Assembly (NCBI GenBank): GCA_934654605.1
Contig: CAKUGH010000009.1
Span: 1 to 47,216, forward strand
Source: an uncultured Collinsella sp.
GTDB taxonomy: Bacteria; Actinomycetota; Coriobacteriia; Coriobacteriales; Coriobacteriaceae
Length of the DNA stretch: 47,216 nt
Reading direction: 5' to 3'
Shown: positions 1-47,216 of the stretch, in pieces
Layout of the letters: every line of letters starts with the position of its first letter
Numbering within the stretch: the first letter of the stretch is position 1
Position numbers and translations under genes: made by a program
The notes under the pieces: model-generated
What the model saw: the letters and a program-made list of their open reading frames with translations, nothing else
Database searches by the model: none
Told to the model about the DNA's origin: nothing

Positions 1-154
1 ACAGTGTCGTTTACGTGTCGCGACATTGTCGCTTTAGACAAGTATGGCATAACCCTGATGAAGATCTTTAGGACAAGGACCATTGCTTCGTATAGTGCGG
101 GTATAAATATGCTCCGGACAGCCCTGCCGCATCCCAGCGGTCGGTCACCGACCT

Positions 155-193
155 TATTCCTCAAAACTGAATCATTTTCATTTTTGAGGAATA
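155..193. repeat. Short inverted repeat (hairpin)
   Basis: A 12-bp arm (TATTCCTCAAAA, 155-166) pairs with TTTTGAGGAATA (182-193) across a 15-base AT-rich loop. It lies in the first 230 bases, where no convincing gene is seen. It could belong to the 3' end of a gene outside the window or be an intergenic palindrome. No function can be assigned. Confidence 0.55.
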
Positions 194-230
194 GGATTAA
201 GCCGAAGGTAGCCATTCTCTCGGATCACGC

Positions 231-265
231 AAAAGCCCCTCCCCGGCTGCCCGAGGAGGGCTTCG
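231..265 (-). terminator. Rho-independent terminator of the folPK/birA-like operon
   Basis: Read on the minus strand, a GC-rich imperfect stem (GAAGCCCTCC paired with GGAGGGGCTTTT) lies about 35 bases after the stop codon of the BirA-like gene and runs into a short T tract. It is the natural end of the folPK/birA-like transcript. Confidence 0.7.
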
Positions 266-299
266 CTGTCATGGTTATCCTTGGGCGCGAACGCCTGCG

Positions 300-1001
300 C
301 TACAGTCCGCGAATCCGCACGGCCTCGGGTGGAAACTCTTGCTCGCCGGCGTCGGTCTTGATGGTCGCGCGGCCCCAGATGTCCAGGCCCGCAAACACAC
401 CGACTGCGAGCGGCAGACCGTTGGGCGACACCGCCGCAACCTGACGGCCCAGCAGCGGCACCATGTCGAAGTACTCGCCCAGCACCGGGGCCAGCGGACC
501 GGCGGCGCCCTGTGGTGTGTTGGCAGCAACCGCCCAGGCGTCAACGCGAGCGAGCACCGCCGCGGCCAGTGCCTCGACCAGCACCTCGTCGCCCATATCC
601 ACGCCGAGCTCGCCCAGTGCCGCACGCTCGACATCCACCGTCACCGCGGCAAACATGCCCGCAGCACCGGCACCGCCGTTGACGGCGACGCGCGCGAGCG
701 ACGTCTCAAACGCAGGCGCGCCGCACACGATGTCGCTCGGCCACTGGATGCCCACTTTGCCGGCAAGCCCCAGGCCCGGCGTTGCGGCCGTGCCCGTAAG
801 CGCATCCATCATGCCCATCGCGGCCACAAACGGCAGACCGTGGAAGGCATGCATGTTCACATCGGGGCGCACGACCAGCGAAAACGTCAGCGACGCATCG
901 CCCGCGCTCCACGCACACCAGCCCGCGGCCACGCCCTCGCGACCCGCGTCGCGCGCGGCATCGAGCTCGGTGCCAGCAGCAACAGCATTCATCTCAATCA
1001 T
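300..1001 (-). CDS. Divergent BirA/LplA-like (biotin-protein ligase fold) protein
   Basis: A 233-residue protein that resembles the catalytic domain and small C-terminal domain of biotin-protein ligase. The strand FSLVVRPDVN (about 40-49) is followed by GKVGIQWPSDIVCG (about 81-94), matching the family's KWPNDI region. The C-terminal part (about 180-233, LLGRQVAAVSPNG...) matches the SH3-like BirA C-terminal domain. The glycine- and arginine-rich biotinoyl-AMP loop (family GRGRxGR) that should precede the first strand is absent; the region reads ARDAGREGVAAGWCAWSAG. The usual N-terminal helix-turn-helix is also missing. The ATG directly follows the folPK stop codon (TAGATG), so translation is coupled. 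Ligase activity is doubtful; this could be a degenerate paralogue or a relative with another substrate. Confidence 0.6.
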   Translation of the reverse strand: MIEMNAVAAGTELDAARDAGREGVAAGWCAWSAGDASLTFSLVVRPDVNMHAFHGLPFVAAMGMMDALTGTAATPGLGLAGKVGIQWPSDIVCGAPAFETSLARVAVNGGAGAAGMFAAVTVDVERAALGELGVDMGDEVLVEALAAAVLARVDAWAVAANTPQGAAGPLAPVLGEYFDMVPLLGRQVAAVSPNGLPLAVGVFAGLDIWGRATIKTDAGEQEFPPEAVRIRGL

Positions 1002-2729
1002 CTACATACGCCCCAATTCGCCCACGATATGGCCCACGCGGTCCTCGGGCTCCTTGACCTCGACGCCGTTGTAGCGGAAGAACCGCGCCGGGTCGTGCAT
1101 CAGGTCCTCGAGCGGCACCAGCACAAAGTCGCGCTCGCCGATCAGCGGATGCGGCAGGCGCAGCTTTTTGCCGCCGTGGGTCTCGCCGTCCATCCACAGC
1201 AGGTCCAAGTCGATGGTGCGCGGGCCGTTGGCCTTGGCCTTTTTGGAACGGTCGCGGCCCAGCTCGGCCTCGATCTTCATAAGCTCGTCGAGCAGCACCA
1301 GCGGCGCCAGCTCGGTCTTAATCTCGATGACGGCGTTGGCGAACGCGTCCTGGCGCGTCTCGTAGGCCGGCTCGCTCTCGTAGATGCGAGAACAGTTGGA
1401 CACGCAGGTGAGCGGAATCTCGGCGATCATGTCGCGCGCGGCGCGGATGTTGTCGCAGCGATGCCCCAGGTTGGAGCCCACGGCCACAAACGCGCGGCGC
1501 GGCTGCGGCTTGGCTACGGCCCAATAACCGTTCAGGAACTGCGCGAAGCCAGCGACATCGTGCACGCGCACGATGTTGGCGCCGGCCTGGATGGCGCCCA
1601 GGCACACGCCAAACGTGGCGGCATCGCGCGCGGCGGCCTCGGTCACGCCCGAGACGGCGCCCACAAAGCGCTTGCGCGACACGGCGCACATGAGCGGATA
1701 GCCCAGCGACGCCATCTTGGCGGTCTCGCGCTGGATGACGATATCTTCGTTGGCCGTCTTGCCAAAGCCCGGGCCGGGATCGATGCAAATGCGGTCGCGC
1801 GACACGCCGGCATGGATGAGCGTGCGGGCCTGGTCGGAAAGAAAGCCCATAACACGACGCATGATGGGCGCCGAATCGGGCAGGGTAAAGCGGCGGAGCT
1901 GCGAGGTGGGCACATACGCCTCCTCGCGGCGGGCGCTACGGCGCATCATGGCGGCCAGGTGGTCGCTGGGCTCCGGTGTGGGCTCGGGAGTTGCGGCGGC
2001 CTCGGCGACAGGGGCGACCTGCTCGGCGGCCGGTGCCTCCTGCTTCTGCTCGACCGCAGGCTCGGTCGCGGGCTCCGGGTCGCCAAACGGCAGCGAGGGC
2101 TGCACCACGCCGCCCGGAAGCTTGGCCTCCGTCTTGGGTTCGCCCAGCAGCTTGCCACGACGACGGCGGGCCGGCTTTTCGGCCTCGCGCGCAGCCTCGG
2201 CAGCCGCCTCGCGCGCCTTCTCGGCAACAAACGCCGCGGCCGAGGTATCGAGCTGCACCGTCGCATGCGTGCGCGCAGGCGCGGCAACCTCGCCGGCATG
2301 CATCACGATGACGCCGCAGGTACTCGTCGCGACAAACTCGATCATCTTGGGGTCGGTGAAGCCCGTCACGTCATTGACAATCGAGGCGCCGCAGCGCACA
2401 GCAGCCTTGGCGACCGCCACATGACGCGTGTCGATCGAGACGATGGCGCCTTCCTTTGCCAGCGCGCGCACCACGGGCAGCACGCGGCGGGCCTCTTCAT
2501 CGGGGTTGACCGGGGTAAAACCGGGGCGCGTGGACTCGCCTCCCACATCGATGATGTCGGCGCCGGCGTCGAGCATCGCCAAACCGTACTCGATAGCGGC
2601 GTCCGGGTCGAAGTGCTCACCGCCGTCGCTAAACGAATCGGGCGTCACGTTGAGGACGCCCATGATGCGCGGACGGTCAAAGCTGAGCTCGTACTTTCCG
2701 CACCGCCATGTCTTGCTGTCGTTCGCCAT
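1002..2729 (-). CDS. folP-folK: Bifunctional dihydropteroate synthase / HPPK (FolP-FolK fusion)
   Basis: A 575-residue cytoplasmic fusion catalysing two consecutive folate steps: pyrophosphorylation of hydroxymethyl-dihydropterin (C-terminal FolK, about 411-575) and its condensation with p-aminobenzoate (N-terminal FolP, about 20-405). FolP motifs seen are GVLNVTPDSFSDGG, DVGGESTRPG, DPGPGFGKT and SRKRFVG. FolK motifs are FVAVGSNLG and GPRTIDLDLL. The gene order within the protein is the reverse of the pathway order. An Ala/Glu/Pro-rich segment of about 135 residues (about 148-285) splits the FolP barrel after the VIVMHA strand. The start is set by AGGAGG six bases before the ATG at 2729; another in-frame ATG two codons upstream sits too close to that site. 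The BirA-like gene follows without a gap. Confidence 0.93.
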   Translation of the reverse strand: MANDSKTWRCGKYELSFDRPRIMGVLNVTPDSFSDGGEHFDPDAAIEYGLAMLDAGADIIDVGGESTRPGFTPVNPDEEARRVLPVVRALAKEGAIVSIDTRHVAVAKAAVRCGASIVNDVTGFTDPKMIEFVATSTCGVIVMHAGEVAAPARTHATVQLDTSAAAFVAEKAREAAAEAAREAEKPARRRRGKLLGEPKTEAKLPGGVVQPSLPFGDPEPATEPAVEQKQEAPAAEQVAPVAEAAATPEPTPEPSDHLAAMMRRSARREEAYVPTSQLRRFTLPDSAPIMRRVMGFLSDQARTLIHAGVSRDRICIDPGPGFGKTANEDIVIQRETAKMASLGYPLMCAVSRKRFVGAVSGVTEAAARDAATFGVCLGAIQAGANIVRVHDVAGFAQFLNGYWAVAKPQPRRAFVAVGSNLGHRCDNIRAARDMIAEIPLTCVSNCSRIYESEPAYETRQDAFANAVIEIKTELAPLVLLDELMKIEAELGRDRSKKAKANGPRTIDLDLLWMDGETHGGKKLRLPHPLIGERDFVLVPLEDLMHDPARFFRYNGVEVKEPEDRVGHIVGELGRM

Positions 2730-2823
2730 GAACATCCTCCTAAAATGCCCCCGCCGCCGCGCCTGGGCGCTGGCGGCGGGGTCGCTTTGCAATCAGTCTT
2801 TCTATTGTATCCGCGCACGCGGG

Positions 2824-3576
2824 CTAGAACGCAAACGCGGCCGCGATGTCGCAAGAAATCAGCAGGTCGGCATTTGCGTCCTGATCGGTAGGTGCCAGGT
2901 TGCAAATGGCCAGCGTGTCGCCGGTAAAGTAGCGCGTGAGGCCCGCCGCCGGGTACACCACGAGCGAGGTTCCGCCCACAATGAGGGCATCGGCCGCGGC
3001 GATAGCGGCAACCGCGCCGGTGAGCACGCGCTCGTCGAGCGGCTCTTCGTAGAGCACCACGTCGGGCTTGATGCGGCCGCCACATGCGGGACACACGGGC
3101 ACGCCCGCGGCGTCCTCGTGCTCGCGCGAGCAAATCCACTCGGCGCTATAGACCGCGCCGCACGCCGGACAAATGTTGCGGTGGACCGAGCCGTGCAGCT
3201 CAAACACGCGCTCCGAGCCAGCCATCTGGTGCAGGCCATCGATGTTTTGCGTCACCACGGCGTCGAGCCTGCCGGCGCGCTCCAGCTCGGCCAGTTTTGC
3301 GTGGCAGCGGTTGGGCTTGGCGTCAAGCGCAATCATCTTGGTGCGGTAGAAGTCGAAGAACTCGGCCGGATGCGCCTCGTAGAAACTGTGCGAGAGCATA
3401 GTCTCGGGCGGATAGGCAAACTGCTGATGATACAGGCCGTCCACGCTGCGAAAATCGGGGATGCCGCTCGCCGTGGAAACGCCCGCGCCGCCAAAAAACA
3501 CCACGTGGTCATGGGTTTCGAACAGCTCCGCCAGCGCGGCGGAGGCCTGCTTGGGATCCGATATTGCCTGCGTCAT
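2824..3576 (-). CDS. cobB: NAD-dependent protein deacylase, sirtuin (SIR2) family
   Basis: A 250-residue cytoplasmic sirtuin that removes acyl groups from lysines, consuming NAD and forming O-acyl-ADP-ribose. The NAD-binding motif [15 protein letters not shown] is near residues 32-46. TQNIDGLHQ and the catalytic histidine in ELHGSV lie mid-protein. Four zinc-binding cysteines are arranged as CPAC...C(12-14)...CPAC; the last pair reads [15 protein letters not shown] marks the C-terminal Rossmann strand. GGAGG six bases upstream fixes the start at 3576 rather than an upstream in-frame ATG. It lies about 95 bases before the folPK start on the same strand and is divergent from the exonuclease III gene. 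The symbol follows the bacterial family name; substrates cannot be read from sequence. Confidence 0.92.
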
Positions 3577-3689
3577 ATGTGTCCTCCGTCCTTGCCGCCG
3601 GGGCGGCGGCGTTCGCACCGTCGCTCGCGGACTCCGCCCCACTCTTGTTGCGCTAATCTTAAGCCTGCCAACCCCGTCGAAAGGACACC

Positions 3690-4508
3690 ATGCCTCAGAC
3701 TTACACCTTTGCTTCGTGGAACGTTAACGGCCTGCGCGCCGTGCTTAAAAAGGACCCGAGCTTTATTCAGATCGCGCAGGAACTCGACGTCGATGTCCTG
3801 GCGCTGCAGGAAACCAAGCTGCAGGAAGGCCAGGTGCAGGTCGACCTGCCCGGTTATCACCAAACCTGGAGCTACGCCGAGCGCAAGGGCTACTCGGGCA
3901 CCGCGGTCTTTAGCCGCCAGGAACCGCTGCGCGTGCTCCATGCCGACGCGCTGCTGCCCTACGCCGGCGACGGCGATGCGGCCGAGCTCGTCGCCCAGGC
4001 CGCGACCGAGGGCCGCGTCTGCGCGCTCGAGTTCGACAAGTTCTGGTTCGTCGATGTCTATACGCCCAACGCGCAAAACGAGCTCGCGCGCATCGACGTA
4101 CGCATGGCCTGGGACGATGCCTACCGTGACTTTCTGAGCGCGCTCGAGCGCGAAACCGGCAAGCCCGTGGTGACCTGCGGCGACTTTAACGTGGCACACG
4201 AGGAGATCGACCTTAAGAACCCCAAGTCCAACCGCGGCAACGCAGGCTTTTCGGACGAAGAGCGCGGCAAGTTCACCGAGCTGCTCGACGCCGGTTTTAC
4301 CGATACCTGGCGCGCGGCCAATCCGGACGTCGAGGGCGTCTACAGCTGGTGGAGCTACCGTTTTAATGCCCGCAAGAACAACGCCGGCTGGCGCATCGAC
4401 TACTTCCTGGTCAGTGATACAATCGCCGCCAACGTACGCGACACCGGCATCCGCGGCGACATCTTCGGCAGCGACCACTGCCCCGTCACCCTCACGCTGG
4501 AGCTCTAA
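3690..4508 (+). CDS. xth: Exodeoxyribonuclease III / AP endonuclease (ExoA/Xth family)
   Basis: A 272-residue Mg-dependent endonuclease/exonuclease/phosphatase-fold enzyme that cuts DNA 5' of abasic sites and degrades 3' ends in base-excision repair. The family motifs occur in order: SWNVNGLRA near the N-terminus, LQETKLQ (metal-binding Glu), the central VYTPNAQNE, GDFNVAHEEIDL (catalytic Asp/Asn), WRIDYFLVS and GSDHCPVTL (catalytic His). The length is normal for the family. GAAAGGA five bases upstream supports the ATG at 3690. It is transcribed alone, divergent from the sirtuin, and is followed by a strong hairpin at 4651-4679. Confidence 0.95.
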   Translation: MPQTYTFASWNVNGLRAVLKKDPSFIQIAQELDVDVLALQETKLQEGQVQVDLPGYHQTWSYAERKGYSGTAVFSRQEPLRVLHADALLPYAGDGDAAELVAQAATEGRVCALEFDKFWFVDVYTPNAQNELARIDVRMAWDDAYRDFLSALERETGKPVVTCGDFNVAHEEIDLKNPKSNRGNAGFSDEERGKFTELLDAGFTDTWRAANPDVEGVYSWWSYRFNARKNNAGWRIDYFLVSDTIAANVRDTGIRGDIFGSDHCPVTLTLEL

Positions 4509-4594
4509 ACCCAAATGGTCCCTCGGTGACGGAGGAAAACGGATTATTTTGGGCCTCGTGAGGGTATCCGCGTGACCCATCCGCCACGAAACAC

Positions 4595-4730
4595 GCCCAT
4601 CTACTACGTTTAAGCCACCACCCTCAACCACAGCGAACAACGCAAAAAGAAAACCGCAGGTAGAAAGCCTGCGGTTTTTCATAAAACGCGGTCATGGTCG
4701 GGGGTATCAGGCTAAACGTAGTAGATGGGC
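4595..4730. repeat. Palindromic intergenic element, copy 1
   Basis: Perfect 18-bp inverted arms (GCCCATCTACTACGTTTA at 4595-4612 and its complement at 4713-4730) enclose a second hairpin (AAACCGCAGG / CCTGCGGTTT, 4651-4677). The inner motif AAAACCGCAGGTAGA and a later TGGTCGG recur in copy 2 (4839-5002). The phrase GACGGAGG(A/T)(A/T)AACGGAT precedes both copies, at about 4528 and 4778. The element lies between exonuclease III and the ECF S gene, and no ORF is evident in it. Confidence 0.7.
4651..4679 (+). terminator. Terminator after exonuclease III
   Basis: A perfect 10-bp stem (AAACCGCAGG with CCTGCGGTTT) has a 7-base loop and ends in a T run. An A-rich tract precedes it, so it may work in both directions. 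It also forms the inner hairpin of the palindromic element copy 1, about 140 bases after the exonuclease III stop codon. Confidence 0.75.
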
Positions 4731-4838
4731 CGATTTCGTAGCGGGCGGGTTCAGTTGACTCCCCGAGGACGTCTGGGGACGGAGGATAACGGATCAATTG
4801 GCTCTCTGAGGGCCATGATGCCCGTCATATCAACCGGC

Positions 4839-5002
4839 CATTTCAAAACTATGCCAGTTTACGGGGCTGAATCGCAGATGCCTAACCACACGCAATTCGA
4901 GCAAAATAAAACCGCAGGTAGACGGCTCGTCTATTTTCGAAAAATGCCGGTATGGTCGGCCCGCGTCAATCCAGCCCCGTAAACCGGCATAGTTTTGAAA
5001 TG
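4839..5002. repeat. Palindromic intergenic element, copy 2
   Basis: Arms of 31 bp (starting CATTTCAAAACTATGCC at 4839) pair with 4972-5002 with one mismatch. The interior contains AAAACCGCAGGTAGACGG, homologous to the inner hairpin of copy 1, although its pairing partner has diverged. The arms differ entirely in sequence from those of copy 1, so the architecture is conserved while the arm sequence is not. The right arm ends about 40 bases from the stop codon of the minus-strand ECF S gene. No coding potential is seen. Confidence 0.7.
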
Positions 5003-5043
5003 ACACCGAAGCTGCACTGATTCCCACCCCGGCGCAACCGCCA

Positions 5044-5757
5044 CTACAGCCCGTACTTCACGACGACGCGGTTGATGCGGCGACACCAGGGCTTGTACAG
5101 AGCAGCCAAGAACACGCAGGTCGCGAGGCCATGCGTGATGTCGAACGGCACCGCCGTAGCAAGACGCGCTATGGCGCCTGCCCAGGTGAGCGGCTGCACA
5201 AAACCGATGATGTCATACGCGTTGATCACGACGCCATACAGCAGGCCCGACGCAAAGCCATACGCCAACAGCGCCGGCATTCGCACGGTTCCATCGGCGC
5301 GGTCAAACGCGCCCGCATGCGCCAGTGCGCCACCGATATAGCCCACCAGACCCCAGGCATACATCTGCCACGGCGTCCACATACCCTGTCCAAAAAAGAA
5401 ATTACTGGTCAGCGCTGCCAACGCGCCAACCATAAAACCATTGCGACGGCCAAGTGTCGCACCCGCGATAATGGTGATAGCGCTCACGGGCTTAAAATCG
5501 GGAATGGGCCCAAACAGGATGCGACCCGCCGCGGCCAGCGCCGCCAGCACCAGCGTGGGCATGATCTGGCGCAGGCCTGGACGTGATGTCTCATAGCCCG
5601 CAAAAAACAGTGCGAGCACGAGCGCCACTACCACCAGCATGGCAAGCGCCGCCTGCTCAATGCCCGCCAGCAGCGCCGCAGTCATCACTGCCGGCACCGC
5701 CAGGAGCAGCGGAATCTCCATTTTTGTGAGTAGGTGCGAGGCGCGATGATCCGTCAT
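5044..5757 (-). CDS. ECF transporter substrate-binding (S) component, CbrT-like
   Basis: A 237-residue integral membrane protein with about six hydrophobic segments. It is the vitamin-binding S subunit of an energy-coupling factor importer. The stretch PDFKPVSAITIIAGATLG, then SNFFFGQGMWTPWQMYAWGL, resembles the S-component family that includes the cobalamin binder CbrT; cobalamin is therefore a guess for the substrate. The start at 5757 lies five bases beyond the stop codon of the ATPase gene, as expected for coupled translation. A longer upstream reading would overlap the ATPase gene. It is the last gene of the ecfT-ecfA-ecfS operon and is followed by two palindromic elements. Confidence 0.85.
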   Translation of the reverse strand: MTDHRASHLLTKMEIPLLLAVPAVMTAALLAGIEQAALAMLVVVALVLALFFAGYETSRPGLRQIMPTLVLAALAAAGRILFGPIPDFKPVSAITIIAGATLGRRNGFMVGALAALTSNFFFGQGMWTPWQMYAWGLVGYIGGALAHAGAFDRADGTVRMPALLAYGFASGLLYGVVINAYDIIGFVQPLTWAGAIARLATAVPFDITHGLATCVFLAALYKPWCRRINRVVVKYGL

Positions 5758-5761
5758 CCCA

Positions 5762-7405
5762 TCACACCCTGTAGAACACGTTGTCGGCAAAGAAATCTGC
5801 CGGAGGCTCCATGCAGGCGATCTCGCCATCGAACATCATGGCGACGTCGTCGGACACCTGCTCGGCAAAGTCTAAGTCGTGCGTGGCCATGATGACGGTG
5901 CCGCCGGCCTGCGCATGCTCGCGCAGGGCTCGGGCGATAATGCAGCGACTTGCCAGATCAAGGCCCTTGGTGGGCTCATCAAGCAGCAGCAGCTCCGGAC
6001 CAATCAACAGCAGCTTTGCCAACGCAAGCAGCTGGCGCTGGCCGCCCGAAAGATCGTACGGGTGACGCGCCTCCAAGCCCGCCAGGCCCAGGCGCGCTGT
6101 CTGCTCCTGTGCTGCAGCCTCGTCGTATCCGCAGGCCGAAGCCCATTCCATCAGCTCGTCACGCACCGTCTCGGCAACCAGCAGGGCCTTGGGGTTCTGT
6201 GGCAGCAGCGCCGCCGAAGCCGTCCCACGCACCATGCGGCCACGCTGCAGCTTAGCCGTCTTGGCCAGCACCGAGAGCATCGTCGACTTGCCGCAGCCGT
6301 TTCCGCCCACGACCGCATGCACCGCGCCGACCGAAAACGTCACATCGAGCCCGCGCAGCACCCAACCGCCCGCGCGATCGTAGCGAAACCAGCCTTCCGA
6401 CAGGGTGGTAGCCGACCCGCCGTGCATTTTTTGGAGTATTCTGCTTCCATCCGTGCTCGGGAAGGCTTCCGAGCCGTTCTCGAGCGACGTTTGTGCCACA
6501 AATTCGGACGATTTGTCCAATTCCAAACTTTTTTTCGCGCTCGATACGTCCCCGGGCGGCTCCAGAGAGCCCAAATTGTCCTCACGCCTGCTGAATACTC
6601 CGTTTTTTGCACATCGGATGGTACCCCACCCCAACATGTCATCGGCAAGCAGCGATTCTCGGCGTCCCAAAGAAGCCATATCCGCCACCTCGCGCACCCG
6701 ACCGCCCTCAATCCGGTACGCACACGTCGCATACTCGAGCATCGGCCGCGGTTGATGCGTAGCCACAACAACCGTGCAGCCCAGCTCACGGTTCACGCGA
6801 AACAACGCGTGCAGAAAATTCTTCTCGGCAACGGGATCGAGCTGGGACGTGGGCTCGTCGAGTAGCAGCACACGCGGACGCAGCGCCAGGACGGCGGCAA
6901 GCGACAGCAGCTGCTTGCGGCCACCCGAAAGCGTATCGGTATCGCGATGCAGCCAGTCCTCCAGACCAAAGAAATAACTGGTCTCGGCAACACGGCGGCG
7001 CATCTCGTCGCGCGACACACCCAGATTCTCTAGGCCAAACGCCATCTCGTGCCACACGGTCTCGCACACGATCTGGTTCTCGGGATCCTGGAACACGTAG
7101 CCCACGCGCTCCGCAGACGCGCGCACGTCCATGTCGGCAACGTTCTCGCCCAGCACGCGCGCATCGCCAGTGCGCTCGCCCGCCGGAGCGATCTCGGGCT
7201 TGAGCAGCGACAGCAGCGTCGACTTACCCGATCCGGTACCGCCAACAAGCAGTGCAAATGCACCTTGGGGAACAGACCAGTCGAGCCCTTCGAGCACCGC
7301 AGCATCAGCCCCGGGGTAGGCAAAGCTCAGGCTCCGCACCTCAATCGCCGGCATATCCGGGCCGCACGCCGCACCCGACACCGAGTCCCCATCCAACCGA
7401 GCCAT
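5762..7405 (-). CDS. ecfA: ECF transporter ATPase, fused EcfA1-EcfA2
   Basis: A 547-residue cytoplasmic ATPase carrying two ABC domains that power an ECF vitamin importer. Domain 1 (about 20-250) has Walker A GGTGSGKST, signature LSGGRKQ and Walker B LLLDEPTSQLD. Domain 2 (about 330-547) has GGNGCGKST, LSGGQRQ and LLLDEPTKGLD. In many bacteria these are two separate genes. The linker (about 265-328) is Ser/Glu/Lys-rich, differs from its surroundings in base composition, and is encoded by a 189-bp segment bounded by inverted repeats. The ATG overlaps the ecfT stop codon (TGATG), indicating translational coupling. The S component follows four bases after its stop. Confidence 0.93.
   Translation of the reverse strand: MARLDGDSVSGAACGPDMPAIEVRSLSFAYPGADAAVLEGLDWSVPQGAFALLVGGTGSGKSTLLSLLKPEIAPAGERTGDARVLGENVADMDVRASAERVGYVFQDPENQIVCETVWHEMAFGLENLGVSRDEMRRRVAETSYFFGLEDWLHRDTDTLSGGRKQLLSLAAVLALRPRVLLLDEPTSQLDPVAEKNFLHALFRVNRELGCTVVVATHQPRPMLEYATCAYRIEGGRVREVADMASLGRRESLLADDMLGWGTIRCAKNGVFSRREDNLGSLEPPGDVSSAKKSLELDKSSEFVAQTSLENGSEAFPSTDGSRILQKMHGGSATTLSEGWFRYDRAGGWVLRGLDVTFSVGAVHAVVGGNGCGKSTMLSVLAKTAKLQRGRMVRGTASAALLPQNPKALLVAETVRDELMEWASACGYDEAAAQEQTARLGLAGLEARHPYDLSGGQRQLLALAKLLLIGPELLLLDEPTKGLDLASRCIIARALREHAQAGGTVIMATHDLDFAEQVSDDVAMMFDGEIACMEPPADFFADNVFYRV
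6423..6611. repeat. Inverted-repeat-bounded insert encoding the EcfA linker
   Basis: GGAGTATTC (6433-6441) and GAATACTCC (6593-6601) form a terminal inverted repeat. Both ends also carry a six-T run next to TGCA or TTGCA. The 189-bp segment is a multiple of three and is read through as residues of about 265-328 of the fused ATPase. It is visibly AT-richer than the flanking ABC domains. It looks like a small palindromic element fixed in frame. Confidence 0.5.
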
Positions 7406-8292
7406 CAGCCAAACCTCTTCTCGTCAATCGCGTGTAACACGCAGGGCAGCACCATCCAGGCAGCGTACACGACATAGCCCAGCCACGGCGCGGGCACCGA
7501 AAGCTGCGGGTAAAACGAATACTGCGTCGTCGCGGTCCATGCCACCGCCACCGCGGCGGCACCAAACACCGCAAGTCCAACCAGCGCGGCAACTTCGCCG
7601 CGCCCCAGCCGATACCGCGCATACGTCGTACGGCGCGTCGTGGCGCCCCATCCGCGCGAGCGCATGGCGTCCGCGCGCTCAAGCGAATCTTCCATGCCCC
7701 AGCCCATCAGCACGCTCGACGCCCGCAGGCGCGATCGCACGGGATCGATGGGCGCACGCCCCGGCATATCGATCGCGTCCTGCACCGCCAGCACCGTGCG
7801 GCCGCGGCGCAAAAACTGTGGAATAAGCCGCATGCACATCGAAATCATGAGCGCGATCACCGGCGCGGCGTTGCCCAACAGTGCGAGCACCTTATCGTAT
7901 TCGAGCATCGACGCCGCGGCCTCAAACCACAGCACGCTCGCCACGAACAGCCCACCCATGCAAAGGCCGTACATCATGCTCTCCAAATACACCACGCGCA
8001 TGCCAATATGGAAAAGCTCGGTCGAGCCCGATGCACTAAACAGCGGGTTGACCAGCGCAATGATCAAAATTACCGGCAGCTGCCAGCGAAGCGCCCCCAA
8101 CGTGCGGGCAGCCCCGCGCGTCGCAAATCCATACGCCAACCCGCCCGCGAGCGACAGCGCAATCAGCACCGGCTGCATCGAGAACATAGTGAGTCCCAGC
8201 GTCAGCACCATATAGAGTGCCGGCACCGCCGGATGCGACATCGAGAACGCCGCCATGGGCTCGGCGCCCGAATCCTCTCGCATGTTGTCCAT
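7405..8292 (-). CDS. ecfT: ECF transporter transmembrane component EcfT
   Basis: A membrane protein of about 295 residues that couples the two ATPase domains to the S component. It has about five to six hydrophobic segments. The cytoplasmic coupling helix ends in ADAMRSRGWG, the Ala-Arg-Gly motif typical of EcfT, and a second helical region, SMCMRLIPQFLRRGR, precedes it. The ATG at 8292 follows a GGGGGT stretch by about five bases; a GTG two codons upstream (8298) is an alternative. It is the first gene of the ECF operon and is divergent from glmU across about 200 bases. Confidence 0.88.
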   Translation of the reverse strand: MDNMREDSGAEPMAAFSMSHPAVPALYMVLTLGLTMFSMQPVLIALSLAGGLAYGFATRGAARTLGALRWQLPVILIIALVNPLFSASGSTELFHIGMRVVYLESMMYGLCMGGLFVASVLWFEAAASMLEYDKVLALLGNAAPVIALMISMCMRLIPQFLRRGRTVLAVQDAIDMPGRAPIDPVRSRLRASSVLMGWGMEDSLERADAMRSRGWGATTRRTTYARYRLGRGEVAALVGLAVFGAAAVAVAWTATTQYSFYPQLSVPAPWLGYVVYAAWMVLPCVLHAIDEKRFG

Positions 8293-8491
8293 AGGCACCC
8301 CCGCTCTCCCGCCAAATCACCAACGCCAAAGCGCCTCCGACACCGCCTGCAAGCAGCGCAAACGCCGCGCCGGCAGCCCAAACCTCGGCCGTGGCGCGCC
8401 AATCGCTACGCGCTCATCATATGCCTGCGGTATCATATTGCGCCGTGTATCGTTTCCAAACACACGTCTCTATAACGTAACAGGAGATCAC

Positions 8492-9904
8492 ATGGACGCA
8501 ACCGCAATTATCCTCGCTGCCGGCGAGGGCACCCGCATGAAGTCGAACCACTGCAAGGTTTCGCACAAGATCCTGGGCAAGCCCATGGTTCAATGGATCG
8601 TCGACGCCACCATCAAGGCCGGCTGCAGCCGCGTCGTGGTCGTCATCGGCAGCCACGCCGACGAAATGCGCGCCCTCATCGACGGCGCCTATGCCAACAG
8701 CGCCACCAAGGTCGAGTGCGTCGAGCAGACCGAACGCCTGGGCACCGGCCACGCCGTAAAAGTCGCGCTCGAGGCCTGCGGCATCGCTGAGGGCCCCGTC
8801 GTCGTGCTCAACGGCGACCTGCCGCTCATCACCGCCGACACCGTCGCCAAGTTCGCGCAGACCGTCGCCACCGGCGAGCTCGCCTGCACCGTCATGACCA
8901 TGACCCCGCCCGACCCCTTTGGCTACGGCCGCATCAAGCTGGGCGCCGACGGCCAGATCGAGCGCATCATCGAGCAGAAGGATTGCACGCCCGAGCAGGC
9001 TGCCACGCTGCTGGAGTGCAACGCCGGCTGCTACGCCTTCGACGGCGCACAGCTCGCTGCCCACATTAACGAGATCGGCAACGACAACGCGCAGTCCGAG
9101 TATTACTTGCCCGACATGCTCGAGATCCTCAAAGGTCACGGCCAGGCAGTCTCCATCTTCCACTGTGACGACTACCGCGACGGTCTGGGCGTCAACAGCC
9201 GCATCCAGCTCGCGCAGCTTACCGCCATCGCGCGCGACCGCATCAACGAGCACTGGATGGCCGAGGGCGTCACGTTCATCGACCCCACGCAGGCTTGGAT
9301 CGGCCCCGACGCCACCATCGGCCGCGACACCGTCGTGTGGCCGCAGACGCATCTAATCGGCCACGTCACCGTGGGCGAGGAGTGCCAGCTCGGCCCCAAC
9401 AGCCGCCTCACCGACACCACCGTCGGCAGCGGCTGCGTCATCGACGAGACCATCGCCATCGAAGCCGTCATCGAGAACGGCGTCGACTGCGGCCCGCGCG
9501 CCTACCTGCGCCCGGGCACCCACATGCTCGACGGATCCAAGGCCGGCACGCACGTGGAGATCAAGAAGTCCACGATCGGCGAGGGCTCCAAGGTGCCGCA
9601 CCTGTCCTACATCGGCGACACCACCATGGGCTCCGGCGTCAATGTGGGCGCGGGCTCCATCACCTGCAACTACGACGGCGTCCACAAGCACAAGACCGTC
9701 ATCGGCAAGGATGCCTTCATCGGCTCCGATACCATGATGGTCGCGCCCGCTCAGATCGGCGACGGCGCGCTCGTTGCCGCCGGCTCTGTCATCACCGAGC
9801 CGGTCCCGGCCGACGCGCTCGGTCTGGGCCGCGCCCGTCAGGTAAATATTGAGGGCTGGGCCGCCGATTATCGCCGCCGTCTGCACGAGGACGACGAGGT
9901 ATAA
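8492..9904 (+). CDS. glmU: Bifunctional GlmU: GlcNAc-1-P uridylyltransferase / GlcN-1-P acetyltransferase
   Basis: A 470-residue cytoplasmic enzyme that acetylates glucosamine-1-phosphate and then forms UDP-GlcNAc, the precursor of peptidoglycan. The N-terminal nucleotidyltransferase domain starts with ILAAGEGTRMKS and includes LNGDLPLI. The C-terminal part is a left-handed beta-helix of hexapeptide repeats with PRAYLRPGTHM, VPHLSYIGDTTMG and NVGAGSITCNYDG, which carry the acetyl-CoA and sugar-phosphate sites. CAGGAG seven bases before the ATG at 8492 sets the start; the frame is open further upstream without a better site. A terminator follows, then prs. glmU next to prs is a common bacterial arrangement. 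Confidence 0.97.
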   Translation: MDATAIILAAGEGTRMKSNHCKVSHKILGKPMVQWIVDATIKAGCSRVVVVIGSHADEMRALIDGAYANSATKVECVEQTERLGTGHAVKVALEACGIAEGPVVVLNGDLPLITADTVAKFAQTVATGELACTVMTMTPPDPFGYGRIKLGADGQIERIIEQKDCTPEQAATLLECNAGCYAFDGAQLAAHINEIGNDNAQSEYYLPDMLEILKGHGQAVSIFHCDDYRDGLGVNSRIQLAQLTAIARDRINEHWMAEGVTFIDPTQAWIGPDATIGRDTVVWPQTHLIGHVTVGEECQLGPNSRLTDTTVGSGCVIDETIAIEAVIENGVDCGPRAYLRPGTHMLDGSKAGTHVEIKKSTIGEGSKVPHLSYIGDTTMGSGVNVGAGSITCNYDGVHKHKTVIGKDAFIGSDTMMVAPAQIGDGALVAAGSVITEPVPADALGLGRARQVNIEGWAADYRRRLHEDDEV

Positions 9905-9919
9905 CGTTTTACCAAGCAC

Positions 9920-9955
9920 AAAAGGAGCTGTTCCATGGGGACGGCTCCTTTTTCT
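9920..9955 (+). terminator. Terminator after glmU
   Basis: AAAAGGAGC pairs with GCTCCTTTT, with an inner GTTCC/GGGAC extension, followed by a T run. It starts about 15 bases after the glmU stop codon. Confidence 0.8.
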
Positions 9956-10044
9956 ATCGTGACCTGCGCGACCGGATGAGTGGTCGGTTCGTGTCCGTTG
10001 ACGGTAAAGACGTTATCAAGACTCGATAAGCCCCGTCGCGCGGT

Positions 10045-10050
10045 TACAAT
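10045..10050 (+). promoter_or_regulatory. Possible -10 box for prs (TACAAT)
   Basis: TACAAT lies 45 bases before the prs ATG, upstream of the ribosome site AAAGGAGAAGG. No clear -35 hexamer is found at the usual distance, so the call is tentative. The glmU terminator upstream argues that prs needs its own promoter. Confidence 0.4.
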
Positions 10051-10094
10051 GCAACAAGGCATCTATATGGCATTCGATATAAAGGAGAAGGGTA

Positions 10095-11081
10095 ATGCCG
10101 ATTAATGATCCCGAGAAGTCGGAGAATATGCGCAAGTCCATCCGCGTGTATTCCGGTTCCTCCAACCGTCCCCTCGCTCAGAAGATTGCTGAGTACCTTG
10201 GGGTCGAGCTTTCGGGCCTTACGCTAAAGCAGTTCGCCAATGGTGAGATTTACGCCCGCTACGACGAGACCGTCCGCGGCGCCGACGTCTTCCTGATTCA
10301 GTCCGTGGCCGGCGGCAACGTCAACGACATGCTCATGGAGCTGCTCATCGCCACCGACGCCGCCAAGCGCGCATCCGCCCGCTCCATCACCGCCGTTATC
10401 ACCCACTACGGCTATGCCCGCCAGGACCGCAAGGCCGGCCCGCGCGAGCCCATCACCGCCCGCCTCGTCGCCAACCTGCTCGAGCGCGCCGGTGTCAACC
10501 GCATCATCACCCTCGACCTGCACCAGGGCCAGATCCAGGGCTTCTTTGATATCCCGGTTAACCACCTGTCCGCACTGCCGCTGTTTGGCCAGTACTACAA
10601 CGACATGCACTTCGACACCGACAGCCTGGTCGTCGTCTCCCCCGACGTGGGCCGCGCCAAGGCCGCCAAGAAGCTGTCCGACATGCTTGGCTGCGACCTG
10701 GCCATCGCCCACAAGGGCCGTCCGCGCCACAACGCCGCCGAGGTCATGGGCATCATCGGTGACATCAAGGGCAAGACCTGCATCATCAACGACGACATGA
10801 TCGACACCGCTGGCACCCTGTGCGCCAACGTCAAGGAGCTCAAGGCCATGGGCGCCGGCGACATCTACGTGTGCGCCACCCACGGCATCTTCTCCGGCCC
10901 GGCCATCGAGCGTCTGAACGACGCCCCCATCGTCGAGTGCGTCGTCACCGACGCCATCCCCGTCGAGGTCGGCGGCAAGATCAAGACCATCTCGGTCGCC
11001 GAGGAGTTCGCTCAGGCCATCTCCGCCGTTTACCACGAGGAGCCCGTCTCCACGCTCGTCGGCGGCGACTTCGCGCTGTAG
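10095..11081 (+). CDS. prs: Ribose-phosphate pyrophosphokinase (PRPP synthetase)
   Basis: A 328-residue class I enzyme that makes PRPP from ribose-5-phosphate and ATP for purine, pyrimidine, His, Trp and NAD synthesis. Motifs in order: YSGSSNRPLAQKIAEYLG at the N-terminus, FANGEIYARY (ATP site), YGYARQDRKAGPREPI (catalytic flexible loop), DLHQGQIQGFFDIP, SPDVGRAKAAKKL, and the PRPP-binding loop NDDMIDTAGTL. AAAGGAGAAGG closely precedes the ATG at 10095. A strong terminator ends the unit. Its product feeds the amidotransferase PurF encoded about 31 kb away in this window. Confidence 0.97.
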   Translation: MPINDPEKSENMRKSIRVYSGSSNRPLAQKIAEYLGVELSGLTLKQFANGEIYARYDETVRGADVFLIQSVAGGNVNDMLMELLIATDAAKRASARSITAVITHYGYARQDRKAGPREPITARLVANLLERAGVNRIITLDLHQGQIQGFFDIPVNHLSALPLFGQYYNDMHFDTDSLVVVSPDVGRAKAAKKLSDMLGCDLAIAHKGRPRHNAAEVMGIIGDIKGKTCIINDDMIDTAGTLCANVKELKAMGAGDIYVCATHGIFSGPAIERLNDAPIVECVVTDAIPVEVGGKIKTISVAEEFAQAISAVYHEEPVSTLVGGDFAL

Positions 11082-11114
11082 CCTGCTGTGTATCGCATCA
11101 TCTTCGCTGGTTTT

Positions 11115-11149
11115 AAAGGGTCGGAAGCTCGCTTCCGACCCTTTTTCTA
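11115..11149 (+). terminator. Terminator after prs
   Basis: A perfect 14-bp stem (AAAGGGTCGGAAGC / GCTTCCGACCCTTT) with a very short loop, followed by TTCTAT. It begins 33 bases after the prs stop codon. Its right edge lies about 20 bases from the first 202-bp inverted-repeat element. Confidence 0.9.
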
Positions 11150-11168
11150 TTCCTCGTCGACCAGCTCT

Positions 11169-11370
11169 GGACAGTTAGTTCAAATTTGTATTCTTTCAGC
11201 CCTCGAAGAAGGCCACTCAACACACCTGAAGCCATCATGCGCGCGTTAACCTGTCCCAGGCTTCCATTTTTTTTGGCGCATCCGATGAGCCATTGGCTCC
11301 AAACTAACGGCCAACTCCTCAAGAAACGGTTTTCGGCCATGCTTTTTATACAAATCTGAACTAACTGTCC
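11169..11370. repeat. 202-bp inverted-repeat element, left copy
   Basis: It begins with GGACAGTTAGTTCAAATTTG and ends with the complement of GGACAGTTAGTTCAGATTTG, giving terminal inverted repeats of about 24 bp. It is exactly 202 bp long, as is its partner at 12699-12900. The interiors have diverged strongly; only the ends are clearly shared. The element encodes no transposase. Together with its partner it brackets the gene at 11537-12664. No target-site duplication is evident at its borders. Confidence 0.75.
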
Positions 11371-11536
11371 GGCACCCGTTGTAAACCTTGCCTCCAAGGC
11401 CAGACTAGCGCCCCATATTCCAATATTTCACCGCCTCTCGTGTGAACGCACTACCGCCCGCGGCGTACGACGCTCCTTTGAGCGAAAAGAACGGCACGGC
11501 AGTAGAGTTCTGCCGGCAACTTAGTACGTTATAGCT

Positions 11537-12664
11537 ATGACGACCGTGATTTCACATCTCTCCGCCCTCCGCGCGATCCGCCGCGCACGACGGGCGTACT
11601 CTGCACTTCCATGGGATTCCGTCGATATCGAGCAGCAAACGCAAGCCCTTGCAAGTTGCATCCCCAACAAGGACGCCATAGACTTTGCAGCTCTTACGAT
11701 GCTTGACGCCTGGAGCGAAGACGACTCCGAGCGTCTAGATCTCTTTATTGCGGGCGGCAAGAACAGACGTCCTGACGAACGGCTCCTCCAGCACACCGTC
11801 ACCGCCCCGCTTCCCGAAGGGACAATCATGCACATCGAGGCCGACATCTACGCAACGTCTCCCGCCATGACGGCCATGCTTTGCTCCAAAAATGAATCGG
11901 TCGCCAAAACCTTGATGCTACTTATGGAACTCCTCGGAACCTACTCCCTTCCGCCCGAGACAACCTACCCCATTGCCTATGACGACATCTGGCCCAGGGG
12001 CAACGGTTGCGAAGCGATGGGCGACCTCGATTGCCGGGGCGATGAACAAACGTCCGAAAAACCAAATGAACCTCGCTACGAACAGGCGCACTACAAATGC
12101 GAGCCAGCCACGACCATCGAAGATCTCGAAGCGATCGCACGGTTTGCTAAAAGCAGCTCCTACGCCTCGTTCCGCACGGCCGTCAAACTAGCCCGGGCTG
12201 GATCCGCATCCCCAGCCGAATCCCTAATGTTTGCCGTTCTCGGAGCGCCCATGCGCTTTGGCGGATTCGGATGTTGCAGCCTCCCCATGGGCGGCCTGCT
12301 ACTCAACTATCGAGTCGACTTCGACACCCTTGCGGTCAACATGTCCTCCGGCATCCCCTACGCCATCTGTGACTTATATTGCCCAGCCGCCGGTGTCGAC
12401 AACGAATACAACGGAATTGGGCATGAGCTTCAAAACGCTCGCATCCACGATGGCAATCGAAATAATGGTCTCAAGGCAATGGGCATCCACGTACTGGTTA
12501 TCAATCGTGACCAAATGAAAGACCTTGTTGCACTCGAGGCCTTCGCTCAGACGATGCATCGACTCGCGGGGGTACGATTCCGTTACCGCATCAAGGGCTA
12601 CCGCAAGCGTCAGGCCGCTTGGCTCAATGCTCTAAGAGCCGGAATCGGCCTCGCACCGGTCTAA
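11537..12664 (+). CDS. Unknown protein with a DUF559/Vsr-like (PD-(D/E)XK) nuclease-type C-terminus
   Basis: A 375-residue soluble protein that I cannot name. The N-terminal half (about 1-150) begins with an Arg-rich helix (SHLSALRAIRRARRA) and has the feel of coriobacterial AbiEi-like proteins. The C-terminal half looks like a DUF559/Vsr-type nuclease fold: SASPAESL (about 223-230, possible helix Glu), ICDLYCP (Asp279), NEYNGIGH (Glu290, His296), then D-x-x-R (about 305-308) and GIHVLVIN. No ribosome-binding site precedes the ATG at 11537; TTATAG lies three bases upstream, so the mRNA may be leaderless. Base composition is more even than in its neighbours. It sits alone between two 202-bp inverted-repeat elements, which suggests a transferred cassette. 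A role in defence is conjecture. Confidence 0.6.
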   Translation: MTTVISHLSALRAIRRARRAYSALPWDSVDIEQQTQALASCIPNKDAIDFAALTMLDAWSEDDSERLDLFIAGGKNRRPDERLLQHTVTAPLPEGTIMHIEADIYATSPAMTAMLCSKNESVAKTLMLLMELLGTYSLPPETTYPIAYDDIWPRGNGCEAMGDLDCRGDEQTSEKPNEPRYEQAHYKCEPATTIEDLEAIARFAKSSSYASFRTAVKLARAGSASPAESLMFAVLGAPMRFGGFGCCSLPMGGLLLNYRVDFDTLAVNMSSGIPYAICDLYCPAAGVDNEYNGIGHELQNARIHDGNRNNGLKAMGIHVLVINRDQMKDLVALEAFAQTMHRLAGVRFRYRIKGYRKRQAAWLNALRAGIGLAPV

Positions 12665-12698
12665 AATCCGAATTACACGCATGCCGTTGAGCGGGGCT

Positions 12699-12900
12699 GG
12701 ACAGTTAGTTCAGATTTGTATAAAGAAGAACATCGAATCGGGCTGTTTTACCGCCGTCTCCGTACAATTCGCCCCATCTAAAGGCCAGACTGGCCTCAAA
12801 ACAGCGTCAGATAGACCAGCTGGAACGTCAAAACAGCGCCGCGGCATCGAATTAGGCAATCCGGTGGCCCAAGCTTTATACGTATCTGAACTAACTGTCC
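12699..12900. repeat. 202-bp inverted-repeat element, right copy
   Basis: It begins GGACAGTTAGTTCAGATTTG and ends ATCTGAACTAACTGTCC. The ends match those of the left copy (11169-11370), and the length is identical at 202 bp. The interior is different and GC-rich, with a local AGGCCAGACTGGCCT palindrome near 12783. It starts 35 bases after the stop codon of the nuclease-fold gene and ends about 115 bases before pth. Confidence 0.75.
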
Positions 12901-13015
12901 ACCTCGGCTTTCGACGGCCGCCCAAACGCCCCCAAACAACCTCAATTGCCCTCCATTTGACAGCGGCAACAGGGTCGCTCACCATAGCAGGCGACAAATC
13001 GACGAAAGGATAAAC

Positions 13016-13645
13016 ATGGCAGCCGCACAGCCGCTTAAGATTCGCATGGTTGCCGGGCTTGGCAACCCTGGCGATGAGTATGCCGAGACCCGCCACAACG
13101 CCGGCTTTAAGGCAATCGACGAGCTGGCCCGTCAGGCCGGCGTCACGTACTGGAAAAACCAGGCCGGCGCCGAGGTCGCGCTCATCAACATCAACGACCC
13201 CGAGGAGGAGGGCGGCAAGCGCCAGATCGTGCTGGTCAAGCCGCAGTCGTACATGAACACCTCGGGCGGTCCCATCTCCAAGCTCTGCCGCGAGTACAAG
13301 ATCAAGGCCGAGGAGCTGCTCGTGATCCACGACGAGCTCGATATTCCCGCCGGCGACGTGCGTGTTAAGGTGGGCGGCGGCCACGCCGGTCACAACGGTC
13401 TGCGCTCCATCATCGACAAGATGGGCAGCCGCGACTTCAGCCGCATCCGCACCGGCATCGGCAACCCTCCCGGCAAGATGGCCGTGGCAGACTATGTGCT
13501 TAAGCAGCTGCGCGCCCGCGAGGCCGAGGATTTCCAGGACACCTGCGCCCGCGCGGCCGACGCCGCCGGCCTGGCGATTGTGCACGGCGTGGTCTATGCC
13601 CGCGACCATGTCAACGGCGCCGCCTCCGCCAACGGCAAGCACTAA
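13016..13645 (+). CDS. pth: Peptidyl-tRNA hydrolase
   Basis: A 209-residue cytoplasmic esterase that recycles tRNA from stalled peptidyl-tRNA. Family motifs: MVAGLGNPGDEYAETRHNAG with the catalytic His, KPQSYMNTSGG with the substrate-binding Asn, VIHDELDIPAG with the catalytic Asp, and GGGHAGHNGLRSI followed by the DFSRIRTGIGNPP segment. A short acidic insertion (NDPEEEGGK) interrupts the region before the MNTSG motif. AAAGGAT with correct spacing supports the ATG at 13016. Its TAA stop is the first codon of a GGGACAGG-cored palindromic element. Confidence 0.96.
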   Translation: MAAAQPLKIRMVAGLGNPGDEYAETRHNAGFKAIDELARQAGVTYWKNQAGAEVALININDPEEEGGKRQIVLVKPQSYMNTSGGPISKLCREYKIKAEELLVIHDELDIPAGDVRVKVGGGHAGHNGLRSIIDKMGSRDFSRIRTGIGNPPGKMAVADYVLKQLRAREAEDFQDTCARAADAAGLAIVHGVVYARDHVNGAASANGKH

Positions 13646-13848
13646 AACCTACCATTTAGGGACAGGTTTATTTTGGCAGGTTTTACCTGCGGAAACGCCA
13701 CAACGGCCGCATCGCAATAAGCAACCCGCCGCCATACATACGCAACGCCCCAAAGGGGGTCGGCCTCACCGCAAACGCGAGGCCGGCCCCCTTTGCCGTT
13801 TTACCTGATAAAACTGACCAAAATAAACCTGCCCCTATTTGGTAGGAC
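13643..13848. repeat. Long palindromic element with terminator core after pth
   Basis: Arms of about 40 bp pair imperfectly: GGGACAGGTTTATTTTGGCA (13660 onward) with ACCAAAATAAACCTGCCCC (about 13817-13835). They extend outward to CCTACCA/TGGTAGG and inward to the AGGTTTTACCTG region. The left arm begins as TAAAACCTACC, so the pth stop codon lies inside it. The centre holds a strong terminator (13752-13794). The same arm sequence occurs once more at the end of purF (41951-42000). Confidence 0.75.
13752..13794 (+). terminator. Terminator within the palindrome downstream of pth
   Basis: AAAGGGGGTCGGCCTC pairs with GAGGCCGGCCCCCTTT around an 11-base loop, followed by GCCGTTTTA. It is strong and GC-rich, and sits about 110 bases after pth. 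Confidence 0.75.
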
Positions 13849-13909
13849 AAAGTGGATAAACCCTTTTCCCAACCGCCGAAGATACACGTAAGCGACATGC
13901 CCATGAGGG

Positions 13910-13915
13910 TATAAT
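13910..13915 (+). promoter_or_regulatory. Consensus -10 box (TATAAT) for nfnAB
   Basis: A perfect TATAAT occurs 105 bases before the nfnA ATG, just after the pth palindrome. No good -35 hexamer is visible 16-18 bases upstream. The 5' leader would be about 100 bases; no riboswitch is recognised in it. Confidence 0.5.
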
Positions 13916-14020
13916 TTGCACCGTATGTCTGCACAACGCCTGTGCGCGTACGGTTTTATTCGGGCTACCGTCCATTTCCGTGGAGGCACGGTTCGGCAGC
14001 CCTTACAAGAGAGGGGTTCT

Positions 14021-14860
14021 ATGTATAAGATCCTGGAGAAGACGCAGTTCTCGGAGAAGGTGTTCAAGTTCCGCATCGAGGCGCCTGCAATCGCCAAACA
14101 TGCGCACGCTGGACAGTTCCTCATGGTTCGCGCCAACGAGACGGGCGAGCGCGTCCCGTTTACCCTGGCCGGCTGGAACGGTGACGAGGGCTGGGTCGAG
14201 TTCATCTTCATGGTGATCGGCAAGACCACCGAGATGCTGTCCACCTACGAGGCCGGCGAGTCGCTGCGCGACGTCGTGGGCCCGCTGGGCGTTCCCACCG
14301 AGATGGCCGAGGGCCCCTGCGCCGTCATTGGCGGCGGCGTCGGCCTGGCAATTGCCTTCCCGGTCGCCAAGCACCTGGTCGAGACCGGTCATGAGGTCCA
14401 CGCCATCATGGGCGCCCGCACCAAGGACCTCCTGCTCATGGAGGACCAGTTCCGCGAGCTCCTCGACGAGGACCACATCCACATCACCACCGATGACGGT
14501 TCCTACGGCGAGCAGGGCGTTGTCACCGCTCCGCTGGAGCGCCTGCTGCAGGACAAGGCCGTGAGCCAGGTCTTCTGCGTCGGCCCCGTCCCGATGATGA
14601 AGTTCTCGACCCTCACCGCCCAGAAGTACGACACCCCCATCACCGCGTCGCTCAACCCCATCATGGTTGACGGCACCGGCATGTGCGGCTGCTGCCGCGT
14701 CGAGGTGGGCGGCGTGACCAAGTTTGCTTGCGTCGACGGCCCCGACTTCGATGCCACCCTGGTCGACTGGGATGACCTTCGTGCCCGCCAGGCCGCTTAC
14801 CGTTCCGAAGAGGGCGAGTCCCTCAAGGCCTATGAGGAAAAGAGCTGCGCATGCCACTAG
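14021..14860 (+). CDS. nfnA: NfnA-like / SudB-like FAD/NAD(P)-binding oxidoreductase subunit
   Basis: A 279-residue flavoprotein of the ferredoxin-NADP reductase / dihydroorotate dehydrogenase electron-transfer type. The FAD domain (about 1-95) contains RVPFTLAGW, the NAD domain (about 100-215) contains GGGVGLAIAFPVAKHL, and the C-terminal [2Fe-2S] site is made by GTGMCGCCRVEVGG and FACVDGPDFD. Paired with the next gene, it matches NfnAB, which bifurcates electrons between NADH, ferredoxin and NADPH. The same pair is also annotated as sulfide dehydrogenase. GAGAGGGG precedes the ATG at 14021; the frame is open upstream, but that part lacks family similarity. Its stop overlaps the nfnB start by 10 bases, so the two are translationally coupled. 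Confidence 0.88.
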   Translation: MYKILEKTQFSEKVFKFRIEAPAIAKHAHAGQFLMVRANETGERVPFTLAGWNGDEGWVEFIFMVIGKTTEMLSTYEAGESLRDVVGPLGVPTEMAEGPCAVIGGGVGLAIAFPVAKHLVETGHEVHAIMGARTKDLLLMEDQFRELLDEDHIHITTDDGSYGEQGVVTAPLERLLQDKAVSQVFCVGPVPMMKFSTLTAQKYDTPITASLNPIMVDGTGMCGCCRVEVGGVTKFACVDGPDFDATLVDWDDLRARQAAYRSEEGESLKAYEEKSCACH

Positions 14861-16260
14861 TTAACGGTCGTTTCGTTGCCGATATGAAGTCGCCCCGCAC
14901 CCCCGATAACGAGGAGCCGGCTGCCGAGCGCGCCTGCGACTTCCGCCCCGTCGACAAGGGCTTCACCGAGGAGATGGCGCTGGCCGAGGCCGAGCGCTGC
15001 CTCAACTGCAAGAAGCCGTTCTGTGTTGAGGGCTGCCCCGTCAACATCAACATTCCCCGCTTTATCGAGCAGATCCGCGAGAAGGACTTCGGCGGCGCTC
15101 TCGATACCATCCGCGAGGACTCCATGCTTCCCGCCATCTGCGGCCGCGTCTGCCCGCAGGAGAACCAGTGCGAGGGCAAGTGCATCCGTGGTAAGAAGTC
15201 CGAGCCCGTGGCCATCGGCCAGCTCGAGCGCTTCCTGGGTGACCGCCCCGAGCTCGCCTCCACGCCCAAGATGGCTCCCAAGAACGGCAAGAAGGTCGCC
15301 GTCGTCGGCTCCGGCCCGTCCGGCATCACCTGCGCCGGCGAGCTCGCCCGCAACGGCTTTGACGTCACCGTCTTCGAGGCATTCTTCACCGGCGGCGGCG
15401 TGCTGGTCTACGGCATCCCCGAGTTCCGTCTGCCCAAGGCGGTCGTCAAGCGCGAGATTGACGGCCTGGAGGACATGGGCGTCAAGTTTGAGTACAACTC
15501 CGTCGTGGGCAACATGGCCACGGCCGAGGAGCTGTTCGAGCAGGGCTTCGACGCCATCTACGTGGCGACCGGCGCTGGCCTGCCCAAGTTCCTCAACGTC
15601 CCCGGCGAGAACCTGCCCAACGTCTTCTTCGCCAACGAGTACCTCACCCGCGTGAACCTGATGAAGGCCAACAAGTTCCCCGAGTACGACACCCCCACCA
15701 AGCATGGCAAGAACGTCGTTGTCTTTGGTGGCGGCAACGTGGCTATGGACGCTGTCCGTACCGCTAAGCGCCTGGGCGCCGAGCACGCCATCATCGCCTA
15801 CCGCCGTACCGAGGACGAGATGCCCTGCCGTCGCGCCGAGCTGCATCACGCCAAGGCCGAGGGCGTCGAGGTTCTGCCGCTCGTCTCCCCGCTCGAGTTT
15901 GTCGCTGGCGAGGACGGCACCGTGTGCGCCGTCAAGGTCCAGAAGATGGAGCTCGGCGAGCCTGACGAGTCCGGCCGTCGTCGCCCGGTGCCCATCGAGG
16001 GCGCCATCGAGGAGATTCCCTGCGACGTCGCGATTTCGGCTATCGGCACCAACGCCAACCCCTTCGCCGCCAAGATCGGCGGCAAGATGGAGCTCAACAA
16101 GTGGGGCTACATCGTTGCCGACGAGGAGACCGGCCAGACCACCGATCCTCGCATCTGGGCCGGCGGCGACATCGTCACCGGTGCCGCTACGGTCATTCTG
16201 GCGATGGGCGCTGGCAAGAAGGCTGCCGCTTCCATCACCAAGAGCCTGCTGGGCGAGTAA
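14851..16260 (+). CDS. nfnB: NfnB-like / GltD-like NADPH oxidoreductase subunit
   Basis: A 469-residue iron-sulfur flavoprotein related to the small subunit of glutamate synthase. Two [4Fe-4S] clusters are predicted from CLNCKKPFCVEGCPVNI (about 50-66) and CGRVCPQENQCEGKC (about 98-112). The FAD Rossmann motif is VVGSGPSGITCAGEL (about 150-164), and the NADP motif is VFGGGNVAMDAVRTAKRLG (about 290-308). IWAGGDIVTGAATVILAMG is the C-terminal FAD-contact region. No large GltB subunit is nearby, so glutamate synthase is less likely than transhydrogenase or electron bifurcation with NfnA. It overlaps nfnA by 10 bases and ends at a terminator. Confidence 0.9.
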   Translation: MPLVNGRFVADMKSPRTPDNEEPAAERACDFRPVDKGFTEEMALAEAERCLNCKKPFCVEGCPVNINIPRFIEQIREKDFGGALDTIREDSMLPAICGRVCPQENQCEGKCIRGKKSEPVAIGQLERFLGDRPELASTPKMAPKNGKKVAVVGSGPSGITCAGELARNGFDVTVFEAFFTGGGVLVYGIPEFRLPKAVVKREIDGLEDMGVKFEYNSVVGNMATAEELFEQGFDAIYVATGAGLPKFLNVPGENLPNVFFANEYLTRVNLMKANKFPEYDTPTKHGKNVVVFGGGNVAMDAVRTAKRLGAEHAIIAYRRTEDEMPCRRAELHHAKAEGVEVLPLVSPLEFVAGEDGTVCAVKVQKMELGEPDESGRRRPVPIEGAIEEIPCDVAISAIGTNANPFAAKIGGKMELNKWGYIVADEETGQTTDPRIWAGGDIVTGAATVILAMGAGKKAAASITKSLLGE

Positions 16261-16288
16261 TCACCTGCAGCGCTAGCCATCAAACGGC

Positions 16289-16328
16289 AAAGTCCCCGTC
16301 GAGCACACGCCCGGCGGGGACTTTTTCT
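16289..16328 (+). terminator. Terminator after nfnAB
   Basis: AAAGTCCCCG pairs with CGGGGACTTT and runs into TTCTAT. It starts 28 bases after the nfnB stop codon. Confidence 0.85.
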
Positions 16329-16344
16329 ATGCCGGCAGCCCAAA

Positions 16345-16379
16345 ACCACCACAAAGGGGACAGGCACCTTTGTGGTGGT
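16345..16379. repeat. 35-bp palindrome (ACCACCACAAAGG family), copy 1
   Basis: Perfect 13-bp arms ACCACCACAAAGG / CCTTTGTGGTGGT surround a core of GGACAGGCA. The copies at 23361, 27389, 29001 and 29351 have the same 35-bp length. This copy stands 23 bp before the first unit of the array at 16403, the same spacing as at 23361/23419. Confidence 0.85.
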
Positions 16380-16402
16380 CTGGGGTCTGGTCGGTCGTTT
16401 TG

Positions 16403-16618
16403 TCTCGATCTGTAACACGTGGGGCCCGTTGAGCATCGTAGTTGTTACAGATCGAGATATTGCTCCAGCCGCCCCCGCTTTATCTCAATCTGTAACAGTT
16501 AGAGGCCAAATTCCTCGCTACGTGTTACAGATCGAGACGTTAGGTTGGCAGCCGAACAGTTCATCTCAATCTGTAACACCTGGAGCCCAAATATCTGGCT
16601 TGGTGTTACAGATTGAGA
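16403..16618. repeat. Array of three 55-bp palindromic units, metronomic spacing
   Basis: TCTCAATCTGTAACA and its complement alternate six times. Units lie at 16403-16457, 16483-16537 and 16564-16618. Each is 15 + 25 + 15 bp, and the gaps between units are 25 and 26 bp. Copies with CGATC in place of CAATC occur in pairs, so the base pairing is kept. The 25-bp interiors are not conserved within the array. It lies between the convergent nfnB and the giant surface-protein gene. It is not a CRISPR: the repeats alternate in orientation and no cas genes are present. Confidence 0.85.
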
Positions 16619-16655
16619 TTTTGCTGACGCCGAGGCCGAGGGCGGCCACCAAACC

Positions 16656-19600
16656 CTAGCGCTTACGGCGCTTGGTCGCGGCGACACCGGCGGCGGCGAT
16701 GGTTGCGCCGGCGATGCCCAGGGCGGTGACCGTCATCGCGGTGGTGTCGCCCGTGTTGACGAGTTCCGTGCCACTCGACTTCTTGCCGGTCTTGTCCTTA
16801 CCCTTGGACTTGTCCGTCGTCGTGGTCGTGGCCGTCGAGGTCGACCCGCCCGCAGCAGTCCCGGCGGAGCCAGTACCGCCACCTTGCTCACCGCCACCAG
16901 GCGTCGGCTGCGGCTCAGGCGACGGCTCAGGACCCGGCTCGGGTGCCACCTCATCAGTCACCGTAATCGTAATGTTCAGACGCTCAGAATACTCGCTGTA
17001 TGACATACCGGGGCGCTGCGCCGCAATACGAACGTACATGTTGCGATCGAGCGTCACGGGGCCGGTGTACTCCACGCGCCCGTCGTCCTTGCAGGGGCAC
17101 GTGTCATTGGTGGTGTACCAAATAGTGGCACCCTCCTCGGCCGAAAGCTCCAGCTTGGTACCCTTGGGCACCGTGATGTAGTTCTCCTTGGGCGACCATG
17201 CGCCAAATGTCGTCCCACCGATCACGGCCACCGGGCGCACCGGACGTACGGCCCCGGCAGACACACGAACGTCGACCTGCTTGGACAGCGCCGTGCCATC
17301 CACCGTCGCCGTCAGCGTCGTCAGACCCGGCAGAGCACCGTGCAGCACGAACGTCGCGGCGCCGTCCTCACCTGTCACAGCTTGCATGGCATCCGCAGAG
17401 CAGATGGCCTCAGAATCCAGCCCAACACTAACCGTGGCGCCGGTAAACGGCTTGCCATCCTTATCGGTCACGTATGCCACCAGCTCAAAGTCGTCGCCCT
17501 CGAGCATGGTCACCGCTTGCTCCACGTTGAGCTTGAGCTTGTCAGCCCGCATGCCCACGGTAAGCTCGCCACTCGCCCAGGCAGGCATCGCCGCGCCCGC
17601 ATAGTTGCGAGCGCCGTCGAGGTCAAAGGCAACGGTCGACCCCGTCTCGCGCGCATCGGCATAGCAGATACGCAGCACGCGCGACAGCGGCTTGCCATCA
17701 GGGTCGTCCTGCTTATCGAGCCACTTATACGTCACGTCACCCAGTCCCTGCGCGTCCAGCGCGGCCACAGCGTCATCACTCGCGTCCATATACTGCGTAA
17801 ACTCAATCTCAACACAGTCGGTATAGGCGTGAGCGGCGGCGACCTCGGGTGCCGACGTCGACACCAAGGCAATGTTCACCTCGGTCTGAATCGGCGGCAC
17901 ACGCAGCCAGGCCGAACGCGTTTCCTCGTAACCGTCCTTGGTCACGCGCACCTGATACCAACCGGTCGGCGTATTCCAGTTGTAAGCACCGTCCGCACCC
18001 GTCGCAAGCGGGTTGGCCTGCTCATACTCCTCGGCATCCCAGCGTACGGCATTGGTGCCGTCCGCATCGTCGGCACTCCACAGCTCAACCGTCGCACCCT
18101 CAACCGTGTTGGACAGCAGGCCCTCGTACACCACGCCCGCAGGGTCGGGTGCAGCCTTGGCGGCCACACTGCGATAACGCGCCTCGAAGATCGACTGCAT
18201 CTTCTCGTCCGAGATCAAACCGTCCTTGTTGGCTTTGTAGACCTCGGCATCGGTCAGCTCGCCCCAGTTGACCGTAATACGGTTCTGGCATGCGCGCTCC
18301 ACCTGCTCGCAGGCAACATCGTAAGCGCACTCGGCGTTCGTCAGCTTAATCGCGCGCTCCGAACCGACGCTCGTTGAGGCGGCGTCATAGGCGGCGCCCA
18401 CCACGGTTCCCGCCGAACCCGCCGTCAGCACGCCGGCGATCGTCATAACAGAGCCCACCGCCACATCGGTAGTGTCGTGGCAAAGCTGGCGATACAGCAG
18501 ATCCTCAAACGCACGAGCCTTCTCCATGGCATCGCGCAGCGCGTAGATGCACTTCCAGTCGTCCTCGGTTTTCTCGGGTTTGGCAAGCAAGCGTGTATGC
18601 TGCAGCTCGTAGCCCTCGCGCTCGCCCTTCACCTTCTGCATGCGGACGTTCACGTTTTCCCAGTTCTTGCTGGCATCGTTTACGCCGTAAATGCCGGTAA
18701 AGATGCCGATACCCTGAGTCGCCGCGGGAAACGCCTGCCCGGCCGCCTTCCATGCATCGGTCTTAAAGACCTGCCCGAACATCTCGCACTCGATCTTATA
18801 GCTCTTGAGCGAACGAATCGTACGAATGAGCTTCATATGCGCGCTCACATCGCCGTTGAGCTTCCAGGCCATGAGCCACCCGCGGACCTTGGAGTTATTG
18901 AGGCTATGCACCACATTCCAGTTGTCGTACAGGTTGTCCAAAATGTCGCACTGCATGGCAATCGAGTTAAACAGCAGTGCCTGGTTTTTGTTGTTATTGG
19001 AGTTCTCGATAAACTCAGACTCGATATAGGCCGTCTGCTCACCGTCGGGCGCGGCGACCTTAAAGCCCTTGACGGTATCGTCGTCGGCCGCCTTGTAGCT
19101 CAAGGAACTGCCGAGCGCCTGGCCCAGATCGCTAAACCCGCTCGTCGACTGACCCTTATACTCGCTAGCCTTAATACCTGCGCACTTGTTGAGCGCCGCA
19201 GCGGTTGCGTCATTCCAGCTGCCGTATTGGTTGAGCTGGCCGATACCCAGCGACTGACCCACCAGATCCTCGGCCTGCTGCGTAATGAACTCCGCACGCG
19301 ACGCATGGTCGACGAGTTCCTTGAGTGCCGCCGCATCCGCAGCATTCGTGCCCTGTGCCGCCGCGAGCTCCTGGTACCAGTCCTCGCTGGTTCCATAGGC
19401 GTCCTCAAAGATCATCTTATCCACGTTGACGCCGTAGCTGTCGCCCTGTTTGGTCAGCAGCGCCGACGAGCCGCCGACCGCGGCCTTAAGCTCGGCCGCA
19501 AACTGCGCGGCTTCGTCGTTGCCGCCCTCTTCGCCCTCGCCACTGCGAGCGGCGGGAGCGCGGCGGGCCTTGCGGGCGCTGCCGCCTTGGGCCTCATCGT

Positions 19601-22600
19601 CCGCTCCGGACTCCTCGTCCTTGCCGCCCTCTTCCTCGGCAAACGCGTCGGCGACCATCTGGTCGATTGCGTCGTTAAAGGCCTGGTCAACATCGTTAAA
19701 CGAGTTCTCCATCATATACTCGTGCCACTGCTGTACGGCATTCGAGAACTCCTGCTGCCGCTCCTCGGCGGCGGCGGAATGCTTTTTGGCCGAAGCGTTG
19801 GCATCAAAACTCAGCATGGTCATAAGCTGAGCATTGGAGATACGGTAGGTCTGCGGCATAAAGATCTGCTCAAAGTTTCCGCAGTTCACATAGACAGAGT
19901 CGTTTGCCTTGTTGAACTCATCGAGCAGTTTGAGATAGCCCTCGTCCACATATTCCGCCGCATAGCGCACGCGGGTGCCCTCGCGCGACTTTTGGGTCAG
20001 AGGAATCGTCACGGTCTTGCCGTCCACGCAGTCAACGTACAGGTCGAGCGTGTCGGCAGCCTCCTCGTTACCCACCTCGAGTGTGATATCGAACGTCCAG
20101 TAGGCGTTTTTCTTTTGCGGCAGGTGATGGAAGGTCCATAGGCTCTTTCCGGTGTCCTTGCCGTCCTTGACCAGGTTTTGCGTGCCGCCACGATACGTCA
20201 CATCAAAGCTCCAGACCGAGGCGCCCGGAACATAGCGCACGTAATTACGAGCCGTCACATCGGCGGCGGCCGCGGCAACATCGGTCGAGCCCACGCGCGC
20301 CTCGAGTGTCACGCGCTCGGCAGCCAACGTGTCCTGCGGCAGGTCGTATTCAATCTTGGCACGGCCCAGCTTGTTGGTCTTTCCGGTGTACTTTACGGCC
20401 GAGGCGCCCGTACCGACGGTAAGCTGCACGCTCTTGCCAGGCGCTGCGTATACGTAGGCAACATTGCCCAGCAGGCTATGGACATTGGTATTGTCGACCT
20501 CGATGCGCGAAGTATTGACTTCGAGCATGGTGCTCCCCAGCGGCAGCGTCACTTCGCCCAACGTGATGAGCGGCGAGACAACGTAGGTACCTGCAGTCTT
20601 GGGTTTAAAGCGCACAAACACATCGGCGCCCGCGCCCTTCTTCATGTCAATGACCAGATTGTCGCCCTCCCACGTTGTTCCGGTCCACCAGGTATTGGTG
20701 CTGTCACCGGCATCGCGAGAGCCTGCGGATACATCCTCGACCGCATCTTTGGCCAGCGGGATCTCGATCTTTGCCGTCTGGCTGTCCTTGAGCTCGTAGT
20801 GAATGCGCAGCTCGGTCTCCACCCCAACGACCGCAGACGAATCAGCGATAACCGAGCCCGCCGTCAGCCCGCGCTCGGCACGGTACGCCTCAACGTCAAA
20901 CGTCGGCACGTCGAGCGTCACATCGAGCTGCTTACCGTCTTCGATCTTCACCTGCTGCTGGGCGATATGCTTGCCCGCGGTCAGCCCCAGGCGGCTGAAC
21001 GTGGAATAGCTTGTCGCCTGGATGTCATAGCCTGTCTTGTTAAAGGCGACGATAGTGTAGGCACCGGCCTTCAGGCGCGGCGTATCGGCCTTCATGATGG
21101 GCGTGGTGCCATCGTCCTCGTAGCCCGTCAGATAGGTAATGCCGTCGGCAACCAGCTTGCCATCGGACGTGCGGAACACCAGCACGCGGTTGGCACCCTG
21201 ATAATCACCCTTGGTGGTCACCGTCGCCGCACCCCAAGGCTTTAGGTCGATATCGACCTTACCGGCAGACGGCTTTACGCGCGTGGTGGCCCCACCCAGC
21301 TTAAGGCTGTCCTTGGGCTTGAGCGTAATCTCCAGCTCCTGGTCCGCATCGGCAATGGCCTGTGACACCACGATCGCTGTACCCTGAATGCGATAGTCGT
21401 TTTCCTTGTCACCCTTGGCGGGCTTGAGCGTCTTTCCGCCGCTCTTCACCGTCAGGTCGATGTCTTCGAGACTATCGAGCTCAATGCGCTCGGTTTTATC
21501 CTGCCCTGCCACCGGCTCGAGATAGCCCACGTTGAGCTCAATCGCGCGGGAGGCGGGAATCTTGGTAAAGTCCGCGGCCTCGATCTCGCCGATGTCCCAT
21601 GTGCCGGTCATCTGGTCGCCCGGGCGCGCCAGCACCATGTCATAGTAGCCATCGAGCGAAAGGCGCAGCGTAGCGGCCGTCTTAGAGAGGGCATCTACCG
21701 TAAAGCTGCCGTCGGCGGCAATGTTCAGCGGCGTAGACTGCCCCGCCTGCACAAGCACCGCCGTCGCGCCCTGGGGAAGCTTGCCCGTTACCTGGGCCGC
21801 CTCGCCCATCCACTCAAACGTATAGGCGGGTTTTGACGAGTCCGCCGAATCCTTGCGGTCGGCCACGGCATCGGCGAGCTTCTTGACCATCGAGGGGTTG
21901 CCCGCCGAGTCGGTCGCATAGGCATAGATGGTCTGACCCTCGCTAAAGGGAATCGCGTACGTTACGCCATCGATTGTCACGCGATCATTATAGTCGCCAG
22001 GATAGCCCGCCTCACCAAACTGAAGGTCGGGGTTCATCACGCGCAGGGTAACTGCGTTATGGTTTATCTCGCTCCCGCCACCGACGGTGCTTGAATAGCG
22101 CGTGTTCTCAAAAGCCCACCACTCTATCTTTTCCACGCTTCCGGGCAGCACGATCTCTTTGCCGGCGATCGCGGGATCAAGAGATAAAAACGCGCTGCTG
22201 CCGATATATTTGACGCCGTCGCCAATCGTCACCGACGACACATGTGAGCACCCATTAAAGGCTTGGCGCTCAATCCGCTCCACCGTGCCCGGTACGTCGA
22301 TCTGCGTAAAGGTGAGTACCGTTGTGTCCGAGACATAGAACTGCGGCACGCCGCAATTGGCGAAGGCACGATAGTCGATAGTCTTAACCGAAGGCGGCAG
22401 CGTTGCCACCACATTGTCGTCAAGTTGTTCGCAGCCCTCAAAGGCCTGCTCGGGAATCGTGGTAAAGGCCGCGTTGTTGGGCCAGGTCACCGTCTGAAGT
22501 GTCTTGCTTCCGTAAAACGCATTCCAGCCCAGCTCCTCAACCGAATCGGGCAGCGCGATTTCCTTAATGCTGCTTCCGCCCAAGCCGCCCACCTTGCGGA

Positions 22601-23255
22601 CATGCGAATCGTCGGCGAAGGTAACCGACGTGAGCGCGGCACTTCCCATGCCCGCCAGGCTCACGACATTCTTGCCGTCAATGGTCGAGGGCACCTCCAG
22701 CGTGGTGATGCCTGAGTCGCCGTATTCGATCGAGATTTCGTTGGTGAGGCTATCAATTGAGAAGTAATACTGAGCGGGAGTCTGCTCGCCGGCTACGTAG
22801 CCATCATCGTATTCGCCCTTTACGCCCGTGGCGCCCTTTGAGGTTGCCCAGAGTTCAAGTTCCTCGTTCCAGGTTGCCTCAGCGTTGGAGGTTTCCTCTT
22901 GTTGTTGCTGCTCGGCAAGCTCCTTGCCCTCGACCAGGTCGGTTGCAAGTGTTCCCACAGGCGTGCTCTCGGTCTGCCCGGCGCCCGTCAGGCCCGCCGC
23001 CGATGCAATCTCGGAGGCCGGAGGTGTCGGGGCGTCACCGGTATCGAGCGCCACGGGGTCAGCCGCGTCGGCAGCGGCCGAGGGCTCGGCGGCAGCGGCG
23101 TCGTCCACTTGGTCGATGTCTGTTTGCACAAAGGTGCTATCGGTGGTGAGCGCCTCGGCAAACGCGCCCACGGGCAACGGACCCGTCACCATGGCGAGGG
23201 TCACCGTGGCAACGGTCAGGCGGCGGCAAAGCGCTCGAACAGTAGTCCACCTCAT
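16656..23255 (-). CDS. Giant wall-anchored surface protein with BspA-like leucine-rich repeats
   Basis: A protein of about 2199 residues. It has a signal peptide (about 1-34, ending VGAFAEA) and an Ala/Asp/Glu-rich stretch, followed by BspA-type leucine-rich repeats (about 165-390; for example SVEELGWNAFYGS and TVERIERQAFNGC). Several beta-sandwich regions come next. A charged linker (about 1205-1250) leads to a mainly helical region with a Gly/Ala-rich hydrophobic stretch (about 1595-1625). Near the C-terminus are a carboxypeptidase-regulatory-like domain (about 1735-1800), an invasin-like Ig domain (about 1920-1990) and a chitobiase-C-like domain (about 2020-2100). A Pro/Gly/Thr-rich wall spacer ends in LVNTGD, a hydrophobic helix and KRRKR. 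The ATG at 23255 follows AAGGAACGACC. It is probably an adhesin; the ligand is unknown. Confidence 0.85.
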   Translation of the reverse strand: MRWTTVRALCRRLTVATVTLAMVTGPLPVGAFAEALTTDSTFVQTDIDQVDDAAAAEPSAAADAADPVALDTGDAPTPPASEIASAAGLTGAGQTESTPVGTLATDLVEGKELAEQQQQEETSNAEATWNEELELWATSKGATGVKGEYDDGYVAGEQTPAQYYFSIDSLTNEISIEYGDSGITTLEVPSTIDGKNVVSLAGMGSAALTSVTFADDSHVRKVGGLGGSSIKEIALPDSVEELGWNAFYGSKTLQTVTWPNNAAFTTIPEQAFEGCEQLDDNVVATLPPSVKTIDYRAFANCGVPQFYVSDTTVLTFTQIDVPGTVERIERQAFNGCSHVSSVTIGDGVKYIGSSAFLSLDPAIAGKEIVLPGSVEKIEWWAFENTRYSSTVGGGSEINHNAVTLRVMNPDLQFGEAGYPGDYNDRVTIDGVTYAIPFSEGQTIYAYATDSAGNPSMVKKLADAVADRKDSADSSKPAYTFEWMGEAAQVTGKLPQGATAVLVQAGQSTPLNIAADGSFTVDALSKTAATLRLSLDGYYDMVLARPGDQMTGTWDIGEIEAADFTKIPASRAIELNVGYLEPVAGQDKTERIELDSLEDIDLTVKSGGKTLKPAKGDKENDYRIQGTAIVVSQAIADADQELEITLKPKDSLKLGGATTRVKPSAGKVDIDLKPWGAATVTTKGDYQGANRVLVFRTSDGKLVADGITYLTGYEDDGTTPIMKADTPRLKAGAYTIVAFNKTGYDIQATSYSTFSRLGLTAGKHIAQQQVKIEDGKQLDVTLDVPTFDVEAYRAERGLTAGSVIADSSAVVGVETELRIHYELKDSQTAKIEIPLAKDAVEDVSAGSRDAGDSTNTWWTGTTWEGDNLVIDMKKGAGADVFVRFKPKTAGTYVVSPLITLGEVTLPLGSTMLEVNTSRIEVDNTNVHSLLGNVAYVYAAPGKSVQLTVGTGASAVKYTGKTNKLGRAKIEYDLPQDTLAAERVTLEARVGSTDVAAAAADVTARNYVRYVPGASVWSFDVTYRGGTQNLVKDGKDTGKSLWTFHHLPQKKNAYWTFDITLEVGNEEAADTLDLYVDCVDGKTVTIPLTQKSREGTRVRYAAEYVDEGYLKLLDEFNKANDSVYVNCGNFEQIFMPQTYRISNAQLMTMLSFDANASAKKHSAAAEERQQEFSNAVQQWHEYMMENSFNDVDQAFNDAIDQMVADAFAEEEGGKDEESGADDEAQGGSARKARRAPAARSGEGEEGGNDEAAQFAAELKAAVGGSSALLTKQGDSYGVNVDKMIFEDAYGTSEDWYQELAAAQGTNAADAAALKELVDHASRAEFITQQAEDLVGQSLGIGQLNQYGSWNDATAAALNKCAGIKASEYKGQSTSGFSDLGQALGSSLSYKAADDDTVKGFKVAAPDGEQTAYIESEFIENSNNNKNQALLFNSIAMQCDILDNLYDNWNVVHSLNNSKVRGWLMAWKLNGDVSAHMKLIRTIRSLKSYKIECEMFGQVFKTDAWKAAGQAFPAATQGIGIFTGIYGVNDASKNWENVNVRMQKVKGEREGYELQHTRLLAKPEKTEDDWKCIYALRDAMEKARAFEDLLYRQLCHDTTDVAVGSVMTIAGVLTAGSAGTVVGAAYDAASTSVGSERAIKLTNAECAYDVACEQVERACQNRITVNWGELTDAEVYKANKDGLISDEKMQSIFEARYRSVAAKAAPDPAGVVYEGLLSNTVEGATVELWSADDADGTNAVRWDAEEYEQANPLATGADGAYNWNTPTGWYQVRVTKDGYEETRSAWLRVPPIQTEVNIALVSTSAPEVAAAHAYTDCVEIEFTQYMDASDDAVAALDAQGLGDVTYKWLDKQDDPDGKPLSRVLRICYADARETGSTVAFDLDGARNYAGAAMPAWASGELTVGMRADKLKLNVEQAVTMLEGDDFELVAYVTDKDGKPFTGATVSVGLDSEAICSADAMQAVTGEDGAATFVLHGALPGLTTLTATVDGTALSKQVDVRVSAGAVRPVRPVAVIGGTTFGAWSPKENYITVPKGTKLELSAEEGATIWYTTNDTCPCKDDGRVEYTGPVTLDRNMYVRIAAQRPGMSYSEYSERLNITITVTDEVAPEPGPEPSPEPQPTPGGGEQGGGTGSAGTAAGGSTSTATTTTTDKSKGKDKTGKKSSGTELVNTGDTTAMTVTALGIAGATIAAAGVAATKRRKR

Positions 23256-23314
23256 GGTCGTTCCTTTCTTGCAAACCAAAAGTCATCCAGCGTAATCGTT
23301 GCCCAAAAACAAAG

Positions 23315-23357
23315 CGAACGGTAGGTTCATATATACGAACCTACCGTTCTACCTGCG
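23315..23357 (-). promoter_or_regulatory. Surface-gene upstream palindrome, copy A (giant surface gene)
   Basis: A perfect 13-bp inverted repeat, GAACGGTAGGTTC / GAACCTACCGTTC, has an 8-base centre. The core AGGTTC...GAACCT starts 68 bases upstream of the start codon. TACCTGCG occurs 27 bases further out. Both parts recur with the same geometry at 25637 and 27464, so this is probably an operator or promoter element for a common regulator. Confidence 0.65.
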
Positions 23358-23360
23358 CAA

Positions 23361-23395
23361 ACCACCACAAAGGGGACAGGCACCTTTGTGGCGGT
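23361..23395. repeat. 35-bp palindrome (ACCACCACAAAGG family), copy 2
   Basis: Arms ACCACCACAAAGG / CCTTTGTGGCGGT carry one mismatch, and the core is GGACAGGCA, in the same orientation as copy 1. It is followed after 23 bp by the array at 23419, exactly as at 16345/16403. Confidence 0.85.
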
Positions 23396-23418
23396 CTTTG
23401 GCTTGGCTGGCCGGTTTG

Positions 23419-23554
23419 TCTCAATCTGTAACAGTAAGAGGCCGAATTTCTCGCTAGGCGTTACAGATTGAGACGTTATGTTGGCCACCCGCCGGTTCAT
23501 CTCAATCTGTAACATCTTGGGCCGTTTTGGGTGGCCAGGTGTTACAGATTGAGA
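23419..23554. repeat. Array of two 55-bp palindromic units
   Basis: Units at 23419-23473 and 23500-23554 are each 15 + 25 + 15 bp and are separated by 26 bp. The repeat is TCTCAATCTGTAACA, with CGTTACAGATTGAGA once on the right side. The inter-unit 26-mer resembles that between units 2 and 3 of the first array (CGTTAGGTTGGCAGCC versus CGTTATGTTGGCCACC). The stretch from the last unit into the C-terminal codons of the adjacent surface gene is also closely similar at both sites, indicating duplication of the whole 3' module. Confidence 0.85.
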
Positions 23555-23591
23555 TTTTGCTGACGCCGAGAACGAGGGCAGCCACCAAAAC

Positions 23592-25571
23592 CTAGCGCTT
23601 GCGGCGCTTGGTCGCGGCGACACCGGCTGCGGCAACGGTTGCGCCGGCGATTCCCAGGGCGGCGACCGTCATGGCGGTGTTGTCGCCCGTAGCAGCCAGG
23701 ACGGCGTCAGACTTCTTGGCCGGCGTGGTCTTGGTAGCCGTCTTGGTCGTGGTGGTCGTAGTGGTCGGCGCTGCAGCCGGCTTGGTGTCGGGCTTCGTCT
23801 CGGGCTGCGGCGCCGGCTTCTCGGGATCGACCGGGGCCGGCGTGGCCTCGGGCGTAAACGTCAGATCGGTGTTGAGCCACAGGGTGTAGATCCAGCCGCT
23901 GTCCTCATCGGATACGCTATCCGCGACCTGGTAGCCGCACTCCTGGCCGTTGATCACCAACTTGGTGTCGGACGTGAAGTAGAAGCCGCGCGCGGACTTG
24001 AGGTAGATGCCGTAGCGATAGGTCACGCCAGGCTTAAAGGCGTCGATGTGGTTCGTAATGTTCTGATCCCAGAACTCCTGAGAGTTCACTTCGCTGCCGT
24101 CGCTCCCCGTCCAGAACTCACACTGAGGAAGGGAGTTGGAGCCCGTCGGAACATTCGCCGTAAAGACCGGCCTGTCGCCCGCCTTAAAGGTGGTTGTGGC
24201 GCCGTTGATCTCTATAACATCGATGGCACGCCATTCGTCGATTGGCTGCTCGCACAGCATATTGGCCGCGTTGGGAGCAAATACGCCATCGACCGTCTTG
24301 ACGGTATTGCTCACCCATCGGCCGTTAACATTCACGTTGTAGTCGTCGGCCAAGGTGTTGTCGCCCTTGAGCCTCAGCTCGACGGAGTACATGTAGAACT
24401 TGCCCTCTTCGAAGTGGTCAATTTTCCTCATGCCCGGTGCGTACTTACCGGGGTCGGAATACCAGAAGGCAACGGGGGTGAGCTCTCTGGGGTTGCTGCC
24501 GTCCATCTCCTCCCAGCACTCATACGCAATCTCATACTTATCGGCGTCGGCGGCAGGAATCGTCGCGGTCGCACGCGGCGCCTCACCGGGTGCATAGTCG
24601 GTCTTCACGTCGTTGACGTTCAGGTTCTCAAGGGCTTGGCTTTCTGACGCTACGAGCGTTATGGCACTGTCGATGTTGTAGCGAATATAGTAGTCATCCC
24701 TGGTTTCGTTGATGACGACCGAACCGCTCGGCCTGTAGGCGTTGAAGATGTCATCAGGGTCGCCCACGATGATATTGTCGCCCTCATAGTCGGTTCCGGT
24801 ATACGTCAGTAACGCGCCAATATAAAGAGTCTCAGTGCGCGTGAGTCGATACGAGCCGCCCGCCGCGCCACCCGTAAAGGTCAGCGTCAGCCTCATGTGA
24901 TCGTCAACAGGCTCAAAGCGAGCCGTCACATCGGACATAGATGCGTCCTGGACTTCAGCCAGGGTGCCCGAAGCAGCATCGGCCCGGTAGTACTTGGTTT
25001 CGACAAGTTCGCGGAGCGGCTTATCCGGCATACCTCCCTCGACATCGGGAAAATTATAGGTATACGACTGGCCCTTTTCGAGTGTGACATTGCTCGGAAG
25101 CACGCAGTCCGTGTAGTGATTGACCACGGTCGTGTTGAACTTAACGCCGCCCCCGCCCGTCACGTCGGTCACACCGCAGGGCATAATGGCGTTGTCTGCC
25201 GGCATGGCGGCGTTGTCGCCGGAAGCGTTTTGCTCGGCGGGCATTGCATCGCCAGCCCCTTCGACGGTGTCAGCCAAAGATACCTGCTGAGTATCGGCCT
25301 CGTTCTGAGTTGCCGGAGCAGCATCGGTTGTCGGTGTTGTCGCCGCATTCGCATCCACCGTAGCCGCCGGCGCCGCTGCGACCTCACCCGTCGCCACACC
25401 GGGGTCCGCGCACTCGGTCGCAAGCGCCACGCTCGGCAGTAGCAGCTGACCGACCATGAGCGCACACGCGCCGACACTGGCGATCTTCACACCCACGCAA
25501 CGCCAAGTTCCGTGAACCAGCGAGCAGGTGCGCTCGCGCTGCGCCTGCTTGGCAAAATGTTGTCCTTGCAT
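23592..25571 (-). CDS. Wall-anchored surface protein with two bacterial Ig-like repeats
   Basis: A 659-residue exported protein. The N-terminus has an extended signal peptide containing QRERTCSLVHG and then a hydrophobic core ending LPSVALA (about 52). An Ala/Thr/Asn-rich stretch follows (to about 140), then beta-rich regions. Two homologous modules (about 305-420 and 440-560) share the pattern xF/YAPG-x-x-P, W, YxYxVxLR/K and xVNG. A Pro/Lys/Thr spacer ends in LAATGD plus a hydrophobic helix and KRRKR; the last 35 residues are nearly identical to those of the giant protein. GGAGG followed by ACGAC sets the start at 25571. Ligand and function are unknown; anchoring by a sortase is inferred. 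Confidence 0.8.
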   Translation of the reverse strand: MQGQHFAKQAQRERTCSLVHGTWRCVGVKIASVGACALMVGQLLLPSVALATECADPGVATGEVAAAPAATVDANAATTPTTDAAPATQNEADTQQVSLADTVEGAGDAMPAEQNASGDNAAMPADNAIMPCGVTDVTGGGGVKFNTTVVNHYTDCVLPSNVTLEKGQSYTYNFPDVEGGMPDKPLRELVETKYYRADAASGTLAEVQDASMSDVTARFEPVDDHMRLTLTFTGGAAGGSYRLTRTETLYIGALLTYTGTDYEGDNIIVGDPDDIFNAYRPSGSVVINETRDDYYIRYNIDSAITLVASESQALENLNVNDVKTDYAPGEAPRATATIPAADADKYEIAYECWEEMDGSNPRELTPVAFWYSDPGKYAPGMRKIDHFEEGKFYMYSVELRLKGDNTLADDYNVNVNGRWVSNTVKTVDGVFAPNAANMLCEQPIDEWRAIDVIEINGATTTFKAGDRPVFTANVPTGSNSLPQCEFWTGSDGSEVNSQEFWDQNITNHIDAFKPGVTYRYGIYLKSARGFYFTSDTKLVINGQECGYQVADSVSDEDSGWIYTLWLNTDLTFTPEATPAPVDPEKPAPQPETKPDTKPAAAPTTTTTTTKTATKTTPAKKSDAVLAATGDNTAMTVAALGIAGATVAAAGVAATKRRKR

Positions 25572-25636
25572 GTCGTCCTCCTTCATCGAGGGTTGTTTCC
25601 ATGGCACCACGATGCTGCAAACCGGACGCCGCGCCT

Positions 25637-25671
25637 AGGTTCGTACATGCGAACCTGCACCTTTACCTGCG
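25637..25671 (-). promoter_or_regulatory. Surface-gene upstream palindrome, copy B
   Basis: AGGTTCGTACATGCGAACCT lies 66 bases upstream of the start codon at 25571. TACCTGCG follows 27 bases from the start of the palindrome, as in copies A and C. Confidence 0.65.
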
Positions 25672-25681
25672 CAAATGCAAA

Positions 25682-25719
25682 AGCCGCCACGCGGGGACGC
25701 AAATCCCTGCGTGGCGGCT
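25682..25719 (-). terminator. Possible attenuator/terminator between surface genes 2 and 3
   Basis: AGCCGCCACGC pairs with GCGTGGCGGCT, with GGGAC/TCCC inside the loop. Read on the minus strand it lies about 50 bases after the stop codon of the 530-residue surface protein and is followed by TTTTGCATTT. It is a plausible terminator for that gene. Confidence 0.7.
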
Positions 25720-25768
25720 CAATCAAACGCACTGAGGCTTTATGCCCCGCTTGCCCTAGACGAAATTG

Positions 25769-27361
25769 CTATTCCTCGCGACGGCGCACGGCAGCGATGC
25801 CGGCTGCCGCAACCGTGGCACCAGCGATGCCCATGGCGGCAACGGTCAACGCTGCGCTATCGCCCGTGGCCGCAAGAGCGGAAGTCGTCGTCTTCGAAGC
25901 CGTGACGGATGCCTTGGCGGCAGCGAGCTTTACATTCACGGCCGAACCGGTCTGTGCCGAAGCTTGGCTCGGCGCCGGATCGGGAGCAGGCGTAGCACCT
26001 CCGTCGAATACGATATGCGCGACCTTGGCGATCTTGTCCGCATCGCGATCGGCCCTCAGGACGCCTTCGCCGGGCTCGCCAATCGTCTGTCCCCAAAAAT
26101 CAGCATATTCAAATCGGTTGCCCAGCGCCATGGGGCGGGCACCCAGTTTTTGGTAGTCACGCACCACGCCATTGGCAGGAAGCACGACCTTCCCGCCCTC
26201 GCCGATAACAATCATACCGGCAGGACCGTTGGCGTTCGTGTAGTTGTCGGCGACGATTGCCCCGTCGCTGCCCTCGGCAACAACGGAGCCGTTTTTAATT
26301 TGGATGCTTCCGCCCTCGATCGCACTCCCCGAGCTGGTATGCAGACCATACGTGTCCTTGGAATACCGATCTTTCGAGGCGCTGGCAATCGCAGTCACAA
26401 ACGTGTTCTTTCCATCGATGATGATATCGGCAGTGGCATCGTCGCCCATTCCGGCCGCCTCGATACCCACGGCACCCCACATACCATTCGAAGCATCGGC
26501 AATTGCGGTCACGAGCGAATCGCCTGCAATTTCGACACGCGCAGCACCGTTGTTGACACGGGACACAATCCCCTGAGACTCCAGGGTGGATTCGGCCTTG
26601 ACCGTCACCGTTGAGCCGGAGCCGATTGATACGCGGCCGCCTTTGTTGCTCTGCCCGTCATGTTCCCATGCAAACTCGCCGTCTTCCCCAGGTGCACCGT
26701 TAGTGGCATAGATGCCCGTCACGTAACCGTAATACCCGTCACCGGACCCCGCCGCGCGCCCTGCCTTCACATCGACAGTCGCACCGTTTTTAATGGTCAC
26801 GTCTCCGCCAAACGCAGTTATGGCCTCGGCGTTCTCGCACTCCTCGCCATTTGCATCCGTACCCGTCGCCGTCACGTTGACCGTGGCCCCGTCGACGGTG
26901 ACGTCGCCACCGGTAATACCGTTACCCGCGGCCGTGATGACATCGGTCTGGCCCGTCGCATTGAGTGTGCCGTCGCCCGTGATGGAAAGGTTGCCGCCTG
27001 AGACCTCGATGGCGCTCTGACCGGCATCGGCCGTAACGGTGTTGGTGTTGGTCACACCGATGTTGAGGTTGCCCTCGGCGCTGATACCGCCGCCGTTATA
27101 GCCATTGAGCTGCATGTCGTCGGCGCCGTTCCAAGACCACGTGCCCGCCTCGTCGCTGACGGCAGCGCCCGCGTTGTACTGCGTGCCGCCCACGTTGATC
27201 CAATCGGCTGCCAAGGCAACACTCGGCAGTAGCAGCTGACCGACCATGAGCGCACACGCGCCGGCGCACGCCAGCCTGGCACCCGCCCGTTTCCACGAAC
27301 CGTGAACCAGCGAGCAAGTGCGCTCGCGCTGGGTCTGCTTGTCAAAATGGCTTCCGTTCAT
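25769..27361 (-). CDS. Wall-anchored surface protein, beta-helix (carbohydrate-binding-like) type
   Basis: A 530-residue exported protein. The long signal peptide carries QRERTCSLVHG and ends LPSVALA, almost identical at DNA level to that of the preceding surface gene. Residues of about 60-420 form short repeating strands of the type GGDVTIKNGATVDVKAG and GGSIQIKNGSVVAEG, typical of right-handed parallel beta-helices and of the carbohydrate-binding-like repeats found in gut surface proteins. A short Ala/Ser/Pro spacer ends in LAATGDS, a hydrophobic helix and RRREE. The acidic last two residues are unusual beside the KRRKR ends of the paralogues. GGGAGG five bases upstream supports the start at 27361. 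A 35-bp palindrome sits in its 5' leader. Confidence 0.8.
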   Translation of the reverse strand: MNGSHFDKQTQRERTCSLVHGSWKRAGARLACAGACALMVGQLLLPSVALAADWINVGGTQYNAGAAVSDEAGTWSWNGADDMQLNGYNGGGISAEGNLNIGVTNTNTVTADAGQSAIEVSGGNLSITGDGTLNATGQTDVITAAGNGITGGDVTVDGATVNVTATGTDANGEECENAEAITAFGGDVTIKNGATVDVKAGRAAGSGDGYYGYVTGIYATNGAPGEDGEFAWEHDGQSNKGGRVSIGSGSTVTVKAESTLESQGIVSRVNNGAARVEIAGDSLVTAIADASNGMWGAVGIEAAGMGDDATADIIIDGKNTFVTAIASASKDRYSKDTYGLHTSSGSAIEGGSIQIKNGSVVAEGSDGAIVADNYTNANGPAGMIVIGEGGKVVLPANGVVRDYQKLGARPMALGNRFEYADFWGQTIGEPGEGVLRADRDADKIAKVAHIVFDGGATPAPDPAPSQASAQTGSAVNVKLAAAKASVTASKTTTSALAATGDSAALTVAAMGIAGATVAAAGIAAVRRREE

Positions 27362-27388
27362 AGGGGCCTCCCTCGGTCGATGGACCAT

Positions 27389-27423
27389 ACCACCACAAAG
27401 GTGCCTGTCCCCTTTGTGGTGGT
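27389..27423. repeat. 35-bp palindrome (ACCACCACAAAGG family), copy 3, inside a 5' leader
   Basis: Perfect 13-bp arms enclose the core TGCCTGTCC, which is the reverse orientation of copies 1 and 2. It lies between the regulatory palindrome (27464) and the start codon (27361) of the beta-helix surface gene. The spacing there is 103 bp; subtracting 35 gives 68, the value in the giant surface gene. This is direct evidence that the palindrome was inserted. Confidence 0.85.
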
Positions 27424-27463
27424 ATTCCTAGTCTCACCATGTGCCAAGCAATCGCATACGCCT

Positions 27464-27498
27464 AGGTTCGTAGATGTGAACCCCTATGGCTACCTGCG
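27464..27498 (-). promoter_or_regulatory. Surface-gene upstream palindrome, copy C
   Basis: AGGTTCGTAGATGTGAACCC, an imperfect palindrome, is followed 27 bases from its start by TACCTGCG. It is upstream of the beta-helix surface gene. It also lies about 100 bases upstream of the divergent LuxR gene, so it could act on both. Confidence 0.6.
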
Positions 27499-27545
27499 GT
27501 TTCATTCGAATGGATTTCGTTGTCGGTGTCTTCGCCTTAGGGCGC

Positions 27546-27551
27546 TACAAT
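27546..27551 (+). promoter_or_regulatory. Possible -10 box (TACAAT) of the LuxR gene
   Basis: TACAAT lies 38 bases before the TTG start of the LuxR gene. A 16-codon open frame starting at 27559 (MIIPSTQRTV...) ends just inside the LuxR coding region and may be chance or a leader peptide. No convincing -35 hexamer is seen. Confidence 0.35.
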
Positions 27552-27589
27552 CGAGGGCATGATTATTCCGTCCACCCAAAGGACCGTTC

Positions 27590-28993
27590 TTGAACCTGAG
27601 CAAGCCTAAAATCAACGCGCTTCTAGCCCTCGCGCTCTTTACCTTTGTCTTCCTTGCCGCCGAGTTTCGCTTCGACATCAATGTCGGGCTGCTCGCCGGT
27701 GCCGAGCGCGTTGTGCTCGCGCAAGGCTTTATCCTGGGTGCCAGCGTTATCGGCTTTATCGGATACGCGCCGCTGCTGGCCCTCGCTCAGCGCAAAGGCC
27801 AGCCCAAGGCAATCGCCACCGCCGCTGTCCCTATCGCCATTGTTGGGCTAACCCAGATTCAATCCCCCACGGGTCCGCTTGCACTCGAGATTCTGGGATG
27901 CGTGGTATTCTTTGGGCTCGGCCTGCTGGGCGCCGCCGCGCATCGCGCCTTTGCGTTGGCGTTCCAAGACGATCCCAAGCTCGCCACGGGCGCGGGGGCG
28001 GCCTATGCCGCAGGCATCCTCCTGCAGTTTGCCCTTAACCTGCTCGATTGCGGCGGCATCGTTGAGCTCATCATTCTTGGCGCGGCGACGATCATCATCT
28101 CCGCCCTCAGCGCCGCGCCCCAAGAGGCAGATGAGAACCCCAGCTCCACCATCAACCCTTTTACCGAGTCCTCACACGTCCTCGCCAAGCAGGCGTGTTG
28201 GAGCATCGCGCTCGTCATGATCTTGGCCTGTCTGTTCTCAACGCTCGATAACGTCGTCACGTTCTCCAACGCCCACGGCACCATCGCCGTGCAGACTTGG
28301 CCACGCCTCTTTTTGGCAGCGAGCGGCCTGGTCGCCGGCATCGTTTTTGATCTTGCCGAGCGTCGCTACATGGGTCCTGTCATGCTCGGTGTCACGGTGC
28401 TCTCCACCATCTCAATCTTGGCCGTGGAAGCTGGCGCCGATCCCAACCTGGGCCTCATCGTCTTTTATCTGAGCTCGGGCTTTTTCGTCACATTCTTCAC
28501 CGCCACGTTTACACAGCTGGCACCGCGTATGCACACTCCGGCTTTGTGGGCCGGCATGGGCCGCGCCGCCAACAATGTATGTGCATTCACCACATCGGGC
28601 ATCTCGCTGGCACTGGTCACCTCGGGCAAAGTCGCCCTTATCATGATCGGCGCGCTCGTGCTGCTTGTGGCGGCGAGCGTGGCATTTGTAGCTGCGGGGC
28701 TGTTCCGTCTACCCCAAACCGAGCAGGAGCGCGAACATCAACAGCTCGCCGAGGAGGCACTCGCTGCACCCAGCATCGAGGAACAGCGCCAAGCCTTCAT
28801 CGCCGACCACGGCCTCACCCCGCGCGAAGTCGACGTGCTCATGGCCGTGACCCAGGACGAGCGCCCGCTCAAGCAGATCGCCGAGGAGCTCGGCATCTCG
28901 ATGCGCATGGTGCAGCGTCACCTGAGCTCCATTTACCAAAAGACCGACACCCAAACGCGCGCCGGCCTCACCAAAGCCTTCCCCTCCGCCTAA
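27590..28993 (+). CDS. Membrane-bound LuxR-family regulator (12-TM MFS-like sensor plus HTH)
   Basis: A 467-residue protein. The first 375 or so residues contain about a dozen hydrophobic segments in an MFS-like layout, and the last 65 form a LuxR-type helix-turn-helix: GLTPREVDVLMAVTQDERPLKQIAEELGIS, split by the family's recognition helix MRMVQRHLSSIYQKT. Such proteins are abundant in Eggerthella and Collinsella relatives. They are thought to sense small molecules at the membrane and bind DNA from the cytoplasmic tail. The start is TTG at 27590, preceded by AAAGGA with a six-base gap. It is divergent from the beta-helix surface gene, so it is the obvious candidate regulator of the surface island. 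That link is inferred only from position. Confidence 0.88.
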   Translation: MNLSKPKINALLALALFTFVFLAAEFRFDINVGLLAGAERVVLAQGFILGASVIGFIGYAPLLALAQRKGQPKAIATAAVPIAIVGLTQIQSPTGPLALEILGCVVFFGLGLLGAAAHRAFALAFQDDPKLATGAGAAYAAGILLQFALNLLDCGGIVELIILGAATIIISALSAAPQEADENPSSTINPFTESSHVLAKQACWSIALVMILACLFSTLDNVVTFSNAHGTIAVQTWPRLFLAASGLVAGIVFDLAERRYMGPVMLGVTVLSTISILAVEAGADPNLGLIVFYLSSGFFVTFFTATFTQLAPRMHTPALWAGMGRAANNVCAFTTSGISLALVTSGKVALIMIGALVLLVAASVAFVAAGLFRLPQTEQEREHQQLAEEALAAPSIEEQRQAFIADHGLTPREVDVLMAVTQDERPLKQIAEELGISMRMVQRHLSSIYQKTDTQTRAGLTKAFPSA

Positions 28994-29000
28994 AACAAAA

Positions 29001-29035
29001 ACCACCACAAAGGGGCCAGGTACCTTTGTGGTGGT
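29001..29035. repeat. 35-bp palindrome (ACCACCACAAAGG family), copy 4
   Basis: Arms ACCACCACAAAGG / CCTTTGTGGTGGT with core GGCCAGGTA. It begins eight bases after the LuxR stop codon and is followed by TTTT, so it can also serve as a terminator. The next array starts 32 bp further on, not 23 bp as at the two other arrays. Confidence 0.85.
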
Positions 29036-29067
29036 TTTCAATAGCAGCGGTTTACTCTGCCAGTTTG

Positions 29068-29202
29068 TCTCAATCTGTAACATCTAGGCCCTTAAAAGTA
29101 GGCTAACTGTTACAGATTGAGATTATTCCGCTCGGCTCCGCACTTTATCTAAATCTGTAACAGATAGAGACGATTTAGCCGCCCAGATGTTACAGATCGA
29201 GA
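29068..29202. repeat. Array of two 55-bp palindromic units
   Basis: Units at 29068-29122 and 29148-29202, each 15 + 25 + 15 bp, are separated by 25 bp. The inter-unit sequence (TTATTCCGCTCGGCTCCG...) resembles the first gap of the array at 16403. One arm reads TCTAAATCTGTAACA against TGTTACAGATCGAGA, so that pair carries mismatches. It lies between the convergent LuxR and cytidylate-kinase-like genes. Confidence 0.85.
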
Positions 29203-29228
29203 CAGTAAAGGAAACTAAGCGGTACCCG

Positions 29229-29303
29229 CCCTTGAGTTTCTTGAGCACCCTTGAGTTCTTTGAGCATCTTTGAGTTTCTTGAGCACCCTTGAGTTCTTTG
29301 AGC
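29229..29303. repeat. Tandem repeat of about 18-19 bp
   Basis: Four tandem copies alternate between CTTGAGTTTCTTGAGCAC and TTGAGTTCTTTGAGC, giving a higher-order period of about 37 bp. The tract lies between the palindromic array and the cytidylate-kinase-like gene. It shows no ribosome site or clear coding signal. Confidence 0.75.
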
Positions 29304-29350
29304 GAACGACCATCAGCAGCGTCGGTTGCCCTCCTCCGCCTAAACCAAAA

Positions 29351-29385
29351 ACCACCACAAAGGTGCCTGTCCCCTTTGTGGTGGT
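29351..29385. repeat. 35-bp palindrome (ACCACCACAAAGG family), copy 5
   Basis: Perfect 13-bp arms with core TGCCTGTCC, reverse orientation to copy 4. It is flanked by CCGCCTAAA(A/C)CAAAA, which also flanks copy 4, so a somewhat longer unit was duplicated. It ends nine bases before the stop codon of the minus-strand gene and may act as its terminator. Confidence 0.85.
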
Positions 29386-29394
29386 TTTGGTCGG

Positions 29395-30018
29395 TTAGCC
29401 TTCGAGCTGAGCTACTTTGTAGCGGTAGGCTGCGGCGATGACGTCCTTGCAGCCCTCGCGGCCCAGCTTGGCGCGGTTGACGACGATGTCCTTGCCACTC
29501 GTCATCTTCCACTTGCCGGCGCTGTAGCGCTTGTAGAATGCCTCACGCGCCTTCTGCTGCTGTTTGACCAGCTTGGCGCCCTTCTTTTTGTTGAGGCCAC
29601 GCTTCTTACGCACAATCTCGACGCGGTCCTCAAAGGGAGCAGTCACCAACACGGCGATGTGGTTGGGGTTGTTGCGCAGCAGATAGTCGGACAGGCGACC
29701 CTCGATAATGCAGCTCTCGGTCTCGCCCAGGTCCAAAATCACCTGGCTCATCTTTTGGAACAGCTTGTCCGAGTACGAACGGGCGTCGTAGCGGTCGGGC
29801 AGAAACGCCATGTTCTCCACGGCCAGGCGCTCGTCGTAGGCCGCCATCTTGTCGAGCGACTCGCCCGCGCGCAGCGACGCGCGCACCAGCAGCTCGTTGT
29901 CGTACAGCGGAATCCCCAGCTCATTGGCGAGGATACGGCCGATCTCGTGGCCCTCGGCACCAAAGTCACGCGCGATGGTAATGACCACGGGGCTCTTCTT
30001 GTTCACCAGATCGCTCAT
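29395..30018 (-). CDS. Cytidylate kinase-like family protein
   Basis: A 207-residue cytoplasmic protein of the cytidylate kinase-like family. The N-terminal segment VVITIARDFGAEGHEIGRIL replaces a canonical P-loop and is typical of this family; IPLYDNELL follows. The centre has CIIEGRLSDYLLRNNPNHIAVLVTAP, which corresponds to the kinase core strand and is split by the usual lid region rich in Lys (KKRGLNKKKGAKLVK). The C-terminus is helical. The family is common in gut Actinobacteria and Firmicutes; substrates are not established. AAAGGAATCGCG precedes the ATG at 30018. The gene is single and is followed by a palindrome. Confidence 0.8.
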   Translation of the reverse strand: MSDLVNKKSPVVITIARDFGAEGHEIGRILANELGIPLYDNELLVRASLRAGESLDKMAAYDERLAVENMAFLPDRYDARSYSDKLFQKMSQVILDLGETESCIIEGRLSDYLLRNNPNHIAVLVTAPFEDRVEIVRKKRGLNKKKGAKLVKQQQKAREAFYKRYSAGKWKMTSGKDIVVNRAKLGREGCKDVIAAAYRYKVAQLEG

Positions 30019-30079
30019 CGCGATTCCTTTCTAACAAATGAGAAATAGGCTGTCTATCGCCTTTTCCCACGATAGCTTA

Positions 30080-30185
30080 CCTGGGTTTTCCTGGTGCCCA
30101 AGATTGGCCTGAAAGAGGAGCGACGCGTACTTTGGTACGCGAGCGACGGTTTGAAGGCCAAGGTTGGGTGCCAGGGAAAGCCAGG
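30080..30185. repeat. Long imperfect palindrome after the ABC permease operon
   Basis: CTGGGTTTTCCTGG...TGCCCAAGATTGGCC on the left pairs with GGCCAAGGTTGGGTGCC...GGAAAGCCAGG on the right. The inner stem is GCGTAC/GTACGC around a TTTG tip. The total length is about 105 bp. It begins immediately beyond the permease stop codon on the minus strand. There is no T run, so it is more likely an intergenic repeat or RNA-stabilising structure than an intrinsic terminator. Confidence 0.7.
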
Positions 30186-30824
30186 CTATGCGGCTACGAT
30201 GCGGCGTTGATACGCTCGGACCAGCAGCGAGATGCCAAAGTTGAGCGCAAAGTACATCGCAAACACCAGACCGTAGAGCATGAGCACCTGCGACAGGTCG
30301 ATCGCGTGGGCCATCACGACGTTTGCCGTGTACATGAGCTCGGCCACGTTGATGCCCGAAAGATACGAGCTGTCCTTGATGACGGTCGTGCACTGGCTAA
30401 ACAGCGCCGGAATGATCGTCTTAAACGTCTGCGGCAAAATGATGTAGCGCATGGTGGCAAAGAAGCCGAAGCCCTGGCTCTGCGCCGCCTCAAACTGGCC
30501 GCGCGGAATCGAGTTGAGGCCGCCACGCACAATCTCGGCCATAACGGCGCTGGTGAACAGCGTAAAGGCGATGGTCGAAATCACAATGTCCAGACCCTGC
30601 ACCGTAAAGTAGATAAACAGGATCCACAGCAGGTTCGGCGTGCAGCGGAACAGCTCGATATAGGCACTCACCAAAATGCGGAACGGGCGGGGCGCATAGC
30701 TCTTGACGAGCGCCAGCACCGTGCCAAAGATGAGCGAGAAAAAGATCGACAGCGCCGAGATCTCGATGGTCTTAACAAAGCCGCCCCAGATGTAGAGCAG
30801 GTTGGTCGCGTTGAAGATTTCCAT
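30186..30824 (-). CDS. Polar amino acid ABC transporter permease (second)
   Basis: A 212-residue inner-membrane permease of the HisMQ/GlnP family with about five hydrophobic segments. The ATPase-contact loop reads RGQFEAAQSQGFGFFATMRYIILPQTF (split here by the helix break), the EAA-like signature of polar amino acid importers. It pairs with the permease encoded just upstream to form a heterodimeric channel. GAGGAGG overlaps the end of the preceding gene, seven bases before the ATG, and the intergenic gap is three bases, so the genes are translated together. It is the last gene of the operon and is followed by a long palindrome. Confidence 0.9.
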   Translation of the reverse strand: MEIFNATNLLYIWGGFVKTIEISALSIFFSLIFGTVLALVKSYAPRPFRILVSAYIELFRCTPNLLWILFIYFTVQGLDIVISTIAFTLFTSAVMAEIVRGGLNSIPRGQFEAAQSQGFGFFATMRYIILPQTFKTIIPALFSQCTTVIKDSSYLSGINVAELMYTANVVMAHAIDLSQVLMLYGLVFAMYFALNFGISLLVRAYQRRIVAA

Positions 30825-30827
30825 GCG

Positions 30828-31574
30828 CTAGGCCTCCTCTACGTTGTCGAGCCCCAGCTCGGCCAGGCTCACGCCGCGCGGGCGCTCCTTGGAGCGGCGT
30901 TCGAGCCACTGCACCAGCATGGCGAGCGGAAAGCAGATGATGAAGTACATAAGGCAGCAGACGATGTATCCCTGCAGGTAGCCATACAGGCTTACGAAGT
31001 TGTCGGAGCGATACATAAGGTCGCCGCCGGCCACGAGCGCCAGCACCGACGTGTTCTTGACCAGGTTGAGCGCCTGGTTGCACAGCGGCGGCAGAATGAT
31101 TTTGAACGTCTGGGGCAGCACGATGTACCAGTAGGCCTGCGCACGGGTGAAGCCCTGGCTCTGAGCAGCCTCCATCTGACCGCGCGGAACGGCTTCGATG
31201 CCGGTGCGGATGACCTCAGAGATGTAGGCCGCGTGATACAGGCCCACGCCCAAAAAGCCCAGTACAAACGGTGCGATACGCACCGGCTGGTCGGCACCGG
31301 TTATGGCCTGCAAAAACTGCGGGCCGGCCATGTACATAAAGAGCACCTGCACAGGCAGCGGGGTGTTCTGGTAAAACTCCACGTACACGCGGCTGATAGC
31401 GCGCAGCACGCGCGAACGGGTGGTCGAGAACACGCCCAGCAGCGTGCCCAGTACCAGCGACAGCAGCAGGCCGGCAACAACCACCTGCAGCGTCACGCCA
31501 AAGCCCTCCCAGAAGGGCCCCATGTTTTGGAATGTCGTCGACCAGCGGTCGGCGTCAAACAATCCTTCGAGCAT
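30828..31574 (-). CDS. Polar amino acid ABC transporter permease (first)
   Basis: A 248-residue membrane permease of the HisMQ family. The EAA-type loop RGQMEAAQSQGFTRAQAYW is near the middle, followed by IVLPQTFKIILPPLCNQ and LVKNTSVLALV. It carries a longer N-terminus and an Arg/Glu-rich C-terminal tail (WLERRSKERPRG). It forms a channel with the following permease. The start at 31574 lies 24 bases after the binding-protein gene and is preceded by AAGGAA. The operon order is ATPase, binding protein, permease, permease, typical of glutamine/glutamate-type importers. Confidence 0.9.
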   Translation of the reverse strand: MLEGLFDADRWSTTFQNMGPFWEGFGVTLQVVVAGLLLSLVLGTLLGVFSTTRSRVLRAISRVYVEFYQNTPLPVQVLFMYMAGPQFLQAITGADQPVRIAPFVLGFLGVGLYHAAYISEVIRTGIEAVPRGQMEAAQSQGFTRAQAYWYIVLPQTFKIILPPLCNQALNLVKNTSVLALVAGGDLMYRSDNFVSLYGYLQGYIVCCLMYFIICFPLAMLVQWLERRSKERPRGVSLAELGLDNVEEA

Positions 31575-31598
31575 TTGATTCCTTCCTTGGACGAACGC

Positions 31599-32474
31599 TT
31601 ACACAAGACCCCAGGTCTTGACCTCTTGATCGAGCCAGCCGTCGGCCAGGCGATCGCAAATCACCTGATCGACCACGGCCGAAAGGTCGCAACCCTTCTT
31701 GGTCGCCACGCCGTAGCCCTGCTCGCCAAACTTGACCTCGGGCTGCAGCAGCTCGACGGTCTCGTTCATGTAGCCGGCCAGCGTGGAGCGGTCCATGGCA
31801 AAGACGTCGATATTACCGGCGTCGAGCGAGCTCTTGATGATGGGGTAACCGCTAAAGGCCCTAAACTCGGGTTCGCAGTGAAAGCCGTTGTCCTTGATCA
31901 TCTGCTCGATCAGGCCCTGCGTGGTAGCGCCCTGGCTCACGCCGATAACCTTGCCGTCCAGATCCTCGATCGAGGTAAAGCCCGAGCGTTTCTTGACCAT
32001 GAGGCCCACGTAGTCGGTGCGGTACGGCGTCGAGAAATCCCAGCTCTTCTTGCGCTCGTCGGTGATGGTGTAGGTCGCCGCGACCACGTCGAGCTGGCCA
32101 TTATCGATGAGCGGGCCACGCGTCTTGGGCGTTACGTCGGTAAACTCGACAAGCTCCTGGGCGCGGGCTTCCTTGTAGCTCACGCCAAAGACGGCAGCGG
32201 CAATCTGGTAGCACAGGTCGACCTCCATGCCCTCAAAGCGGCCCTTGGCGGTGTCGTAATAGCCATAGCCGGGAACGTCCTTCTTGACGCCGGCGTTCAG
32301 GTGGCCGCGCGACTTGATGGCCGCGAGCTTGGAGCCTTTGTCAGAGCCCTCGCCGCTGGTGGAGCTGCCGCAACCGGTGAGCGCGGTTCCCGCCAGCGCG
32401 AGCATGCCGGCCCCCGCCAGCTGCAAAAAGTGACGGCGCGAAACAGCCGCCCTCGTCATATCCGTCATGTCCAT
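31599..32474 (-). CDS. Amino acid ABC transporter substrate-binding lipoprotein (SBP_bac_3)
   Basis: A lipoprotein of about 291 residues that captures a polar amino acid for the adjacent importer. The N-terminus has a twin-arginine motif (SRRHFLQL, about 12-19), a hydrophobic core, and the lipobox LTGC with Cys35, so it is probably Tat-exported and lipidated. The mature part has the family-3 fold: GYGYYDTAKGRFEGMEVDL near the N-lobe, DVVAATYTITDERKKSWDFS in the hinge region, and GVSQGATTQGLIEQM in the C-lobe. The ATG at 32474 is chosen; a GTG one codon upstream and two ATGs slightly downstream are possible. It follows the ATPase gene by nine bases. Glutamine/glutamate-type specificity is a guess. 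Confidence 0.88.
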   Translation of the reverse strand: MDMTDMTRAAVSRRHFLQLAGAGMLALAGTALTGCGSSTSGEGSDKGSKLAAIKSRGHLNAGVKKDVPGYGYYDTAKGRFEGMEVDLCYQIAAAVFGVSYKEARAQELVEFTDVTPKTRGPLIDNGQLDVVAATYTITDERKKSWDFSTPYRTDYVGLMVKKRSGFTSIEDLDGKVIGVSQGATTQGLIEQMIKDNGFHCEPEFRAFSGYPIIKSSLDAGNIDVFAMDRSTLAGYMNETVELLQPEVKFGEQGYGVATKKGCDLSAVVDQVICDRLADGWLDQEVKTWGLV

Positions 32475-32483
32475 CACCCGCGC

Positions 32484-33215
32484 CTAGTGCAAAATCTTGG
32501 ACAGGAACTCGCGGCAGCGCGGGTTCTCGGGGTTATCGAAGAAGTGCTCGGGCGTGCCCTCCTCCAGGATGCGGCCGTCCTCCATAAAGATGACGCGGTC
32601 GGCCACCTGGCGCGCAAAGCCCATCTCGTGCGTCACGCAAATCATGGTGATGTCCTCCTGCGCGAGCTCGATCATAACGTCCAGGACCTCCTGGACCATC
32701 TCGGGGTCGAGTGCCGAGGTCGGCTCGTCAAACAGGATGATGGGCTGCTTGGTGCACAGGGCACGGGCGATGGCAATGCGCTGCTGCTGACCGCCCGAGA
32801 GGTTTTGCGGATACTCGCCGGCCTTATGCGCCATGCCGACGCGCTTGAGCGCGGCAATGGCGATCTGGGTCGCCTCTTCCTTGCTCTTCTTTTGCAGCTT
32901 GATGGGTGCGAGCGTCAGGTTGCCGAGCACCGTCATATTGGGATACAGGTTGAACTGCTGAAACACCATGGAGCTGTACTTGCGGGCCATTTCCAGGTGA
33001 TTCTTTTTGGTGAGCGGCGTACCGTCGATGATGACTTCGCCCGATGTGGGCTCCTCAAGATAATCGACGCAACGGATGAGCGTCGACTTACCCGAACCGG
33101 ACGGCCCGATCATGACGAGCTTCTCGCCGCGCTTGACGGTGAGGTTGATATCTTTGAGCACGTGCAGGTCGCCAAAGTACTTGTTGAGATGCTTGATCTC
33201 GATCATGTCTGCCAT
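32484..33215 (-). CDS. glnQ: Polar amino acid ABC transporter ATPase (GlnQ family)
   Basis: A 243-residue cytoplasmic ABC ATPase that drives amino acid uptake with the downstream binding protein and permeases. Walker A is [13 protein letters not shown] (about 38-50), the Q-loop region [17 protein letters not shown], signature [15 protein letters not shown], Walker [17 protein letters not shown], and the H-loop VTHEM. The length and the NLYPNMTVL stretch are typical of the polar amino acid subfamily. AAAGGGACATTC precedes the ATG at 33215. It is the first gene of the operon; a TACAAT box lies about 36 bases upstream. Confidence 0.93.
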
Positions 33216-33250
33216 GAATGTCCCTTTCCTGCTTTTACATGAATTGCACT

Positions 33251-33256
33251 ATTGTA
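33251..33256 (-). promoter_or_regulatory. Possible -10 box (TACAAT) of the amino acid importer operon
   Basis: TACAAT on the minus strand, about 36 bases before the ATPase ATG. A matching -35 is not obvious. The start of this operon is the only gene reading leftward from here. Confidence 0.4.
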
Positions 33257-33321
33257 CGGAAAGAACCACGTTTTCGCAGCCCACACTGCACCCCCGTAAA
33301 GAACCCGCAACCTTTCACCCA

Positions 33322-33388
33322 CTCATTGGGGACAGACTTAAATGAGTGCCCGCTCATTGGGTACTCATTTAAGTCTGTCCCCAATGAG
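33322..33388. repeat. Perfect 26-bp inverted repeat with GGGGACAGAC core
   Basis: CTCATTGGGGACAGACTTAA... (33322-33347) is perfectly complementary to 33363-33388, with a 15-base centre that itself repeats CTCATTGG. It is an intergenic palindrome of the GGGGACA group, between the amino acid importer promoter and the terminator of the YqeY-like gene. Confidence 0.85.
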
Positions 33389-33412
33389 CGCCTGTCCTGT
33401 GCAAGCACCAAA

Positions 33413-33443
33413 AAAGGGCGCGACCACAATGGTCACGCCCTTT
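33413..33443 (-). terminator. Terminator of the YqeY-like gene
   Basis: On the minus strand AAAGGGCGTGACC pairs with GGTCGCGCCCTTT around a four-base loop and runs into TTTTTT. It starts about 26 bases after the YqeY-like stop codon. Confidence 0.85.
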
Positions 33444-33469
33444 AGCATCAACTGTTTGCCGATTGTCCC

Positions 33470-33913
33470 TTACGCCAACTTTGCGCCGACAATCTTGGCC
33501 GCTGCCGGCTTGTCGAAGTTGCCGCCGGTGGCCTTGCCGAGTGCTCCCATAACCTGGCCCATCTGCTTCTTGGACGTGGCGCCCAGCTCGGCGATGACCT
33601 GCTCGATCAGGGCCTCGAGCTCCTCACCCGAAACCTGCGCGGGCAGCAGGCTCTCCAGAATCTTGACCTGCTCGGTCAGGTTGTCGGTGCGCTCCTGGTC
33701 GGTACCGGCCTTAATGGACATCTCCAGCGTCTCGCTCGTCTGCTTAATCAGACGCTTGATCATGCTGTTGACGTCTTCCTCGGTCACGTCGCGGCGCTCG
33801 TTGACCTCGATATTCTTTACCTCGGCCTTGACCTGGCGAATGATGGACAGGCGAACCTTGTCCTTAGCCTTCATGGCGGCGATCATTTCCTTCTGCAGCT
33901 CTTCGTTAGTCAT
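33470..33913 (-). CDS. yqeY: GatB/YqeY domain-containing protein
   Basis: A 147-residue all-helical protein homologous to the C-terminal tail domain of the amidotransferase subunit GatB. The N-terminus ELQKEMIAAMKAKDKVRLSI, the middle VKNIEVNERRDVTEEDV and the C-terminal LGATSKKQMGQVMGAL with GGNFDKPAAAKIV are characteristic. The family is widespread but its role is not firmly established; tRNA-related binding is suspected from GatB. GAGGAGG eight bases upstream places the start at ATG 33913 rather than at a TTG two codons earlier. It lies about 55 bases after the PPIase gene and is followed by a terminator, so the two may be co-transcribed. Confidence 0.9.
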   Translation of the reverse strand: MTNEELQKEMIAAMKAKDKVRLSIIRQVKAEVKNIEVNERRDVTEEDVNSMIKRLIKQTSETLEMSIKAGTDQERTDNLTEQVKILESLLPAQVSGEELEALIEQVIAELGATSKKQMGQVMGALGKATGGNFDKPAAAKIVGAKLA

Positions 33914-33967
33914 CTGCAAATCCTCCTCAATAGCGCGGGCGGCACTCGCGCGAGCACCGCCCCATGA

Positions 33968-35191
33968 TTACTCAGTCGTCGACGAATCGTCGGTCGAACT
34001 CTTGGTGACGCCCTTCAGACTCACGTTATAGGGTACGTCCTTGGGCATGGGGTTGACGGTAATGTCGGCGTCCTTCTTGTACTGCTCCAGCCACTCGCTG
34101 TACGCGGTGCTGGCCGCCTGCGTCTTCACCACGTTGGAGACGTACTTCTTGATGGCCTTGGGTACCTGCTTAATATCATCAACCTGATTATCAACGTGGA
34201 AGTAGTCGGTGCACTTGATGATATGGTAGCCGTAGGTCGACTCGACGACGTCGCTCACATCGCCCTTGTTAAGACCCTCGAGCGCCGTCTGGTAGCTGTC
34301 GACAAAGGTGGTGAGCTTGTCCCAGCCCACGTCGCCCTTCTTCTCCTTGGAGCCGGTGTCCTCGGAGTACTGCTCCACGGCGTCCTCAAAGCTCAGCTCG
34401 CCGGAGTTAATCTTGTCCAGGCACTCCTGCGCCTTGGCCTTGGCGGCGGCCTTGTCCTCGTCGGACGCATCGGAATCAACCTTGATCAAGATGTTCGACG
34501 AACGACGGGCATCGTTGTAGTTGGACAGGTTCTCGTTGATGTAATCGACGATCTCGCTGTCCTTAGGCTTGCTGGTGGGCGCCACGGCATCCTTGAGCTT
34601 CTGCTGCGCCAGGCTCTCCTTGAGCGAACTCTTGTAGGTGTCCTCGGTGTAGCCGTAGGTCTTGAGGGTCTTCTTAAAGGTCTTGGCGCCGCCCGCGCTC
34701 TTGCAAGCGTCCTTCCAAGCCTTCTCGACTTCCTCGTCCGACACCGTCACGCCGTTTTCCTTCTGCGCCTGCTGAAGCAGAATCTGCTGCGTGTAGGAAT
34801 CGATGAGCTGCTTGCGGTACTTCTTGGGCGTGAGGTCGTTGTCGACCAGATACTGCGCCCAGTCCTCGTCCTTGGTGTAGCCGTAGGACGTGCGCATGCT
34901 CATGATCTGCTTGGTCACGGTGTCCTCGGTGAGGTTGGTGCCGTTGATGGTGGCAGCCACGCCGCCGGTGAGCTTGTAGCCCGAGCCGGTGTCCTCGGCT
35001 TGCGACATCAGGCCGGAGCACGCCATGGCCGAGACGGAAAGCAGCATTGCCAGCACGCCGATGACCACCAGAACGATCTTGACGGTCTTGGAAACGTAGG
35101 TCTTGCGCTGCTTCTTGCGAGAGCTGGAGGCTGCGCGGGACCGTTGCTCGGGCGTCGGCGCGGCCTCGGGGTTCTTTTTCTTGTTTGCCAT
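33968..35191 (-). CDS. Extracytoplasmic PPIase/foldase of the PrsA-SurA (parvulin) type
   Basis: A 407-residue exported foldase that assists folding of secreted proteins. Residues of about 1-35 are Lys/Arg-rich, and the hydrophobic segment (about 36-57, IVLVVIGVLAMLLSVSAMACSG) is a membrane anchor or lipoprotein signal, with Cys near 57 as a possible but non-canonical lipobox. A SurA-like N-terminal chaperone domain (about 80-220) is followed by a parvulin rotamase domain (about 225-345) with SNILIKVDSDA, SGELSFEDAVEQYSEDTGS, KGDVGWDK and YGYHIIKCTD. The C-terminus is Ser/Thr-rich. AAAGGCC precedes the ATG at 35191. The large surface proteins in this window are natural clients. Confidence 0.88.
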   Translation of the reverse strand: MANKKKNPEAAPTPEQRSRAASSSRKKQRKTYVSKTVKIVLVVIGVLAMLLSVSAMACSGLMSQAEDTGSGYKLTGGVAATINGTNLTEDTVTKQIMSMRTSYGYTKDEDWAQYLVDNDLTPKKYRKQLIDSYTQQILLQQAQKENGVTVSDEEVEKAWKDACKSAGGAKTFKKTLKTYGYTEDTYKSSLKESLAQQKLKDAVAPTSKPKDSEIVDYINENLSNYNDARRSSNILIKVDSDASDEDKAAAKAKAQECLDKINSGELSFEDAVEQYSEDTGSKEKKGDVGWDKLTTFVDSYQTALEGLNKGDVSDVVESTYGYHIIKCTDYFHVDNQVDDIKQVPKAIKKYVSNVVKTQAASTAYSEWLEQYKKDADITVNPMPKDVPYNVSLKGVTKSSTDDSSTTE

Positions 35192-35265
35192 GTTTGGCCT
35201 TTCGCATCACGAATCGAACAAACGCCATTGTGTCACAACGCAGCCCCCGCGGCACGCCTGGTGCA

Positions 35266-35432
35266 ACGGGGACAGGTTAATCTGCACCATTTTGGTGCAA
35301 AGGGGACAGCTCTGGCAGTTGGCACTTAGGGACGTTCCTTTTCTGCCGGCAGTTAGGGACAGTCCCCAAGTGCCGGCACATAAGGAACGTCCCCAGGTGT
35401 CGGCTTAGGAACGTCCCCGGCTGCCGGCTTAG
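35266..35432. repeat. Cluster of GGGACA/GGGACG palindrome fragments
   Basis: At least six GGGAC(A/G) motifs occur in about 165 bp. They include AGGGACGTTCCTT (about 35329) against AAGGAACGTCCCC (about 35383), GCACTTAGGGAC against its partner, TGCACCATTTTGGTGCA (35282-35298), and GCCGGC blocks in direct order. These look like nested or successively inserted intergenic palindromes between the PPIase and EIIA genes. No ORF is seen. Confidence 0.7.
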
Positions 35433-35439
35433 CCCTACC

Positions 35440-35904
35440 TTAGAAGTGGCGGCGGATGGCGTCGACCATGCCCTGGGGCGTGGTCTGGCCGAGTACATCG
35501 GCTGCGGAGTCGGCATCCATAAAGATATTCATGAGCGCCTGCAGCGCCTCGACCTGACCGCCCGGCTCGGCAATCCCTAAGTTGATGATGATCTGCGCCG
35601 GCACCGGGGCGCCCATGCCCGCCATCGCGTTAAACGTCACGGGCGCGGCGGGCTTTACCACGGCAATATAGGGCTTAGCCACAAACCCCGGATCGGTATG
35701 CGGGATGGCGATGTTAGCCGCCGGCATGGCAAGCCCCGTAGGATAGGCGTCCTCGCGTGTGCGGACGGCGTCAAGCCAGCCCTCGGCAATGTAGCCGCGC
35801 GGGGCAAGCTCAACCTCGAGCTGCGAAAACACCTCGTCCGGCGTCTCGCACTCCCAATCAAAAAACACCAGCTCAGGCGTAAACAGAGCTTCGTTATCCG
35901 CCAT
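35440..35904 (-). CDS. PTS sugar transporter subunit IIA (mannitol/fructose/galactitol type)
   Basis: A 154-residue cytoplasmic phosphocarrier of the PTS EIIA type 2 family, closest in feel to the galactitol branch. The active-site histidine is in ANIAIPHTDP (about residue 69), preceded by the LDAVRTREDAYPTGLAMP helix typical of the family. The C-terminal helix ends AIRRHF. No IIB or IIC gene is adjacent, so it either serves a distant permease or has a regulatory role. GAGAGGTGGGCGC precedes the ATG at 35904. It is flanked by GGGACA palindromes on both sides. Confidence 0.88.
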   Translation of the reverse strand: MADNEALFTPELVFFDWECETPDEVFSQLEVELAPRGYIAEGWLDAVRTREDAYPTGLAMPAANIAIPHTDPGFVAKPYIAVVKPAAPVTFNAMAGMGAPVPAQIIINLGIAEPGGQVEALQALMNIFMDADSAADVLGQTTPQGMVDAIRRHF

Positions 35905-35921
35905 GCGCCCACCTCTCTCAC

Positions 35922-35952
35922 CTAGTCATTGGGGACGTTCTTTAATGACTAG
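35922..35952. repeat. Short palindrome with GGGGACGTTC core
   Basis: CTAGTCATT (35922-35930) pairs with AATGACTAG (35944-35952) across GGGGACGTTCTTT. It is another member of the GGGGAC intergenic group, 18 bases upstream of the EIIA start codon. It therefore lies within or next to the EIIA promoter. Confidence 0.7.
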
Positions 35953-36079
35953 TCGCTGTAAACAATCCCCCCATGAACATAATTCTGCTGAACAAGAATT
36001 GTAACTTTATTCTCCCAGCACACGGCAAACGGTCTGCCTAGTTTTCTTTCAATCGACCCCGCGAACTAATTGTTTTAAA

Positions 36080-36111
36080 AATGCCCCGCCGAACAATGTC
36101 GACGGGGCATT
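36080..36111 (-). terminator. Terminator of the Big_2 surface protein gene
   Basis: On the minus strand AATGCCCCG pairs with CGGGGCATT and continues into TTTAAAAC. It lies about 25 bases after the stop codon of the surface protein. Confidence 0.8.
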
Positions 36112-36134
36112 CCAATCGCCTACTCTTTTATGTC

Positions 36135-39100
36135 TTAGCCGTTCTTGCGCGATAACAATTTAGACCCAATGACGATGAGGGCCGCACCGATAACGGCAGC
36201 TACGGCTGCGGCGGCAAACGTCCTATCGCCCGTGTCTGCAAGAGTCCCCTTTGCGGTCTTCTTAACCGATACACTCGTCTTGGTCGTCGTTGCAGCGGGC
36301 TGTCCGGGGCGCGAGGGATCGGAAGGAACTGACGGCTGCTGCGACGGTTCCTGACCGGTCACGACATACGTTGAGAAATGCGTAGTCCGGAAGCAGAGGT
36401 AGTCCCCCTCAACCCAAGTGCCCATAGCCTCAACGACGCCCTCATCAGAGACATGAAGGACCTTGAGATTGGTGAGCTTTTTCATAGACTCAGTCATTTT
36501 GATGCGGACAACCATTGAAGCCCCGTCGCCATTGGCGATCTCAACCACGGATCCATCACTCTTCTCAAAGTGAATATCCAGGGTCTCGAGAACCTTTACG
36601 CCATCGGTCTTAATGCCCTCAATCTGAGTCTTTGCAGCTTCGGTCAAATGAGAAGGCTCTTCGACAACCAGACGCGTCCCCGTATCAATCTTGCCGGCTG
36701 CAACGCCATTCTCATCGGCCACGGAAACCTCGACCTTGCCGCCTGCGCTCGTAGCGATTTGCTTAGCAGCAACCGTGACCATACAGGCAGAAGACAAATT
36801 GCCACACTGCGCAGTAATTGTCGCAGAACCAGCAGAAACCGGGATTACCGTTCCGTTTTCAACCTTGGCAATCGCCTCGTTAGAGGAGGTCCAAACGATA
36901 TCAGCGTTGTCTGCATCGCTTGGGGAAACAACGGCAGACAACTTCTTGGCAACATCACCGACCGTAAAGTTAAGAGCAGTGTTGTCCAGCTCTATCTTTT
37001 GAGCAGGATTAGTGACCGAAACCGTCACAAGCTGTCCAACGGTCCCGTTCTCGCCGGCGACAAGCTTAAAGCTACCATTGCCAGATTTAAGCGCCCCAAC
37101 CGTATACGAGCCACCCTCGCCCGACACCTTAAAGACCTTGGAATCAGTGTCCTTGAGCACAATAGAGTCATCGTCAACGGCACCCGGGAGCCCAGCCTCG
37201 AGCGTAGCCTTAATCTGGACCTTCTCACCCTTTTTCAGATTGATGGACGCGTTGTCAACTGTAATGCCCACCACCGGATTCGAGACTTCGACCTTACAGG
37301 TGTCAGATAGGGACCCATCTGCCGTTGTAACAACTACATTTGCCTTGCCCTTGGAAACAGCCGTCACAAGTCCGTTCTGATCGACCTTGGCAACAGACTC
37401 ATCGTCGCTCTTCCAAACAACAGCCTGGCTGGCATCCGCGGGAGCCACCGTGGCGACGAGCTGCTGAGTCCCAGCGCCAACGATCTTAGTGTCGTGAAGA
37501 TCGAGCGATATGCCAGCAACCGGCTGAATCACGGTCACCTTACATGCTGCGGTGAATCCACCGTCGACAGTTTTGACCGTTACGGTCGCGCTGCCCGCCG
37601 CAACAGGAGTCACGTTGCCTTCCTGATCAACTGCGGCAACGTCGTCATTCGAGGAAACCCACTCTACGTTTTGATTGGTTGCGTTTGCGGGCTCAACGGT
37701 GGCAATTAACTTCGACGCAACCTCACCGACCTTCAGCTCAAGCTTGTCAGAATTCAGCGATACCCCTGTAGCCCCTACTGCCGGAGTCTTAACCGTAATG
37801 GTATCCGTGCACGCGCTGACACCGTCGACTGTAGCCGTAATAGTCGCAGTACCATCGGCAACCGCTGTCACGTTGCCCTGAGAGTCAACCTTAAGAACGC
37901 CCTCATCAGACGAAGACCAAATTACAGAGCCGGCCTTGTCCTCGGGCGCAACTTCTGCAGCCAACTTCTGCGTATCACCGGGCACCATGTTGGTTTTATA
38001 GCCGGACTTAATTGAAACGGAGGTCTGAACGCGAGGAACAACGTGGACAGTCATCGTATCGCAAAGTCGATCACCGAGATACATGGAAACGGTAACGGTG
38101 CCGTAGCTGCGAGGTACTAAATGACCAAACGAGCTATCTCCGCTATATTTCACGCCACAAACTTCCAAAACATTTGGATCACTAGATTCGTAGGTATAGA
38201 ACTCGTAAGGAACACGCCCGCTATCGACCCATCTGTTCTGAACATAGCTTTCTTCGAGCGCCGCTGCTCCCCTACTCAGAATTCCAACCCTTCCATAGGA
38301 TGAAAACATGTCGTTTTCTTCCTCGATCCAGAGACCGCCGAAATAGGTATCGTCGTTCTCCAAATCTATCGACAGATCCCTTTCCTGTTTAGAGAATTTC
38401 GCATTTGAGATATCAATCGAATTCGGATCTTCAATCTCAAATGTTTTTTTATGAGTTCCCCCCAAACCGTCTACGGCGACAACCGTTGCGAATCCCGGTT
38501 TAAGGGCCGTGAGCTGCCCATTTTCAACCTTCGCGTTTGGTGTGGATTCCAGTGAATATGTAACGTCCGTTATCCCGCTTCCACTTGTCACGCCGCTTCC
38601 CCAATGAGCTTTAGAGCAGGCAGTTGCCGTCTCATTAGGAGAAACCCAAAGAATGTTAGAAAGATAGCCCACTCCCCCTACGAGCATTTTTGGATTCTCG
38701 GGGCACCTCTCCACGAATCCAGGATCCTGTTTTTTCTCCGCTACATTACAGATATCGAAAGAGACTGGCTTGCCCATTCCATAATCCGCTTCGGCCCTCA
38801 GCTTGCCTTTCCCCTTCGAAAGGCCAACGACCTGGCAGGAAGCGCCCATTGTGTTACCGCTTTGGGTGTAAATATTAGAATTGATGCGGAAGGAAGCGAC
38901 CGAATTATCGCCGTTCAATTCCTTCAGAGCAAAAACCGTTCCCGGACGGCTTTCGTCTTCAAACTCAATTCTCAGACTAGTGTCATATACACCAAAGTGA
39001 GTCTCACCGCACTTTTTAGGGCAGTTATCTGTGTAATAAAGATCGAGGTCGTCAACTGAACTCTCATAGTCTCTAGACAGCAACCTAATGCTCTTGATTT

Positions 39101-39539
39101 TATTCAGCGACTTGACACTAGATATCTCAATGTATCCCTGATTGCCCGAGTCGGCCTCGTCAATTGCCGTGATGCGGGCGGTTCCAACCTTGTTGGGAGC
39201 GATAGTCAGCACCCAACTGCCGTTTTCGTTTTTGGATACCGTGGCGATGTCGGAATCAGAAGACTCAACCCTGTAGGTTGAATGCTTCATGTAATCCTCT
39301 TTATCGCTAATGGACAGTGTGCCGGTCATCTTCTGCCCAACGGCAATGTCAAATTCATTCAGATAATTAGTGCCAGTCATATCTGCGGGACTAAAAGAAA
39401 TACTAAGCGAGCCTTCGGACGCCGTCAGCATCTTCGCTTCAGCAGCAGACGGACTCGCTACGACCGCACCGAAGCCAATCGCTAGCGCCAGGGTAGCGGC
39501 GGCGAATCTCCTTCCCCAATTTTTATGCATGCTTCTCAT
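36135..39539 (-). CDS. Wall-anchored surface protein with Big_2 Ig-like repeats
   Basis: A 1134-residue exported protein. The signal peptide (about 1-35) has the basic start MRSMHKNWGRR and ends AAEAK. The N-terminal part (about 36-500) is beta-rich and unrecognised, with a first Ig-like unit at about 70-145. Residues of about 503-965 hold at least four Big_2 units with the pattern VxWxSSDExVxKVDxxGxVTAVxxGxATIT. A further domain (about 970-1065) precedes a short Pro/Thr spacer. The last 35 residues start LADTGD and end SRKNG, the sorting signal. AAGGA with a seven-base gap sets the start at 39539. Its base composition is clearly AT-richer than its neighbours, suggesting acquisition. A ten-G tract lies at its promoter. 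Confidence 0.85.
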   Translation of the reverse strand: MRSMHKNWGRRFAAATLALAIGFGAVVASPSAAEAKMLTASEGSLSISFSPADMTGTNYLNEFDIAVGQKMTGTLSISDKEDYMKHSTYRVESSDSDIATVSKNENGSWVLTIAPNKVGTARITAIDEADSGNQGYIEISSVKSLNKIKSIRLLSRDYESSVDDLDLYYTDNCPKKCGETHFGVYDTSLRIEFEDESRPGTVFALKELNGDNSVASFRINSNIYTQSGNTMGASCQVVGLSKGKGKLRAEADYGMGKPVSFDICNVAEKKQDPGFVERCPENPKMLVGGVGYLSNILWVSPNETATACSKAHWGSGVTSGSGITDVTYSLESTPNAKVENGQLTALKPGFATVVAVDGLGGTHKKTFEIEDPNSIDISNAKFSKQERDLSIDLENDDTYFGGLWIEEENDMFSSYGRVGILSRGAAALEESYVQNRWVDSGRVPYEFYTYESSDPNVLEVCGVKYSGDSSFGHLVPRSYGTVTVSMYLGDRLCDTMTVHVVPRVQTSVSIKSGYKTNMVPGDTQKLAAEVAPEDKAGSVIWSSSDEGVLKVDSQGNVTAVADGTATITATVDGVSACTDTITVKTPAVGATGVSLNSDKLELKVGEVASKLIATVEPANATNQNVEWVSSNDDVAAVDQEGNVTPVAAGSATVTVKTVDGGFTAACKVTVIQPVAGISLDLHDTKIVGAGTQQLVATVAPADASQAVVWKSDDESVAKVDQNGLVTAVSKGKANVVVTTADGSLSDTCKVEVSNPVVGITVDNASINLKKGEKVQIKATLEAGLPGAVDDDSIVLKDTDSKVFKVSGEGGSYTVGALKSGNGSFKLVAGENGTVGQLVTVSVTNPAQKIELDNTALNFTVGDVAKKLSAVVSPSDADNADIVWTSSNEAIAKVENGTVIPVSAGSATITAQCGNLSSACMVTVAAKQIATSAGGKVEVSVADENGVAAGKIDTGTRLVVEEPSHLTEAAKTQIEGIKTDGVKVLETLDIHFEKSDGSVVEIANGDGASMVVRIKMTESMKKLTNLKVLHVSDEGVVEAMGTWVEGDYLCFRTTHFSTYVVTGQEPSQQPSVPSDPSRPGQPAATTTKTSVSVKKTAKGTLADTGDRTFAAAAVAAVIGAALIVIGSKLLSRKNG

Positions 39540-39575
39540 CCATTCTTCCTTGCGATAATGCAGCTTTTTCGCACG

Positions 39576-39606
39576 ATTATAGATAATGAAATGCTACCCC
39601 CCCCCC
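39576..39606 (-). promoter_or_regulatory. Promoter with TATAAT -10 box and poly-G(10) at the -35 position
   Basis: On the minus strand a perfect TATAAT (39581-39576) lies 37 bases before the surface-protein ATG. Ten consecutive G (39606-39597) begin 15 bases upstream of it, which is where the -35 hexamer should be. A homopolymer at this position is the usual design of a slip-strand phase-variable promoter. The tract length and the boxes are read directly; switching is inferred. Confidence 0.65.
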
Positions 39607-40000
39607 GCACATTGTGGCAAGAGCTATTCGACAAACGTACGTCTTCCGGCCTTTAGCTCGAGGGGTTCTTTTTGAGCCAATGTAGTGAACACGATGTCGA
39701 ATCATTACCTTGCAGAGTACAGGTTTTGGTGCAATTAAAAAACTTCAGCATCGGTGCAAGCCATAGATAATCAGGTCATCTGTTTTAAAGAAGACAAACA
39801 ATTGATAACAAGATGTTATATAGATGATAAATAGAAATCGCTAAAAATCAGACATTCATTCCTGCCAAATATTACATTTCCGCAGCTATTGAACGTATCG
39901 CCTCTGGCACCCTACAGTCCCAACCAAGAAAATGTTAAATAACAGGCAAGAAAAGCCGGCCGCCCAATCCCAGCCAAACCGAGCAACACCCCATGCAATA
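39607..40000. other. Gene-free AT-rich stretch
   Basis: About 390 bases with no plausible ORF, ribosome site or tRNA-like fold that I can see. The part from about 39720 to 39900 is strikingly AT-rich for this genome. It separates the acquired surface-protein gene from purN and may be the edge of a transferred segment or hold binding sites of an unknown regulator. Confidence 0.5.
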
Positions 40001-40004
40001 AAAA

Positions 40005-40037
40005 GGCGGTTGGGCGTCTTCGCTACGCCCAACCGCC
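40005..40037 (-). terminator. Terminator of purMN
   Basis: A perfect 13-bp stem (GGCGGTTGGGCGT / ACGCCCAACCGCC), followed on the minus strand by TTTTTATTGC. It lies 15 bases after the purN stop codon. Confidence 0.9.
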
Positions 40038-40052
40038 CACCAAAGCGAGTTG

Positions 40053-40748
40053 CTATTTCGCAGGGTCCACGGCGACCTTGCCGCTCTCCAGCACGTGGAC
40101 GCGACCGTCGGCGAGCATCTGCACGACCTCGGGATACAGCACGTGCTCGATCGCGTGGATGTGCTCCTCGAGCGTATCGACATCCCAGCCCTCCTCTACA
40201 GCCAGCGCGCGCTGGGCGATGATGGGGCCGTTGTCGTAGATCTCGTTGGCAAAGTGCACGGTCACGCCGGTCACCTTGACGCCGCGAGTGAACGCGTCGT
40301 CAATCGCATGCGCGCCGGTAAAGCTCGGCAGCAGCGCCGGATGCAGGTTGACCACGCGATTGGGGAACGCGGCCAGCAACGGCGTGTGCACCATGCGCAT
40401 GTAACCGGCCATGACCACGTACTCGCAGCCACGCTCGAGCAGCTCGTGCGCGATGATCTCGTCGGCAGCGATGGGATCGGCATAGACATCCTTGGACAGC
40501 GTGAGCGTCTGGATGCCAGCACGGTCGGCACGCTGCAAGCCCTTGGCCGAAGGACGGCTCGACACCACAAGTTCAATCGAAGCGTTGAGCTTACCGGCGG
40601 CGATCAGGTCAATCAACGCCTGCAGGTTGGTGCCCGAACCGCTGATAAGCACGCCGATTTTGAGCGGCTCGGCCGTATCGGTGCCGGTCGGACGGGTGTA
40701 GGGCACAAAGCCCAGGCCCTTGGCAGCCATCTGCTCGTTAGCGCTCAT
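40053..40748 (-). CDS. purN: Phosphoribosylglycinamide formyltransferase
   Basis: An enzyme of about 231 residues that transfers a formyl group from 10-formyl-THF to GAR, the third step of purine synthesis. After an N-terminal extension of about 33 residues, the core begins KIGVLISGSGTNLQALI (phosphate-binding loop). The catalytic Asn/His are in NLHPALLPSFTGAHAI, and the catalytic Asp is in EIYDNGPIIAQ. The ATG at 40748 lies inside the end of purM (11-base overlap), consistent with coupled translation. A start at 40730 would shorten the extension. It is followed by a strong terminator. Confidence 0.95.
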   Translation of the reverse strand: MSANEQMAAKGLGFVPYTRPTGTDTAEPLKIGVLISGSGTNLQALIDLIAAGKLNASIELVVSSRPSAKGLQRADRAGIQTLTLSKDVYADPIAADEIIAHELLERGCEYVVMAGYMRMVHTPLLAAFPNRVVNLHPALLPSFTGAHAIDDAFTRGVKVTGVTVHFANEIYDNGPIIAQRALAVEEGWDVDTLEEHIHAIEHVLYPEVVQMLADGRVHVLESGKVAVDPAK

Positions 40749-41841
40749 CGGAGTACACAACCTTACCGGAGCCCTCGACGCACTCGCCCACGCGGAACGG
40801 CTTCTCGCCCAGCGCGACCAGAGCCTCGGTCACGGCAGCCTCGTCCTCGGGAGCGACGATCAGGCACAGGCCAACGCCCATGTTGAAGGTCTTGCATGCC
40901 TCGTTGGGCGCGAGCTCGGCCTGGCGCGACACGTAGGTGATGACGGGCGGAACATCCCAGCCCATCTCGGCGCCGTTGCGGGTGACCACGGCGTCGACGT
41001 CGTCGGCGAGCGCGCGGTTGAGGTTCTCGGTGATGCCGCCGCCGGTGATATGGGCAATGGCATGCACGTTAGCGCCGCCGCGGAGCAGCTCCAGAATCGG
41101 CTTCACATAGATGCGCGTGGGGGCAAGCAGAGCGTCGGCCAGCGAAGCGCCACCGAGCTCCTCGAGCGGGCGGCTCAGCTCCTCGGCCTTAGCGGCGGCC
41201 TCGGGCGTACCCGGCTTGATGCCGTCGACGCCGATGACCTTGCGCACGAGCGAATAGCCGTTGGAGTGCACGCCGGTGGAAGGCAGACCCAGGATCACAT
41301 CGCCGGGACGTACGTTCGCGGGATCGAGCATCTTAGGACGATCGACAACACCCACGGTAAAGCCGGCGAGGTCGTAGTCGGCAGGGGCCATAACGCCCGG
41401 GTGCTCGGCCATCTCGCCGCCCACGAGCGCGCAGCCCGCGAGCTTGCAGCCGTCGGCCACGCCCTTGATGATCTTCGCCATGTGCTCGGCCTCGATATGG
41501 CCGATGGCGACGTAATCCAGGAAGAACAGCGGCTCGGCGCCCGACGCCAGAATGTCGTTGACGCACATGGCGACCAGGTCCTGGCCCACCGTCTCGTGAC
41601 GGTCCATGATCTGGGCGAGTACGAGCTTGGTGCCCACGCCGTCGGTGCCGCTGATCAGGATCGGGTCTTCCATATCCTTGAGCGCGGCGGCCGAGAACAG
41701 GCCACCAAAGCCACCGATGCCGCCGATGACCTCGGGGCGGTTGGTGTCCTTAACCATCTGCTTAATCGCGTCGACGGCGCGACCACCCTCGGCGGTATCG
41801 ACGCCGGCGTCCTCGTATGTCACATGTTTGCTGTCGCTCAT
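40738..41841 (-). CDS. purM: Phosphoribosylformylglycinamidine cyclo-ligase (AIR synthetase)
   Basis: A 367-residue ATP-dependent enzyme that closes the imidazole ring of AIR, the fifth step of purine synthesis. Motifs: VTYEDAGVDTAEGG at the N-terminus, ISGTDGVGTKLVLAQ (ATP site), DLVAMCVNDILASGAEPLFFLDY, ALVGGEMAEHPGV, and GLPSTGVHSNGYSLVRKV. The C-terminal domain carries HITGGGITENLNRAL. The length is close to the family norm. GAGAGGAAGGCTCAG precedes the ATG at 41841. It overlaps purN by 11 bases. Confidence 0.96.
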   Translation of the reverse strand: MSDSKHVTYEDAGVDTAEGGRAVDAIKQMVKDTNRPEVIGGIGGFGGLFSAAALKDMEDPILISGTDGVGTKLVLAQIMDRHETVGQDLVAMCVNDILASGAEPLFFLDYVAIGHIEAEHMAKIIKGVADGCKLAGCALVGGEMAEHPGVMAPADYDLAGFTVGVVDRPKMLDPANVRPGDVILGLPSTGVHSNGYSLVRKVIGVDGIKPGTPEAAAKAEELSRPLEELGGASLADALLAPTRIYVKPILELLRGGANVHAIAHITGGGITENLNRALADDVDAVVTRNGAEMGWDVPPVITYVSRQAELAPNEACKTFNMGVGLCLIVAPEDEAAVTEALVALGEKPFRVGECVEGSGKVVYSDER

Positions 41842-41950
41842 CTGAGCCTTCCTCTCCCACTACCGTTCGCCGCGCGGGCGGCAAACGGTGCTCATAGTTG
41901 CCCTCGATTCGGCGCGTGCCATAGCAGCACGCACCGCTCAATCAATAAAA

Positions 41951-42000
41951 CAGCAGGTAAAACCTACTAAAATAAACCTGTCCCCTTTTGGCAGGTTTTA
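41951..42000. repeat. GGGGACAGGTTTATTTT palindrome arm at the end of purF
   Basis: Read on the minus strand it begins TAAAACCTGCC, continues through GGGGACAGGTTTATTTT and ends AGGTTTTACCTGC. This matches the left arm of the element after pth (13643-13692). The initial TAA is the purF stop codon. Only one arm is present here, without the terminator core. Confidence 0.75.
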
Positions 42001-43668
42001 GGCCTCGCCGTGCTCCTCTTCCCAGCTGCGATCGACGTATTTCTCGACCACGGCGTCGTCGTCAAAGTGCAGCGGCTTGTCCAGGTTGCGGGGCTTAAAG
42101 CCCTCCATGAACTTGTCGCGGCCAAAGCTCTCGGGAATCGCCACGGGGTAGCGGCCGGTAAAGCACGCATCGCAGTAACCGCCCTTGGGCATGACCTTCA
42201 GCAGGCCCTCGACCGAAAGGAAGGCCAGCGAATCGGCGCCGATGTACTCGCAAATCTCGTCAACCGTCTTGTTGGCGCTGATGAGCTGCGACTGCACGTC
42301 GGTATCGATGCCGTAGAAGCACGGCCAGATGACCTCGGGCGAGTTGATGCGGATGTGAATCTCCTTGGCGCCGGCGTTGCGCAGCATCTTGACGAGCTGC
42401 ACCATGGTGGTGCCGCGGACGATGGAGTCGTCGATGACGACCAGGCGCTTGCCCTCGATGTTGTCGCGCAGCGGATTGAGCTTCATGCGCACGCCCATGG
42501 CGCGCAGCTCCTGCGTGGGTTCGATAAACGTACGGCCCACGTAGCGGTTCTTGATGAGGCCCTCGCCAAAGGGAATGCCGCTCTCGTGCGAATAGCCCTC
42601 TGCGGGCGGCAGGCCGGAGTCGGGCACGCCGATAACCAAGTCGGCCTCGACGGGCTCCTCGTGTGCCAGCTGGCGACCCATGTCGTAGCGGCAGGCGTAG
42701 ACGCTCTTGCCGTTCATGATGGAGTCGGGGCGGGCAAAGTAAACCTGCTCAAAGATGCAGTTGGCGGGCTCTTCGGCGGCAGGCACGCCCTGCTCGGACA
42801 CAAGACCCTCGGCGCTGATGCGCAAGATCTCGCCGGGGCGGACGTCGCGGACGTACTCGGCGCCCACGATGTCGAGCGCACAAGTCTCGGAGGCAACGAC
42901 CCAACCGCCGGCGCGGGTGACATGGGTGGCGGCGTCGACCGTCGCTGCGTCGTCCTGCGACGGCAGCTGCGAAACGGATGCGGCATCGGCCTGGTCCAGA
43001 CCCTCGTCCACGAGCTTGCCCAGCACGAGCGGGCGAATGCCATGCGGGTCGCGGAAGGCGTAGAGCGCCTGCTCGTTGATGAGCGTCATAGCGTAGCCGC
43101 CGCGCACGAGCTCCATGGTCTTGCGAATGCCCTCGCGCAGATGGCCCGTACGCTGGGTAAAGTAGCCGATGAGCTTGGTCGCGACCTCGGAATCCGAGTT
43201 GGAGAGGAACGGCACGCCCAGCTCGATCAGCTGGCGGCGCAGCTCGTCGGTGTTGACGAGGGTGCCGTTGTGCGCAAGCGCGATGATGACGCTATTGATG
43301 GTCGAGAGGTGCGGCTGCGAGGCTTCCCAGCTCTTGGCGCCGGCGGTGCCGTAGCGCACATGGCCCACGGCCAGCTGGCCGGAGAGCGTCGACAGGTCGG
43401 CGTTTGAGAACACGCGGTCGAGCAGGCCCAGATCTTTACGGACCATAACCGTTCCGCCGTCGCCCACGGCGATTCCCGCCGATTCCTGGCCGCGGTGCTG
43501 CAGCGCACGCAGGCCAAAGTACGTCAGTCGAGCCACGTCGCGATCGGGCGCCCAGACACCAAAAACGCCGCATTCCTCATGCAGCTGGTCGGAGTCCGGA
43601 TCATACGTCGACATGGTGTTCACCTGTCCCGCGGCACGCTCGGCCGCGCGGATGGTTTCTTGAGACAT
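41998..43668 (-). CDS. purF: Amidophosphoribosyltransferase (Fe-S type)
   Basis: A 556-residue enzyme that commits PRPP to purine synthesis by transferring glutamine amide nitrogen. A 32-residue propeptide precedes the catalytic Cys33 (EECGVFGVW). The Ntn glutaminase domain (about 33-270) has GLRALQHRGQESAGIA and GHVRYGTAG. The phosphoribosyltransferase domain carries the PRPP loop VVIDDSIVRGTTM. Cysteines in NCIFEQVYFARPDS, WPCFYGID and GGYCDACFTG match the [4Fe-4S] ligands of the Bacillus-type enzyme. An insert of about 30 residues (about 222-252) interrupts the glutaminase domain before WVVASETCA. GAGGGGATGCC precedes the ATG at 43668. Its stop lies in a palindromic repeat, and purM follows about 155 bases later. 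Confidence 0.96.
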   Translation of the reverse strand: MSQETIRAAERAAGQVNTMSTYDPDSDQLHEECGVFGVWAPDRDVARLTYFGLRALQHRGQESAGIAVGDGGTVMVRKDLGLLDRVFSNADLSTLSGQLAVGHVRYGTAGAKSWEASQPHLSTINSVIIALAHNGTLVNTDELRRQLIELGVPFLSNSDSEVATKLIGYFTQRTGHLREGIRKTMELVRGGYAMTLINEQALYAFRDPHGIRPLVLGKLVDEGLDQADAASVSQLPSQDDAATVDAATHVTRAGGWVVASETCALDIVGAEYVRDVRPGEILRISAEGLVSEQGVPAAEEPANCIFEQVYFARPDSIMNGKSVYACRYDMGRQLAHEEPVEADLVIGVPDSGLPPAEGYSHESGIPFGEGLIKNRYVGRTFIEPTQELRAMGVRMKLNPLRDNIEGKRLVVIDDSIVRGTTMVQLVKMLRNAGAKEIHIRINSPEVIWPCFYGIDTDVQSQLISANKTVDEICEYIGADSLAFLSVEGLLKVMPKGGYCDACFTGRYPVAIPESFGRDKFMEGFKPRNLDKPLHFDDDAVVEKYVDRSWEEEHGEA

Positions 43669-43954
43669 GGCATCCCCTCAGAGCCTCGTATTTTGGCGTT
43701 ACCCGCCTTATTATACGCACGGCGCGACGCACTCCCCGGCGCATGAGCAGCGCTTTTTAAAAGCCCACCGAGCTAATAATCCGTTTTGCTTCCTAACATT
43801 TTATTGGTCTGTCCAGCACAAGCTCCCAGCCCCCCCCAGATGGCCGCCGCGTCCACCGTTGAGGATTACAAAGCTGCAATTGGGACGTTCGTCCTGTCTT
43901 TTGGCAGGTCGGCGGCGTATCCTTAAACCTGCAACAAAGCGAGAAAGGTTATGT

Positions 43955-45184
43955 ATGGATCGAAACGAACTCGACCCCAGCGTCCCCAGCGCCACAGAGG
44001 TCAAGAAGATCCCGCTCATCATTAAGGTGTACGCCGTCCTGTGCATCCTGTCCGGCGTGGGCACGCTCCCGTCGGTCGGCGCCTTCATGTGGCAGGTCAT
44101 CACCGCACTCATTAACGGCAACGCCGCCGAAAAGCTCGGCGACAATATGCTGCTCGCGGTCGGACTCATCGTCGCCGGTATCATGCTCTCTGCGGCAAGT
44201 GCCGTCATCCTGATCATCTTTGGCCTGGACCTTATCAAAAACCAGCGCCGCAACGCCGCCCGCCTGTCCTACATCCTTATTGCATTCACCGTCGTCGAAC
44301 TTTTGGTCGACGTGATGCTCCAGGGTATCGGGCCCTTCCTACTGCGCCCCGCGATCCAGCTCGGCATCCTCATTGCGCTTTCGGCCACCGTCGACCCCAC
44401 GCTGCGCCAGGAGCGCGAGCTGCAGCGCCGCCTGCAGGAGATGCTCGACCGTGACGCCGCCGCCGAGGGCATGCTCGGTCGCGACGAGACCGGCGAGGGC
44501 TACATCAAGCTCAACTACTTCAACCTGTTCTGGGTATTCTTCGTCTGCTGCATACTCGGTCTGATCGCCGAGGACATCTGGCACATGACGGTCGACGACC
44601 CGGGCGTCTACCAGGACCGCGCCGGTATGCTGTTTGGCCCCTTCAGCCCCATCTACGGCTTTGGCGCCGTGCTCATGACCATGGTGCTCAACCGCTTCTA
44701 CAAAAAGAACCCCATCATTATTTTCCTGGTAAGCGCTGTGCTCGGCGCAAGCTTTGAGGTGTTCGTGGGCTGGTTTATGCAGACCTCGTTTGGCGTGGTC
44801 TCGTGGAGCTACTCGCACATGAAGTTGTTCGGCATGCCCGACCCGCTCGCCGTCCTTACGGGCGGACGCACCTGCACGGGCTTTGCCTGCCTGTGGGGCC
44901 TGGGTGGCCTTATCTGGATCAAGCTGCTGCTGCCGAGGCTGCTCAAGCTCATCAACATGATTCCGTGGAAGAGCCGCTACTCGGCAACCGTCATCTTCAC
45001 CATCATTATGCTGGTCGACGGTGTCATGACGCTGCAGTCGCTCGATTATTGGTACCAGCGCGTTAACGGCACGGAGCCCGATATTCCCGTCGCCCAGTTC
45101 TACGGCAAGTACTTCGATAACGAGTACATGGAAAACCGCTTCCAGAGCATGACCATGAGCCCCAAGGATGCGACGCGCGTGTAG
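43955..45184 (+). CDS. CmpB-like (ABC_trans_CmpB) multi-pass membrane protein
   Basis: A 409-residue integral membrane protein. The N-terminal third has three to four hydrophobic segments, followed by a cytoplasmic charged stretch (TLRQERELQRRLQEMLDRDAAAEG, split by its helix) and then about six more hydrophobic segments. GMLFGPFSPIYGFGAVLM is the signature of the CmpB-like family often annotated as a putative ABC transporter permease; the transport role is not established. An unrelated N-terminal membrane part of about 170 residues is fused in front. GAAAGG with a six-base gap supports the ATG at 43955; the frame is open for 96 codons upstream without similarity. The 286 bases separating it from purF show no gene. 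It is followed by a bidirectional terminator. Confidence 0.8.
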   Translation: MDRNELDPSVPSATEVKKIPLIIKVYAVLCILSGVGTLPSVGAFMWQVITALINGNAAEKLGDNMLLAVGLIVAGIMLSAASAVILIIFGLDLIKNQRRNAARLSYILIAFTVVELLVDVMLQGIGPFLLRPAIQLGILIALSATVDPTLRQERELQRRLQEMLDRDAAAEGMLGRDETGEGYIKLNYFNLFWVFFVCCILGLIAEDIWHMTVDDPGVYQDRAGMLFGPFSPIYGFGAVLMTMVLNRFYKKNPIIIFLVSAVLGASFEVFVGWFMQTSFGVVSWSYSHMKLFGMPDPLAVLTGGRTCTGFACLWGLGGLIWIKLLLPRLLKLINMIPWKSRYSATVIFTIIMLVDGVMTLQSLDYWYQRVNGTEPDIPVAQFYGKYFDNEYMENRFQSMTMSPKDATRV

Positions 45185-45205
45185 CGCCCAGCGCGTCCAA
45201 AACGC

Positions 45206-45246
45206 AAAATGCCCGCCGGTATCACACGTACCGGCGGGCATTTTTT
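45206..45246. terminator. Bidirectional terminator between convergent genes
   Basis: AAAATGCCCGCCGGT pairs with ACCGGCGGGCATTTT around a nine-base loop, with A and T runs on either side. It can end both the CmpB-like gene (plus) and the MoaE-like gene (minus). Confidence 0.9.
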
Positions 45247-45274
45247 GTAAACGAGCCTTCTATCGACGCGAAGC

Positions 45275-45691
45275 CTATGCCTCGCGCTCGACCTCGCTCA
45301 CGCATTCATTTTTAATGGTACCGACAAGCGCCTGCAGTGCATCGACCACGTGCGGGCGAATGTCTCCGCCGATGAGCACGAGCATGATGTCGTCGCCCAC
45401 GGCAAGCTCGCCGCTCGCCAGCCACACGCGCACGTAGCCGATACCTGGCATCGCGCGCGTTGCCGCGATAGCAGCGTGTACCTTTTTGGCATCGAAGCCA
45501 AACACCATGCCGCCCACCTTATGTCCGGGCGCCACGCCATCGGTCTCGACCCCACGCACCTCGGACTTTGGCGTCGCGCGTACCACGCCGTTGTGTGTCA
45601 GGTACATACCGCAGCCAGCTGCCGAAGCATCGGCCTTGGCCTCGCGCAGCCAAGCATCGACAGAAGGCATCGATTTGCCACTCTCAAGCAT
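45275..45691 (-). CDS. MoaE-like molybdopterin-synthase-related protein
   Basis: A 138-residue cytoplasmic protein resembling the divergent MoaE group of gut anaerobes. THNGVVRATPKSEVRG (about 32-47) matches the family's FxGxVR region, and VRVWLASGELAVGDDIMLVLIGGDIRPHVVDALQALV (about 87-123, split here by strand boundaries) matches the HRxGxLxxGE-V...hR segment. The canonical HR and C-terminal KxxxPIWKKE are absent, so true molybdopterin synthase activity is uncertain. No other moa or mob genes are nearby. GGGAG before ATG 45691 supports the start. The sortase gene lies about 40 bases upstream on the same strand. Confidence 0.7.
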   Translation of the reverse strand: MLESGKSMPSVDAWLREAKADASAAGCGMYLTHNGVVRATPKSEVRGVETDGVAPGHKVGGMVFGFDAKKVHAAIAATRAMPGIGYVRVWLASGELAVGDDIMLVLIGGDIRPHVVDALQALVGTIKNECVSEVEREA

Positions 45692-45731
45692 CGTTTCTCC
45701 CTTTGATTTTCCACTTCCTGTCCCAGATAAT

Positions 45732-46730
45732 TTATTCCTCGACCGGCGTGAGCACCATGACGGCTCGCGTGTTGCTCAGCGATAGCGAACGGCAGGTCAC
45801 GAGCGTTACGACCTTGGTTGCCGAAGCAGCACGATCGGTCGCGTCGCTCGCCACGGCAGAGGCACCGTCGAGCATCTCGGACAGATAATTCGTCAACCCG
45901 TCATCGCCCTCAAAGTTGGGCGTGCGCGCCTTGGCATACGTATCCTCAACCACCTTGGTCGCCAGCGGGCGCAACTTATACGTCGCATCGCGCGTGATGT
46001 AGTACACGTATTCCATGCTGTCGAACGTCGCCTGATCGGTCGTGTTCGAAATCACGTTGAACATCGAACCGTCGTTCATGTGATGACCGTAAATCGTGGT
46101 CTGCTGATCCACCATGCCCGGCGCAGTGTCGTCGCTATCCAAGAAGATGGCTCCCGACGCATTGGCCGTGCCGTCGAACAGCGTGTTGAGGTACTTGGAA
46201 TTGTTGTTGGTCTGCACCACGGGATAGTTGATATTGGTGCCAGGCGCATAGATCCAGCCCACAACCTCGGGATTTGTCTGGGCAAGCGCGTTGAAGTCAA
46301 TGATCGGCACGCCGCTGGCATCCTTGTCGCTCACATATTGCTTTTCGATTTTTTGATACGACTCGCTCGCCTGCTTATAGCCAATCTGGGCGTTGATAAA
46401 GATGGCGGCGGCGGCAACAATTAGGCCGATGCCGATAATGATGAGCAAGATGGGGATAACGGAGCGGCGTTTCTTGCGCGGCGGCTCGGCGTAATCCGAC
46501 GGCGCGGCGTGCGACGAAGACCGAGGCGGCTTCTTAGCCGTGCTGTATGACGAAGGACGATACGCAGCCGGCGTATCCTGGCGGCGATGCGACGCCGGCG
46601 TCACGGGACGCGGCGCGCGCGACTGCTGCGGAGAGGATGTCCGACCCTGCCGCGGCGCGCGGGCTGCTCCCGACTTGGCTGGATCGGAAATCCGAGAAGC
46701 CGAAAAACGCTTTCCCTGATAGTCGGACAT
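45732..46730 (-). CDS. srtB: Class B-type sortase
   Basis: A 332-residue membrane-anchored transpeptidase that links surface proteins to the cell wall. A cytoplasmic Pro/Ser/Arg-rich tail of about 90 residues precedes a single transmembrane helix (about 91-112, VIPILLIIIGIGLIVAAAAI). The extracytoplasmic domain has SrtB hallmarks: FNALAQTNPEVVGWIYAPGT, INYPVVQTNNNSKYLN and IFLDSDDTAPG. The catalytic residues are His216 (YGHHM), Cys313 (TLVTC) and Arg322 (NTRAVMV). AAGGAGAGCC precedes the ATG at 46730. Four proteins in this window end in L-A/V-x-T-G-D, but whether this enzyme or a class E sortase elsewhere handles them cannot be decided here. Confidence 0.9.
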   Translation of the reverse strand: MSDYQGKRFSASRISDPAKSGAARAPRQGRTSSPQQSRAPRPVTPASHRRQDTPAAYRPSSYSTAKKPPRSSSHAAPSDYAEPPRKKRRSVIPILLIIIGIGLIVAAAAIFINAQIGYKQASESYQKIEKQYVSDKDASGVPIIDFNALAQTNPEVVGWIYAPGTNINYPVVQTNNNSKYLNTLFDGTANASGAIFLDSDDTAPGMVDQQTTIYGHHMNDGSMFNVISNTTDQATFDSMEYVYYITRDATYKLRPLATKVVEDTYAKARTPNFEGDDGLTNYLSEMLDGASAVASDATDRAASATKVVTLVTCRSLSLSNTRAVMVLTPVEE

Positions 46731-46766
46731 GGCTCTCCTTATGCTGCAAATGAACTGGCAGAGCGC

Positions 46767-47216
46767 TTAGGCGTCAGCCATCTCCTGCTTCATCTTTTCG
46801 ATAACCTTGCGGTACTCGGGGTCGCATGCGCCCAGAATCTGCGTGGCGTAGATGGCGGCGTTCTTGGCGCCGTTAATGGCAACGCAGGCAACGGGCACGC
46901 CGGAAGGCATCTGCACCATCGACAGCAGCGAATCCATGCCGCCCAGGTCGCTCGTCTTCATAGGCACGCCGATAACCGGCAACGGCGTAAAGGCGGCAAC
47001 GACACCGCCCAGATGAGCGGCCTTGCCGGCGGCGGCGATGATCACCTTGATGCCGCGATCGGCAGCAGTCGAGGCCCACTCGTGGACCTTCGCCGGCGTG
47101 CGGTGTGCGCTCGCAATGACGAGCTCATAGGGCACGCCCAGCGCCTCGAGCTCGGCGGTGCAACCTTCCATAACGCCCAGATCGGACTTGGAGCCCATGA
47201 TGATCCCGACAACCGG
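46767..47216 (-). CDS. purE: N5-carboxyaminoimidazole ribonucleotide mutase PurE (start beyond window)
   Basis: At least 149 residues of PurE, which moves the carboxyl group from N5 to C4 of CAIR in purine synthesis. The reading frame continues to the right edge (PVVGIIMGSKSDL), so the true start lies outside. Motifs: GIIMGSKSDL (ribonucleotide phosphate site), ASAHRTPAKVHEW (active-site SAHR), AAAGKAAHLGGVVAAFTPLP and MKTSDLGGMDSLLSMVQMP, then GVPVACVAINGAKNAAI. It reads toward the sortase gene with a gap of about 35 bases. It is separated from purF by four unrelated genes. Confidence 0.95.
   Translation of the reverse strand, partial: PVVGIIMGSKSDLGVMEGCTAELEALGVPYELVIASAHRTPAKVHEWASTAADRGIKVIIAAAGKAAHLGGVVAAFTPLPVIGVPMKTSDLGGMDSLLSMVQMPSGVPVACVAINGAKNAAIYATQILGACDPEYRKVIEKMKQEMADA

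Follow-up and report, generated by a model that had tools for sequence, protein, structure and literature searches.

Alternating intergenic arrays of paired 15-bp repeats in the Collinsella aerofaciens clade as candidate sites for a DNA-binding protein

The window, the whole 47,216-nt stretch of DNA from an uncultured Collinsella sp. (contig CAKUGH010000009.1) that was analyzed here, carried three arrays of a 15-bp arm (Table 1). Array A is followed by an island with the genes for a 2199-aa LRR surface protein and a LuxR-type regulator and two more large genes. The arms of array A started at positions 16403, 16443, 16483, 16523, 16564, and 16604, alternated between the plus and the minus strand, and were separated by gaps of 25, 25, 25, 26, and 25 bp. 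The number, alternation, and spacings of the six arms were exactly those given in the original prediction. Two inverted arms and the interior between them formed a unit of 55 bp (15+25+15). The same geometry had been claimed for two further places, at 23419 and 29068, with seven units overall, and both arrays were found, with three units in array A and two each in arrays B and C. When up to three mismatches were allowed, the 15-mer gave 15 matches in the window, compared to a mean of 0.33 and a maximum of 2 in shuffled sequences; one of the 15 (29156-29170) was an overlap artifact of an arm end and its interior. The sequence at 23411-23690 was an 86% copy of 16475-16754 (280 bp), so array B is not independent of array A. 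It is a duplicate of part of array A and of the tail of the neighboring surface-protein gene. No match to Rfam (at the gathering score) and no tRNA was found in the window. Folding had been proposed as a check, and every unit in the window paired its arms on paper.

Table 1. Positions of arrays, units, linkers, and the island in the window.
Feature	Positions	Strand	Remarks
Array A	16403-16618		3 units
Array A unit 1	16403..16457	+	arms 16403-16417 and 16443-16457, interior 25 bp
Array A linker, 25 bp	16458..16482	none	
Array A unit 2	16483..16537	+	position 5 differs between arms (A vs G)
Array A linker, 26 bp	16538..16563	none	
Array A unit 3	16564..16618	+	
Island, 12.7 kb	16636..29332	none	missing from G003, L011, L112; arrays B and C inside
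Array B	23419-23554		2 units
Array B unit 1	23419..23473	+	within copied stretch corresponding to array A unit at 16483
Array B linker, 26 bp	23474..23499	none	
Array B unit 2	23500..23554	+	within copied stretch corresponding to array A unit at 16564
Array C	29068-29202		2 units
Array C unit 1	29068..29122	+	
Array C linker, 25 bp	29123..29147	none	
Array C unit 2	29148..29202	+	positions 4 and 5 differ between arms

Other repeats were present in the same region. A second palindromic family (ACCACCACAAAGG...ACAGGCACC...) was found at 16327-16382, 23343-23398, 27371-27426, 28983-29038, and 29333-29388; one copy ended some 20-30 bp ahead of each of the three arrays, and two copies were located elsewhere. 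A relative of this family with a GGGACAG center was common in G038, a genome free of arrays (at least 24 matches in 400 kb, L190-L209). About 30 bp past array C, a 19-bp tandem repeat (TTGAGTTTCTTGAGC...) was located at 29232-29303. Four related copies of GGACAGTTAGTTCAGATTTGTATAAAG were present in alternating orientation at 11169-11191, 11345-11376, 12690-12725, and 12874-12909 and are possibly the ends of a small mobile element.

Units with at most two mismatches were counted in 43 genomes of the genus Collinsella. Twenty-two genomes had 25-66 units, three had one, and 18 had none, while the reversed control pattern had no match in any of the 43. The exact pattern was found in the same 22 genomes (17-44 units) and as one unit in G037, and was not present in the other 22 of the 65 genomes in the family set. 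The 22 array-bearing genomes were exactly those with a best DXS match 95-100% identical to the query (next best 68%), and we use the name C. aerofaciens clade for these genomes with at least 95% DXS identity. The arrays are restricted to this clade. The window aligned to stretches of G003 and G001 at 84-96% over long pieces, mostly above 92%, which places it, judged from the alignment, probably in the same clade. In 400 kb of the 2.46 Mb of array-free G038, a fixed-gap search for similar arrays with other arms gave as top matches only a different palindrome family.

A scan of contigs with a free gap of 8-38 bp recovered at least 120 stretches, of which at least 107 were titled Collinsella. Among the 80 matches listed, all Collinsella interiors were 25 bp long except for one of 24 bp (L017). 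G001 contained 51 forward and 52 reverse arms (at most one mismatch; none for the reversed control pattern), and the arms among the matches listed were arranged in alternating arrays. A wider search for the 15-mer pair, also proposed in the original prediction, bore out the fixed geometry. Over all 137 loci, including non-Collinsella and viral ones, the gap from a direct to an inverted arm was 25 bp in 333 of 341 consecutive pairs, and the linker from an inverted to a direct arm was 25 or 26 bp in 214 of 223 cases (25 bp in 126, 26 bp in 88, 24 bp in 8, and 23 bp in 1). In sixteen further pairs of neighboring arms, both arms pointed the same way, and the gap was 17 bp in 15 of these pairs. No partner at 40 +/- 1 was present for 37 of 1105 arms; of the 25 listed among those 37, 16 were overlap artifacts. 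Twelve loci from non-Collinsella genomes, L110 (labelled Coriobacteriaceae), and the viral loci L122-L137 were dropped before the other counts, units with an interior other than 25 bp were dropped from the loop statistics, and arrays without 300-400 bp of flank from the orthology tests. Near-identical units were removed for the de-duplicated tests (409 to 109 in the pairing test, 316 to 109 in an earlier count). A contig of a viral collection (IMGVR_UViG_2857861838_000001) carried a two-unit array (L121:908-1043), which may be the host flank of a prophage.

The 838 distinct half-sites had the consensus W W Y R - TCT H R ATCTGTAACA - N N W R G - N SSSS N - WWW, with the dyad at the end, and the 15-bp arm was TCT-H-R-ATCTGTAACA. 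In these half-sites the outer position -4 was A or T in 96-97%, position -1 was a purine in at least 99%, position 5 was a purine, and position 18 was A or T in 99%. The dyad positions 27-29 were A or T in 96-98%. Positions restricted to A/T therefore sit beside the arms and make up the dyad center. Most half-sites had TAG at positions 18-20, and together with the preceding base this gave GTAG in 17-19%. A CGTC tag was not present in the half-site consensus from -25 to +27. The arm consensus had no internal stem, and a palindrome existed only at the level of the 55-bp pair. An A/T periodicity near 10-10.5 bp was modest, with further peaks at 8 and 14. The information in the 15-mer alone was about 26 bits, summed over half-site positions. 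This exceeds the need of 50-130 half-sites per genome and also suits an origin from a transposase or recombinase.

The divergence of 110 orthologous array pairs was 3.9% in the arms, compared to 14.6% in the interior, 12.2% in the linker, and 15.5% at the edges; these pairs had the same unit number and layout and interiors differing at 0-50%, and due to shared ancestry they are not independent. About three fifths of the arm divergence fell on positions 4 and 5 (10-26% there, 0-5% at the other 13). In 279 nearest-orthologue comparisons, with reciprocal ones counted twice, 92 of 96 changes at position 5 were A/G, 19 of 24 changes at position 18 were A/T, and G was involved in 2 of 57 changes at position 4. 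In the same comparisons, the dyad positions 27-28 changed in 2.5-3.6%, and their interior neighbors in about 7-13%. As far as these rates indicate, the arms are kept by selection at orthologous sites and reflect neither chance nor recent copying. If gene conversion had homogenized the arms, two positions would not be expected to stay free within an otherwise fixed 15-mer. Chance regularity from recent duplication, named beforehand as the outcome that would speak against a special element, applied to array B as a copy of part of array A, but it did not explain the arrays in general, since their interiors differ and orthologues of many of them are present in other genomes.

It had further been claimed that changes are shared between the arms and keep the pairing. 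Shared changes were real in unit 1, but units 2 and 7 had unshared changes at the same positions. Among 109 de-duplicated units (of 409), position 4 was identical between the arms in 78 units and position 5 in 58, where 78.2 and 54.6 were expected, so sharing was about as frequent as chance predicts. There were 27 perfect arm pairs compared to 22.0 +/- 3.7 by permutation, and 147 arm mismatches in total compared to 153.8 +/- 6.1. Pairing was slightly above chance but statistically not significant (0.113 and 0.153 of permutations were at least as good). The earlier count with sorted orientation gave the same absence of covariation, and compensatory changes between the arms did not exceed chance in the 109 units. 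The covariation check thus did not support the claim that arm changes keep the pairing. The two free positions vary in one arm independently of the other, so selection for pairing is not visible. This counts against mechanisms that depend on base pairing between the arms, whether in RNA or in single-stranded DNA. A role of pairing is only disfavored, because most units would still form a stem from positions 6-15.

According to a simple codon-usage gene caller, the 58 arrays in the window and in the G001-G003 stretches were all intergenic. They were located in 22 convergent, 22 tandem, and 14 divergent gaps. The background of 326 gaps of at least 100 bp, which includes the array gaps, comprised 62 convergent, 183 tandem, and 81 divergent gaps; convergent gaps were thus enriched about two-fold among the arrays. 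A terminator-like hairpin was found between gene end and array at 27 of 54 facing gene ends and at 7 of 54 on the control strand, counts that hinge on a looser rule, since a general terminator tool found none at 16240-16680, where our script, which accepts loops of up to 12, placed one near 16288-16324. None of 116 array strands scored as a terminator itself. The 39 flanking proteins from the window and G003 were diverse (EF-Tu, DXS, GH1 enzymes, LacI and DeoR regulators, Nramp, and a Clp-type ATPase, among others). A regulon was rejected, as the 39 flanking genes showed no evident common pathway, and this is expected of a structural element.

The bias of arrays towards dnaA was weak, with p values of 0.035 (G003) and 0.055 (G002), and of 0.039 and 0.174 after clustering, for 17 arrays per genome and with the G003 units being those among the matches listed. 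Avoidance of the terminus as in nucleoid occlusion was thus weak and was rejected as an explanation. The protein families surveyed were PF02195 (ParB_N) and PF01797 (Y1_Tnp), and no binding protein emerged from these two. ParB_N counts failed to separate array-bearing from array-free genomes, and ParB/Noc was rejected as the binder. In G002, the DnaA ATPase family had sixteen matches that fell into one group of 7 and one of 9, each group with a single score; these are probably helper ATPases of insertion sequences.

The number of units differed at orthologous sites, e.g., from 2 to 8 at one locus. A single deletion fitted 100 of 243 orthologous pairs with unequal unit number; the other 143 fitted none. 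The best junction in these 100 fits was in the arm in 75, at the unit center in 19, and at the linker center in 6. Of the eight distinct center fits listed, six beat the next model by at most 0.01, and the other two, both to L093, joined units whose half-interiors already match. These fits show in part that unit losses mostly fit junctions within the arms. An unrelated interior between conserved outer contexts was observed at 4 of 82 orthologous unit sites, most clearly in unit 3 beside DXS, where 20 of 22 array-clade loci had an array (L227 showed none, and the sequence of L231 ends early). An invertible interior was rejected, as it was flipped in none of 620 context-matched unit pairs. Among 835 unit pairs that shared only the left context, the interior matched in the left half only in 59 and in the right half only in 27. 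Half-interior sharing was found in 271 pairs, compared to 113-186 in 10 runs of a null that ignores ancestry. Near-identical interiors in arrays with unlinked flanks made up 307 pairs, and among the unlinked pairs listed, many had a single interior type that occurs in a GH1/LacI gene cluster. Arrays were also gained or lost, because no array was present beside the shared gene in 26 of 230 comparisons with synteny kept.

Gene order was broken in 44% of comparisons at 49 array sites (per-site average) and in 16% at 251 control gaps. Most subject loci had been picked for holding arrays, so the effect sizes need an unbiased genome set. The excess was significant against 165 control gaps of at least 150 bp (p 1.8e-8) and was seen for convergent (48 vs 27%), divergent (22 vs 10%), and tandem gaps (43 vs 12%). 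In a second count with a stricter identity cut, an array still adjoined the shared gene in 90 of 123 broken comparisons. In these 90, only the near unit matched in 35, only the far unit in 15, both in 24, and neither in 16. The island in the window was found partly in G001. G003 jumps from window position 16635 to 29333 within about 25 bp, and L011 and L112 share this junction, so the island sits between array A and a cytidylate-kinase gene. Its left edge lies 17 bp past array A and its right edge about 130 bp past array C. The right edge is formed by a copy (29333-29388) of a different palindromic repeat, so candidate junctions are not limited to array A. A table of species by share of gene-transfer insertion-site samples includes, in the part of PMC7771070 considered here, three Collinsella genomes, which fits the array turnover but does not test it.

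Several mechanisms could produce such arrays. In a REPIN-like mobile element, the inverted doublet would fold when single-stranded and a RAYT transposase would copy it, and tandem clusters of intergenic inverted doublets are the published REPIN layout (PMC3116915, in an excerpt). PF01797, taken here as the Pfam family holding RAYTs, was present in 37 of 43 genomes. The 307 interior pairs with unlinked flanks, the replacement of whole interiors at 4 of 82 sites, the missing arrays in 26 of 230 comparisons, and the TAG or GTAG next to the arm are also consistent with a mobile element. However, array-free genomes have PF01797 as well, and none of the 10 RAYT-like stretches read, which surround longer ones among 85 PF01797 matches, carried arms at up to two mismatches. 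RAYT was rejected as the mobilizer for these two reasons. Furthermore, the arm is not self-palindromic, single arms are rare, many arrays are orthologous at the same gene pair, many of the listed unlinked pairs share the interior type of the GH1/LacI cluster, and the 109 units showed no hairpin-preserving covariation. We consider a REPIN-like element unlikely. In L182, L184, and L189, GGGGACAGACTTAAATGAG-type repeats were present on both sides of central PF01797 matches, which suggests that ordinary repeats linked to RAYTs, with a different sequence, exist in Collinsella. Recombination sites would require that a site-specific recombinase binds the arms, exchanges at the A/T dyad center, and swaps gene modules. 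The excess of synteny breaks, the arrays kept beside the shared gene, with more near-only than far-only matches, the island that begins at array A, and the half-interior chimeras (59 left, 27 right) agree with this. The junctions of unit loss, in contrast, were mostly in arms, the listed center fits won narrowly or joined matching half-interiors, no interior was inverted, and half-interior sharing was only about twice a null that ignores ancestry. The chimeras that first suggested dyad-center recombination are mostly explained by arm-mediated unit loss, and we regard recombination sites, as a rival account, as quite improbable.

The original prediction had offered two readings, an RNA of stacked equal hairpins or a DNA array for a dimeric protein. 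Transcribed hairpins could act as mRNA 3' ends, stabilizers, or attenuators, and the folding of the window units on paper and the enrichment of convergent gaps are in line with this. Yet the arms do not covary, the A/T-only and purine-only rules extend beyond the stem, 14 of 58 arrays lie between divergent genes, half of the facing gene ends have a terminator-like hairpin ahead of the array, no array strand scored as a terminator, and the window had no Rfam match. Because of the lack of covariation, the terminator position, and the placement between divergent genes, the RNA reading was disfavored and appears highly improbable. The DNA reading was supported by the constraint on each arm and by the purine-only, A/T-only, and rarely-G rules, since pairing leaves such degenerate rules unexplained; the sites were conserved position by position, regardless of the partner. 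Paired double-stranded sites are favored over RNA or cruciform hairpins because each arm is constrained, the arms are independent, and A/T-only positions are present.

We think it rather probable that the units are paired, dyad-symmetric double-stranded DNA sites for a putative sequence-specific protein, which would be oligomeric and would structure the chromosome or insulate genes in a BIME-like manner. A unit would provide two inverted 15-bp half-sites around an A/T dyad center, with A/T and purine positions on the outer side of each half-site and the A/T position 18 on its inner side. The putative protein would bind the pair, probably as a dimer or a larger oligomer, and would bend the interior, and tandem units at 80/81 bp would allow binding in rows. 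It may then structure the chromosome or insulate neighboring genes, a role that we infer by analogy to BIMEs. The higher turnover of gene neighborhoods at arrays and the unit losses at arm junctions, which our data show in part, would be a side effect. More tentatively, the arrays could be rows in which a chromosome-architecture protein specific to the C. aerofaciens complex docks, with paired sites at a 40-bp pitch unlike those of Noc, SlmA, MatP, or gyrase/IHF-BIMEs, and the rows could also be preferred junctions for the exchange of surface-protein and sugar-use modules; we hold this as possible but doubtful.

With about 50-130 near-identical half-sites per genome in a lineage of the human gut, and with selection on the arms at orthologous sites, the putative DNA-binding protein should be recoverable by one pull-down. 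If it organizes the chromosome, the paired-site architecture would add to a small set of comparable systems, and the synteny result connects the putative protein to gene turnover in gut bacteria. If the repeat is mobile, it differs from known REPs in having no self-palindromic repeat and, at the loci read, no link to RAYTs.

A literature search covering open-licence PMC papers found no description of the 55-bp repeat. Like CRISPR, the arrays have constant repeats with variable sequence of fixed length in between. Unlike the direct repeats of CRISPR, the Collinsella repeats alternate in orientation, and their interiors have a dyad consensus of their own. Noc, SlmA, and MatP are chromosome-organizing proteins with tens of sequence-specific sites per chromosome, and these sites are short palindromes. 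The Collinsella half-sites are likewise dispersed, many per chromosome, and sequence-specific in their candidate role, but they form 63-bp paired sites in rows with a weak bias towards dnaA. With the REPIN-RAYT system, as far as it is presented in part of PMC3116915, the arrays share the inverted doublet with a spacer, the tandem clusters, and the intergenic location. They differ in that they are often found at the same gene pair in related genomes (DXS, 20/22 loci), the arms are constrained singly and few occur alone, the hairpin between repeats is not visibly maintained, and the 10 RAYT-like loci are not flanked by the arms. BIMEs are described in a section of PMC2817692 as regularly spaced repeats in alternating orientation. 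The earlier statement that no named element has this layout was therefore too strong, since this description matches the arrays, which are also intergenic, interspersed, regularly spaced, and alternating. A REP is itself a 20-40 bp palindrome, and most have a GTAG or CGTC tag at one end (PMC3733652, in the part considered). The Collinsella repeat, in contrast, is a non-palindromic 15-mer, its half-sites have no conserved GTAG/CGTC tag (G at position 17 in 17-19%), its interior is fixed at 25 bp and variable in sequence between arms without covariation, and no arms were present at the 10 RAYT-like loci read. On balance, these sequences are best read as BIME-like arrays between genes, in which a putative protein would bind paired sites on double-stranded DNA.
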